Below, piece by piece: positions 1-64,000 of a stretch of 64,000 bases of DNA. Every line of letters begins with the position of its first letter. Positions within the stretch are counted from its first letter, which is position 1. Below the pieces are notes generated by a model that did no database searches, was not told the origin of the DNA, and saw only the letters and a list, made by a program, of their open reading frames with translations. The stretch comes from Sipunculus nudus (lineage: Eukaryota; Annelida; Sipuncula; Golfingiida; Sipunculidae): NCBI GenBank assembly GCA_026874595.1, contig CM049306.1:510019-574018 (forward strand), in the 5' to 3' direction. Both the position numbers and the translations under genes were made by a program.

Positions 1-1128
1 TAGCTTCAGCAATCCTCTTGTTAAGGGAGTAAATATATTTCTTGATTTTTTAAAAAGTGCATTATGTTTGGGCCCATAACTTAAAACAATTACGCAATAC
101 TGACATCATTTCTGGCATGTGCATAGCGAATGTATAGAAAAATATGTATATTAAATATATGATCAAAGTCAGATCAGTGGTTTTGATATTAGGCAGTCTT
201 ACAGTGTAACAATTGATTTTTAATGGAAAAATGAAGTTTTTCATTAATATTTGAAGGAATTAAGTCCTTGTGATAAAATTCTTGGCATGGTAGATGATTT
301 TGAAGACATCTAACTGTGTGCTAAATTTAAGGAACTTAGAGCTGAAGCTGGGGAGCTGAGCTCTAGCAAACTGCATAACACTAGCTTGATGTAAACTTGA
401 TGTGACATGGTGCTTGAAAACTTGAATAAAATCTACAGTTCTTGATCAACTTGTTTCAAATTTTTGGTGTTAACAGACAAAATGCTAACAAAAACATGCT
501 GTGAAAATTAATTCCACAGTACTTACAGGAAAAAAAGTGCCATGGTCAAACTTGGGCAAAATTTAAGGTACCAATTTTATATTTTTGCCAATATTTAAAA
601 AATTTCAACAGATTTTGATCTAATTTTTGGTATACAATTAAATTTTGATCAATTATAGTTGTATTACTGAAAAAAAGTCCCTACCTTTAACACTTTAGGT
701 CTTAAGTGACCAAATATCTTTCCTGATTTTTTTACAAAGTCCATTATGTTTGGGCCCATAACTTTTTTAAATTAAATAATACTGACTTAATTTCTGGCAT
801 GTACATAGGAACTATATTGAGGAATATTTATGGTAAATATGAAGAAAACCAGATGAGTGGTTTTGATATTAGGCAGTCCTGAAGTGTGAAAATAGATTTC
901 TAATAAAAAATTGAGGTTTTTCCTTAATATCTCGAAGGAACGAAGTCCTATTGACCCAATTTTCGGCATGGTAGGAGATTTTTGGGACATCCAACTGTAT
1001 GGCAAATTTCAGATTTGTAGGTCCAATGGTGTCAAAACGTGCCAGTCTTACGGACGGACAGACGGACGGACAACGGACAATGGACCACGACTATAGCTCA
1101 GATGACTTATAGTCAGCTGAGCTAAAAA
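1..1128 (+). repeat. Two-copy ~681 bp tandem repeat ending in a microsatellite and hairpin
   Basis: Two diverged head-to-tail copies are visible. The string TTATGTTTGGGCCCATAACT occurs near 63 and near 744, TGGCATGT near 113 and TGGCAT near 795, and TTTTGATATTAGGCAG at 181 and 861, giving an offset of 680-682 bp. The second copy runs into a GACG/GACA microsatellite (about 1,048-1,080). After it comes an imperfect hairpin, AGCTCAGATGACT...AGTCAGCTGAGCT (about 1,095-1,123), and then an A-run. The same end structure closes the element at 48,125-50,880. This is probably an old non-autonomous bivalve element. The small open frames inside it have no coding character. Confidence 0.7.
1048..1128 (+). 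repeat. GACG/GACA microsatellite plus terminal hairpin
   Basis: Short GACG and GACA units are followed by CTATAGCTCAGATGACT, a short loop, then AGTCAGCTGAGCTAAAAA. The two arms pair over 13 bp with one mismatch. The same arrangement is found at 50,791-50,886, and in shortened form at 2,564-2,634 and 3,487-3,560. Confidence 0.7.
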
Positions 1129-1200
1129 TCTAAATTAGTTGTGTTTAGAAATGGGGGATCTTTGAGAAATTATGAAAAATGGTTTTGTAAAGGTTAACGC

Positions 1201-2091
1201 TTAGAAGATGTCAATAATTATAAATACCTGGGAGGCGCATTTACAAGCTTACAAATTGGTCTAAAATGAAGCAGAATCTAATATGTCAAGCAAACAAAGC
1301 CTTAATTATAATCAAACAATTTTTCTAAAAATACAAGCAACTATCTATTTGTAAATCCTTCTTTCTTTTTGATAGGATGGTCCTTCCAATTCTGTGCTAT
1401 GGTAGTGAACTATGGGTTTTTGATACATGTGACAATATTGAAAGTGTACATACCAAGTTCTGTAAATATATTCGTCAAGTTAATATGAATACACCAGTTG
1501 CTGCAGTACAAGGAGAATGTGGGTGGCTGCCCTTGAAGATTCATTATATAATAAGAGGTGAAACTTGTTGGACTAAATTGATAAATATGAATATAATAGA
1601 TTACCAAAGCAATTGTATGATAAATTATACTGCTTAGATGAAGCAGGAAAACAGAACTGGGTAACTAATATATAGAAAATATTATTTTCGCAAGGATTTG
1701 GCTATGTTTGGATTGAACAAGATGTAGGGGATGTTAAATTATTTATTTCAGTATTGAAACAGAGATTAAATGATTCTTTATTGCAGGATTGGACAAGTAG
1801 TATATCTAATAATCATACAATTAAACACATACTGATTTTTTAAATTATCATTAAACACTGATAAATATTTAAGTTCTACAAAATGTTAACTATAGGAAAA
1901 GTCTTTCAAGACTTAGATGTTCATCACATAATTTAGAAGTAGAAAAAGGAAGGCATAGTAATATTCCATGGGATGTAAGGTTTTGTAAATATTGCCTAAG
2001 ACATGGGGAAGCTGTTGTGGAAGATGAGCATCATTTTATCATGAAATGCCCTTTGTATACAGACTTGAGAATCAAGTATATTGGTGATTAA
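1201..2091 (+). pseudogene. Non-LTR retrotransposon reverse-transcriptase C-terminal relic
   Basis: Translating in shifting frames recovers the tail of a LINE-type polymerase. From 1,201 one reads LEDVNNYKYLGGAFTS, the YLG motif after the catalytic fingers and palm. A second frame from about 1,268 gives KQNLICQANKAL. From 1,377 one reads MVLPILCYGSELWVF, followed by VHTKFCKYIRQV and a GECGWLPLKI motif. From 1,888 to 2,088, back in the first frame, comes RKSLSRLRCSSHNLEVEKGR, then a Cys/His-rich end (FCKYCLRHGEAVVEDEHHF, MKCPLYTDLR) before TAA at 2,089. These blocks follow the usual order for LINE ORF2 C-termini in marine invertebrates. The catalytic FADD core and the endonuclease are absent, so this looks 5'-truncated. 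Frameshifts and stops between blocks make it dead. The clade (RTE-, Jockey- or CR1-like) cannot be settled here. Confidence 0.85.
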
Positions 2092-2199
2092 ACTACATCT
2101 ACATCTCTGATGGCAGATAATAATGCCCATACAAAATAACAAGGCCTACAGGCCTAATGCGAACCTGTGCAAACTTTGGGAATAAGAATGGAGGTTTAT

Positions 2200-2634
2200 T
2201 TTTTAAATTTAATATTTATCCTCTTATGTCCTGCATATCTACCTTAGTCATTATGATTTCAGCAAAATGGACGCTTTGGACCTGCAAGTTTCGGACTATG
2301 ACATTTTAAAACTAGGATGTATCAGTCAGGATATTTCGGATATGTTCTTTTTGCCAGGGAGGATTAGAGGAACAGATGAATGGACAATATGGCATGGTTT
2401 CGGAGAAGAACATTTTTTTAATGTTTTTTGGCTTCTTCCCTATAAAATCTAAGAAAATGCAGTTAGTAGAGAAATAAGCAAAATCTGATAGAATTATTTA
2501 GATTACAAATTTTTTGCCAAAAATTTGAAAATGCTAGCTCCTGCCCTTTTTGAGATAGCTATGACGCACGACGGACGACGGAAGACGGACAACGCCACAC
2601 CACTGCATAAGCTCACATATTTGCTAAAAATGCA
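2200..2634 (+). mobile_element. Degenerate element copy 1 with ACGG-type end
   Basis: This segment is paired with 3,130-3,561. Both carry CCCTATAAAATCTAAGAAAA (2,438 and 3,360), then GCTAGCTCCTGCC, then TTTTTGAGATAGCTATG. Both finish with a short ACG-rich microsatellite, AACGCCACACCA, CATAAGCTCAC and GCTAAAAA. The left limit is approximate. No coding capacity is seen. Confidence 0.6.
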
Positions 2635-2696
2635 AACCAAGTTTTTTTCAAACAGTTGAAAGATATTGTTCCAATAGTTCTAATCTGGGAATTCTG

Positions 2697-2766
2697 CGTC
2701 TAGACAATATGTCTATACGTCCAGACGCTGCCTGTAGATGTCTAGACACATTGTCTAGACACCAGA
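2697..2766. repeat. GTCTAGAC inverted repeat
   Basis: The arm GTCTAGACAATATGTCTATA (near 2,698) is repeated in inverted orientation near 2,745-2,765 with a few mismatches. This could form a hairpin with a stem of about 20 bp. GTCTAGAC is itself palindromic. It may be a small palindromic MITE relic. Confidence 0.55.
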
Positions 2767-3129
2767 CAGAGCCAGGTCAGTTGCCATGGTGATGTCTGGA
2801 CCCCACCTGGTTGTACTGAGTGACCTCTTGACTTTGCTGCTGAAACTCAGCATGTCGTCAAATCTGTTTTCAAACACAGAAAGCCTTTTTCAATTGGCTA
2901 TACTGCTTTTTTAAAGCTGCATTTACTCAACCTATTCTTATAAAACTGGCAGAACCCTACCATAGAATAATTCTTGTAAAGTTTAAACCAATCAGCTTAA
3001 CAGCTTCATCATAAAACAGTGTATAAGCTAGAAGAGTCTAAAATTACATTATCACTTGTAAAAAACAGATCAATGTAGGTGGCATCACCAATACCTCAAT
3101 TTCAGATATGAAATATATGACAAACATTG
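2767..3129. other. Intervening sequence, nothing recognised
   Basis: AT-rich DNA between two related element copies. I see no exon-like open frame, RNA gene or clear repeat here. Confidence 0.5.
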
Positions 3130-3561
3130 GCAAAAAATTTGGTGAAGATAGCTCTAGCTGTTTCTGAGATTTTAATTTTAGTGTGCTTTTTTGGACAGAA
3201 AACTAAGTTCAACTCCTAAAACTTGGCCAAAAATCTCATAACTGGAACCATTCGAACAAACTTGAAAAGATTGTTCCAGGGATCATTTCTGTTAAATATA
3301 GGACAATTTGGCTGGACAGTTTTGGAGTAGAAGATTTTTAAAGCTTTTTTAGCTTTTTTCCCTATAAAATCTAAGAAAATGCAGTAAGAAAAAAAATAAA
3401 CTAAATCCGATATAGTTTTTTGGATGACTGATTATTTGCGAAAACTTTGGTGATGCTAGCTCCTGCCGTTTTTGAGATAGCTATGGTTAACGTACAGACA
3501 ACGCACTACGTACGATGCACAACGCCACACCATCGCATAAGCTCACAGGTTTGCTAAAAAG
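3130..3561 (+). mobile_element. Degenerate element copy 2 with ACGG-type end
   Basis: Second copy of the repeat at about 2,200-2,634, offset by 922-930 bp. It shares the CCCTATAAAATCTAAG block, GCTAGCTCCTGCC, AACGCCACACCATCGCATAA and GCTCACAGGTTTGCTAAAAA. The microsatellite part is weaker than in copy 1. Left limit approximate. Confidence 0.6.
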
Positions 3562-4689
3562 GACAGACAGACTGGTAGAGAAACAAACCTGATAATATAT
3601 GAAGTTACCATTATTTCTGAACTTTTTTATTATATCAAATTGTTTTCAACTTTAACATCTGCAATTTTACACATCTGAATATATAAATTGCTTCCAAATT
3701 TCAGGCTTAAATAGCTTAAATCCATACACATAGAACATATAAAAGTTATATCAACAGTGATTATAGGAAAAATTTCAGAATTAATATATATTTAATAATA
3801 ACAGGGAGATGATGGACAGATTTGATCACTTTATGTTCCATTCTCCTGAGGCAAGAATATGTTTTAATTAGATCTTATTTTTTTCTAATTCAATTATTTT
3901 TTTAATTAAATAAATATTTACACATTTGCACTAAAAACTAATGTCCCAGTGCAGAGATGCAAAGGAATCAATGGCAGCAGGAGGGGGGGGGGGGGGGGAT
4001 GGTGGGGTTTACAACACTTCTGCATATACATACAGGGCATACAAAGCCTGATCTCCAATTCTGCTGAGGCAGGACAAAAATGAACAAATGTTTGTATCAG
4101 ATCATTATTTTTTTATCACATCTTCTTTTTTACCTTAAGTTTACATTTCTATACATTTCCATTATAACATATATATCTGAATATAAAAGTTGATTCATTA
4201 TTCTAAATTGCATCATCATAGATCTCAATCTTGTGAAATAACACCATACCATGCATGCAAATGAATTTATCTTTTACCACAAAAATATATCTCTTAAATT
4301 TGCACAACAATAGATATCTAAAAATAATACTTGGTTCAGATTTAACAATTTTAAATAGTGCCTTTATTTATCCATAATTCATGGATATGTTGTTTCTTGC
4401 TAGATCTTATTAGTTATTCAGGGTTGAACACACACGTCAACTTGTGGTGTTGCATTCCGATGCTCAGTGATTGTGTTACAGCTTTCGTAGTTGTTACATT
4501 TGTGGGGTATTTGCTTGTGTATATATGTATTTTCATTTGTACACTTACTCTGTGTATTTATGTATATAATGGTGTGTCTGCATTGATTTAGTGGTTTTAT
4601 TTGTAGCAGGTGTCCCGGTTGGCAAGTTTCAGCCAGGAAGGTTTTAACCACAAAACATATTTTTGTTTAAATTTATAACTTTTAGATTT
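3562..4689. other. AT-rich intergenic or intronic sequence
   Basis: Low-complexity AT-rich DNA with a run of 16 G at 3,983-3,998. The open frames near 4,358-4,651 lie on both strands, are rich in Cys, Ile and Val, and look fortuitous. No gene is supported. Confidence 0.5.
3983..3998 (+). repeat. Poly-G run (16 G)
   Basis: An uninterrupted run of 16 G read directly in the sequence. It could form a quadruplex, and its exact length is prone to sequencing error. Confidence 0.9.
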
Positions 4690-5220
4690 ATAAAACTCTG
4701 TAAATGGCTGGGGTGATGCAGTCACAATTTGTTGCTGGACTCCTCAAAGGTTTCAGGTATAAGTAATGAATAGTTTTCTGTTGACTGGGATCATGCAGTC
4801 TCTGAGAGCCTGAGTAGGTTCCTGAATCTGACCATGAGACCCTGTTTGTGTGGCACATGGTTTCATAGGCCCAGGTAATGTCATTATCAGGGTTTCCTGA
4901 TGAGTGCCCTGCTACCTTGAATGATGTAATAGGGGCTTCAGAGGCTCAAGTAGCCCTCTACTAAGGCTGGTATCATAGGAGGAGGCCATGCTTCATTAGA
5001 TAATTCCTGCTTATCAGGGTGATGTGGTCATAAGACTCACTGCTGTTTCCTGGTAGATATTAATGTGAACTTTAAAACATGACTTTGTAGGATGATGCAA
5101 TCACAGCCTCAGTGCTGGAAACCTTTCATGGGTCAAACTTAATACTGGCTGAGTGATGCTGTCAGGGCCTCTAACCAATGAAATGTAGGTTTCTCAGGCC
5201 TTCAGGCTGAACCTGGCCCA
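4690..5220 (+). repeat. Very degenerate short tandem motif region
   Basis: Variants of GTGATGCAGTCAC recur near 4,712, 4,789, 5,019, 5,093 and 5,154, at spacings close to multiples of about 70-75 bp. The sequence between them is strongly diverged. It is probably an old minisatellite, but the signal is weak. Confidence 0.35.
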
Positions 5221-6409
5221 AAAGTGATTATAAATATTGTGTGGTTTGCGACATATTCACTGCGTTAAATTGTCGTATTTTTCAGTTTTAAAGTGTTTTG
5301 CAAGGGTTCAGTTTTCATGAGTTTACCCCAATAAGTATACAAAATCTTAAAATTTGACCAGGGATGACCTGAAGGGAATAAAAATGAGTGATAATTCTTG
5401 TTATCAGATAATGTAAAAGACATCAAATCTTTAATTTACAGCTAACATAAAAGATCTTTTATGGCCTGGGTATAAAACCAATCTTTTGCTTTTTGGCATT
5501 TTAAGCTACAGGCATATATAATATACATAATATGTTAGTGAGACTACAGTATAAATGGCTGCTTATCAGATAAGATTGGACAAGTTATTCTTTCCGGGAT
5601 CACTCTTCATATATATATTACAAAATTTAAACCTTGCAAACAAAAAGCCAAACACAGTTTCTGTTGTAAACTTACAGTAATGTCATTCTTTTATTGGCTT
5701 TTTAGGGCTGTCTGTTTGTACTAAATATTACCTGTATAAGGAGACCTCAGTTAGAGACCTCAGAACATGTAGGATAACAGCTAAATCTGATAGAGAATTG
5801 TGTACAACTTGAAGTAGTGTTGTTTTTATTTGTTGCTATTTTCTTATTAGGTTTAATCATTAGTTCGAAGTGTTTATTTGTTTAGAGTGTTTTCACTTTG
5901 AATTTTTTTAGCCTATTTCTTTATTGCATTCAGCTGTGTAACAATAAAATATAGTTAAACTGCATGTCATATGTGAGGGTAACTAAGGTTTTAGGCATTT
6001 TATGGCAGATTTAGGCAGGTTATAACCTATTTTAGGCAGTTTAAGGCAGGTTTTAGTCACTGCCCTGCCAAAAACAGGTTTTGGGCTGCCAAAAACCCAA
6101 CCCTGGCAGGTGTCAAATTGTGTACATAGCAAAGCGCACTGTTGGCATTTGTCTTTGCAGGCTCACCATAACTTGATCATATTGTTGTGCATGGAACAAG
6201 GCATGAAGAATAAAAAGTAGAACGCTACTCCGGTGTTGATTTTTCATCCAACATATACTACAGGCAGCTTGTTGAGGGATGTATCATCTTTATTGCATCA
6301 TCCTCAGTTATTTACTTATTAACAGGGTGTGAAGGAGGATGCCTACATAAAATTGTTCCAATGACCAACGGAAATTTGCATTGTGACTGTCATCTTGTTA
6401 AATGGTAGC
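5221..6409. other. AT-rich sequence, no gene recognised
   Basis: Mostly AT-rich. Short GGCAG/TTAGGC-like reiterations occur at about 5,990-6,110. An open stretch of about 64 codons (6,216-6,409, + strand) ends at the left end of the transposon. It lacks a clear start, so I do not call it a gene. Confidence 0.4.
6404..6409. repeat. Target-site duplication, left
   Basis: GGTAGC lies immediately before the left inverted repeat. The same hexamer follows the right inverted repeat at 8,309-8,314. Confidence 0.65.
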
Positions 6410-6426
6410 TAGAGCCAATGATTTTC
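6410..6426 (+). repeat. Left terminal inverted repeat
   Basis: TAGAGCCAATGATTTTC, the exact reverse complement of 8,292-8,308. Confidence 0.85.
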
Positions 6427-7548
6427 AGTGATCGCGGGAAACGGACGGAATTCACGGAAAACGGACTTTGAAACGGAATTTGCAACTTGACACAGAGTCT
6501 GGGTAACCTGGAATAAATTTAGAATTTTCTTCACAAAGTCACATGATATCGGCATTTCCAATTCCTCGGAGCTTTCAGAAATCCAGAATCATTTAATATC
6601 AGTTTGCAATGGTGACCTGCACCATGTTTACTGTCAAATGGAGGCCCCTGCGTAGGCAATCAAACATCGTAGCTCACATGACTGTATGTAGTGACCCATG
6701 GCTTAAAGTAACAGGTGTCAGGTGTGACCCGCGAGTCGACCATAAAACATGCCGTGTGCCTGACCTTTAGGCTTATTAATATTCAGACAGGCGACCCTTA
6801 CGATTCAGGGAAATCCCCTACCTTCAAATGGCAATGCCAAGAACGCAGTGCGCCCGACTTTGTTATGCATGCAAAATGTCAAAGGTCTGCCTTTTTGGGA
6901 AAATAATCACGCTGAATGCAAACTTTGTCCAGTTTAATCAAAACTTAAGCGGTATTTTAACTCATCTATACGCTCACGTTATAACTGGTCAAAAGGAATT
7001 GCACGGGGGGCATTCTTCAAAGCCTTCACCGCTAGAAAGCGATGGAGTCACGTGAACTTTTGTCAAATATAGGAGTAGGTACTTTGCATAATTTATGCAT
7101 TGACCTTAATTAATATGCCCAAGAACAAGCTGTCCCCTTTCATTGACAGCACATTCACTTATGCTCATTTTCAAAGTAAGCTCGCTTGTGTATCATATCG
7201 CCGCGTGCAGTGAATCTCTTATATGCCCGCGCTTGACATGTCACTTTCTTTTCACAGAAATATAATGCCAGTTCTTGCAAAATCGTATTTAATTGAATGA
7301 AACCTGGGTTTTGTTCACTTTGGAACAATTTTTATATAACTTGATTGGACAGAACGATGTTGTGCCCATGTAAGTTAATATACTTTGACAGTTATGGTCA
7401 ATGAGATCATCGATCGTGAAATTTTATGATTCAGATTGAAACGGTGTAAATGCAAATGTCCAATAAAGATAGACAGAAGCCTGAAATTATGAGAGTAAAT
7501 ATAAAAAAACAATTTTTTTATTTTTTTCGATGGTAATTTTATTTTACT

Positions 7549-7753
7549 TTACACACAACTTGTTAGAAGATGTGCCCCCACAAATTTCATTAAGAACTGG
7601 CCAGTGCTGAGAGTGCTACCATGTACGTGCACAGCTGAGCACTCCAGCCTCTTATCAGCCCTTGTTGACAGCATGTCATTTATGATCCTTGGCTGGGGGA
7701 CTACTTGCTGATTCATGGAACACGTTTTACATGTGCAGGAATGCACCGACACC
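7549..7753 (-). CDS. Possible terminal exon inside the transposon, unknown product
   Basis: On the minus strand about 67 codons are open, beginning MSVHSCTCKTCSMNQQ and ending in a TAA stop. Just upstream is a pyrimidine-poor ...TTATTAG that could serve as a splice acceptor. Just downstream is AATAAA within AAAATAAAATTACC, a possible polyadenylation signal. A Cys-x-Cys-x-x-Cys cluster sits at the N-terminal end. I do not recognise a family. Its position inside the hAT-like element suggests either a carried transposase remnant or chance. It may equally be non-coding. Confidence 0.25.
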
Positions 7754-8291
7754 TAATAATTACTGTTGTAATAATTAATTTTATAAATGTTACCTGTAAA
7801 TTCAGAGGGTCAGAATTGGAAAACTAAATTCACATGAGCAGTTCTGAATACACTAAACAGTAGGGCGTAAGTTGAATATCGCATTCTTGTAACAGGTCAC
7901 ATTAAAAGATTATATATGAACTGTTTTTCCCTCATTTATTTTTAATAAGAATAATGAATGATCAGACTATACAATAATTGTTCCTGTTACAGTCTCAGCT
8001 AAGGTACTGGTAATAAAATCTGCATTTGGCTTGAACTGAATTTTTAGCAATGAATGAAATTTTACATACACGTTTTCCCATTCCATTAGATTTGTACCCA
8101 GTAGTGTAAAAAATGTCCATTACAAGTTACATTAAGACATGACATATATTTATATCTTTTTATGTGATTTAAAAACAGTAAAATAAACTATCTTGTCAGC
8201 AAAAATAATGGGTCTGGCTCCAATGAATACGAAACGGAATTGAAAGGGAATTTGGTGATGAATGAAATGGAAAAGCCTTGTTTTTGAAACG

Positions 8292-8308
8292 GAAAATCAT
8301 TGGCTCTA
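8292..8308 (-). repeat. Right terminal inverted repeat
   Basis: GAAAATCATTGGCTCTA, the reverse complement of the left end, followed directly by GGTAGC. Confidence 0.85.
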
Positions 8309-8314
8309 GGTAGC
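8309..8314. repeat. Target-site duplication, right
   Basis: GGTAGC, identical to 6,404-6,409. Confidence 0.65.
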
Positions 8315-9302
8315 CTCACTGCTGTTACATGTGTAAACACACCTTACCAGTACCCCACTGGTCAGAAACCAACTAAAGACAAGAAAGCTTTCACATATAT
8401 AATGGGGCTCTGAGAGGGTGATATCACTATGAATCCAAATGTATGCAATAACTGACCTGACTGATTGTTTACATGTCACTCAGATTTAACAACAGATGTC
8501 AATTTTTAACTATATCAAACATGACAGGATATGCTATGACCTACAAAATCATTGTGGAGTTTAATATAAACAAATGTTTTAACTGCAGTCATTAACAGTG
8601 TTTTTTTTTTTGTTTTCACTTTTATTTACAAGTTTTTACTGTGTAATGTAAAAAAATAGGTTTTTGACCCTAAAGAGATAACTATGCACCTCAGAAAATG
8701 AATGCTTGTTCCCAGACTGAAGTAGTCACTGATTCAACTGCGTAGTCAGAAACCTGGAAAGGCTGAAGTAGTCACTTCAGTCTTGGGATTACTGTCATTG
8801 TCAACCCAACTTCTCCAGATCATAAAAAGAATTGTTACATGGATGAGCGATGCCCGGGATAATCTGGCTGAGGAACACAGAAGACATGAAACTGGGTATA
8901 CCACTGTATAGAAAAAGACATATGAAAGAGGATTTTTTTCAGATAAGATCTAAGCAGTGAGGTACAAATTCTGGCTGTAAGCCGAGCTGCATGTTGCTTT
9001 AGAACAGTGTCGAGGTCCTGGACTGGAGGTTTGTGTCAGCCGGATCTCGGATTTATCTATTATATTTCCTCTGTTTCATCGATGTGTCTGTCTGGACGGG
9101 CATTACTGGGTCACAACAAGAGAATAACGGACCACTGTGTGGAAAATCAACAACCATTGCACAACGTACAATAATTGTCATCAGGGTATCATCGGTTAGG
9201 CAGTCAGTCTACAGGACGGAGACCTGTCAAAATTGATGAAACCAACAGAGCATATAGGATGGACACAAGGCCGACATGTCACACTAAACTGTACAGGCGT
9301 AC
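8315..9302 (-). other. Presumed first intron of the minus-strand gene
   Basis: The stretch downstream (minus strand) of the exon donor at 9,302 has no further exon I can defend. It is AT-rich, with a T-run near 8,602. If the exon at 9,303-9,413 is real, this and all sequence to the left may be intron 1, which would put the transposon and the LINE relic inside it. Confidence 0.35.
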
Positions 9303-9413
9303 CTCGTCTTGCAGGGTAGCTGGCTCAAAAGCATCATCACTAGCATCATCGCCACCGATGGCAAAAGTTATATCCCCATTCATGACCGGTGTAGACTGTT
9401 GGACAGCCGCCAT
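9303..9413 (-). CDS. First coding exon of an unidentified gene (N-terminal 37 residues)
   Basis: On the minus strand an ATG at 9,413 opens 37 codons starting MAAVQQSTPVMNGDITFAIG and continuing with an acidic GDDASDDAFEP stretch. The reading ends at GAG followed by GTACGC, a good splice donor, at 9,302, in phase 0. The start has A at -3 and G at +4, a strong context. An in-frame TAA lies five codons upstream (9,429-9,431), which fixes this ATG as the first. The sequence is non-repetitive, uses all codon types and is more GC-rich than its surroundings. The acidic, Ser/Asp-rich N-terminus suggests a cytosolic or adaptor-type protein, but I cannot name it. No downstream exon is recognised in the window. 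A longer overlapping frame (9,380-9,739, -) is a shadow in another phase. Confidence 0.6.
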
Positions 9414-9560
9414 ATTGCTGCACTGATGTTATTTGGATCACGTGACAGCTGATTATCGTGCAATCTCGGGCAGGTGCCCGCAGTCACATGACCAAATGAC
9501 GTCTGTACCCAAACATAACCCACGTGCCCAAGGCCTGGCAATCTGGGCTTCGTGAGAGTC
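9414..9560 (-). promoter_or_regulatory. Putative promoter of the minus-strand gene with E-boxes and CRE-like site
   Basis: Upstream of the start codon are TCACGTGA (9,438-9,445, palindromic, the core of the CLEAR/USF-type E-box), GTCACATGAC (9,483-9,492), TGACGTCT (9,497-9,504, CRE-like) and CACGTG (9,521-9,526). The region has more CpG than its neighbours. No TATA box is evident. The transcription start is unknown. Confidence 0.45.
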
Positions 9561-9884
9561 AACTGAACAGTCCTAGCACCTATACATTGCCTACAACGTG
9601 AAGTTCTCAGTCTCTTGCGCACAATAATGAACTTTAAAATATTGAAGTCAGGTACACTTGCATTTACAGACCCACGACCCGTCTCAGTGACGGCGTCCGT
9701 TTGATAAAGAATTAAAACAAAAATTAACAAATGGCCCAAATGTTTACAGGTTTACCTGGTTTTTTATTTTTTTTTCAATCAGTACATGTGACCATAGGAA
9801 CCCATTCAGTCGAGTGAACATGATATAAGTCTTCCCTGATCAGGCAGTACTAGATAAATGGATTTATGAAGAAGGGCATGTGTT
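9561..9884. other. Upstream flank, nothing specific
   Basis: Moderately GC-rich up to about 9,700, then AT-rich. No second divergent gene can be supported. Confidence 0.4.
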
Positions 9885-9899
9885 GGGGGGGGGGGGGGG
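9885..9899 (+). repeat. Poly-G run (15 G)
   Basis: An uninterrupted run of 15 G, the second such tract in the left region. Confidence 0.9.
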
Positions 9900-9949
9900 A
9901 ACTCATGGACCCCGGACCCCATGGAAAATCTATAATTCTTAAAACTCAA

Positions 9950-10165
9950 TGTATTTATCGAGATATTTTAGCAGAAAAGAATCTATAGACGTATTTTATA
10001 TTAGGTTCGGTTAAAAACATAAAAATAAGTATGTTTTGCAACAAAATTTGATAATTAACTCTTACGGACCCTTGCGCACGGATCTCACGGATCCCATATA
10101 TATAGACTCCTTTTACTCGTTGTTATAACATTTCTTAAGTACATATTTTAACACCACGTTCAGGC
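9950..10165 (+). repeat. Dispersed repeat copy 1
   Basis: Starts near ATTTATCGAGATATTTTAGC and includes CTATAGACGTATTTTA, then ACGGACC, ACGGATCCCA, CTCGTTGTT and a CATTTCTTAAGTA end. It matches 10,735-10,930 with many substitutions, offset about 783 bp. Confidence 0.6.
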
Positions 10166-10734
10166 ATAACACCCATGTGTTTTAGTTGCTGTGTTTTTTA
10201 ATCTATATTTTTACATTTTGTCTTCCCTTTTATTCATACTTCAATATTTGCTAAACAAAAATATTATATATGATACAAAAAGTTATAAAATCATTATCTT
10301 TGTACCTGGAGTTGCTTGAAATGCAAGTAATCAACTATTACTTTGCGTAAATACATTATTGCGAACTTGAAATCGCATTACTGTTCATGAATGAAGACGA
10401 AACCTGTGTTATGCTGAATAGATCTGATATCAGTTTCAGGTCAGAATTTGACCTGTGGCGCACTTCTAATAAATCTCCCTCATTATGGCCGCACTATTAT
10501 TTTTTACTTAAAATAACAAATTATCATATTTAATGTGTGACATATATGCTAATTCTTTTCTCATCAAATCATAAATATAAATATGAGCGGTGGTTACTGG
10601 GGTCCACTTCAAATTCAAGCAGTTTGGGTCAATCTTCACCAAAAATATTTTGTAAACTTAAATCTTTCATTGAATCGGTCGTATACAAAGCTGCAACATT
10701 TAGGGACTTTCCTCTGTTCGTATATCAGTAATGG
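10166..10734. other. AT-rich spacer between the two repeat copies
   Basis: No gene is supported. Two overlapping open frames near 10,537-10,789 run into the second repeat copy and look fortuitous. Confidence 0.4.
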
Positions 10735-10930
10735 TTATTTATCGAGATATTTAAGCATAAAAGTAACTATAGACGTATTTTACATATAATGTTTGGTGTT
10801 CTGTAACATAATTTGACAGTTAACATGCACTGACGAACCCTGATACACGGACCTCATAGATCCCACGGGTCCCTCTTGCTCGTTGTTTTACTATTTCATA
10901 AGTATATATTAATTTTTTTAGGTTTAATGG
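10735..10930 (+). repeat. Dispersed repeat copy 2
   Basis: Shares the TTATCGAGATATTTAAGCA, CTATAGACGTATTTTACAT, CACGGACCTCA, GATCCCACGG, CTCGTTGTT and TATTTCATAAGTA blocks with 9,950-10,165. Confidence 0.6.
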
Positions 10931-11110
10931 CCTGATCTTGATGTCAAAAGTCAAAGGCCATTTTGCATAAATAAACATTGTTAGAGAGGTTTAAACTATT
11001 ACGTTTAATTTAGAAAAAAAAATCTAATTTTCCCACTTCTCTTTGCGCTCTCCATGTATCTTTTTAGCCATATGTCCTTCAACTCAGTCATTTGTTATAT
11101 GCTTCTTATT

Positions 11111-11360
11111 GCTTGCCGGAAATCTTCGATTTCCGCAAGCATGTTGGTCAGTTCCGTATGTCCATTTGTCTGTTTGTCTTTTGTTTTTTGTTTTTTGTTT
11201 TTTTTGTTTTTTTGCTTGCCGGAATCAAAGATTTCGGCAATCATACTGGTCAGTTGCGTATGTCTGTTTGTCTGTCTGTTTGTTGCTTGCCGGAATCAAA
11301 GATTTCGGCAAGCATATTGGTCAGTTGCGTATGTCTGTTTGTCTGTCTGTTTGTTTGTCA
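11111..11360 (+). repeat. Three-copy ~72-103 bp hairpin-bearing tandem repeat
   Basis: Units begin GCTTGCCGGAA at 11,111, 11,214 and 11,285. Each continues with a near-palindrome (GCTTGCCGGAATC...GATTTCGGCAAGC), then GGTCAGTTGCGTATGTCTG and a TGTC/TTTG-rich tail. The first unit carries an extra T/G-rich stretch (about 11,176-11,213). The translated Cys/Leu/Ser/Val-rich frames over this stretch come from the TGTC microsatellite and are not genes. Confidence 0.8.
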
Positions 11361-13260
11361 TCACTCTCCTGGCCACAATTTTGCCACAACCACCTTGAAA
11401 CTTACAGGGATAATGGAAAACAAAATTTCTAGGTGCCCTATTGTTTTTGGTTAATATAGGTCAACGGTTAAGGTCAAGGTCATCGAAAAACCTCGAAATT
11501 TTATTTTCCTCATAACTTACCTCTTCTAAGGTCATTTTGCTCGTCTTTCCCATCCCCATACCATGGCATGATTAAACTTTGTTGACCATGTGTCACCTTG
11601 TCAGTTTTTCTGTCTGTTCCTCTGTTGTTGTCAATTTTGTCATCGGCCTTGATGTTCTCTCTGACATTTAGTACAGTACAGGCCACAATTTTGCAGCAAT
11701 CACCTTGAAACTTACAAGAACGATGAAAAACCAAAGTTCGAGGTAGCCCATTGTTTTTGGTTAATTTGGGTCAAAGGTCAAGGTCAAGATCATTGAAAAA
11801 CTTGAAACGTTATTTTCCTCATAACTTGGTCAAAATGGCCATATCAACCTCATTCTAAGGTCATTTTCGTCGTCTCTCCCTTCCTCATACCATGGTATGA
11901 TCAACCTTTGTTGACCTTGTGTCACCTTGTCAGTATGTATGCTGTTCCTCTGCTGTTGTCAATATGGTCAACGGCCTTGATGGTCTCAATGACATTTAGC
12001 ACACTTCAGGCCACAATTTCGCCACAATAACTTTCAGAGACAATGGAAATCTAAACTTCTAGATGCCCTATTGTTTTTTGGTCAATATAGGTCCAAGGTC
12101 AAGGTCAAGATCATTAAAAAACTTTGAAACGTTTATTCCTCATAACTTGGTCAAAATGGCCGTATCAACCTCTTCTAAGGTCATTTTGCTCGTCTTTCCC
12201 ATCCCCATACCATGGCATGATTAAACTTTGTTGACCATGTGTCACCTTGTCAGTTTGTCTGTCTGTTCCTCTGTTGTTGTCAATTTTGTCATCGGCCTTG
12301 ATGTTCTCTCTGACATTTAGCACATTACAGGCCAGAATTTTGCAGCAATCACCTTGAATATTTTAGAGATGATGGAAAACTAAAATACTAGGTACCCTAT
12401 TGTTTTTCGTTAATAAAGGTCAAGGGCAAGGTCATCGAAAAACCTTGAAATTTTCTTTTCTTCATAACTTGGTCAAATATGGTGGTATCAACCTCATTCT
12501 AAGGTCATTTTCCTAGTTTTTCAATTCCCCATGTTATGGTTTGATCAACTTTTGTTGACCTTGTGTCACCTTTTCAGTATGTCTATCTGTTCCTCTGTTG
12601 TTGTCAATTTCGTCACTGCGTTGATGTTCTCTCTCACATTTAGCATACTAAAGGCCACTATTTTGAAGCAATCACTTTGAAACTTTTCAAACAAGTTAAT
12701 GTCATCTAAATGTTGAAGTTGGTGGTATTTTTTTATATTAATCGGTCGAAGGTCAAGGTGATAAAAAAACCTGAAAGTCGTTATTTCCTCATAACTTGGT
12801 CAAAAATGGTCATAACCTCATTCTTACCTCATTTTCTTTGTCTGTCCATTCCCCATATCATGGTATGATCAACCTTTGTTGACATTGTGTCACTTTGTCA
12901 GTATGTCTGTCTGTTCCTCTGTTGTTGTCAATATTGTCAACGGCCTTGATGTTCTGTCTGACATTTAGCACTGTACAGGCCACAATTTTGCCACAATAAC
13001 TTTGTCACTTTCAGAGATGATGGAAAACTAAAGTTTGTTGGTGCCCTATTGTTTTTGGTTAATTTGGGTCAAAGGGAAAGGTCAAGGTCATAGAAAAACC
13101 GAGACATTTTGTTTTCCTCATAACTTGGTAAAAAAAAATTGGTCGTATCAACCTGAGTCTTACTTCATTTTGTTCGTCTTACCATTTTCCATGCATATCA
13201 TGATATCATCAACCTTTGTTGACCTTGTGTCATCTTGTTTTTATTTCTGGTAAAAATGGA
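11361..13260 (+). repeat. ~325 bp tandem repeat, about six copies
   Basis: GGCCACAATTTTGC-type anchors occur at 11,371, 11,681, 12,009, 12,330, 12,653 and 12,978, giving periods of 310-328 bp. Each unit then has CTTGAAACTTACAG, CCCTATTGTTTTTGGT, a run of AGGTCAAGGTCA half-sites, CCTCATAACTTGGTCAAA, a CATACCATGGTATGATCAA palindrome, GTTGACCTTGTGTCACC and TTCCTCTGTTGTTGTCAA. Further partial copies lie at 13,540 and 15,128. No coding frame survives across units. Confidence 0.85.
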
Positions 13261-13990
13261 TTGTCCTGTATAGGTTAGCTACTAATAATAACACTTACAA
13301 TGTCACTCTATCTGTCTGTCTGTCTGTCTGTCTACTCATCTTTGACTTTTGAAAATCAGCAAAACCTTATTCATATGTGCTTCTGTTTCCCCCATGATAG
13401 GGGTTTTTCATTTAATCAGATCCAAATGTTCCCTGTCTGTCTGCCTAGTAACTGTCCATCTATCTCGCTGTCTTATTTCCGGTCACTTCTGGCAAGCGTT
13501 CGACCTCTGGTCGTCTAGTTTGTTTGTCATCACTCTCCTGGCCACAATTTTGCCACAATAACCTTGAAACTTACAGGGATGATGAAAAACATAATTTCTA
13601 GGTGGCCTATTGTTGTTGGTTAAAATAGGTCAAAGGTCAAGGTCAAGGTCGTCAAATCTTCTCAAAACGGTTTTTTCTTCATATCTTTGTGACTATTAGT
13701 CGTATCTACTTCAACAATAGCTCATTTTAATTGTCATTCCAAGGCCTGTGATCTGGTGTGTAGCTGACTCAAATTTGCCATAACCATGGTTACAAATTTT
13801 TGGGGAAAAGTCAAGATATTCGAAAATAAGGGGTCTTATTTTTCTAACTTTGTCAGTTTTAAAGCTAGAGTGATTTAGTATTTTGTATCAGGTAGAATTC
13901 AACTAGTACTACAAGATTTTGTTACAAGTCTTGCAGTATCTCGTAAAATATCTCGTGAATAGAGATATTTCGAGATTTCATTCATCTTGC
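13261..13990 (+). repeat. Mixed repeat segment with TGTC microsatellite and a further ~325 bp-type copy
   Basis: Contains (TGTC)n at about 13,314-13,334 and a TTTCCGGTCACTTCTGGCAA block (near 13,472) that recurs near 15,063 in similar form. It also has another GGCCACAATTTTGCCACAA copy at 13,540 followed by AGGTCAAAGGTCAAGGTCAA. Confidence 0.6.
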
Positions 13991-14088
13991 GCCAAAGGCC
14001 ACAGTGTTGCAGGAATCTTTTTGAAACTGACATATCATAAGTCCTACACTAGTATCTCGAAATTGTTTTTTTTCATTTTTTGAATATG

Positions 14089-14105
14089 GCTGCCAGGGGC
14101 GCTGC
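14089..14105 (+). promoter_or_regulatory. CTCF-like motif, copy 1 (weak)
   Basis: GCTGCCAGGGGCGCTGC resembles the CCASYAGRKGGCRC core, with the central AG altered. Confidence 0.25.
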
Positions 14106-14418
14106 ACACGACCTCACACACATATCATTACATTGGCCATATCTCTAAAACTCAAAGCCTCAATTACATAAATTATAGCTTATTTTTTCTCTCTGAGTCT
14201 TCTCCATAAACTGATAATGCCATCTGGTCTCAATCTTGTGTCACTTTGTCAGTGTGTCCGTCTGTTTGTCAGTTGTCCTCAAATTCGCCTGCTTGCTCTT
14301 GCGTCTCACGTATAGCATTCTACAGGCCACAATTTTTAAAGAAGCATTTGAAAACCTCTTGCATATTATGTTTTACAGAAATATCTCAAAATATTTTTTT
14401 TTTCATTTTCCGGATATG

Positions 14419-14435
14419 GCCGCTAGGTGGCGCTG
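14419..14435 (+). promoter_or_regulatory. CTCF-like motif, copy 2
   Basis: GCCGCTAGGTGGCGCTG fits the CTCF core CCGCTAGGTGGCGC closely. Confidence 0.4.
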
Positions 14436-14752
14436 CACATGACCCTCACACACATATCATTATATTGACCATATCTCTAAAACCCAAATCCTCAATTACA
14501 GAAACTATGGCTTATTTTCTTTCCCTGAGTCTTCTCCATGACCTGGTAATGTCATCTGGTCTCAATCTTGTGTCACTTTGTCAGTGTGTCTGTCTGTTTG
14601 TCAGTTGTCCTAAAATCCGCCTACTTGCTGGTTCTTGCGTCATATATATAGCATTCTACAGGCCACAGTTTTTTCAGGAATCCTTTTAAAACTGGTATAT
14701 CTTATGTGTTACACTAATATCTCAAAACAGATTTTTCATTTACCGGATATAG

Positions 14753-14769
14753 CCACTAGGGGGCGCTGC
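14753..14769 (+). promoter_or_regulatory. CTCF-like motif, copy 3 (strong match)
   Basis: CCACTAGGGGGCGCTGC matches the CTCF core consensus at essentially every position. Binding is not shown. The motif is embedded in a repeat unit. Confidence 0.45.
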
Positions 14770-14870
14770 ACCTTCACCTCCCCAACATATCATGTTTTGG
14801 CCATATCTCCAAAATTATTAACCTTACCTACATAAACTATAGCTAATTTTGCTCTTCTTTACCTTCGGCA

Positions 14871-15420
14871 CTTTTGTCTGGTAATCTGTTATCACAGATG
14901 TGTCAGTATGTCTGTCTGTTCGTCTTTTGTGGTCAGCTTTGTCTGCTTCCTCGTTGTTTTGTCTGATATGTCATTTTACAGGCCACAACTTCTCAGCAAA
15001 CGCTGAGGGTCATTCAAATAATAGAAAACCCACAATATGTTCTGTCTGTCCGTTTGTCGGTCATTTCAACTTCCGGCAAGTGCTCGACCTCTGGTCGTCT
15101 AGTTTGTTTGATTGTCTGCGATCTCCTGGCCACAATTTTGCAGCAATCGACTTGAAACTTACAGAGATGATTAACAATCCAGAGTCCTGGAACCCTATTG
15201 TTTTTGGTCAACATCGCATCATGGTGAAGGTCAAGGTCATGGAAAGTATACAATACAGTTTTTGCTCCATAACTTTGTAACAAATGGTCGTAGCCACTTA
15301 AACTATAGCTTGTTTTGTTCGTCATTCCATGGCCTTTTATATGATGGTTACCTGACTCAAATCTGCCGTTACTATGGTTACGCATTTTTGGGTTAAAATT
15401 TGAAAATTTGAAAATAGTCA
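14871..15420 (+). repeat. Further diverged copies of the ~325 bp family
   Basis: Has TGTCTGTCTGTTCGTC, GGCCACAACTTCTCAGCAA and a CGACCTCTGGTCGTCTAGTT block (15,088, also near 13,501). It continues with CTCCTGGCCACAATTTTGCA (15,122), CCCTATTGTTTTTGGTCA and AGGTCAAGGTCATGGAAA. It is a rearranged mosaic of the families to its left. Confidence 0.65.
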
Positions 15421-15778
15421 TGCTACATTTTCTATCTTTGTCAATTTTTAAGCTACAGACGTTTGGTTTTGGTCATTATGTAGCTTATAGGCAGCTTGGC
15501 ATGATAAAACTGAAAGTCTCGCCAAATCTTGCACTAGATCTGGTCAAACGTGAAAAAACGAGATTTCACAGAAATGCTTATAACTCAGCGACTTTTTAAG
15601 CTAGACTGGTCTGATTTTCGGCATTTCGTAACATTTTACCAGCCTGACATAATAAAACTGGAAGACTGGGGAGGCGGGGAACTGTCGGTTATCCTGTATT
15701 CCCTGTACTTAAGCTTATGGAATTTTTGGATTTCCGCGGAGACGTTTCCATGAGAGAAAAAAAGCAGGAGGTGCTAGA
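15421..15778 (+). repeat. Two-copy ~147 bp degenerate repeat at the satellite edge
   Basis: TTTTTAAGCTACAGAC (15,445) and TTTTTAAGCTAGACTGG (15,593) head two diverged copies. Both end ATAAAACTGAAAG / ATAAAACTGGAAG. From 15,673 the sequence is short and unique until the satellite begins. Confidence 0.5.
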
Positions 15779-18700
15779 AAATTGCTAGCAATTTGCGAAC
15801 TGGAAGACCAGGGGAGAGGGGGCCTGGCTCTCAAAGTAGCAATTTGCGGATTTGCCAGAAAAAAACAAATTGGCCGGGGGGTATCCGCAAATTGCTAGCA
15901 ATTTGCGACCTAAATGACCAGGAGAGAAGGGGCCTGGCTCTCAAAGTAGCAATTTGCTAGCAATTTGCGGATTAACCAGAAAAAAAAATTGGCCGAGGGG
16001 TATCCAGGAGAGGGGGGCCTGATTGTCAAAGTAGCAATTTGCGGATTTACCAGAAAAAAAAATTGGCCGGGGGGTATCCGCAAATTGCTAGCAATTTGCG
16101 AACTAAACGACCAGGAGAAAAGGGGCCTGCCTGTCAAAGTAGCAATTTGCTAGCAATTTGCGGATTAACCAGAAAAAAAATTGGCCTGGGGGGTATCGGC
16201 AAATTGCCAACAATTTGCGACCTGGGAGACCAGGCGAGAGGGGGCCTGGTTGTCAAAGTAGGAATTTGCTAGCAATTTGCGGATTTACCAGAAAAAAAAA
16301 ATTGGCCGTGGGGTATCCGCAAATTGCTAGCAATTTGCGACCTGAGCGACCAGGAGAGAGGGGGCCTGATTGTCAAAGTAGCTATTTGCTAGCAATTTGC
16401 GGATTTACCAGAAAAAAAAATGGCCGGGGGGTATCCGCAAATTGATAGCAATTTGCGACCTGAGCGACAAGGAGAGAGGGGCCTGGCTGTCAAAGTAGCA
16501 ATTTGTAAGGAATTTGCGGATTTACGAGAAAAAAATAGTTGGCCGGGGGTATTCTCAAATTGCTAGCAATTTGCGACCTAAACGACCAGGAGAGGGGCCT
16601 GGCTGTCAAAGTAGCAATTTGCAAGAAATTTGCGGATTTACCAGAAAAAAAATTGGCCGGGGGGTATCTGCAAATTGCTAGGAATTTGCGACCTAAACGA
16701 CCAGGAGAGGGGCCTGGCTGTCAAAGTAGCAATTTGCAAGAAATTTGCGGATTTACCAGAAAAAACAAAATTGGCCCGGGGGTATCCAGGAGAGAGGGGG
16801 CCTGATTGTCAAAGTAGCAATTTGCTAGCAATTTGCGGATTTACCAGAAAAAAAAATTGGCCGGGGGGTATCCGCAAATTGCTAGCAATTTGCGAACTAA
16901 ACGACCAGGAGAGAAGGGGCCTGGCTCTCAAAGTAGCAATTAGCTAGCAATTTGCGTATTTAATAGAAAAAAAAATGCCGGGAGGTATCCAGGAGAGAGG
17001 GGGCCTGATTGTCAAAGTAGCAATTTGCTAGCAATTTGCGGATTTACCAGAAAAAAAAATTGGCCGGGGGGTATCCGCAAATTGCTAGCAATTTGCGACC
17101 TCAGCGACCAGGAGAGAGGGGGCCTGGTTGTCAAAGTAGCATTTTGCTAGCAATTTGCGGATTTACCAGAAAAAAAAATTGGCAGGGGGGTATCCAGGAT
17201 AGAGGGGGCCTGGTTGTCAAAGTTGCGACCTGAGCGACCAGGAGAGAGGGGGCGTGGTTGTCAAAGTAGCAATTTGCAAGAAATTTGCGGATTTACCAGA
17301 AAAAAAAAATGGCCAGGGGGTATCCCCAAATTTCTAGCAATTTGCGACCTGAGCGACCAGGAGAGAAGGGGCCTGCCTGTCAAAGTAGCAATATGCTAGC
17401 AATTTGCAGATTTTCCAGAAAAAAAAATGGCCGGGGGTTATCGGACAATTGCGAGGAATTTGCGGATTTACCAGGAAAAAAATTTGCCGACCTGAGCGAC
17501 AAGGAGGGAGGGGCCTGGCTGTCAAAGAAGCAATTTGCTAGCAATTTACGGATTTTCCAGAAAAGAAAAATTGGCCAGGGGGTATTCGCAAATTGCTAGC
17601 AATTTGCGACCTGAGCGACAAGGAGGGAGGGTCCTGGCTGTCAAAGTAGCAATTTGCTAGCAATTTGCGGATTTAACAGAAAACAAAAATTGGCCAGGGG
17701 GTATCCGGAATATCCGCAAATTGCTAGCAATTTGCGACCTGAACGACAAGGAGGGAGGGTCCTGGCTGTCAAAGTAGCAATTTGCTAGCAATTTGCGGAT
17801 TTACCAGAAAAAAAAATTGGCCGGGGGGTATCGGCAAATTGCTAGCAATTTGCGACCTGAGCGACCAGGAGAGAGGGGGCCTGGTTGTCAAATTAGCAAT
17901 TTGCAAGAAATTTGCGGATTTACCAGAAAGAAAATGGCCGGGGGGTATCCGCAAATTGCTAGCAATTTGCGACCTAAACAGCCAGAAGAGAAGGGCCTGG
18001 CTCTCAAAGTAGCAATTTGCTAGCAATTTGCAGATTTACGAAAAAAATTGGCCTGGGGGTATCCAGGAGAGAGGGGGCCTGATTGTCAAAGTAGCAATTT
18101 GCGGATTTACCAGAAAAAAAAAATTGGCCGGGGGTTATCCGCAAATTGCTAGCAATTTGCGAACTTAACGACCAGGAGAAAAGGGGCCTGGCTCTCAAAG
18201 TAGCAATTTGCTAGCAATTTGCGGATTTACCAGAAAAAAAAATTGGCCGGGGGGTATCCGCAAATTGCTAGCAATTTGCGACCTGAGCGACCAGGAGAGA
18301 GGGGGCCTGGTTGTCAAATTAGCAATTTGCAAGAAATTTGCGGATTTACCAGAAAAAAAAATGGCCGGGGGGTATCCGCAAATTGCTAGCAATTTGCGAC
18401 CTAAACGACCAGAAGAGAAGGGCCTGGCTCTCAAAGTAGCAATTTGCTAGCAATTTGCGGATTTACGAAAAAAATTGGCCTGGGGGTATCGGCAAATTGC
18501 CAGCAATTTGAGACCTAAGAGACCAGAAGAGAGGGGGCCTGGTTGTCAAAGTAGCAATTTGCTAGCAATTTGCGGATTTATCAGAAAAAAAAAATTGGCC
18601 GGGGGTATCCGCAAATTGCTAGCAATTTGCGACCTCAGCGACCAGGAGAGAGGGGGCCTGGTTGTCAAACTAGCATTTTGCTAGCAATTTGCGGATTTAC

Positions 18701-19989
18701 CAGAAAAAAAAAATTGGCCGGGGGGTATCCAGGAGAGAGGGGGCCTGGTTGTCAAAGTTGCGACCTGAGCGACCAGGAGAGAAGGGGCCTGCCTGTCAAA
18801 GTAGCAATATGCTAGCAATTTGCAGATTTTCCAGAAAAAAAAATGGCCGGGGGATATCGGACAATTGCGAGCAATTTGCGGATTTACCAGTAAAAAAATT
18901 GGCAGACCTGAGCGACAAGGAGGGAGGGGCCTGGCTGTCAAAGTAGCAATTTGCTAGCAATTTACGGATTTTCCAGAAAAAAAAAATGGCCGGGGGGTAT
19001 CGGCAAATTGCGAGCAATTTGCGGATTTACCAGGAAAAAAAATTGGCCGGGGGGTATCCGCAAATTGCTAGCAATTTGCGACCTGGGCACCCAGGAGACA
19101 GGGGGCCCGATTGTCAAAGTAGCAATTTGCTAGCAATTTGCGGATTTAACAGAAAAAAAAAATGGCCAGGGGGTATCCGCAAATTTCTATCAATTTGCAA
19201 CCTGAGCGACCAGAAGAGAAGGGGCCTGCCTGTCAAAGTAGCAATTTGCTAGCAATTTGCGGATTTACCAGAAAAAAAAAAATTGGCCGGGGGGTATCGG
19301 CAAACTGCTTGCAATCTGCTACCTGGGCGCCCAGGAGAGAGGGGGCCTGGCTGTCAAAGTAGCAATTTGCTAGCAATTTGCGGATTTACCAGAAAAAAAA
19401 TTGGCCGGGGGTATCGGCAAACTGCTTGCAATTTGCTACCTGGGCGCCCAGGAGAGAGGGGGCCTGTCTGTCAAAGTAGCAATTTGCTGGCAATTTGCGG
19501 ATATACCAAAAAACAATTGGCCTGGGAATATCGGCAAATTGCCAGCAATTTGAGACCTGGGAGACAAGGAGAGAGGGGGCCTTGTTGTCAAAGTAGCAAT
19601 TTGCTAGCAATTTGCGGATTTACCAGAAAAAAAAAATTGGCCGGGGGGTATCCGCAAATTGCTAGCAATTTGCGACCTCAGCGACCAGGAGAGAGGGGCC
19701 TGGTTATCAAAGTAAAAATTTGCTAGCAATTTGCGGATTTTCCAGAAAAAAAAAATTTGCCGTGAGGTTTGCGACCTCAGCGACCAGGAGAGAGGGGCCT
19801 GGTTGTCAAAGTAAAAATTTGCTAGCAATTTGCGGATTTTCCAGAAAAAAATGGCCGGGGGGTATCGGTAAATTGCCAGAAATTTGCGGATTTACCAGGA
19901 AAAAAAATTGGCCGACCTGAGCGACAAGGAGGGAGGGGCCTGGCTGTCAAAGTAGCAATTTGCTAGCAATTTGCGGATTTACCAGAAAA

Positions 19990-22900
19990 AAAAAATTGGC
20001 CGTGGGGTATCCGCAAATTGCTAGCAATTTGCGACCTCAGCGACCAGGAGAGAGGGGGCCTGGTTGTCAAAGTAGCACTTCGCTAGCAATTTGCGGATTT
20101 TCCAAAAAAAAAAAAAAAAAATGGCCGGAGGGTATCGGCAAATTGCCAGCAATTTGCGGATTTACCAGGAAAAAAATTGGCCGTGGGGTATCCGCAAATT
20201 GCTAGCAATTTGCGACCTCAGCGACCAGGAGAGAGGGGGCCTGGTTGTCAAAGTAGCACTTCGATAGCAATTTGCGGATTTTCCAAAAAAAAAAAAAAAA
20301 AATGGCCGGAGGGTATCGGCAAATTGCCAGCAATTTGCGGATTTACCAGGAAAAAAATTGGCAGGGGGGTATCCGCAAATTGCTAGCAAATTGAGACCTG
20401 GGAGACCAGGAGAGAGGGGGCCTGGTTTTCAAAGTAGCAATTTGCTAGCAATTTGCGGATTTACCAGAAAAAAAAAAATTGGCCGGGGGTATCCCGAAAT
20501 TGCTAGCAATTTGCCACCTGAGCGACCAGAAGAGAGGGGGCCTGGTTGTCAAAGTAGCAATTTGCAAGAAATTTGAGGATTTAACAGAAAAAAAAATTGG
20601 CCAGGGGGTATCCGCAAATTTCTAGCAATTTGCGACCTCAGCGACCAGTAGAGAAGGGGCCTGCCTGTCAAAGTAGCAATTTGCTAGCAATTTGCGGATT
20701 TACCAGAAAAAAAAATTGGCCGGGGGGTATCGGCAAACTGCTTGCAATCTGCTACCTGGGCGCCCAGGAGAGAGGGGGCCTGGCTGTCAAAGTAGCAATT
20801 TGCTGGCAATTTGCGGATTTACCAGAAAAAAAAAAATTGGCCGGGGGTATCCCGAAATTGCTAGCAATTTGCCACCTGAGCGACCAGAAGAGAGGGGGCC
20901 TGGTTGTCAAAGTAGCAATTTGCTAGCAATTTGAGGATTTAACAGAAAAAAAAATTGGCCTGGGGGTATCCGCAAATTGCTAGCAAATTGAGACCTGGGA
21001 GACCAGGAGAGAGGGGGCCTGGTTGTCAAACTAGCAATTTGCTAGCAATCTGCGGATTTACCAGAAAAAAAATTGGCCGGGGGTATCCAGGAGAGAGGGG
21101 GCCTGGTTGTCAAAGTTGCGACCTGAGCGACCAGGAGAGAGGGGGCGTGGTTGTCAAAGTAGCAATTTGCTAGCAATTTGCGGATTGACCAGAAAAAAAA
21201 AAATTGGTCGTTGGGTATCCGGAAATTGGTAGCAATTTGCGACTTCAGCGACTAGGAGAGAGGAGGCCTGGTTGTCAAAGAAAAAATTTGCTATCAATTT
21301 GCGGATTTACCAGAAAAAAAAATTGGCACGGGGGTATCGGCAAACTGCTTGCAATCTGCTACCTGGGCGCCCAGGAGAGAGGGGGCCTGGTTGTCAAAGT
21401 AGCAAATTGCTAGCAATTTGCAGATTTTCCAGAAAAAAATGGCCGGGGGGTATCCGCAAATTGCTAACAATTTGCGACCTAAACGATCAGAAGAGAAGGG
21501 CCTGGCTCTCAAAGTAGCAATTTGCTAGCAATTTGCGGATTTACGAAAAAAATTGGCCTGGGGGTATCGGCAAATTGCCAGCAATTTGAGACCTAAGAGA
21601 CCAGAAGAGAGGGGGCCTGGTTGTCAAAGTAGCAATTTGCTAGCAATTTGCGGATTTACCAGAAAAAAAAAAAAATTGGCCGGGGGTATCCGCAAATTGC
21701 TAGCAATTTGCGACCTGATCGACCAGGAGAGAGGGGGCCTGGTTGTCAAAGTAACAATTTGCTAGCAATTTGCAGATTTTCCAGAAAAAAAAATGACCGG
21801 GGGGTATCGGCAAATTGCCAGCAATTTGCGGATTTACCAGGAAAAAAATTGGCCGACCTGAGCGACAAGGAGGGAGGGGCCTGGCTGTCAAAGTAGCAAT
21901 TTGCTAGCAATTTGCGGATTTACCAGAAAAAAAAAATTGGCCGTTGGGTATACGAAAATTACTAGCAATTTGCGACCTCAGCGACCAGGAGAGAGGGGGC
22001 CTGGTTGTCAAAGTAACAATTTGCTAGCAATTTACGGATTTTCCAGAAAAAAAAAATGGCCGGGGGGTATCGGCAAATTGCCAGCAATTTGCGGATTTAC
22101 CAGGAAAAAAAAAATTGGCCGGGGGGTATCCGCAAATTGCCAGCAATTTGAGACCTGGGAGACCAGGAGAGAGGGGGCCTGGTTGTGAAAGTAGCAATTT
22201 GCTAGCAATTTGGGGATTTACCAGGAAAAAAAAATTGGCCGGGGGGTATCGGCAAATTGCCAGCAATTTGCGACCTGAGCGACCAGGAGAGAGGGGGCCT
22301 GGTTGTCAAAGATGCGACCTGAGCTACCAGGAGAGAGGGGGCCTGGTTGTCAAAGTAGCAATTTGCTAGCAATTTGCGGATTTACCAGAAAAAAAAAAAT
22401 TGGTCGTTGGGTATCCGGAAATTGCTAGCAATTTGCGACTTCAGCGACCAGGAGAGAGGAGGCCTGGTTGTCAAAGTAAAAATTTGCTAGCAATTTGCGG
22501 ATTTTCATGAAAAAAAAAATGGCCAAGGGATATCGGCAAATTGCCAGCAATTTGCGGATTTACCATGAAAAAAATTTGGCCGACCTGAGCGAAAAGGAGG
22601 GAGGGGCCTGGCTGTCAAAGTAGCAATTTGCTAGCAATTTGCGGATTTACCAGAAAAAAAAATTGGCCGTGGGGTATCCGCAAATTGCTAGCAATTTGCA
22701 ACCTCAGCGACCAGGAGAGAGGGGGCGTGGTTGTCAAAGTAGCAATTTGCAAGAAATTTGCGGATTTACCAGAAAAAAAAATTGGCCAGGGGGTATCCCC
22801 AAATTTCTAGCAATTTGCGACTTGAGCGACCAGGAGAGAAGGGGCCTGCCTGTCAAAGTAGCAATATGCTAGCAATTTGCAGATTTTCCAGAAAAAAAAA

Positions 22901-25900
22901 TGGCCGGGGGTTATCGGACAATTGCGAGCAATTTGCGGATTTATCAGGAAAAAAATTGGCCGACCTGAGCGACAAGGAGGGAGGGGCCTGGCTGTCAAAG
23001 TAGCAATTTGCTAGCAATTTACGGATTTTCCAGAAAAAAAAAATTGGCCGTGGGGTATCCGCAAATTGCTAGCAATTTGCGACCTCAGCGACCAGGAGAG
23101 AGGGGGCCTGGTTGTCAAAGTAGCACTTCGCTAGCAATTTGCGGATTTTCCAAAAAAAAAAAAAAAAAAATGGCCGGAGGGTATCGGCAAATTGCCAGCA
23201 ATTTGCGGATTTACCAGGAAAAAAATTGGCCGTGGGGTATCCGCAAATTGCTAGCAATTTGCGACCTCAGCGACCAGGAGAGAGGGGGCCTGGTTGTCAA
23301 AGTAGCACTTCGCTAGCAATTTGCGGATTTTCCAAAAAAAAAAAAAAAAAATGGCCGGAGGGTATCGGCAAATTGCCAGCAATTTGCGGATTTACCAGGA
23401 AAAAAATTGGCAGGGGGGTATCCGCAAATTGCTAGCAAATTGAGACCTGGGAGACCAGGAGAGAGGGGGCCTGGTTTTCAAAGTAGCAATTTGCTAGCAA
23501 TTTGCGGATTTACCAGAAAAAAAAAAATTGGCCGGGGGTATCCCGAAATTGCTAGCAATTTGCCACCTGAGCGACCAGAAGAGAGGGGGCCTGGTTGTCA
23601 AAGTAGCAATTTGCAAGAAATTTGAGGATTTAACAGAAAAAAAAATTGGCCAGGGGGTATCCGCAAATTTCTAGCAATTTGCGACCTCAGCGACCAGTAG
23701 AGAAGGGGCCTGCCTGTCAAAGTAGCAATTTGCTAGCAATTTGCGGATTTACCAGAAAAAAAAATTGGCCGGGGGGTATCGGCAAACTGCTTGCAATCTG
23801 CTACCTGGGCGCCCAGGAGAGAGGGGGCCTGGCTGTCAAAGTAGCAATTTGCTGGCAATTTGCGGATTTACCAGAAAAAAAAAATTGGCCGGGGGTATCC
23901 CGAAATTGCTAGCAATTTGCCACCTGAGCGACCAGAAGAGAGGGGGCCTGGTTGTCAAAGTAGCAATTTGCTAGCAATTTGAGGATTTAACAGAAAAAAA
24001 AATTGGCCTGGGGGTATCCGCAAATTGCTAGCAAATTGAGACCTGGGAGACCAGGAGAGAGGGGGCCTGGTTGTCAAACTAGCAATTTGCTAGCAATCTG
24101 CGGATTTACCAGAAAAAAAAATTGGCCGGGGGTATCCAGGAGAGAGGGGGCCTGGTTGTCAAAGTTGCGACCTGAGCGACCAGGAGAGAGGGGGCGTGGT
24201 TGTCAAAGTAGCAATTTGCTAGCAATTTGCGGATTGACCAGAAAAAAAAAATTGGTCGTTGGGTATCCGGAAATTGGTAGCAATTTGCGACTTCAGCGAC
24301 TAGGAGAGAGGAGGCCTGGTTGTCAAAGAAAAAATTTGCTATCAATTTGCGGATTTACCAGAAAAAAAAATTGGCAGGGGGGTATCGGCAAACTGCTTGC
24401 AATCTGCTACCTGGGCGCCCAGGAGAGAGGGGGCCTGGTTGTCAAAGTAGCAAATTGCTAGCAATTTGCAGATTTTCCAGAAAAAAATGGCCGGGGGGTA
24501 TCCGCAAATTGCTAACAATTTGCGACCTAAACGATCAGAAGAGAAGGGCCTGGCTCTCAAAGTAGCAATTTGCTAGCAATTTGCGGATTTACGAAAAAAA
24601 TTGGCCTGGGGGTATCGGCAAATTGCCAGCAATTTGAGACATAAGAGACCAGAAGAGAGGGGGCCTGGTTGTCAAAGTAGCAATTTGCTAGCAATTTGCG
24701 GATTTACCAGAAAAAAAAAAAATTGGCCGGGGGTATCCGCAAATTGCTAGCAATTTGCGACCTGAGCGACCAGGAGAGAGGGGGCCTGGTTGTCAAAGTA
24801 ACAATTTGCTAGCAATTTGCAGATTTTCCAGAAAAAAAAATGACCGGGGGGTATCGGCAAATTGCCAGCAATTTGCGGATTTACCAGGAAAAAAATTGGC
24901 CGACCTGAGCGACAAGGAGGGAGGGGCCTGGCTGTCAAAGTAGCAATTTGCTAGCAATTTGCGGATTTACCAGAAAAAAAAAATTGGCCGTTGGGTATAC
25001 GAAAATTACTAGCAATTTGCGACCTCAGCGACCAGGAGAGAGGGGGCCTGGTTGTCAAAGTAACAATTTGCTAGCAATTTAGGGATTTTCCAGAAAAAAA
25101 AAATGGCCGGGGGGTATCGGCAAATTGCCAGCAATTTGCGGATTTACCAGGAAAAAAAAATTGGCCGGGGGGTATCCGCAAATTGCCAGCAATTTGATAC
25201 CTGGGAGACCAGGAGAGAGGGGGCCTGGTTGTGAAAGTAGCAATTTGCTAGCAATTTGGGGATTTACCAGGAAAAAAAAATTGGCCGGGGGGTATCGGCA
25301 AATTGCCAGCAATTTGCGACCTGAGCGACCAGGAGAGAGGGGGCCTGGTTGTCAAAGATGCGACCTGAGCTACCAGGAGAGAGGGGGCCTGGTTGTCAAA
25401 GTAGCAATTTGCTAGCAATTTGCGGATTTACCAGAAAAAAAAAAATTGGTCGTTGGGTATCCGGAAATTGCTAGCAATTTGCGACTTCAGCGACCAGGAG
25501 AGAGGAGGCCTGGTTGTCAAAGTAAAAATTTGCTAGCAATTTGCGGATTTTCATGAAAAAAAAAATGGCCAAGGGATATCGGCAAATTGCCAGCAATTTG
25601 CGGATTTACCATGAAAAAAATTTGGCCGACCTGAGCGAAAAGGAGGGAGGGGCCTGGCTGTCAAAGTAGCAATTTGCTAGCAATTTGCGGATTTACCAGA
25701 AAAAAAAATTGGCCGTGGGGTATCCGCAAATTGCTAGCAATTTGCAACCTCAGCGACCAGGAGAGAGGGGGCGTGGTTGTCAAAGTAGCAATTTGCAAGA
25801 AATTTGCGGATTTACCAGAAAAAAAAATTGGCCAGGGGGTATCCCCAAATTTCTAGCAATTTGCGACTTGAGCGACCAGGAGAGAAGGGGCCTGCCTGTC

Positions 25901-26084
25901 AAAGTAGCAATATGCTAGCAATTTGCAGATTTTCCAGAAAAAAAAATGGCCGGGGGTTATCGGACAATTGCGAGCAATTTGCGGATTTATCAGGAAAAAA
26001 ATTGGCCGACCTGAGCGACAAGGAGGAAGGGGCCTGGCTGTCAAAGTAGCAATTTGCTAGCAATTTACGGATTTTCCAGAAAAC
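19990..26084 (+). repeat. ~3,047 bp higher-order repeat, two tandem copies
   Basis: Copy 1 (about 19,990-23,037) and copy 2 (about 23,038-26,084) share the same order of variant monomers, with offsets of 3,046-3,049 bp throughout. Diagnostic variants include the GTAGCACTTCGCTAGC unit with an A-run of about 18 (20,076 and 23,123), CGTTGGGTATACGAAAATTA and CAAGGGATATCGG. Very few substitutions separate the copies. Confidence 0.9.
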
Positions 26085-29000
26085 AAAAATTGGCCAGGGG
26101 GTATCCCCAAATTGCTAGCAATTTGCGACCTGAGCGACAAGGAGGGAGGGTCCTGGCTGTCAAAGTAGCAATTTGCTAGCAATTTGCGGATTTAACAGAA
26201 AACAAAAATTGGCCAGGGGGTATCCGGAATATCCGCAAATTGCTAGCAATTTGCGACCTGAACGACAAGGAGGGAGGGTCCTGGCTGTCAAAGTAGCAAT
26301 TTGCTAGCAATTTGCGGATTTACCAGAAAAAAAAATTGGCCGGGGGGTATCGGCAAATTGCTAGCAATTTGCGACCTGAGCGACCAGGAGAGAGGGGGCC
26401 TGGTTGTCAAATTAGCAATTTGCAAGAAATTTGCGGATTTACCAGAAAAAAAATGGCCGGGGGGTATCCGCAAATTGCTAGCAATTTGCGACCGAAACGA
26501 CCAGAAGAGAAGGGCCTGGCTCTCAAAGTAGCAATTTGCTAGCAATTTGCGGATTTACGAAAAAAATTGGCCTGGGGGTATCAGCAAATTGCCAGCAATT
26601 TGAGACCTAAGAGACCAGAAGAGAGGGGGCCTGGTTGTCAAAGTAGCAATTTGCTAGCAATTTGCGGATTTACCAGAAAAAAAAATTGGCAGTTGGGTAT
26701 ACGCAAATTACTAGCAATTTGCGACCTCAGCGACCAGGAGAGAGGGGGCCTGGTTGTCAAAGTAACAATTTGCTAGCAATTTACGGATTTTCCAGAAAAA
26801 AATGGCCGGGGGGTATCGGCAAATTGCCAGCAATTTGCGGATTTACCAGGAAAAAAAATTGGGAGGGGGGTATCCGCAAATTGCCAGCAATTTGAGACCT
26901 GGGAGACCAGGAGAGAGGGGGCCTGGTTGTGAAAGTAGCAATTTGCTAGCAATTTGGGTATTTACCAGGAAAAAAAAATTGGCCGGGGGGTATCGGCAAA
27001 TTGCCAGCAATTTGCGACCTGAGCGACCAGTAGAGAGGGGGCCTGGTTGTCAAAGTTGCGACCTGAGCTACCAGGAGAGAGGGGGCCTGGTTGTCAAAGT
27101 AGCAATTTGCTAGCAATTTGCGGATTTACCAGAAAAAAAAAATTGGTCGTTGGGTATCCGGAAATTGCTAGCAATTTGCGACTTCAGCGACCAGGAGAGA
27201 GGAGGCCTGGTTGTCAAAGTAAAAATTTGCTAGCAATTTGCGGATTTTCATGAAAAAAAAAAAATGGCCAAGGGATATCGGCAAATTGCCAGCAATTTGC
27301 GGATTTACCATGAAAAAAATTTGGCCGACCTGAGCGAAAAGGAGGGAGGGGCCTGGCTGTCAAAGTAGCAATTTGCTAGCAATTTTCGGATTTACCAGAA
27401 AAAAAAATTGGCCGTGGGGTATTCGCAAATTGCTAGCAATTTGCGACCTCAGCGACCAGGAGAGAGGGGGCCTGGTTGTCAAAGTAGCATTTTGCTAGCA
27501 ATTTGCGGATTTACCAAAAAAAAAAATTGGCCGGGGGGTATCCAGGAGAGAGGGGGCCTGGTTGTCAAAGTTGCGACCTGAGCGACCAGGAGAGAAGGGG
27601 CCTGCCTGTCAAAGTAGCAATATGCTAGCAATTTCCAGATTTTCCAGAAAAAAAAAATGGCCGGGGGTTATCGGACAATTGCGAGCAATTTGCGGATTTA
27701 CCAGGAAAAAAAATGGCAGACCTGAGCGACAAGGAGGGAGGGGCCTGGCTGTCAAAGTAGCAATTTGCTAGCAATTTACGGATTTTCCAGAAAAAAAAAA
27801 TGGCCGGGGGGTATCGGCAAATTGCGAGCAATTTGCGGATTTACCAGGAAAAAAAATTGGCCGGGGGGTATCGGCAAACTGCTTGCAATTTGCTACCTGG
27901 GCGCCCAGGAGAGAGGGGGCCTGGCTGTCAAAGTAGCAATTTGCTGGCAATTTGCGGATATACCAAAAAACAATTGGCCTGGGCATATCGGCAAATTGCC
28001 AGCAATTTGAGACCTGGGAGACCAGGAGAGAGGGGGCCTGGTTGTCAAAGTAGCAATTTGCTAGCAATTTGCGGATTTACCAGAAAAAAAAATTGGCCGG
28101 GGGGTATCCAGGAGAGAGGGAGCCTGGTTGTCAAAGTTGCGACCTGAGCGACCAGGAGAGAAGGGGCCTGCCTGTCATAGTAGCAATATGCTAGCAATTT
28201 GCGGATTTACCAGAAAAAAAAATTGGCCGGGGGGTATCCAGGAGAGAGGGGGCCTGGTTGTCAAAGTTGCGACCTGGGCGCCCAGGAGAGAGGGGGCCTG
28301 GCTGTCAAAGTAGCAATTTGGTAGCAATTTGCGGATTTACCAGAAAAAAAAATTGGCCGGGGGTATCGGCAAACTGCTTGCAATTTGCTACCTGGGCGCC
28401 CAGGAGAGAGGGGGCCTGTCTGTCAAAGTAGCAATTTGCTGGCAATTTGCGGATATACCAAAAAACAATTGGCCTGGGCATATCGGGAAATTGCCAGCAA
28501 TTTGAGACCTGGGAGACCAGGAGAGAGGGGGCCTGGTTGTCAAAGTAGCAATTTGCTAGCAATTTGCGGATTTACCAGAAAAAAAAAAAATTGGCCGGGG
28601 GGTATCCGCAAATTGCTAGCAATTTGCCACCTGAGCGACCAGAAGAGAGGGGGCCTGGTTGTCAAAGTAGCAATTTGCAAGAAATTTGAGGATTTAACAG
28701 AAAAAAAAATTGGCCAGGGGGTATCCGCAAATTTCTAGCAATTTGCGACCTCAGCGACCAGTAGAGAAGGGGCCTGCCTGTCAAAGTAGCAATTTGCTAG
28801 CAATTTGCGGATTTACCAGAAAAAAAAATTGGCCGGGGGGTATCGGCAAACTGCTTGCAATCTGCTACCTGGGCGCCCAGGAGAGAGGGGGCCTGGCTGT
28901 CAAAGTAGCAATTTGCTGGCAATTTGCGGATTTACCAGAAAAAAAAAATTGGCCGGGGGTATCCCGAAATTGCTAGCAATTTGCCACCTGAGCGACCAGA

Positions 29001-29194
29001 AGAGAGGGGGCCTGGTTGTCAAAGTAGCAATTTGCTAGCAATTTGAGGATTTAACAGAAAAAAAATTTGGCCTGGGGGTATCCGCAAATTGCTAGCAAAT
29101 TGAGACCTGGGAGACCAGGAGAGAGGGGGCCTGGTTGTCAAAGTAGCAATTTGCTAACAATTTGCGGATTTACCAGAAAAAAAAATTGGCCGGG

Positions 29195-32030
29195 GGTATC
29201 CAGGAGAGAGGGGGCCTGGTTGTCAAAGTTGCGACCTGAGCGACCAGGAGAGAGGGGGCGTGGTTGTCAAAGTAGCAATTTGCAAGAAATTTGCGGATTT
29301 ACCAGAAAAAAATGAGCCAGGGGGTATCGGCAAACTGCTTGCAATCTGTTACCTGGGCGCCCAGGAGAGAGGGGGCCTGGCTGTCAAAGTAGCAATTTGC
29401 TGGCAATTTGCGGATATACCAAAAAACAATTGGCCTGGGCATATCGGCAAATTGCCAGCAATTTGAGACCTGGGAGACCAGGAGAGAGGGGGCCTGGTTG
29501 TCAAAGTAGCAATTTGCTAGCAATTTGCGGATTTACCAGAAAAAAAAATGGCCGGGGGGTATCGGCAAATTGCCAGCAATTTGCGGATTTACCAGGAAAA
29601 AAAATTGGCCGACCTGAGCGACAAGGAGGGAGGGGCCTGGCTGTCAAAGTAGCAATTTGCTAGCAATTTACGGATTTTCCAGAAAAAAAAAATGGCCGGG
29701 GGGTATCGGCAAATTGGGAGCAATTTGCGGATTTACCAGGAAAAAAAATTGGCCGGGGGGTATCCGCAAATTGCTAGCAATTTGCGACCTGGGCGCCCAG
29801 GAGACAGGGGGCTTGATTGTCAAAGTAGCAATTTGCTAGCAATTTGCGGATTTAACAGAAAAAAAAATGGCCAGGGGGTATCCGCAAATTTCTAGCAATT
29901 TGCCACCTGAGCGACCAGAAGAGAAGGGGCCTGCCTGTCAAAGTAGCAATTTGCTAGCAATTTGCGGATTTACCAGAAAAAAAAAAAAATTGGCCGGGGG
30001 GTATCGGCAAACTGCTTGCAATCTGCTACCTGGGCGCCCAGGAGAGAGGGGGCCTGGCTGTCAAAGTAGCAATTTGCTAGCAATTTGCGGATTTACCAGA
30101 AAAAAAAATTGGCCGGTGGGTATCGGCAAACTGCTTGCAATTTGCTACCTCGGCGCCCAGGAGACAGGGGGCCTGTCTGTCAAAGTAGCAATTTGCTGGC
30201 AATTTGCGGATATACCAAAAAACAATTGGCCTGGGCATATCGGCAAATTGCCAGCAATTTGAGACCTGGGAGACCAGGAGAGAGGGGGCCTGGTTGTCAA
30301 AGTAGCAATTTGCTAGCAATTTGCGGATTTACCAGAAAAAAAATTGGCCGGGGGGTATCCAGGAGAGAGGGGGCCTGGTTGTCAAAGTTGCGACCTGAGC
30401 GACCAGAAGAGAAGGGGCCTGCCTGTCAAAGTAGCAATATGCTAGCAATTTGCGGATTTACCAGAAAAAAAAATTGGCCGGGGGGTATCCAGGAGAGAGG
30501 GGGCCTGGTTGTCAAAGTTGCGACCTGGGCGCCCAGGAGAGAGGGGGCCTGGCTGTCAAAGTAGCAATTTGGTAGCAATTTGCGGATTTACCAGAAAAAA
30601 AAATTGGCCGGGGGTATCCAGGAGAGAGGGGGCCTGGTTGTCAAAGTTGCGACCTGAGCGACCAGGAGAGAGGGGGCGTGGTTGTCAAAGTAGCAATTTG
30701 CAAGAAATTTGCGGATTTACCAGAAAAAAATGAGCCAGGGGGTATCGGCAAACTGCTTGCAATCTGTTACCTGGGCGCCCAGGAGAGAGGGGGCCTGGCT
30801 GTCAAAGTAGCAATTTGCTGGCAATTTGCGGATATACCAAAAAACAATTGGCCTGGGCATATCGGCTAATTGCCAGCAATTTGAGACCTGGGAGACCAGG
30901 AGAGAGGGGGCCTGGTTGTCAAAGTAGCAATTTGCTAGCAATTTGCGGATTTACCAGAAAAAAAAATGGCCGGGGGGTATCGGCAAATTGCCAGCAATTT
31001 GCGGATTTACCAGGAAAAAAAATTGGCCGACCTGAGCGACAAGGAGGGAGGGGCCTGGCTGTCAAAGTAGCAATTTGCTAGCAATTTACGGATTTTCCAG
31101 AAAAAAAAAATGGCCGGGGGGTATCGGCAAATTGGGAGCAATTTGCGGATTTACCAGGAAAAAAAATTGGCCGGGGGGTATCCGCAAATTGCTAGCAATT
31201 TGCGACCTGGGCACCCAGGAGACAGGGGGCTTGATTGTCAAAGTAGCAATTTGCTAGCAATTTGCGGATTTAACAGAAAAAAAAATGGCCAGGGGGTATC
31301 CGCAAATTTCTAGCAATTTGCCACCTGAGCGACCAGAAGAGAAGGGGCCTGCCTGTCAAAGTAGCAATTTGCTAGCAATTTGCGGATTAACCAGAAAAAA
31401 AAAAAAATTGGCCGGGGGGTATCGGCAAACTGCTTGCAATCTGCTACCTGGGCGCCCAGGAGAGAGGGGGCCTGGCTGTCAAAGTAGCAATTTGCTAGCA
31501 ATTTGCGGATTTACCAGAAAAAAAAATTGGCCGGTGGGTATCGGCAAACTGCTTGCAATTTGCTACCTCGGCGCCCAGGAGACAGGGGGCCTGTCTGTCA
31601 AAGTAGCAATTTGCTGGCAATTTGCGGATATACCAAAAAACAATTGGCCTGGGCATATCGGCAAATTGCCAGCAATTTGAGACCTGGGAGACCAGGAGAG
31701 AGGGGGCCTGGTTGTCAAAGTAGCAATTTGCTAGCAATTTGCGGATTTACCAGAAAAAAAATTGGCCGGGGGGTATCCAGGAGAGAGGGGGCCTGGTTGT
31801 CAAAGTTGCGACCTGAGCGACCAGAAGAGAAGGGGCCTGCCTGTCAAAGTAGCAATATGCTAGCAATTCGCGGATTTACCAGAAAAAAAAATTGGCCGGG
31901 GGGTATCCAGGAGAGAGGGGGCCTGGTTGTCAAAGTTGCGACCTGGGCGCCCAGGAGAGAGGGGGCCTGGCTGTCAAAGTAGCAATTTGGTAGCAATTTG
32001 TGGATTTACCAGAAAAAAAAATTGGCCGGG
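29195..32030 (+). repeat. ~1,418 bp higher-order repeat, two tandem copies
   Basis: Copy 1 (about 29,195-30,612) and copy 2 (about 30,613-32,030) correspond unit for unit at an offset of 1,418 bp. This includes the GAGCCAGGGGGTATCGGC unit (29,313 and 30,731) and the GATATACCAAAAAACAATTG unit. Differences are isolated, for example GGCGCCCAGG versus GGCACCCAGG near 29,790 and 31,208. Confidence 0.88.
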
Positions 32031-33199
32031 GGTATCGGCAAACTGCTTGCAATTTGCTACCTGGGCGCCCAGGAGAGAGGGGGCCTGTCTGTCAAAGTAG
32101 CAATTTGCTGACAATTTGCGGATATACCAAAAAACAATTGGCCTGGGCATACCGGCAAATTGCCAGCAATTTGAGACCTGGAAGACCAGGAGAGAGGGGG
32201 GCCTGGTTTTCAAAGTAGCAATTTGCTAGCAATTTGCGGATTTACCAGAAAAAAAAAAATTGGCCGGGGGGTATCCGCAAATTGCTAGCAATTTGCCACC
32301 TGAGCGACCAGAAGAGAGGGGGCCTGGTTGTCAAAGTAGCAATTTGCAAGAAATTTGAGGATTTAACAGAAAAAAAAATTGGCCAGGGGGTATCCGCAAA
32401 TTTCTAGCAATTTGCGACCTCAGCGACCAGTAGAGAAGGGGCCTGCCTGTCAAAGTAGCAATTTGCTAGCAATTTGCGGATTTACCAGAAAAAAAAATTG
32501 GCCGGGGGGTATCGGCAAACTGCTTGCAATCTGCTACCTGGGCGCCCAGGAGAGAGGGGGCCTGGCTGTCAAAGTAGCAATTTGCTGTCAATTTGCGGAT
32601 TTACCAGAAAAAAAAAATTGGCCGGGGGTATCCCGAAATTGCTAGCAATTTGCCACCTGAGCGACCAGAAGAGAGGGGGCCTGGTTGTCAAAGTAGCAAT
32701 TTGCTAGCAATTTGAGGATTTAACAGAAAAAAAATTTGGCCTGGGGGTATCCGCAAATTGCTAGCAAATTGAGACCTGGGAGACCAGGAGAGAGGGGGCC
32801 TGGTTGTCAAAGTAGCAATTTGCTAACAATTTGCGGATTTACCAGAAAAAAAATTGGCCGGGGGGTATCGGCAAATTGCCAGCAATTTGCGGATTTACCA
32901 GGAAAAAAAATTGGCCGACCTGAGCGACAAGGAGGGAGGGGCCTGGCTGTCAAAGTAGCACTTTGCTAGCAATTTGCGGATTTTCCAAAAAAAAAAAAAA
33001 ATGGCCGGAGGGTATCGGCGAATTGCGAGCAATTTGCGGATTTACCAGGAAAAAAAATTGTCCGGTGGTATCCGCAAATTGCTAGCAAATTGAGACCTGG
33101 GAGACCAGGAGAGAGGGGGCCTGGTTGTCAAAGTAGCAATTTGCTAGCAATTTGCGGATTTACCAGAAAAAAAAATTGGCCGGGGGGTATCCAGGAGAG

Positions 33200-36100
33200 A
33201 GGGGGCCTGGTTGTCAAAGTTGCGACCTGAGCGACTAGGAGAGAGGGGGCGTGGTTGTCAAAGTAGCAATTTGCAAGAAATTTGCGGATTTACCAGAAAA
33301 AAAATGAGCCAGGGGGTATCCGCAAATTTCTAGCAATTTGCGACCTGAGGGACCAGGAGAGAAGGGGCCTGCCTGTCAAAGTAGCAATTTGCAGATTTTC
33401 CAGAAAAAAAAATGGCCGGGGGGTATCGGCAAATTGCGAGCAATTTGCGGATTTACCAGTAAAAAAATTGGCCGACCTGAGCGACCATGAGAGAGGGGGC
33501 CTGGCTGTCAAAGTAGCAATTTGCCAGCAATTTGCGGATTTACCAGAAAAAAAATTGGCCGGGGGTATACGCAAATTGCTAGCAATTTGCGAACTAAACG
33601 ACCAGGAGAGAAGGGGCCTGGCTCTCAAAGTAGCAATTTGCTAGCAATTTGCGGATTTACCAGAAAAAAAAATTGGCCGAGGGGTATCCAGGAGAGAGGG
33701 GGCCTGATTGTCAAAGTAGCAATTTGCGGATTTACCAGAAAAAAAAATTGGCCGGGGGGTATCCAGGAGAGAGGGGCCTGGTTTTCAAAGTTGCAACCTG
33801 AGCGACCAGGAGAGAGGGGGCCTGGTTGTCAAAGTAGCAATTTGCTAGCAATTTGCGGATTTACCAGAAAAAAAAATTGGCCGGGGGGTATCCGCAAATT
33901 GCTAGCAAATTGAGACCTGGGAGACCAGGAGAGAGGGGGCCTGGTTGTCAAAGTAGCAATTTGCTAGCAATTTGCGGATTTACCAGAAAAAAAAAATTGG
34001 CCGGGGGGTATCCTGGAGAGAGGGGGCCTGGTTGTCAAAGTTGCGACCTGAGCGACCAGGAGAGAGGGGGCCTGGTTGTCAAAGAAGCAATTGGATAGCA
34101 ATTTGCGGATTTACCAGAAAAAAAAAATTGGCCGGAGGTATCCCGAAATTGCTAGCAATTTGCCACCTGAGCGACCAGGAGAGAGGGGGGCCTGGTTGTC
34201 AAAGTAGCAATTTGCAAGATATTTGAGGATTTAACATAAAAAAAAACTGGCCAGGGGGTATCCGCAAATTTCTAGCAATTTGCGACCTCAGCGACCAGTA
34301 GAGAAGGGGCCTGCCTGTCAAAGTAGCAATTTGCTAGCAATTTGCGGATTTACCAGAAAAAAAAATTGGCCGGTGGGTATCGGCAAACTGCTTGCAATTT
34401 GCTACCTCGGCGCCCAGGAGACAGGGGGCCTCTCTGTCAAAGTAGCAATTTGCTGACAATTTGCGGATATACCAAAAAACAATTGGCCTGGGCATATCGG
34501 CAAATTGCCAGCAATTTGAGACCTGGGAGACCAGGAGAGAGGGGGCCTGGTTGTCAAAGTAGCAATTTGCTAGCAATTTGCGGATTTACCAGAAAAAAAA
34601 TTGGCCGGGGTGTATCCAGGAGAGAGGGGGCCTGGTTGTCAAAGTTGCGACCTGAGCGACCAGGAGAGAAGGGGCCTGCCTGTCAAAGTAGCAATATGCT
34701 AGCAATTTGCGGATTTACCAGAAAAAAAATTGGCCGGGGGGTATCCAGGAGAGAGGGGGCCTGGTTGTCAAAGTTGCGACCTGGGCGCCCAGGAGAGAGG
34801 GGGCCTAGCTGTCAAAGTAGCAATTTGGTAGCAATTTGCGGATTTACCAGAAAAAAAAATTGGCCGGGGGTATCGGCAAACTGCTTGCAATTTGCTACCT
34901 GGGCGCCCAGGAGAGAGAGGGCCTGTCTGTCAAAGTAGCAATTTGCTGGCAATTTGCGGATATACCAAAAAACAATTGGCCTGGGCATACCGGCAAATTG
35001 CCAGCAATTTGAGACCTGGGAGACCAGGAGAGAGGGGGCCTGGTTGTCAAAGTAGCAATTTGCTAGCAATTTGCGGATTTACCAGAAAAAAAAATTGGCC
35101 AGGGGGTATCCGCAAATTGCTAGCAATTTGCCACCTGAGCGACCAGAAGAGAGGGGGCCTGGTTGTCAAAGTAGCAATTTGCAAGAAATTTGAGGATTTA
35201 ACAGAAAAAAAAATTGGCCAGGGGGTATCCGCAAATTTCTAGCAATTTGCGACCTCAGCGACCAGTAGAGAAGGGGCCTGCCTGTCAAAGTAGCAATTTG
35301 CTAGCAATTTGCGGAATTACCAGAAAAAAAAAATTGGCCGGGGGGTATCGGCAAACTGCTTGCAATCTGCTACCTGGACGCCCAGGAGAGAGGGGGCCTG
35401 GCTGTCAAAGTAGCAATTTGCTGGCAATTTGCGGATTTACCAGAAAAAAAAAATTGGCCGGGGGTATCCCGAAATTGCTAGCAATTTGCCACCTGAGCGA
35501 CCAGAAGAGAGGGGGCCTGGTTGTCAAAGTAGCAATTTGCTAGCAATTTGAGGATTTAACAGAAAAAATATTTGGCCTGGGGGTATCCGCAAATTGCTAG
35601 CAAATTGAGACCTGGGAGACCAGGAGAGAGGGGGCCTGGTTGTCAAAGTAGCAATTTGCTAACAATTTGCGGATTTACCAGGAAAAAAAATTGGCCGGGG
35701 GTATCCAGGAGAGAGGGGGCCTGGTTGTCAAAGTTGCGACCTGAGCGACCAGGAGAGAGGGGGCGTGGTTGTCAAAGTAGCAATTTGCAAGAAATTTGCG
35801 GATTTACCAGAAAAAAAAAATGAGCCAGGGGGTATCGGCAAACTGCTTGCAATCTGTTACCTGGGCGCCCAGGAGAGAGGGGGCCTGGCTGTCAAAGTAG
35901 CAATTTGCTGGCAATTTGCGGATATACCAAAAAACAATTGGCCTGGGCATATCGGCAAATTGCCAGCAATTTGAGACCTGGGAGACCAGGAGAGAGGGGG
36001 CCTGGTTGTCAAAGTAGCAATTTGCTAGCAATTTGCGGATTTACCAGAAAAAAAAATGGCCGGGGGGTATCGGCAAATTGCCAGCAATTTGCGGATTTAC

Positions 36101-37630
36101 CAGGAAAAAAAATTGGCCGACCTGAGCGACAAGGAGGGAGGGGCCTGGCTGTCAAAGTAGCACTTTGCTAGCAATTTGCGGATTTTCCAAAAAAAAAAAA
36201 AAAATGGCCGGAGGGTATCGGCAAATTGCGAGCAATTTGCGGATTTACCAGGAAAAAAAATTGTCCGGTGGTATCCGAAAATTGCTAGCAAATTGAGACC
36301 TGGGAGACCAGGAGAGAGGGGGCCTGGTTGTCAAAGTAGCAATTTGCTAGCAATTTGCGGATTTACCAGAAAAAAAATTGGCCGGGGGGTATCCAGGAGA
36401 GAGGGGGCCTGGTTGTCAAAGTTGCGACCTGAGCGACTAGGAGAGAGGGGGCCTGGTTGTCAAAGTAGCAATTTGCAAGAAATTTGCGGATTTACCAGAA
36501 AAAAAATGAGCCAGGGGGTATCCGCAAATTTCTAGCAATTTGCGACCTGAGGGACCAGGAGAGAAGGGGCCTGCCTGTCAAAGTAGCAATTTGCAGATTT
36601 TCCAGAAAAAAAAATGGCCGGGGGGTATCGGCAAATTGCGAGCAATTTGCGGATTTACCAGTAAAAAAATTGGCCGACATGAGCGACAAGGAGGGAGGGG
36701 CCTGGCTGTCAAAGTAATAATTTGCTAGGAATTTGCGGATTTCCAGGAAAAAAAAAATTGGCCGTGGGGTATCCGCAAATTGCTAGCAATTTGCGACCTC
36801 AGCGACCAGGAGAGAGGGGGCCTGGTTGTCAAAGTAGCAATTTGCCAGCAATTTGCGGATTTACCAGAAAAAAAATTGGCCGGGGGTATCCGCAAATTGC
36901 TAGCAATTTGCGAACTAAACGACCAGGAGAGAAGGGGCCTGGCTCTCAAAGTAGCAATTTGCTAGCAATTTGCGGATTTACCAGAAAAAAAAATTGGCCG
37001 AGGGGTATCCAGGAGAGAGGGGGCCTGATTGTCAAAGTAGCAATTTGCGGATTTACCAGAAAAAAAAATTGGCCGGGGGGTATCCAGGAGAGAGGGGCCT
37101 GGTTGTCAAAGTTGCAACCTGAGCGACCAGGAGAGAGGGGGCCTGGTTGTCAAAGTAGGAATTTGCTAGCAATTTGCGGATTTACCAGAAAAAAAAAATT
37201 GGCCGGGGGGTATCCGCAAATTGCTAGCAAATTGAGACCTGGGAGACCAGGAGAGAGGGGGCCTGGTTGTCAAAGTAGCAATTTGCTAGCAATTTGCGGA
37301 TTTACCAGAAAAAAAAAATTGGTCGGGGGGTATCCTGGAGAGAGGGGGCCTGGTTGTCAAAGTTGCGACCTGAGCGACCAGGAGAGAGGGGGCCTGGTTG
37401 TCAAAGAAGCAATTGGATAGCAATTTGCGGATTTACCAGAAAAAAAAAATTGGCCGGAGGTATCCCGAAATTGCTAGCAATTTGCCACCTGAGCGACCAG
37501 GAGAGAGGGGGCCTGGTTGTCAAAGTAGCAATTTGCAAGATATTTGAGGATTTAACATAAAAAAAAATTGGCCAGGGGGTATCCGCAAATTTCTAGCAAT
37601 TTGCGACCTCAGCGACCAGTAGAGAAGGGG
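33200..37630 (+). repeat. ~3.2-3.3 kb higher-order repeat pair
   Basis: The run of variants starting CGACTAGGAGAG with GAGCCAGGGGGTATCCGC (near 33,305) recurs near 36,508. The following short-unit series (CCGAGGGGTATCCAGG, TATCCTGGAGAG, GAAGCAATTGGATAGC, AAGATATTTGAGG) recurs in order, with offsets growing from about 3,200 to 3,320 bp through small indels. Confidence 0.75.
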
Positions 37631-38910
37631 CCTGCCTGTCAAAGTAGCAATTTGCTAGCAATTTGCGGATTTACCAGAAAAAAAAATTGGCCGGGGGGGT
37701 ATCGGCAAACTGCTTGCAATCTTACTACCTGGGCGCCCAGGAGAGAGGGGGCCTGTCTGTCAAAGTAGCAATTTGCGAGCAATTTGCGGATTTACCAGTA
37801 AAAAAATTGGCCGACATGAGCGACAAGGAGGGAGGGGCCTGGCTGTCAAAGTAATAATTTGCTAGGAATTCGCGGATTTCCAGGAAAAAAAAAATTGGCC
37901 GTGGGGTATCCGCAAATTGCTAGCAATTTGCGACCTCAGCGACCAGGAGAGAGGGGGCCTGGTTGTCAAAGTAGCAATTTGCCAGCAATTTGCGGATTTA
38001 CCAGAAAAAAAATTGGCCGGGGGTATCCGCAAATTGCTAGCAATTTGCGAACTAAACGACCAGGAGAGAAGGGGCCTGGCTCTCAAAGTAGCAATTTGCT
38101 AGCAATTTGCGGATTTACCAGAAAAAAAAATTGGCCGAGGGGTATCCAGGAGAGAGGGGGCCTGATTGTCAAAGTAGCAATTTGCGGATTTACCAGAAAA
38201 AAAAATTGGCCGGGGGGTATCCAGGAGAGAGGGGGCCTGGTTGTCAAAGTTGCAACCTGAGCGACCAGGAGAGAGGGGGCCTGGTTGTCAAAGTAGGAAT
38301 TTGCTAGCGATTTGCGGATTTACCAGAAAAAAAAAATTGGCCGGGGGGTATCCGCAAATTGCTAGCAAATTGAGACCTGGGAGACCAGGAGAGAGGGGGC
38401 CTGGTTGTCAAAGTAGCAATTTGCTAGCAATTTGCGGATTTACCAGAAAAAAAAAATTGGCCGGGGGGTATCCTGGAGAGAGGGGGCCTGGTTGTCAAAG
38501 TTGCGACCTGAGCGACCAGGAGAGAGGGGGCCTGGTTGTCAAAGAAGCAATTGGATAGCAATTTGCGGATTTACCAGAAAAAAAAAATTGGCCGGAGGTA
38601 TCCCGAAATTGCTAGCAATTTGCCACCTGAGCGACCAGGAGAGAGGGGGCCTGGTTGTCAAAGTAGCAATTTGCAAGATATTTGAGGATTTAACATAAAA
38701 AAAAATTGGCCAGGGGGTATCCGCAAATTTCTAGCAATTTGCGACCTCAGCGACCAGTAGAGAAGGGGCCTGCCTGTCAAAGTAGCAATTTGCTAGCAAT
38801 TTGCGGATTTACCAGAAAAAAAAATTGGCCGGGGGGGTATCGGCAAACTGCTTGCAATCTTACTACCTGGGCGCCCAGGAGAGAGGGGGCCTGTCTGTCA
38901 AAGTAGCAAT
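36635..38910 (+). repeat. ~1,138 bp higher-order repeat, two tandem copies
   Basis: Copy 1 (about 36,635-37,772) and copy 2 (about 37,773-38,910) match at an offset of 1,137-1,138 bp. Both include the GGATTTCCAGGAAAAAAAAA unit with CGTGGGGTATCC and the CAATCTTACTACCTGGGCGC unit. Confidence 0.88.
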
Positions 38911-41900
38911 TTGCTGGCAATTTGCGGATATACCAAAAAACAATTGGCCTGGGCATATCGGCAAATTGCCAGCAATTTGAGACCTGGGAGACCAGGAGAG
39001 AGGGGGCCTGGTTGTCAAAGTAGGAATTTGCTAGCAATTTGCGGATTTATCAGAAAAAAAAAATTGGCCGGGGGGTATCCGCAAATTGCTAGCAATTTGC
39101 CACCTGAGCGACCAGAAGAGAGGGGGCCTGGTTGTCAAAGTAGCAATTTGCAAGAAATTTGAGGATTTAACAGAAAAAAAAATTGGCCAGGGGGTATCCG
39201 CAAATTTCTAGCAATTTGCGACCTCAGCGACCAGTAGAGAAGGGGCCTGCCTGTCAAAGTAGCAATTTGCTAGCAATTTGCGGATTTACCAGAAAAAAAA
39301 ATTGGCCGGGGGGTATCGGCAAACTGCTTGCAATCTGCTACCTGGGCGCCCAGGAGAGAGGGGGCCTGGCTGTCAAAGTAGCAATTTGCTAGCAATTTGC
39401 GGATTTACCAGAAAAAAAAAATTGGCCGGGGGGTATCCTGGAGAGAGGCGGCCTGGTTGTCAAAGTTGCGACCTGAGCGACCAGAAGAGAGGGGGCCTGG
39501 TTGTCAAAGAAGCAATTGGATAGCAATTTGCGGATTTACCAGAAAAAAAAAATTGGCCGGAGGTATCCCGAAATTGCTAGCAATTTGCCACCTGAGCGAC
39601 CAGGAGAGAGGGGGCCTGGTTGTCAAAGTAGCAATTTGCAAGATATTTGAGGATTTAACATAAAAAAAAAAATTGGCCAGGGGGTATCCGCAAATTTCTA
39701 GCAATTTGCGACCTCAGCGACCAGTAGAGAAGGGGCCTGCCTGTCAAAGTAGCAATTTGCTAGCAATTTGCGGATTTACCAGAAAAAAAAATTGGCCGGG
39801 GGGGTATCGGCAAACTGCTTGCAATCTTACTACCTGGGCGCCCAGGAGAGAGGGGGCCTGTCTGTCAAAGTAGCAATTTGCTGGCAATTTGCGGATATAC
39901 CAAAAAACAATTGGCCTGGGCATATCGGCAAATTGCCAGCAATTTGAGACCTGGGAGACCAGGAGAGAGGGGGCCTGGTTGTCAAAGTAGGAATTTGCTA
40001 GCAATTTGCGGATTTACCAGAAAAAAAAAATTGGCCGGGGGGTATCCGCAAATTGCTAGCAATTTGCCACCTGAGCGACCAGAAGAGAGGGGGCCTGGTT
40101 GTCAAAGTAGCAATTTGCAAGAAATTTGAGGATTTAACAGAAAAAAAAATTGGCCAGGGGGTATCCGCAAATTTCTAGCAATTTGCGACCTCAGCGACCA
40201 GTAGAGAAGGGGCCTGCCTGTCAAAGTAGCAATTTGCTAGCAATTTGCGGATTTACCAGAAAAAAAAATTGGCCGGGGGGTATCGGCAAACTGCTTGCAA
40301 TCTGCTACCTGGGCGCCCAGGAGAGAGGGGGCCTGGCTGTCAAAGTAGCAATTTGCTGGCAATTTGCGGATTTACCAGAAAAAAAAAATTGGCCGGGGGT
40401 ATCCCGAAATTGCTAGCAATTTGCCACCTGAGCGACCAGAAGAGAGGGGGCCTGGTTGTCAAAGTAGCAATTTGCTAGCAATTTGAGGATTTAACAGAAA
40501 AAAAATTTGGCCTGGGGGTATCCGCAAATTGCTAGCAAATTGAGACCTGGGAGACCAGGAGAGAGGGGGCCTGGTTGTCAAAGTAGCAATTTGCTAACAA
40601 TTTGTGGATTTACCAGAAAAAAAAATTGGCCGGGGGTATCCAGGAGAGAGGGGGCCTGGTTGTCATAGTTGCGACCTGAGCGACCAGGAGAGAGGGGGCG
40701 TGGTTGTCAAAGTAGCAATTTGCAAGAAATTTGCGGATTTACCAGAAAAAAAAATGAGCCAGGGGGTATCGGCAAACTGCTTGCAATCTGTTACCTGGGC
40801 GCCCAGGAGAGAGGGGGCCTGGCTGTCAAAGTAGCAATTTGCTGGCAATTTGCGGATATACCAAAAAACAATTGGCCTGGGCATATCGGCAAATTGCCAG
40901 CAATTTGAGACCTGGGAGACCAGGAGAGAGGGGGCCTGGTTGTCAAAGTAGCAATTTGCTAGCAATTTGCGGATTTACCAGAAAAAAAAATGGCCGGGGG
41001 GTATCGGCAAATTGCCAGCAATTTGCGGATTTACCAGGAAAAAAAATTGGCCGACCTGAGCGACAAGGAGGGAGGGGCCTGGCTGTCAAAGTAGCAATTT
41101 GCTAGCAATTTACGGATTTTCCAGAAAAAAAAAATGGCCGAGGGGTATCCAGGAGAGAGGGGGCCTGATTGTCAAAGTAGCAATTTGCGGATTTACCAGA
41201 AAAAAAAATTGGCCGGGGGGTATCCAGGAGAGAGGGGGCCTGGTTGTCAAAGTTGCAACCTGAGCGACCAGGAGAGAGGGGGCCTGGTTGTCAAAGTAGG
41301 AATTTGCTAGCAATTTGCGGATTTACCAGAAAAAAAAAATTGGCCGGGGGGTATCCGCAAATTGCTAGCAAATTGAGACCTGGGAGACCAGGAGAGAGGG
41401 GGCCTGGTTGTCAAAGTAGCAATTTGCTAGCAATTTGCGGATTTACCAGAAAAAAAAAATTGGCCGGGGGGTATCCTGGAGAGAGGGGGCCTGGTTGTCA
41501 AAGTTGCGACCTGAGCGACCAGGAGAGAGGGGGCCTGGTTGTCAAAGAAGCAATTGGATAGCAATTTGCGGATTTACCAGAAAAAAAAAATTGGCCGGAG
41601 GTATCCCGAAATTGCTAGCAATTTGCCACCTGAGCGACCAGGAGAGAGGGGGCCTGGTTGTCAAAGTAGCAATTTGCAAGATATTTGAGGATTTAACATA
41701 AAAAAAAATTGGCCAGGGGGTATCCGCAAATTTCTAGCAATTTGCGACCTCAGCGACCAGTAGAGAAGGGGCCTGCCTGTCAAAGTAGCAATTTGCTAGC
41801 AATTTGCGGATTTACCAGAAAAAAAAATTGGCCGGGGGGGTATCGGCAAACTGCTTGCAATCTTACTACCTGGGCGCCCAGGAGAGAGGGGGCCTGTCTG

Positions 41901-44330
41901 TCAAAGTAGCAATTTGCTGGCAATTTGCGGATATACCAAAAAACAATTGGCCTGGGCATATCGGCAAATTGCCAGCAATTTGAGACCTGGGAGACCAGGA
42001 GAGAGGGGGCCTGGTTGTCAAAGTAGGAATTTGCTAGCAATTTGCGGATTTACCAGAAAAAAAAAATTGGCCGGGGGGTATCCGCAAATTGCTAGCAATT
42101 TGCCACCTGAGCGACCAGAAGAGAGGGGGCCTGGTTGTCAAAGTAGCAATTTGCAAGAAATTTGAGGATTTAACAGAAAAAAAAATTGGCCAGGGGGTAT
42201 CCGCAAATTTCTAGCAATTTGCGACCTCAGCGACCAGTAGAGAAGGGGCCTGCCTGTCAAAGTAGCAATTTGCTAGCAATTTGCGGATTTACCAGAAAAA
42301 AAAATTGGCCGGGGGGTATCGGCAAACTGCTTGCAATCTGCTACCTGGGCGCCCAGGAGAGAGGGGGCCTGGCTGTCAAAGTAGCAATTTGCTAGCAATT
42401 TGCGGATTTACCAGAAAAACAAAATTGGCCGGGGGGTATCCTGGAGAGAGGGGGCCTGGTTGTCAAAGTTGCGACCTGAGCGACCAGGAGAGAGGGGGCC
42501 TGGTTGTCAAAGAAGCAATTGGATAGCAATTTGCGGATTTACCAGAAAAAAAAAATTGGCCGGAGGTATCCCGAAATTGCTAGCAATTTGCCACCTGAGC
42601 GACCAGGAGAGAGGGGGCCTGGTTGTCAAAGTAGCAATTTGCAAGATATTTGAGGATTTAACATAAAAAAAAATTGGCCAGGGGGTATCCGCAAATTTCT
42701 AGCAATTTGCGACCTCAGCGACCAGTAGAGAAGGGGCCTGCCTGTCAAAGTAGCAATTTGCTAGCAATTTGCGGATTTACCAGAAAAAAAAATTGGCCGG
42801 GGGGGTATCGGCAAACTGCTTGCAATCTTACTACCTGGGCGCCCAGGAGAGAGGGGGCCTGTCTGTCAAAGTAGCAATTTGCTGGCAATTTGCGGATTTA
42901 CCAAAAAACAATTGGCCTGGGCATATCGGCAAATTGCCAGCAATTTGAGACCTGGGAGACCAGGAGAGAGGGGGCCTGGTTGTCAAAGTAGGAATTTGCT
43001 AGCAATTTGCGGATTTATCAGAAAAAAAAAATTGGCCGGGGGGTATCCGCAAATTGCTAGCAATTTGCCACCTGAGCGACCAGAAGAGAGGGGGCCTGGT
43101 TGTCAAAGTAGCAATTTGCAAGAAATTTGAGGATTTAACAGAAAAAAAAAATTGGCCAGGGGGTATCCGCAAATTTCTAGCAATTTGCGACCTCAGCGAC
43201 CAGTAGAGAAGGGGCCTGCCTGTCAAAGTAGCAATTTGCTAGCAATTTGCGGATTTACCAGAAAAAAAAATTGGCCGGGGGGTATCGGCAAACTGCTTGC
43301 AATCTGCTACCTGGGCGCCCAGGAGAGAGGGGGCCTGGCTGTCAAAGTAGCAATTTGCTAGCAATTTGCGGATTTACCAGAAAAACAAAATTGGCCGGGG
43401 GGTATCCTGGAGAGAGGGGGCCTGGTTGTCAAAGTTGCGACCTGAGCGACCAGAAGAGAGGGGGCCTGGTTGTCAAAGAAGCAATTGGATAGCAATTTGC
43501 GGATTTACCAGAAAAAAAAAATTGGCCGGAGGTATCCCGAAATTGCTAGCAATTTGCCACCTGAGCGACCAGGAGAGAGGGGGCCTGGTTGTCAAAGTAG
43601 CAATTTGCAAGATATTTGAGGATTTAACATAAAAAAAAAAAATGGCCAGGGGGTATCCGCAAATTTCTAGCAATTTGCGACCTCAGCGACCAGTAGAGAA
43701 GGGGCCTGCCTGTCAAAGTAGCAATTTGCTAGCAATTTGCGGATTTACCAGAAAAAAAAATTGGCCGGGGGGGTATCGGCAAACTGCTTGCAATCTTACT
43801 ACCTGGGCGCCCAGGAGAGAGGGGGCCTGTCTGTCAAAGTAGCAATTTGCTGGCAATTTGCGGATATACCAAAAAACAATTGGCCTGGGCATATCGGCAA
43901 ATTGCCAGCAATTTGAGACCTGGGAGACCAGGAGAGAGGGGGCCTGGTTGTCAAAGTAGGAATTTGCTAGCAATTTGCGGATTTACCAGAAAAAAAAAAT
44001 TGGCCGGGGGGTATCCGCAAATTGCTAGCAATTTGCCACCTGAGCAACCAGAAGAGAGGGGGCCTGGTTGTCAAAGTAGCAATTTGCAAGAAATTTGAGG
44101 ATTTAACAGAAAAAAAAATTGGCCAGGGGGTATCCGCAAATTTCTAGCAATTTGCGACCTCAGCGACCAGTAGAGAAGGGGCCTGCCTGTCAAAGTAGCA
44201 ATTTGCTAGCAATTTGCGGATTTACCAGAAAAAAAAATTGGCCGGGGGGTATCGGCAAACTGCTTGCAATCTGCTACCTGGGCGCCCAGGAGAGAGGGGG
44301 CCTGGCTGTCAAAGTAGCAATTTGCTGGCA
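38432..44330 (+). repeat. ~966 bp higher-order repeats nested in a ~3.0 kb repeat
   Basis: The unit TATCCTGGAGAGAG (near 38,469, 39,434, 41,472, 42,437 and 43,403) marks copies spaced 965-968 bp, about eight monomers. Between the second and third copies the spacing is 2,038 bp. The block from about 38,241 recurs from about 41,244, a ~3,003 bp shift. The copies are nearly identical, with small signatures such as AAAAACAAAATTGG in two of them (42,415 and 43,381). Confidence 0.85.
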
Positions 44331-47300
44331 ATTTGCGGATTTACCAGAAAAAAAAAATTGGCCGGGGGTATCCCGAAATTGCTAGCAATTTGCCACCTGA
44401 GCGACCAGAAGAGAGGGGGCCTGGTTGTCAAAGTAGCAATTTGCTAGCAATTTGAGGATTTAACAGAAAAAAAATTTGGCCTGGGGGTATCCAGGAGAGA
44501 GGGGGCCTGGTTGTCATAGTTGCGACCTGAGCGACCAGGAGAGAGGGGGCGTGGTTGTCAAAGTAGCAATTTGCAAGAAATTTGCGGATTTACCAGAAAA
44601 AAAAATGAGCCAGGGGGTATCGGCAAACTGCTTGCAATCTGTTACCTGGGCGCCCAGGAGAGAGGGGGCCTGGCTGTCAAAGTAGCAATTTGCTGGCAAT
44701 TTGCGGATATACCAAAAAACAATTGGCCTGGGCATATCGGCAAATTGCCAGCAATTTGAGACCTGGGAGACCAGGAGAGAGGGGGCCTGGTTGTCAAAGT
44801 AGCAATTTGCTAGCAATTTGCGGATTTACCAGAAAAAAAAATGGCCGGGGGGTATCGGCAAATTGCCAGCAATTTGCGGATTTACCAGGAAAAAAAATTG
44901 GCCGACCTGAGCGACAAGGAGGGAGGGGCCTGGCTGTCAAAGTAGCAATTTGCTAGCAATTTACGGATTTTCCAGAAAAAAAAAATGGCCGGGGGGTATC
45001 GGCAAATTGCCAGCAATTTGCGGATTTACCAGGAAAAAAAATTGGCCGGGGGGTATCCGCAAATTGCTAGCAATTTGCGACCTGGGCGCCCAGGAGACAG
45101 GGGGCTTGATTGTCAAAGTAGCAATTTGCTAGCAATTTGCGGATTTAACAGAAAAAAAAAATGGCCAGGGGGTATCCACAAATTTCTAGCAATTTGCCAC
45201 CTGAGCGACCAGAAGAGAAGGGGCCTGCCTGTCAAAGTGGCAATTTGCTAGCAATTTGCGGATTTACCAGAAAAAAAAAAAAAATTGGCCTGGGGGTATC
45301 GGCAAACTGCTTGCAATCTACTACCTGGGCGCCCAGGAGAGAGGGGGCCTGGCTGTCAAAGTAGCAATTTGCTAGCAATTTGCGGATTTACCAGAAAAAA
45401 AAATTGGCCGGGGGGTATCGGCAAACTGCTTGCAATTTGCTACCTGGGCGCCCAGGAGACAGGGGGCCTGTCTGTCAAAGTAGCAATTTGCTGGCAATTT
45501 GCGGATATACCAAAAAACAATTGGCCTGGGCATATCGGCAAATTGCCAGCAATTTGAGACCTGGGAGACCAGGAGAGAGGGGGCCTGGTTGTCAAAGTAG
45601 CAATTTGCTAGCAATTTTCGGATTTACCAGAAAAAAAAATTGGCCGGGGGGTATCCAGGAGAGAGGGGGCCTGGTTGTCAAAGTTGCGACCTGAGCGACC
45701 AGGAGAGAAGGGGCCTGCCTGTCAAAGTAGCAATATGCTAGCAATTTGCGGATTTACCAGAAAAAAAAATTGGCCGGGGGGTATCCAGGAGAGAGGGGGC
45801 CTGGTTGTCAAAGTTGCGACCTGAGCGACCAGGAGAGAGGGTGCGTGGTTGTCAAAGTAGCAATTTGCAAGAAATTTGCGGATTTACCAGAAAAAAAAAT
45901 TGGCCAGGGGGTATCCCCAAATTTCTAGCAATTTGCGACCTGAGCGACCAGGAGAGAAGGGGCCTGCCTGTCAAAGTAGCTATATGCTAGCAATTTGCAG
46001 ATTTTCCAGAAAAAAAAATGGCCGGGGGTTATCGGACAATTGCGAGCAATTTGCGGATTTACCAGGAAAAAAATTGGCCGACCTGAGCGACAAGGAGGGA
46101 GGGGCCTGGCTGTCAAAGTAGCAATTTGCTAGCAATTTACGGATTTTCCAGAAAACAAAAATTGGCCAGGGGGTATCCGCAAATTGCTAGCAATTTGCGA
46201 CCTGAGCGACAAGGAGGGAGGGTCCTGGCTGTCAAAGTAGCAATTTGCTAGGAATTTGCGGATTTAACAGAAAACAAAAATTGGCCAGGGGGTATCCGCA
46301 AATTGCTAGCAATTTGCGACCTGAGCGACAAGGAGGGAGGGTCCTCGCTGTCAAAGTAGCAATTTGCTAGCAATTTTCGGATTTACCAGAAAAAAAAAAA
46401 ATTGGCCAGGGGGTATCCGCAAATTTCTAGCAATTTGCGACCTCAGCGACCAGTAGAGAAGGGGCCTGCCTGTCAAAGTAGCAATTTGCTAGCAATTTGC
46501 GGATTTACCAGAAAAAAAAAATCGGCCTGGGGGTATCCATGAGAGAGGGGGCCTGGTTGTCAAATTTGCGACCTGAGCGACCAGGAGAGAGGGGGCCTGG
46601 TTGTCAAAGTAGAAATTTGCTAGCAATTTGCAGATTTTCCAGAAAAAAAATGGCCGGGGGGTATCGGCAAATTGCCAGCAATTTGTGGATTTACCAGGAA
46701 AAAAATTGGCCGACCTGAGCGACAAGGAGGGAGGGGCCTGGCTGTCAAAGTAGCAATTTGCTAGCAATTTACGGATTTTCCAGAAAACAAAAATTGGCGA
46801 GGGGATATCCGCAAATTTCTAGCAATTTGCGACCTCAGCGACCAGAAGAGAAGGGGCCTGCCTGTCAAAGTAGCAATTTGCTAGCAATTTGCGGATTTAC
46901 AAGAAAAAAAAATTGGCCGGGGGGTATCGGCAAACTGCTTGCAATTTGCTACCTGGGCGCCCAGGAGAGAGGGGGCCTGGCTGTCAAAGTAGCAATTTGC
47001 TAGCAATTTGTGGATTTACCAAAAAAATTGGCCTGGGGGTATCGGCAAATTGCCAGCAATTTCCGGATTTACCAGGGAAAAAATTGGCCGGGGGGTATCC
47101 GCAAATTGCTAGCAATTTGCGACCTGAGCAACAAGGAGGGAGGGGCCTGGCTGTCAAGGTAGCAATTTGCTAGCAATCTGCGGATTTACCAGAAAAAAAA
47201 ATTGGCCTGGGGGTATAGGCAAATTGATAGCAATTTGCGACCTAGGCGCCTAGGAGACAGGGGGCCTGGTTCTCAAAGTAGCAATTTGCTAGCAATTTAC

Positions 47301-48459
47301 GGATTTAAGAGAAAAAAAAAATTGGCCAGGGGGTATCCGCAAATTTCTAGCAATTTGCGACCTGAGCGACCAGGAGAGAAGGGGCCTGCCTGTCAAAGTA
47401 GCAATTTGCCAGCAATTTCCGGATTTACCAGAAAAACAATTGGCCGGGGGGTATCGGCAAACTGCTTGCAATTTGCTACCTGGGCGCCCAGAAGAGAGGG
47501 GGCCGGGCTGTCAAAGTAGCAATTTGCGGATTTACCAAAAAAAAATTGGCCTGGGGGTATCGGCAAATTGCCAGCAATTTGAGACCTGGGAGACCAGGAG
47601 AGAGGGGGCCTGGTTGTTAAAGTAACAATTTGCTAGCAATTTGCGGATTTACCAGTAAAAAAATTGGCCGACATGAGCGACAAGGAGGGAGGGGCCTGGC
47701 TGTCAAAGTAGTAATTTGCTAGCAATTTGCGGATTTCCAGGAAAAAAAAATTGGCCGTGGGGTATCCGCAAATTGCTAGCAATTTGCGACCTCAGCGACC
47801 AGGAGAGAGGGGGCCTGGTTGTCAAAGTAGCAATTTGCCAGCAATTTACGGATTTTCCAGAAAAAAAATGGCCGGGGGGTATCAGCAAATTGCGAGCAAT
47901 TTTCGGATTTACCAGGAAAAATACTTGGGCGGGGGGTATCCGCAAATTGCTAGCAATTTGCGACCTGGGCGACAAGGAGGGAGGGGCCTAGCTGTCAAAG
48001 TAGCAATTTGCTAGCAATTTGCGGATTTACCAGGAAAAAAATTGGCCGACCTGAGCGACAAGGAGGCAGGGGCCTGGCTGTCAAAGTAGCAATTTGCTAA
48101 CAATTTGCGGATTTATCAGAAAAACAAGTGACCCATGGTTCATGACGCTCAGCTGACTGGGAAGAGATTCGCAAAAGGAAATTTTATCATCAGAATGGTA
48201 GTATATACCCATTCAACTGAAGCATCAAACAGATTAACCAACTGGCCAAGATTTAGTCTGTATTTATATATCTCAAAAATAGAGAAAAATGTGTAAACTT
48301 TTAAACCTAGAATACAGGTAACCGACAAGTGACTACATGTATCTGCCAAAATCGGATAGTGAGGCACGGATTGAGTGGGAAGGGGAAATAGAGTGAGGAA
48401 ATAGAGTGGGAAATAGTGTGTTGCATATTAGCATGGATGTCTGCAGCCTAAATGTGTAT

Positions 48460-49300
48460 GTAGGTTGTGCCACCTACCACAAATCCAGAAAGCTGTCCAA
48501 GTTGTATACACCTGCAAAATTTTAGGCAGAAAAGTCGAACCACTACATGTATATGAGCGATTTTTGCCCATGGCAGACAAACAGACAAACACTGTGCAAA
48601 AATCTTTGCAGGTAACCCCTCCAGTTTTGTGTATGATAAAGACCTATGTGAGATCTAAACACATGCACAATTTTGGCCCCATCGGTCAAATGGTTCCTGA
48701 GATATGAGCTTGGATGTGTCCAGCGTTAACTAGAATGTAGGTGGCACCACCTGTCATAAAATCAAGAAAGCTGTCCACGATGTATAAACCTGCAAAATTT
48801 TAGGCAGTTATGTCGAACCACTACAGAGAAATGAGTGATTTTAGGCCACGGCAGACTAACAGACAGACCCTGTGCAAACATTGTTACAGGTGGCGCCACC
48901 ATTTTTTGTGTATGTTACAGAGCTATCAAAGGGCTACATTTGTATAAATTTTATTTCCTGATCGGTCAAACGGTTCCCGAGATATAAGCTTGGATGTCAT
49001 CAGCGTGAACGTGAACGTAGGTGGCGCCACCTGTCATAAAATCAAGAAAGCTATCCTGGATGTATACACATGACGAATTTCAGGTGAATTAGTCAATTCA
49101 CTGCAGAGATATGAGTGATTTTAACCCAAGGCAGATGAACAGATGGACACTGTGCAAACATGGTTACAGGTGGCGCCACCATTTTTTGTGTATGTTATAA
49201 GCAATCCAAGGGCTACATTTGTATCAATTTTATTTCCTGATCAGTCAAATGGTTCCCGAGATATGAGGGTTTATGAGTGGAAACAGACCCACAAATGGAC
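48460..49300 (+). repeat. ~280 bp internal tandem repeat, three copies
   Basis: CTGTGCAAA anchors at about 48,590, 48,869 and 49,149. Each unit has TAGGTGGCGCCACCTGTCAT- or TAGGTTGTGCCACC-type blocks, CAGAAAGCTGTCC or a close variant, ATGTATA, and a TGATCGGTCAAA..GGTTCC..GAGATA block. Confidence 0.85.
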
Positions 49301-49431
49301 ACTGGATAGAGGGAAAAGGTCAGAGGTCAATGCAAATTGGTTAGGCACCAGTTCACATGTGACCCGATAATAGGTGTAAGTTTGGGAAAAATCAGTCCAT
49401 TAGTCTCCGAGGAGCTCTCTGGAAACGAACG

Positions 49432-49494
49432 CCGCCGCGGCGGAGGAACTCTGTCAAAAACATAGTATCCGCAAAACTTCGTTTTGGCGGATAC
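49432..49494. repeat. GC palindrome and strong hairpin in the element
   Basis: CCGCCGCGGCGG (49,432-49,443) is a perfect 12 bp palindrome. GTATCCGCAAAAC (49,465-49,477) pairs with GTTTTGGCGGATAC (ending 49,494) with one bulged base, leaving a loop of about three bases. Both are kept in the second copy (57,193-57,204 and 57,226-57,255). Confidence 0.8.
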
Positions 49495-49499
49495 AAAAA

Positions 49500-50790
49500 T
49501 ACAGGTGGCTCCACCAGTCTGCAGAAACTAATAAAAACACTTAATGGTCAATATCCATGCAAAAAAATCATGGTGATCTCTGCATTAGTTGTTCAGATAC
49601 TTCAGTTTTTGTATCAAATTGTCCATTATTCTGAGGGATACTTCGGAGTCCTATAGCTTGAAGGATATGGGTAACAGAGACCTAATTTCAAGTTTCCACA
49701 GGCACCTTTCATGGGCCTCCTTGCATGACAAGAATGGAGATTCTAGGTCCAGTTGTTGCGATTTGTACCCTGTTGACAGATAACCACATCTTTAAAGGTC
49801 TCAAAAAAAAAATTCGTAAAAATTTGAAAAAAAATAGAGGTGGCACACCCAGTCTGCAGAAACTGAAGGAACAGCTCATGATCAATATGTATGCCGAAAA
49901 TCATGACCATCAGTGTTGTAGTTATTGAAATACTGCAGTTTTTGTATCAAATTTTCCATTATTCTGGGGGGGGGGTATTTTGGACCCATACAGCTTAAAG
50001 AATATGGGTAACAGAGACCTAATTTCAAGTTTCCATGCAGACTTTTCATGGGTCTCCCTGTGTGTCAAGAATGAAGATTCTTGGTCCAGTTTTTATGATT
50101 TGTGCCCTGTTAACAGATGTTCATATCTTTAAAGGTCTCAAAAATACAGAAAAATTTCGTAAAAAAAAACGAACAAATACAGGTGGTGCCACCAGTCTGC
50201 AGAAACTTATGAAACACTCCATGATCAATATCCATGCAAACAATTATGGTTATCTCTGCATTAGTTGTTCAGATACTTTAGCTTTTGTATCAAATTTTCC
50301 ATTATTCTGAGCTGTACTTTGGAGTGCCATAGCTCAAAGGATATGGGTAACAGAGACCAAATTTCAGGTTTCCATGGAGACTTATCATGGGTCTCCCTGT
50401 GTGTCAAGAACGAAGATTCTAGGTCCAGTCGTTACGATTTGTACCCTGTTGACAGATAACTACATCCTTAAAGGTCTCAAAAATGGAGAAAACAATTCGT
50501 GAACATTGAAAAATACAGGTGGCGCCACCAGTCTGCACAAACTGATAAACATCTCATGATCAATATGTATGCCAAAAATGAAGACCATCAGTGATGTAGT
50601 TATTGAGATATTGAAGTTTTTGTATGAAATTTTTTACTATTCTGGGGGGTACTTTGGGGCCCCATAGCTCAAAGGATATGGGTACCAGAGACCTAATTTC
50701 TGGTTTCCAAGGATATTTTTATGGACCTCTCAGAATCCCAAGTTACAAGGTTCTAGGTCCAGCGGTTACGATTTGTGCCTGGTTAACGGC
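49500..50790 (+). repeat. ~336 bp internal tandem repeat, four copies
   Basis: CAGTCTGCAGAAACT-type anchors at 49,515, 49,850, 50,193 and 50,529. Units share CTCATGATCAATAT, CCATTATTCTG, GATATGGGTAACAGAGACC, TTTCCA.G and TTCTAGGTCCAG. They are diverged from one another and so predate the duplication of the element. Confidence 0.85.
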
Positions 50791-50835
50791 CGGACAGACG
50801 GACAGACGGACAGACGGACAGACGGACGACGGACA
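50791..50835 (+). repeat. (GACGGACA)n microsatellite
   Basis: About four GGACAGAC repeats followed by GGACGACGGACA. Adjacent to the 3' hairpin of the element, as at 1,048-1,128. Confidence 0.9.
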
Positions 50836-50880
50836 AAGAGTGATCGCTATAGCTCAGATGACTTTCAGTCAGCTGAGCTA

Positions 50881-53800
50881 AAAAAATTGGCCGGGGGGTA
50901 TCCGCAAATTGCTAGCAATTTGCGACCTCAGCGACCAGGAGAGAGGGGGCCTGGTTGTCAAAGTAACAATTTGATAGCAATTTACGGATTTTCCAGAAAA
51001 AGAAATGGCCGGGGGGTATCGGCAAATTGCTAGCAATTTGCGGATATGCCAGGAAAAAAAATTGGCCGGGGGGTATCCGCAAATAGCCAGCAATTTGAGA
51101 CCTGGGAGACCAGGAGAGAGGGGGCCTGGTTGTGAAAGTAGCAATTTGCTAGCAATTTGGGGATTTACCAGGAAAAAAAAATTGGCCGGGGGGTATCGGC
51201 AAATTGCCAGCAAATTGCGACCTGAGCGACCAGGAGAGAGGGGGCCTGGTTGTCAAAGTTGCGACCTGAGCTACCAGGAGAGAGGGGGCCTGGTTGTCAA
51301 AGTAGCAATTTGCTAGCAATTTGCGGATTTACAAGAAAAAAAAAAATTGGTCGTTGGGTATCCGGAAATTGCTAGCAATTTGCGACTTCAGCGACCAGGA
51401 GAGAGGGGGCCTGGTTGTGAAAGTAAAAATTTGCTAGCAATTTGCGGATTTTCATGAAAAAAAATGGCCAAGGGGTATCGGCAAATTGCCAGCAATTTGC
51501 GGATTTACCAGGAAAAAAATTTGGCCAACCTGAGCGAAAAGGAGGGAGGGGCCTGGCTGTCAAAGTAGCAATTTGCTAGCAATTTGCGGATTTACCAGAA
51601 AAAATAAATTGGCAGGGGGGTATCCAGGATAGAGGGGGCCTGGTTGTCAAAGTAAAAATTTGCTAGCAATTTGCGGATTTTCATGAAAAAAAATGGCCAA
51701 GGGGTATCGGCAAATTGCCAGCAATTTGCGGATTTACCAGGAAAAAAATTTGGCCAACCTGAGCGAAAAGGAGGGAGGGGCCTGGCTGTCAAAGTAGCAA
51801 TTTGCTAGCAATTTGCGGATTTACCAGAAAAAAAAATTGGCCGGGGGGTATCCGCAAATTGCTAGCAATTTGCGACCTCAGCGACCAGGAGAGAGGGGGC
51901 CTGGTTGTCAAAGTAGCATTTTGCTAGCAATTTGCGGATTTACCAGAAAAAAAAAATTGGCAGGGGGGTATCCAGGATAGAGGGGGCCTGGTTGTCAAAG
52001 TTGCGACCTGAGCGACCAGGAGAGAGGGGGCGTGGTTGTCAAAGTAGCAATTTGCAAGAAAATTGCGGATTTACCAGAAAAAAAAATTGGCCAGGGGGTA
52101 TCCCCAAATTTCTAGCAATTTGCGACCTGAGCGACCAGGAGAGAAGGGCCCTGCCTGTCAAAGTAGCAATATGCTAGCAATCTGCAGATTTTCCAGAAAA
52201 AAAAAATGGCCGGGGGTTATCGGACAATTGCGAGCAATTTGCGGATTTACCAGGAAAAAAATTGGCCGACCCGAGCGACAAGGAGGGAGGGGCCTGGCTG
52301 TCAAAGTAGCAATTTGCTAGCAATTTACGGATTTTCCAGAAAACAAAAATTGGCCAGGGGGTATCCGCAAATTGCTAGCAATTTGCGACCTGAGCGACAA
52401 GGAGGGAGGGTCCTGGCTGTCAAAGTAGCAATTTGCTAGCAATTTGCGGATTTAACAGAAAACAAAAATTGGCCAGGGGGTATCCGGAATATCCGCAAAT
52501 TGCTAGCAATTTGTGACCTGAACGACAAGGAGGGAGGGTCCTGGCTGTCAAGGTAGCAATTTGCTAGCAATTTGCGGATTTATCAGAAAAAAAAAAATTG
52601 GCCGGGGGGTATCCAGGAGGGAGGGGGCCTGGTTGTCAAAGTTGCGACCTGAGCGACCAGGAGAGAGGGGGCCTGGTTGTAAAAGTAGCAATTAGCTAGC
52701 AATTTGCGGATTTACCAGAAAAAAAAATTGGCCGGGGGTATCCCGAAATTGCTAGCAATTTGCCACCTGAGCGACCAGGAGAGAGGGGGCCTGGTTGTCA
52801 AAGTAGCAATTTGCAAGAAATTTGCGGATTTAACAGAAAAAAAAAATTGGCCAGGGGGTATCCGCAAATTTCTAGCAATTTGCGACCTCAGCGACCAGTA
52901 GTGAAGGGGCCTGCCTGTCAAAGTAGCAATTTGCTAGCAATTTGCGGATTTACCAGAAAAAAAATTGGCCGGGGGGTATCGGCAAACTGCTTGCAAATTG
53001 CTACCTGGGCGCCCAGGAGAGAGGGGGCAATTTGCTAACAATTTGCGGATTTAACAGAAAACAAAAATTGGCCAGGGGGTATCCGGAATATCCGCAAATT
53101 GCTAGCAATTTGCGACCTGAACGACAAGGAGGGAGGGTCCTGGCTGTCAAGGTAGCAATTTACTAGCAATTTGCGGATTTACCAGAAAAAAAAAAAAATT
53201 GGCCGGGGGGTATCCAGGAGAGAGGGGGCCTGGTTGTCAAAGTTGCGACCTGAGCGACCAGGAGAGAGGGGGCCTGGCTGTCAAAGTAGCAATTTGCTAG
53301 CAATTTGTGGATTAACTAAAAAAATTGGCCTGGGGGTTTCGGCAAATTGCCAGCAATTTGCGGATTTACCAGGAAAAAAATTTGCCGGGGGGCATCCGCA
53401 AATTGCTAGCAATTTGCGACCTGAGCGACAAGGAGGAAGGGGCCTGGCTGTCAAGGTAGCAATTTGCTAGCAATCTGCGGATTTACCAGAAAAAAAAATT
53501 GGCCTGGGGGTATAGGCAAATTGATAGCAATTTGCGACCTGGGCGCCCAGGAGACAGGGGGCCTGGTTGTCAAAGTAGCAATTTGCTAGCAATTTGCGGA
53601 TTTAAGAGAAAAAAAAATTGGCCAGGGGGTATCCGCAAATTTCTAGCAATTTGCGACCTGAGCGACCAGGAGAGAAGGGGCCTGGCTGTCAAAGTAGCAA
53701 TTTGCCAGCAATTTCCGGATTTACCAGAAAAACAATTGGCCGGGGGGTATCGGCAAACTGCTTGCAATTTGCTACCTGGGCGCCCAGGAGAGAGGGGGCC

Positions 53801-55902
53801 CGGCTGTCAAAGTAGCAATTTGCGGATTTACCAAAAAAAAAATTGGCCTGGGGGTATCGGCAAATTGCCAGCAATTTGAGACCTGGGAGACCAGGAGAGA
53901 GGGGGCCTGGTTGTCAAAGTAGCAATTTGCTAGCAATTTGCGGATTTACCATAAAAAAAAAATTGGCCGTGGGTATCCAGGAGAGAGGGGGCCTGGTTGT
54001 CAAAGTTGCGACCTGAGCGACCAGGAGAGAGGGGGCGTGGTTGTCAAAGTAGCAATTTGCAAGAAATTTGCGGATTTACCAGAAAAAAAAATGAGCCAGG
54101 GGGTATCCGCAAATTTCTAGCAATTTGCGACCTGAGCGACCAGGAGAGAAGGGGCCTGCCTGTCAAAGTAGCAATTTGCTAGCAATTTGCAGATTTTCCA
54201 GAAAAAAAAATGGCCGGGGGGTATCGGCAAATTGCGAGCAATTTGCGGATTTACCAGGAAAAAATTGGCTTACATGAGCGACAAGGAGGGAAGGGCCTGG
54301 GTGTCAAAGTAGTAATTTCCTAGCAATTTGCGAATTTCCAGGAAAAAAAAAGTTGGCCGTGGGGTATCCGCAAATTGCTAGCAATTTGCGACCTCAGCGA
54401 CCAGGAGAGAGGGGGCCTGGTTGTCAAAGTAGCAATTTGCCAGCAATTTACGGATTTTCCAGAAAAAAAATGGCCGGGGGGTATCAGCAAATTGCGAGCA
54501 ATTTGAGACCTGGGAGACCAGGAGAGAGTGGGCCTGGTTGTGAAAGTAGCAATAAGCTAGCAATTTGGGGATTTATCAGGAAAAAAAAATTGGCCGGGGG
54601 GTATCGGCAAATTGCCAGCAATTTGCGACATGAGCGACCAGGAGAGAGGGGGCCTGGTTGTCAAAGTTTCGACCTGAGCTACCAGGAGAGAGGGGGCCTG
54701 GTTGTCAAAGTAGCAATTTGCTAGCAATTTGCGGATTTACCAGAAAAAAAAAATTGGTCGTTGGGTATCCGGAAATTGTTAGCAATTTGCGACTTCAGTG
54801 ACCAGGAGAGAGGGGGCCTCGTTGTCAAAGTAAAAATTTGCTAGCAATTTGGGATTTTCATGAAAAAAATTGGCCAAGGGGTATCGGCAAATTGCAAGCA
54901 ATTTGCGGATCTACCAGGAAAAAAATTTGGCCGACCTGAGCGAAAAGGAGGGAGCGGCCTGGCTGTCAAAGTAGCAATTTGCTAGCAATTTGCGGATTTA
55001 CCAGAAAAAAAAAAAAATTGGCCGTGGGGTATCCTCAAATTGCTAGCAATTTGCGACCTCAGCGACCAGGAGAGAGGGGGCCTGGTTGTCAAAGTAGCAT
55101 TTTGCTAGCAATTTGCGAATTTACCAGAAAAAAAAAATTGGCCGAGGGTATCCAGGAGAGAGGGGGCCTGGTTGTCAAAGTTGCGACCTGAGCGACCAGG
55201 AGAGAGGGGGCGTGGTTGTCAAAGTAGCAATTTGTAAGAAATTTGCGGATTTACCAGAAAAAAAAATTGGCCAGGGGGTATTCCCAAATTTCTAGCAATT
55301 TGCGACCTGAGCGACCAGGAGAGAAGGAGCATGTCTGTCAAAGTAGCAATATGCTAGCAATTTGCAGATTTTCCAGAAAAAAAAATCGCCGTGGGTTATC
55401 GGACAATTGCGAGCAATTTGCGGATTTACCAGGAAAAAAATTGGCCGACATGAGCGACAAGGAGGGAGGGGCCTGGCTGTCAAAGTAGCAATTTGCTAGC
55501 AATTTGCGGATTTCCAGGAAAAAAAAAATTGGCCGTGGGGTATCCGCAAATTGCTAGCTATTTGCGACCTCAGCGACCAGGAGAGAGGGGGCCTGGTTGT
55601 CAAAGTAGCAATTTGCCAGCAATTTACCGATTTTCCAGAAAAAAAATGGCCGGGGGGTATCAGCAAATTGCGAGCAATTTTCGGATTTACCAGGAAAAAT
55701 ACTTGGGCGGGGGGTATCCGCAAATTGCTAGCAATTTGCGACCTGGGCGACAAGGAGGGAGGGGCCTAGCTGTCAAAGTAGCAATTTGCTAGCAATTTGC
55801 GGATTTACCAGGAAAAAAATTGGCCGACCTGAGCGACAAGGAGGCAGGGGCCTGGCTGTCAAAGTAGCAATTTGCTAACAATTTGCGGATTTATCAGAAA
55901 AA
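50881..55902 (+). repeat. Satellite array, block 2
   Basis: About 5.0 kb of the same monomer in the same orientation as block 1. It includes distinctive variants such as CGTTGGGTATCCGG, CAAGGGGTATCGG, and AAAACAAAAATTGGCCAGGG followed by a GTATCCGGAATATCCGC duplication. Most of it is repeated in block 3. Confidence 0.97.
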
Positions 55903-57406
55903 CAAGTGACCCATGGGTCATGACGCTCAGCTGACTGGGAAGAGATTCGCAAAAGGAAATTTTATCATCAGAATGGTAGTATATACCCATTCAACTGAAG
56001 CATCAAACAGATTAACCAACAGGCCAAGATTTAGTCTGTATTTATATATCTCAAAAAATAGAGAAAAATGTGTAAACTTTTAAACCTAGAATACAGGTAA
56101 CCGACAAGTGACTACATGTATCTGCCAAAATCGGATAGTGAGGCACGGATTGAGTGGCAAGGGGAAAAAGAGTGAGATATGTTGCATATTAGCATGGATG
56201 TCTGCAGCCTTAATGTGTATGTAGGTTGTGCCACCTACCACAAATCCAGAAAGCTGTCCAAGTTGTATACACCTGCAAAATTTTAGGCAGAAAAGTCGAA
56301 CCACTACATGTATATGAGCGATTTTTGCCCATGGCAGACAAACAGACAAACACTGTGCAAAAATCTTTGCAGGTAACCCCTCCAGTTTTGTGTATGATAA
56401 AGACCTATGTGAGATCTAAACACATGCACAATTTTGGCCCAATCGGTCAAATGGTTCCTGAGATATGAGCTTGGATGTGTCCAGCGTTAACTAGAATGTA
56501 GGTGGCACCACCTGTCATAAAATCAAGAAAGCTGTCCACGATGTATAAACCTGCAAAATTTTAGGCAGTTATGTCGAACCACTACAGAGAAATGAGTGAT
56601 TTTAGGCCACGGCAGACTAACAGACAGACCCTGTGCAAACATTGTTACAGGTGGCGCCACCATTTTTTGTGTATGTTACAGAGCTATCAAAGGGCTACAT
56701 TTGTATAAATTTTATTTCCTGATCGGTCAAACGGTTCCCGAGATATAAGCTTGGATGTCATCAGCGTGAACGTGAACGTAGGTGGCGCCACCTGTCATAA
56801 AATCAAGAAAGCTATCCTGGATGTATACACATGACGAATTTCAGGTGAATTAGTCAATTCACTGCAGAGATATGAGTGATTTTAACCCAAGGACGATGAA
56901 CAGATGGACACTGTGCAAACATGGTTACAGGTGGCGCCACCATTTTTTGTGTATGTTATAAGCAATCCAAGGGCTACATTTGTATCAATTTTATTTCCTG
57001 ATCAGTCAAATGGTTCCCGAGATATGAGGGTTTATGAGTGGAAACAGACCCACAAATGGACACTGGATAGAGGGAAAAGGTCAGAGGTCAATGCAAATTG
57101 GTTAGGCACCAGTTCACATGTGACCCGATAATAGGTGTAAGTTTGGGAAAAATCAGTCCATTAGTCTCCGAGGAGCTCTCTGGAAACGAACGCCGCCGCG
57201 GCGGAGGAACTCTGTCAAAAACATAGTATCCGCAAAACTTCGTTTTGGCGGATACAAAAATACAGGTGGCTCCACCAGTCTGCAGAAACTAATAAAAACA
57301 CTTAATGGTCAATATCCATGCAAAAAAATCATGGTGATCTCTGCATTAGTTGTTCAGATACTTCAGTTTTTGTATCAAATTGTCCATTATTCTGATACTA
57401 TTCTGG
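55903..57406 (+). mobile_element. Second copy of the pearl-like element, internally deleted
   Basis: It begins CAAGTGACCCATGGGTCATG and follows the full copy closely up to 57,395, with only scattered differences and a 17 bp gap near 56,160. It then jumps. The 11 bp TACTATTCTGG (57,396-57,406) equals 50,635-50,645, and the next base is satellite equal to 50,899. Relative to the full copy, 49,635-50,634 (1,000 bp) and 50,646-50,898 (253 bp) are missing. Three of the four ~336 bp repeats, the microsatellite and the 3' hairpin are lost. It could not move by itself. Confidence 0.88.
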
Positions 57407-60400
57407 TATCCGCAAATTGCTAGCAATTTGCGACCTCAGCGACCAGGAGAGAGGGGGCCTGGTTGTCAAAGTAACAATTTGATAGCAATTTACGGATTTT
57501 CCAGAAAAAAAATGGCCGGGGGGTATCGGCAAATTGCTAGCAATTTGCGGATATGCCAGGAAAAAAAATTGGCCGGGGGGTATCCGCAAATTACCAGCAA
57601 TTTGAGACCTGGGAGACCAGGAGAGAGGGGGCCTGGTTGTGAAAGTAGCAATTTGCTAGCAATTTGGGGATTTACCAGGAAAAAAAAATTGGCCGGGGGG
57701 TATCGGCAAATTGCCAGCAAATTGCGACCTGAGCGACCAGGAGAGAGGGGGCCTGGTTGTCAAAGTTGCGACCTGAGCTACCAGGAGAGAGGGGGCCTGG
57801 TTGTCAAAGTAGCAATTTGCTAGCAATTTGCGGATTTACAAGAAAAAAAAAAATTGGTCGTTGGGTATCCGGAAATTGCTAGCAATTTGCGACTTCAGCG
57901 ACCAGGAGAGAGGGGGCCTGGTTGTGAAAGTAAAAATTTGCTAGCAATTTGCGGATTTTCATGAAAAAAAATGGCCAAGGGGTATCGGCAAATTGCCAGC
58001 AATTTGCGGATTTACCAGGAAAAAAATTTGGCCAACCTGAGCGAAAAGGAGGGAGGGGCCTGGCTGTCAAAGTAGCAATTTGCTAGCAATTTGCGGATTT
58101 ACCAGAAAAAAAAAATTGGCAGGGGGGTACCAAGGATAGAGGGGGCCTGGTTGTCAAAGTAAAAATTTGCTAGCAATTTGCGGATTTTCATGAAAAAAAA
58201 TGGCCAAGGGGTATCGGCAAATTGCCAGCAATTTGCGGATTTACCAGGAAAAAAATTTGGCCAACCTGAGCGAAAAGGAGGGAGGGGCCTGGCTGTCAAA
58301 GTAGCAATTTGCTAGCAATTTGCGGATTTACCAGAAAAAAAAATTGGCCGGGGGGTATCCGCAAATTGCTAGCAATTTGCGACCTCAGCGACCAGGAGAG
58401 AGGGGGCCTGGTTGTCAAAGTAGCATTTTGCTAGCAATTTGCGGATTTACCAGAAAAAAAAAATTGGCAGGGGGGTATCCAGGATAGAGGGGGCCTTTTT
58501 GTCAAAGTTGCGACCTGAGCGACCAGGAGAGAGGGGGCGTGGTTGTCAAAGTAGCAATTTGCAAGAAATTTGCGGATTTACCAGAAAAAAAAATTGGCCA
58601 GGGGGTATCCCCAAATTTCTAACAATTTGCGACCTGGGCGACCAGGAGAGAAGGGGCCTGCCTGTCAAAGTAGCAATATGCTAGCAATTTGCAGATTTTC
58701 CAGAAAAAAAAAATGGCCGGGGGTTATCGGACAATTGCGAGCAATTTGCGGATTTACCAGGAAAAAAATTGGCCGACCTGAGCGACAAGGAGGGAGGGGC
58801 CTGGCTGTCAAAGTAGCAATTTGCTAGCAATTTACGGATTTTCCAGAAAACAAAAATTGGCCAGGGGGTATCCGCAAATTGCTAGCAATTTGCGACCTGA
58901 GCGACAAGGAGGGAGGGTCCTGGCTGTCAAAGTAGCAATTTGCTAGCAATTAGCGGATTTAACAGAAAACAAAAATTGGCCAGGGGGTATCGGGAATATC
59001 CGCAAATTGCTAGCAATTTGCGACCTGAACGACAAGGAGGGAGGGTCCTGGCTGTCAAGGTAGCAATTTGCTAGCAATTTGCGGATTTATCAGAAAAAAA
59101 AAAAATTGGCCGGGGGGTATCCAGGAGAGAGGGGGCCTGGTTGTCAAAGTTGCGACCTGAGCGACCAGGAGAGAGGGGGCCTGGTTGTAAAAGTAGCGAT
59201 TAGCTAGCAATTTGCGGATTTACCAGAAAAAAAAAAATTGGCCGGGGGTATCCCGAAATTGCTAGCAATTTGCCACCTGAGCGACCAGGAGAGAGGGGGC
59301 CTGGTTGTCAAAGTAGCAATTTGCAAGAAATTTGCGGATTTAACAGAAAAAAAAATTGGCCAGGGGGTATCCGCAAATTTCTAGCAATTTGCGACCTCAG
59401 CGACCAGTAGTGAAGTGGCCTGCCTGTCAAAGTAGCAATTTGCTAGCAATTTGCGGATTTACCAGAAAAAAAAAATTGGCCGGGGGGTATCGGCAAACTG
59501 CTTGCAAATTGCTACCAGGGCGCCCAGGAGAGAGGGGGCAATTTGCTAACAATTTACGGATTTAACAGAAAACAAAAATTGGCCAGGGGGTATCCGGAAT
59601 ATCCGCAAATTGCTAGCAATTTGCGACCTGAACGACAAGGAGGGAGGGTCCTGGCTGTCAAGGTAGCAATTTGCTAGCAATTTGCGGATTTACCTGAAAA
59701 AAAAAAAAATTGGCCGGGGGGTATCCAGGAGAGAGGGGGCCTGGTTGTCAAAGTTGCGACCTGAGCGACCAGGAGAGAGGGGGCCTGGCTGTCAAAGTAG
59801 CAATTTGCTAGCAATTTGTGGATTAACTAAAAAAATTAGCCTGGGGGTTTCGGCAAATTGCCAGCAATTTGCGGATTTACCAGGAAAAAAATTTGCCGGG
59901 GGGTATCCGCAAATTGCTAGCAATTTGCGACCTGAGCGACAAGGAGGGAGGGGCCTGGCTGTCAAGGTAGCAATTTGCTAGCAATCTGCGGATTTACCAG
60001 AAAAAAAAATTGGCCTGGGGGTATAGGCAAATCGATAGCAATTTGCGACCTGGGCGCCCAGCAGACAGGTGGCCTGGTTGTCAAAGTAGCAATTTGCTAG
60101 CAATTTGCGGATTTAAGAGAAAAAAAAAATTGGCCTGGGGGTATCGGCAAATTGCCAGCAATTTGAGACCTGGGAGACCAGGAAAGAGGGGGCCTGGCTG
60201 TCAAAGTAGCAATTTGCTAGCAATTTGTGGATTAACTAAAAAAATTGGCCTGGGGGTTTCGGCAAATTGCCAGCAATTTGCGGATTTACCAGGAAAAAAA
60301 TTTGCCGGGGGGTATCCGCAAATTGCTAGCAATTTGCGACCTGAGCGACAAGGAGGGAGGGGCCTGGCTGTCAAGGTAGCAATTTGCTAGCAATCTGCGG

Positions 60401-63400
60401 ATTTACCAGAAAAACAATTGGCCGGGGGGTATCGGCAAACTGCTTGCAATTTGCTACCTGGGCGCCCAGGAGAGAGGGGGCCTGGCTGTCAAAGTAGCAA
60501 TTTGCGGATTTACCAAAAAAAAAATTGGCCTGGGGGTATCGGCAAATTGCCAGCAATTTGAGACCTGGGAGACCAGGAGAGAGGGGGCCTGGTTGTCAAA
60601 GTAGCAATTTGCTAGCAATTTGCGGATTTACCAGAAAAAAAATTGGCCGGGGGTATCCAGGAGAGAGGGGGCCTGGTTGTCAAAGTTGCGACCTGAGCGA
60701 CCAGGAGAGAGGGGGCCTGGTTGTCAAAGTAGCAATTTGCAAGAAATTTGCGGATTTACCAGAAAAAAAAATGAGCCAGGGGGTATCCGCAAATTTCTAG
60801 CAATTTGCGACCTGAGCGACCAGGAGAAAAGGGGCCTGCCTGTCAAAGTAGCAATTTGCTAGCAATTTGCAGATTTTCCAGAAAAAAAAATGGCCGGGGG
60901 GTATCGGCAAATTGCGAGCAATTTGCGGATTTACCAGGAAAAAATTGGCTGACATGAGCGACAAGGAGGGAGGGGCCTGGGTGTCAAAGTAGTAATTTCC
61001 TAGCAATTTGCGAATTTCCAGGAAAAAAAAAGTTGGCCGTGGGGTATCCGCAAATTGCTAGCAATTTGCGACCTCAGCGACCAGGAGAGAGGGGGCCTGG
61101 TTGTCAAAGTAGCAATTTGCCAGCAATTTACGGATTTTCCAGAAAAAAAAATGGCCGGGGGGTATCAGCAAATTGCGAGCAATTTGAGACCTGGGAGACC
61201 AGGAGAGAGTGGGCCTGGTTGTGAAAGTAGCAATAAGCTAGCAATTTGGGGATTTACCAGGAAAAAAAAATTGGCCGGGGGGTATCGGCAAATTGCCAGC
61301 AATTTGCGACCTGAGCGACCAGGAGAGAGGGGGCCTGGTTCTCAAAGTAGCAATTTGCTAGCAATTTGCGGATTTACCAGAAAAAAAAAATTGGTCGTTG
61401 GGTATCCGGAAATTGTTAGCAATTTGCGACTTCAGTGACCAGGAGAGAGGGGGCCTCGTTGTCAAAGTAAAAATTTGCTAGCAATTTGGGATTTTCATGA
61501 AAAAAAATGGCCAAGGGGTATCGGCAAATTGCAAGCAATTTGCGGATTTACCAGGAAAAAAATTTGGCCGACCTGAGCGAAAAGGAGGGAGCGGCCTGGC
61601 TGTCAAAGTAGCAATTTGCTAGCAATTTGCGGATTTACCAGAAAAAAAAATTGGCCGTGGGGTATCCTCAAATTGCTAGCAATTTGCGACCTCAGCGACC
61701 AGGAGAGAGGGGGCCTGGTTGTCAAAGTAGCATTTTGCTAGCAATTTGCGAATTTACCAGAAAAAAAAATTGGCCGAGGGTATCCAGGAGAGAGGGGGCC
61801 TGGTTGTCAAAGTTGCGACCTGAGCGACCAGGAGAGAGGGGGCGTGGTTGTCAAAGTAGCAATTTGTAAGAAATTTGCGGATTTACCAGAAAAAAAAATT
61901 GGCCAGGGGGTATCCCCAAATTTCTAGCAATTTGCGACCTGAGCGACCAGGAGAGAAGGGGCCTGCCTGTCAAAGTAGCAATATGCTAGCAATTTGCAGA
62001 TTTTCCAGAAAAAAAAATCGCCGGGGGTTATCGAACAATTGCGAGCAATTTGCGGATTTACCAGGAAAAAAATTGGCCGACCTTAGCGACAAGGAGGGAG
62101 GGGCCTGGCTGTCAAAGTAGCAATTTGCTAGCAATTTATGGATTTTCCAGAAAACAAAAATTGGCCAGGGGGTATCCGCAAATTGCTAGCAATTTGCGAC
62201 CTGAGCGACAAGGAGGGAGGGTCCTGGCTGTCAAAGTAGCAATTTGCTAGCAATTTGCGGATTTCACATAAAAACAAAAATTGGCCAGGGGGTATCCGCA
62301 AATTGCTAGCAATTTGCTACCTGGGCACCCAGGAGACAGGGGGCCTGGTTGTCAAAGTAGCAATTTGCTAGCAATTTGCGGATTTAAGAGAAAAAAAAAC
62401 ATGGCCAGGGGGTATCCGCAAATTTCTAGCAATTTGCGACCTGGGCGACCAGAAGAGAAGGGGCCTGCCTGTCAAAGTATCAATTTGCTAGCAATTTGCG
62501 GATTTACCAGAAAAAAAATTGGCCGGGGGGTATCGGCAAACTGCTTGCAATTTGCGACTTCAGCGACCAGGAGAGAGGGGGCCTGGTTGTCAAAGTAACA
62601 ATTTGATAGCAACTTAAGGATTTTCCAGAAAAAAAAATGGCCGGGGGGTATCGGCAAATTGCTAGCAATTTGCGGATATGCCAGGAAAAAAAAATTGGCC
62701 GGGGGGGATCCGCAAATTGCCAGCGATTTGAGACCTGGGAGACCAGGAGAGAGGGGGCCTGGTTGTGAAAGTAGCAATTTGCTAGCAATTTGGGGATTTA
62801 CCAGGAAAAAAAAATTGGCCGGGGGGTATCGGCAAATTGCCAGCAAATTGCGACCTGAGCGACCAGGAGAGAGGGGGCCTGGTTGTCAAAGTTGCGACCT
62901 GAGCTACCAGGAGAGAGGGGGCCTGGTTGTCAAAGTAGCAATTTGCTGGCAATTTGCGGATTTACCAGAAAAAAAAAATTGGTCGTTGGGTATCCGGAAA
63001 TTGCTAGCAATTTGCGACTTCAGCGACCTGGAGAGAGGGGGCCTGGTTGTCAAAGTAAAAATTTGCTAGCAATTTGCGGATTTTCATGAAAAAAAATGGC
63101 CAAGGGGTATCGGCAAATTGCCAGCAATTTGCGGATTTACCAGGAAAAAAATTTGGCCAACCTGAGCGAAAAGGAGGGAGGGGCCTGGTTGTCAAAGTAG
63201 CAATTTGCTGGCAATTTGCGGATTTACCAGAAAAAAAAAATTGGTCGTTGGGTATCCGGAAATTGCTAGCAATTTGCGACTTCAGCGACCTGGAGAGAGG
63301 GGGCCTGGTTGTCAAAGTAAAAATTTGCTAGCAATTTGCGGATTTTCATGAAAAAAAATGGCCAAGGGGTATCGGCAAATTGCCAGCAATTTGCGGATTT

Positions 63401-64000
63401 ACCAGGAAAAAAATTTGGCCAACCTGAGCGAAAAGGAGGGAGGGGCCTGGCTGTCAAAGTAGCAATTTGCTAGCAATTTGCGGATTTACCAGAAAAAAAA
63501 AAAATTGGCCGTGGGGTATCCGCAAATTGCTAGCAATTTGCGACCTCAGCGACCAGGAGAGAGGGGGCCTGGTTGTCAAAGACGCATTTTGCTAGCAATT
63601 TGCGGATTTACCAGAAAAAAAAAATTGGCCGGGGGGTTTCCATGAGAGAGGGGGCCTGGTTGTCAAAGTTGCGACCTGAGCGACCAGGAGAGAGGGGGCG
63701 TGGTTGACAAGGTAGCAATTTGCAAGAAATTTGCGGATTTACTAGAAAAAAAAATTGGCCAGGGGGTATCCCCAAATTTCTAGCAATTTGCGACCTGAGG
63801 GACCAGGAGAGAAGGGGCCTGCCTGTCAAAGTAGCAATATGCTAGCAATTTGCAGATTTTCCAGAAAAAAAAAATCGCCGGGGGTTATCGGACAATTGCG
63901 AGCAATTTGCGGATTTACAAGGAAAAAAATTGGCCGACCTGAGCGACAAGGAGGAAGGGGCCTGGCTGTCAAAGTAGCAATTTGCTAGCAATTTACGGAT
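57407..64000 (+). repeat. Satellite array, block 3 (runs off the window)
   Basis: Continuation of the same satellite. From 57,407 to about 60,110 it matches block 2 from 50,899 at offsets of 6,507-6,511 bp. An extra ~170 bp of internal duplication follows (about 60,130-60,300), and the match resumes at offsets of 6,632-6,682 to about 62,030. From about 62,550 the block 2 start is repeated a third time (offset about 11.6 kb), without the element in front of it. Confidence 0.95.

What the first reader, a model, noticed from the sequence alone, without database searches (positions are those of the whole stretch)
47650..57406. Transposon captured and co-amplified as part of a satellite higher-order repeat
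The second element copy has the same left satellite flank, including private variants, and the same right flank. It is therefore a duplication of the interrupted satellite, not a second insertion. Offsets of 7,778, 7,761 and 6,507 bp trace the event. It shows directly how a mobile element becomes part of a satellite repeat unit, a step often proposed for satellite birth.
Basis: seen in the sequence. Interest (0 to 1): 0.75.

Follow-up and report, generated by a model that had tools for sequence, protein, structure and literature searches.

The report
Satellite array inside a giant transposon
A small jumping element that landed in a repetitive satellite array was duplicated together with it, and the satellite array itself lies inside a very large jumping element whose relatives carried such composites to several chromosomes.

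Summary
A 7.78-kb block of 119-bp satellite containing a 2.76-kb element (47,630-55,406) is tandemly duplicated at 55,407-62,081. Segments differ by 0.3-2.7%, and the second element copy is truncated. It is a duplication, not a second insertion.

The captured element has the anatomy of a non-autonomous Helentron (HINE), inserted in the A-run of a monomer. An array on contig C8 carries three HINE-satellite units.

The satellite is the interior of a giant, apparently non-autonomous TIR transposon. Window 15,667 is its 5' end; the matching 3' end is at C1:650,710 (125 kb apart, partly unread). Of 22 head/tail pairs tested, 10 have exact in-register 8-bp target-site duplications, against 0 of 462 mismatched pairs. 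The window's copy has none. Five copies on five contigs share two captured HINEs, 239 bp apart, at 98-100% identity where compared, in different flanks. So captured HINEs moved as passengers of a transposon now 26-42 kb long at those sites.

This is a new variant of known satellite-carrying transposons. Reads are needed to exclude assembly artefacts.

The parts
15667..15697 (+). 5' terminal inverted repeat of the outer (giant) transposon; GGGGAACTGTCGGT core at 15,676
   Evidence: same 5' edge, with variation in the outermost bases, at the 20 other heads fetched; inverse of the tail end at C1:650,710
15667..15777 (+). unique 5' head of the outer transposon before the first satellite monomers
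15777..48122 (+). 119-bp satellite, first stretch (contains the 28-bp palindrome ATCCGCAAATTGCTAGCAATTTGCGGAT)
47630..55406 (+). duplicated unit, copy 1 (left satellite, HINE, right satellite)
55407..62081 (+). duplicated unit, copy 2
48123..50881 (-). captured element copy 1: HINE-like (non-autonomous Helentron), 5' end at about 50,881; outer A bases are ambiguous with the A-run of the target
50866..50877 (-). 5' subterminal inverted repeat (CTCAGCTGACTG on the minus strand) followed by its complementary IR
50790..50836 (-). GTCY-type microsatellite (GTCCGTCT)n on the minus strand
49495..50724 (-). central tandem repeats, period about 335, 3.6 copies
48425..49264 (-). central tandem repeats, period about 280, 3.0 copies
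48148..48159 (-). 3' subterminal inverted repeat (CAGTCAGCTGAG on the minus strand)
48129..48142 (-). 3' palindrome (TGACCCATGGGTCA; one mismatch in copy 1, perfect in copy 2 at 55,907-55,920)
55901..57395 (-). captured element copy 2, lacking its 5' part
57396..57406 (.). 11-bp stretch equal to element 50,635-50,645 between truncated element and satellite (deletion scar)
57407..64000 (+). satellite continues beyond the window (read to C1:604,018 and again from C1:632,400 to about 633,020)

Best explanation
Three nested layers. (1) The outer layer is a giant, apparently non-autonomous TIR DNA transposon: about 30-bp imperfect TIRs, 8-bp target-site duplications, a unique head, a long variable 119-bp satellite array, and a tail with a second tandem repeat. 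(2) Non-autonomous Helentrons (HINEs), reported to prefer T-rich targets, inserted repeatedly into the T-run (A-run on the satellite strand) of satellite monomers. (3) Recombination between misaligned monomers tandemly duplicated stretches holding a HINE, giving two units in this window and three in a C8 array. In the lineage that produced the copies on C2, C7, C8 (61.4 Mb), C10 and C17, two HINEs 239 bp apart were already captured, and the transposon, now 26-42 kb at those sites, inserted at five places. Shown: the duplication, the nested anatomy, TIRs, TSDs and the shared composite. Inferred: unequal exchange as the duplication mechanism, a transposase supplied in trans, and cut-and-paste movement. 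Copy 2's truncation is best read as two deletions: three ~335-bp internal repeats (about 1,000 bp), then about 252 bp ending in the shared G-run GGGGGGTA of element and satellite (inferred).
For: Duplication. HINE anatomy. HINE ends in the A-run at the junctions read: and at two array ends found without a junction pattern. C8 three-unit array. Heads: 40 scored of 134 candidates, 32 of the 40 begin at window 15,669; 20 heads fetched share the edge. Tails. Homology of C17 with each of four other loci stops at the same base, an inverse of the head, after a probe 4.5-5.7 kb further out had shown none. TSDs: 10 of 22 pairs exact and in register, control 0 of 462; an 11th, C8:61.4M, is GTAACAGA out of register. 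Composite at five loci; E2 98.6-99.9% and 239-bp spacer 98.8-100% (five loci), E3 98.3-98.8% (three loci read whole). TIR pattern 349 sites, reversed control 0.
Against: The window's own outer copy (C1:525,685-650,710) has no TSD, and 12 of 22 pairs lack an exact in-register one. The register was fixed, which used a looser longest-match test: at 7 bp or more 13 of 22 own pairs against 5 of 462 mismatched pairs, at 8 or more 12 against 4. C1:604,019-632,399 and 641,501-650,639 were not read, so the 125-kb span rests on its two ends; most other copies were also read only in part. The C1 tail is interrupted at about C1:637,802 by what looks like an LTR retrotransposon. No transposase was found: the stop-to-stop frames listed in L032 (1-5,600), L066, L085 and L090 were short or satellite-derived; only one 82-aa frame was scanned against Pfam, without a match. 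Some arrays (C4, C8 30.8M, C12) pass into different sequence directly 3' of the satellite, though C8 and C12 have a tail end further on; for C4 no tail was listed. Extra heads inside arrays (C8, C10, C15:42.0M) are unexplained. The junction patterns specify both the A-run and the orientation, so they cannot show that HINEs avoid other sites or orientations. Mismatch density in the C1 duplication rises from 0.3% to 2.7% across the right flank, so it is not one clean event of one age.
Confidence: 0.84

Rival explanations
1. Two independent HINE insertions into the same hotspot (the A-run) of neighbouring monomers.
For: The HINE/satellite junctions read are in the A-run, so a hotspot is plausible, although the patterns were made to find only such junctions.
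Against: The pair shares kilobases of flanking satellite: the left flank is 99.0% to its partner, at most 92.1% elsewhere in 94 kb. The element parts differ by 0.67% while the other copies scored are at most 95% identical over about 530 bp.
Confidence: 0.02
2. Assembly artefact: two haplotypes, or one locus, laid in tandem.
For: A 1-2% difference is within marine-invertebrate heterozygosity (recalled; the organism is not known), no reads were available, and the unit is shorter than a long read.
Against: The array holds many other nested duplications; copy 2 has a structural deletion; a separate locus on C8 has three such units at 3.8-5.5% divergence; the window has no N.
Confidence: 0.08
3. 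The five composite loci were spread by segmental duplication or ectopic exchange between satellite arrays, not transposition.
For: Satellite arrays on different chromosomes exchange sequence in other species (recalled); 12 of 22 copies lack an exact in-register TSD.
Against: Homology begins and ends at inverse termini, the flanks differ at each locus, and four of the five composite loci have exact in-register 8-bp TSDs (C2, C7, C10, C17), the fifth shifted.
Confidence: 0.07
4. Head and tail are separate small elements that happened to insert at the edges of pre-existing satellite arrays.
For: The TIR core has 349 sites at up to one mismatch, many not paired here.
Against: At the 22 loci that I paired by order and strand, 10 have matched 8-bp duplications just outside head and tail, against 0 of 462 mismatched pairs.
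Confidence: 0.03

Closest known systems
HINE / Cg_HINE non-autonomous Helentrons of oysters (PMC7492417: abstract, outline, sections 7 and 9 read; PMC4067079: passages read)
   Same: subTIR plus complementary IR, GTCY microsatellite, central tandem repeats, 3' subTIR plus palindrome, T-rich target, no target duplication reported; the captured element of the window fits. The oyster paper already shows satellite-like repeats dispersed by transposons.
   Different: There the satellite-like repeats are inside the HINE. Here the HINE sits inside a different, longer satellite and is amplified with it.
Tetris, a foldback DNA transposon of Drosophila virilis (PMC4079207: passages read)
   Same: [quoted passage not shown] TSDs of 8-9 bp in its three complete copies.
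   Different: Tetris has a foldback structure with tandem repeats in its TIRs. Here the TIRs agree over about 30 bp, arrays reach tens of kb, and other transposons have been captured inside and moved along.
MITEs with internal arrays that expand into satellites (Scalvenzi and Pollet model, as described in the review PMC12628747: passages read)
   Same: Array expansion inside a TIR element and dispersal by it.
   Different: Those are miniature elements. Here copies with exact TSDs span 6.6 to 55 kb end to end, and the window's copy spans 125 kb without TSD.
LINEs targeted into CUS-TR24 satellite of Cuscuta europaea (PMC8091179: passages read)
   Same: A transposon lineage inserts at preferred positions of a satellite monomer.
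   Different: In the passages read, duplication of the inserted LINE with its satellite, and movement of the satellite by a transposon, are not described.

Membership tests
HINE (non-autonomous Helentron), for the captured element | subterminal inverted repeats of about 11-15 bp | tested here: met
   CTCAGCTGACTG at 48,148-48,159 and its complement at 50,866-50,877
HINE (non-autonomous Helentron), for the captured element | palindrome near the 3' end | tested here: met
   TGACCCATGGGTCA, perfect in copy 2 at 55,907-55,920, one mismatch in copy 1
HINE (non-autonomous Helentron), for the captured element | GTCY microsatellite and central tandem repeats | tested here: met
HINE (non-autonomous Helentron), for the captured element | T-rich target, no target-site duplication | tested here: inconclusive
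   A-run of the satellite on the plus strand, and A next to the ends of other copies; the A bases may in part belong to the element, the patterns required the A-run, and absence of a TSD was judged by eye only
HINE (non-autonomous Helentron), for the captured element | mobilised by an autonomous Helentron (Rep/helicase with endonuclease) | not tested
   no search for the autonomous partner was made
TIR DNA transposon, for the outer unit | terminal inverted repeats at both ends of dispersed copies | tested here: met
TIR DNA transposon, for the outer unit | fixed-length target-site duplication | tested here: met
   exact 8 bp in register in 10 of 22 pairs, control 0 of 462; not met for the window's own copy and 11 others
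TIR DNA transposon, for the outer unit | encoded transposase, needed to assign a superfamily | tested here: inconclusive
   no long non-satellite frame among those listed in four loci; one 82-aa frame scanned, no Pfam match; superfamily left open
Foldback element (Tetris kind) | long, internally repetitive TIRs | tested here: not met
   head and tail agree only over about 30 bp (by eye)

The most novel reading that the evidence does not exclude
Long satellite arrays in this genome are cargo of a giant non-autonomous TIR transposon family (copies with exact TSDs span 6.6 to 55 kb end to end; the window's copy spans 125 kb without TSD), and transposons captured inside the arrays ride along as passengers, so satellite higher-order repeats with captured elements are dispersed between chromosomes by transposition.
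Probability: 0.75. Interest if true: 0.68.

Novelty: new variant of a known kind. Interest (0 to 1): 0.6.

Why it matters
How satellite arrays reach non-homologous chromosomes is an old question. The 2025 review consulted says that TEs are proposed to facilitate dispersal and that dispersed organisation by TEs has been shown in some genomes (PMC12628747, passages). Here the route can be read in one assembly with internal landmarks: an array with two HINEs 239 bp apart sits between the same TIRs and different flanks at five loci, four with exact 8-bp target duplications and the fifth with a shifted one. That puts capture before dispersal and gives a minimum size for what moved. It also makes array growth testable: the distance between head and the shared HINE is about 7-8 kb (C7, C17), 11 kb (C2), 17 kb (C8) and 24 kb (C10) by coordinates.

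Tried and rejected
Independent insertion of the two HINEs was rejected on shared flanks. The idea that the HINEs on C1 and C15 (32.7 Mb) descend from one captured copy was set aside: the C15 element has a different left-end variant, and the left junction match is only 86%. The idea that the ACACTCTAAG sequence after the satellite is the outer element's 3' end was rejected: it is a separate repeat family, found in unrelated flanks in the eight other copies read. A retroposon-like reading of the outer unit (5' head, A-run 3' end), suggested by arrays that stop in the A-run (C12, C15:1.68M), was dropped when the inverse 3' terminus and TSDs were found. Rfam found nothing in the window at gathering thresholds. 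Promoter/terminator scan at chance level. Literature searches listed no paper whose title or shown abstract describes a TIR transposon with a tens-of-kb satellite array and captured HINEs; only open-access PMC papers are held, and five of the listed papers were opened.

Rows not used: from the 40 scored heads, the heads already in fetched loci and the 40 best tails I paired 22 loci, by order and strand, for which both flanks were fetched. Unpaired heads (for example C4:20.4M and those at C15:52.6-53.0M) and unpaired tails (for example C3:45.09M, C17:57.3M, C12:51.3M, C16:47.1M) were left out. C10:22.69M was first looked at from an inner head (no TSD) and then from the outermost head listed (TSD present); C14 was tested at its outer head; the other pairs without TSD did not get such a second look.
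Full report
What was checked. The window is C1:510,019-574,018 of a 1.43-Gb assembly of 153 contigs. From 15,777 on it is a 119-bp satellite. Aligning the segments gives mismatches of 4/473 in the left flank, 10/1,494 in the element, then 2/603, 13/999 and 34/1,267 along the right flank. The remainder of the unit, 53,700-55,449, matches 60,382-62,081 at 95.8%. So 47,630-55,406 is followed head to tail by its copy, 55,407-62,081. The left flank is 99.0% identical to its partner and at most 92.1% identical to any other place in the 94 kb compared. Among the other genome copies scored (39 candidates scored of 1,479) none exceeds 95% over 48,120-48,650, although the terminal ~80 bp are 96-100% identical in many copies. 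A second insertion is excluded by the flanks. The unequal divergence across the right flank (0.3 to 2.7%) says that conversion or further exchange followed the duplication.

The captured element. Read on the minus strand it begins with a subterminal inverted repeat (AGCTCAGCTGACT), its complementary repeat and a GTCC/GTCT microsatellite, continues with two blocks of central repeats (335-bp and 280-bp periods), and ends with the second subterminal repeat and the palindrome TGACCCATGGGTCA. That is the anatomy described for HINEs of mites and oysters (PMC4067079 passages; PMC7492417 sections 7 and 9). It lies in the A-run of a satellite monomer (T-run on the other strand), in keeping with the T-rich target preference reported there. 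The other HINE/satellite junctions read are also in the A-run and in one orientation relative to the satellite, but the patterns used to find most of them demanded both, so this is not an unbiased sample; two array ends on C4 and C8 that meet a related left end in the A-run were found without a pattern. Copy 2 lost its HINE 5' part. Its 11-bp scar equals bases 50,635-50,645 of copy 1, so the loss fits two deletions: about 1,000 bp, three central repeats, and about 252 bp that ends in the G-run shared by element and satellite (sequence reading; mechanism inferred).

More units elsewhere. The junction patterns found six left and ten right junctions in the genome at exact match, with no match to the reversed patterns. 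On C8 at 30.78 Mb three HINE copies sit in one array, with pairwise identity of 94.5-96.2% over 3.0-3.7 kb including satellite. On C2, C7, C8 (61.4 Mb), C10 and C17 a different pair of HINEs (E2 and E3), 239 bp of satellite apart, is shared (E3 read whole at C8, C10 and C17). E2 is 98.6-99.9% identical among the five loci, the spacer 98.8-100%, and E3 98.3-98.8% among those three.

The satellite is the inside of a transposon. The three arrays whose 5' edges I had read (C1, C8 30.8M, C15 32.7M) share that edge in different flanks; a fourth stretch printed, on C12, was not an array's outer edge. A search with the edge (window 15,640-15,800) scored 40 of 134 candidates, and 32 of the 40 begin at window 15,669; several of the 40 lie in the same array. 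Twenty fetched heads share the edge, GAGGGAGGCGGGGAACTGTCGG with variation in the outermost bases; their flanks differ, two of them (C10, C12) containing satellite. Following the 3' side of the C17 array, a probe 4.5-5.7 kb further out showed no likeness to C8; nearer in, homology with C8, C2, C10 and C7 stops at one and the same base in all four comparisons, and the last bases, GGGAAAAACCGACAGTTCCCC, are the inverse of the head. A search with the tail found the partner ends of other arrays, for the window's array at C1:650,710. For 22 head/tail pairs the 8 bp just outside the element were compared. Ten are identical (ATGATGCA, GGAACCTA, CATTTCTG, CAAGTGCA, TCTCTGCA, CGTTGTGG, GCCCTTTG, CTGAAGGA, ACAAATCG, AATCTCTG), none of the other twelve is within one mismatch, and 0 of 462 mismatched pairs is identical or within one mismatch. 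The register had been seen in the looser test (longest match of 7 bp or more: 13 of 22 own, 5 of 462 mismatched; 8 or more: 12 and 4). One more, C8:61.4M, has GTAACAGA on both sides at a shifted register. The window's own copy has no such repeat, which may mean an exchange between copies, an altered end, or simply loss.

Sizes and order of events. Spans between the ends at the composite loci are 25.9 kb (C17), 26.7 kb (C7), 29.2 kb (C2), 35.2 kb (C8, 61.4 Mb) and about 42 kb (C10, from its outer head). Among all ten exact-TSD copies they run from 6.6 kb (C7:62.0M) to 55 kb (C17:29.4M), and among the 22 pairs from about 3.2 kb (C10:69.44M) to 125 kb (C1) (coordinates; interiors mostly unread). 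The tail of the five composite loci is 11.7-11.8 kb by coordinates and 92.8-99.5% identical to C17 where compared. Since the same two HINEs, the same spacer and the same tail recur between different flanks, capture preceded dispersal, and what moved was at least about 18 kb (tail, E3, spacer, E2; sum of the parts). The distance between head and E2 now ranges from about 7 to 24 kb, so arrays changed length during or after the moves.

What it is and is not. The captured element meets the structural HINE features tested; its target preference and lack of TSD were not tested rigorously. The outer unit meets the tested features of a TIR DNA transposon, but I found no transposase and do not assign a superfamily; 8-bp duplications fit several (recalled). 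Transposons that carry, seed or disperse satellites are known (HINEs in oysters, Tetris in Drosophila virilis, MITEs with internal arrays; papers named in Closest known systems). What I did not see in the eight search listings is a TIR transposon with a satellite array of this length that has captured other transposons and moved with them; the library holds open-access papers only.

Limits. Everything rests on one assembly without reads. Parts of the C1 outer copy were not read (C1:604,019-632,399 and 641,501-650,639). The C1 tail is cut at about C1:637,802 by an LTR-retrotransposon-like insert. Some arrays pass into other sequence on the 3' side of the satellite before the tail, and several carry additional heads inside the array (C8, C10, C15:42.0M); I have no explanation for those heads. 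Searches of the assembly score only the best candidates, so counts are lower bounds.

Noticed in passing
C8:30,782,792-30,796,192 (L024-L026); C15:42,010,740-42,013,644; C10:22,690,363 and 22,691,672: Extra copies of the outer transposon's 5' head lie inside satellite arrays (seven exact cores in L024/L025, three heads about 1.4 kb apart on C15), so the terminus itself has been drawn into the repeat.
   Followed up: partly
window 15,777-48,122 and further satellite: The monomer contains a perfect 28-bp palindrome, ATCCGCAAATTGCTAGCAATTTGCGGAT, whole or as halves; it may favour slippage or hairpin formation.
   Followed up: no
C1:633,025 (L057) and the tails at C17, C8, C10, C2, C7: An independent repeat family beginning ACACTCTAAGAA with GGGTTCTT motifs (68 first-look candidates) adjoins the satellite at the same monomer position in four arrays read, and by coordinates in two more, a further shared passenger.
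   Followed up: partly
C1:about 637,802 (L068): An LTR-retrotransposon-like sequence interrupts the tail of the C1 copy.
   Followed up: no
L017 (C15:32,713,700-32,717,300): The satellite switches strand within the array and an E2-type HINE lies in the inverted part, again in the A-run and in the same orientation relative to the satellite.
   Followed up: partly
C4:20.376M (L074, L050) and C8:30.782M (L024): Two arrays run into another element with left end AACAAGGCCTACAGGCCTAATGCG, again in the A-run, suggesting a further HINE-like family using the same target.
   Followed up: no
L066 about 1,736-2,903 (C17 tail), also near C10:69.44M: A second tandem repeat with a similar TTGCTAGCAAATTGC core lies just inside the 3' end of the outer transposon, possibly an old relative of the main satellite.
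   Followed up: no
window 1,095-1,123: A HINE-type terminal hairpin lies in the non-satellite left part of the window.
   Followed up: no
whole assembly: The TIR core occurs at 349 places with up to one mismatch (reversed control 0; only the first 100 were listed), many far from the paired heads and tails, so the family may include satellite-free or autonomous members.
   Followed up: no
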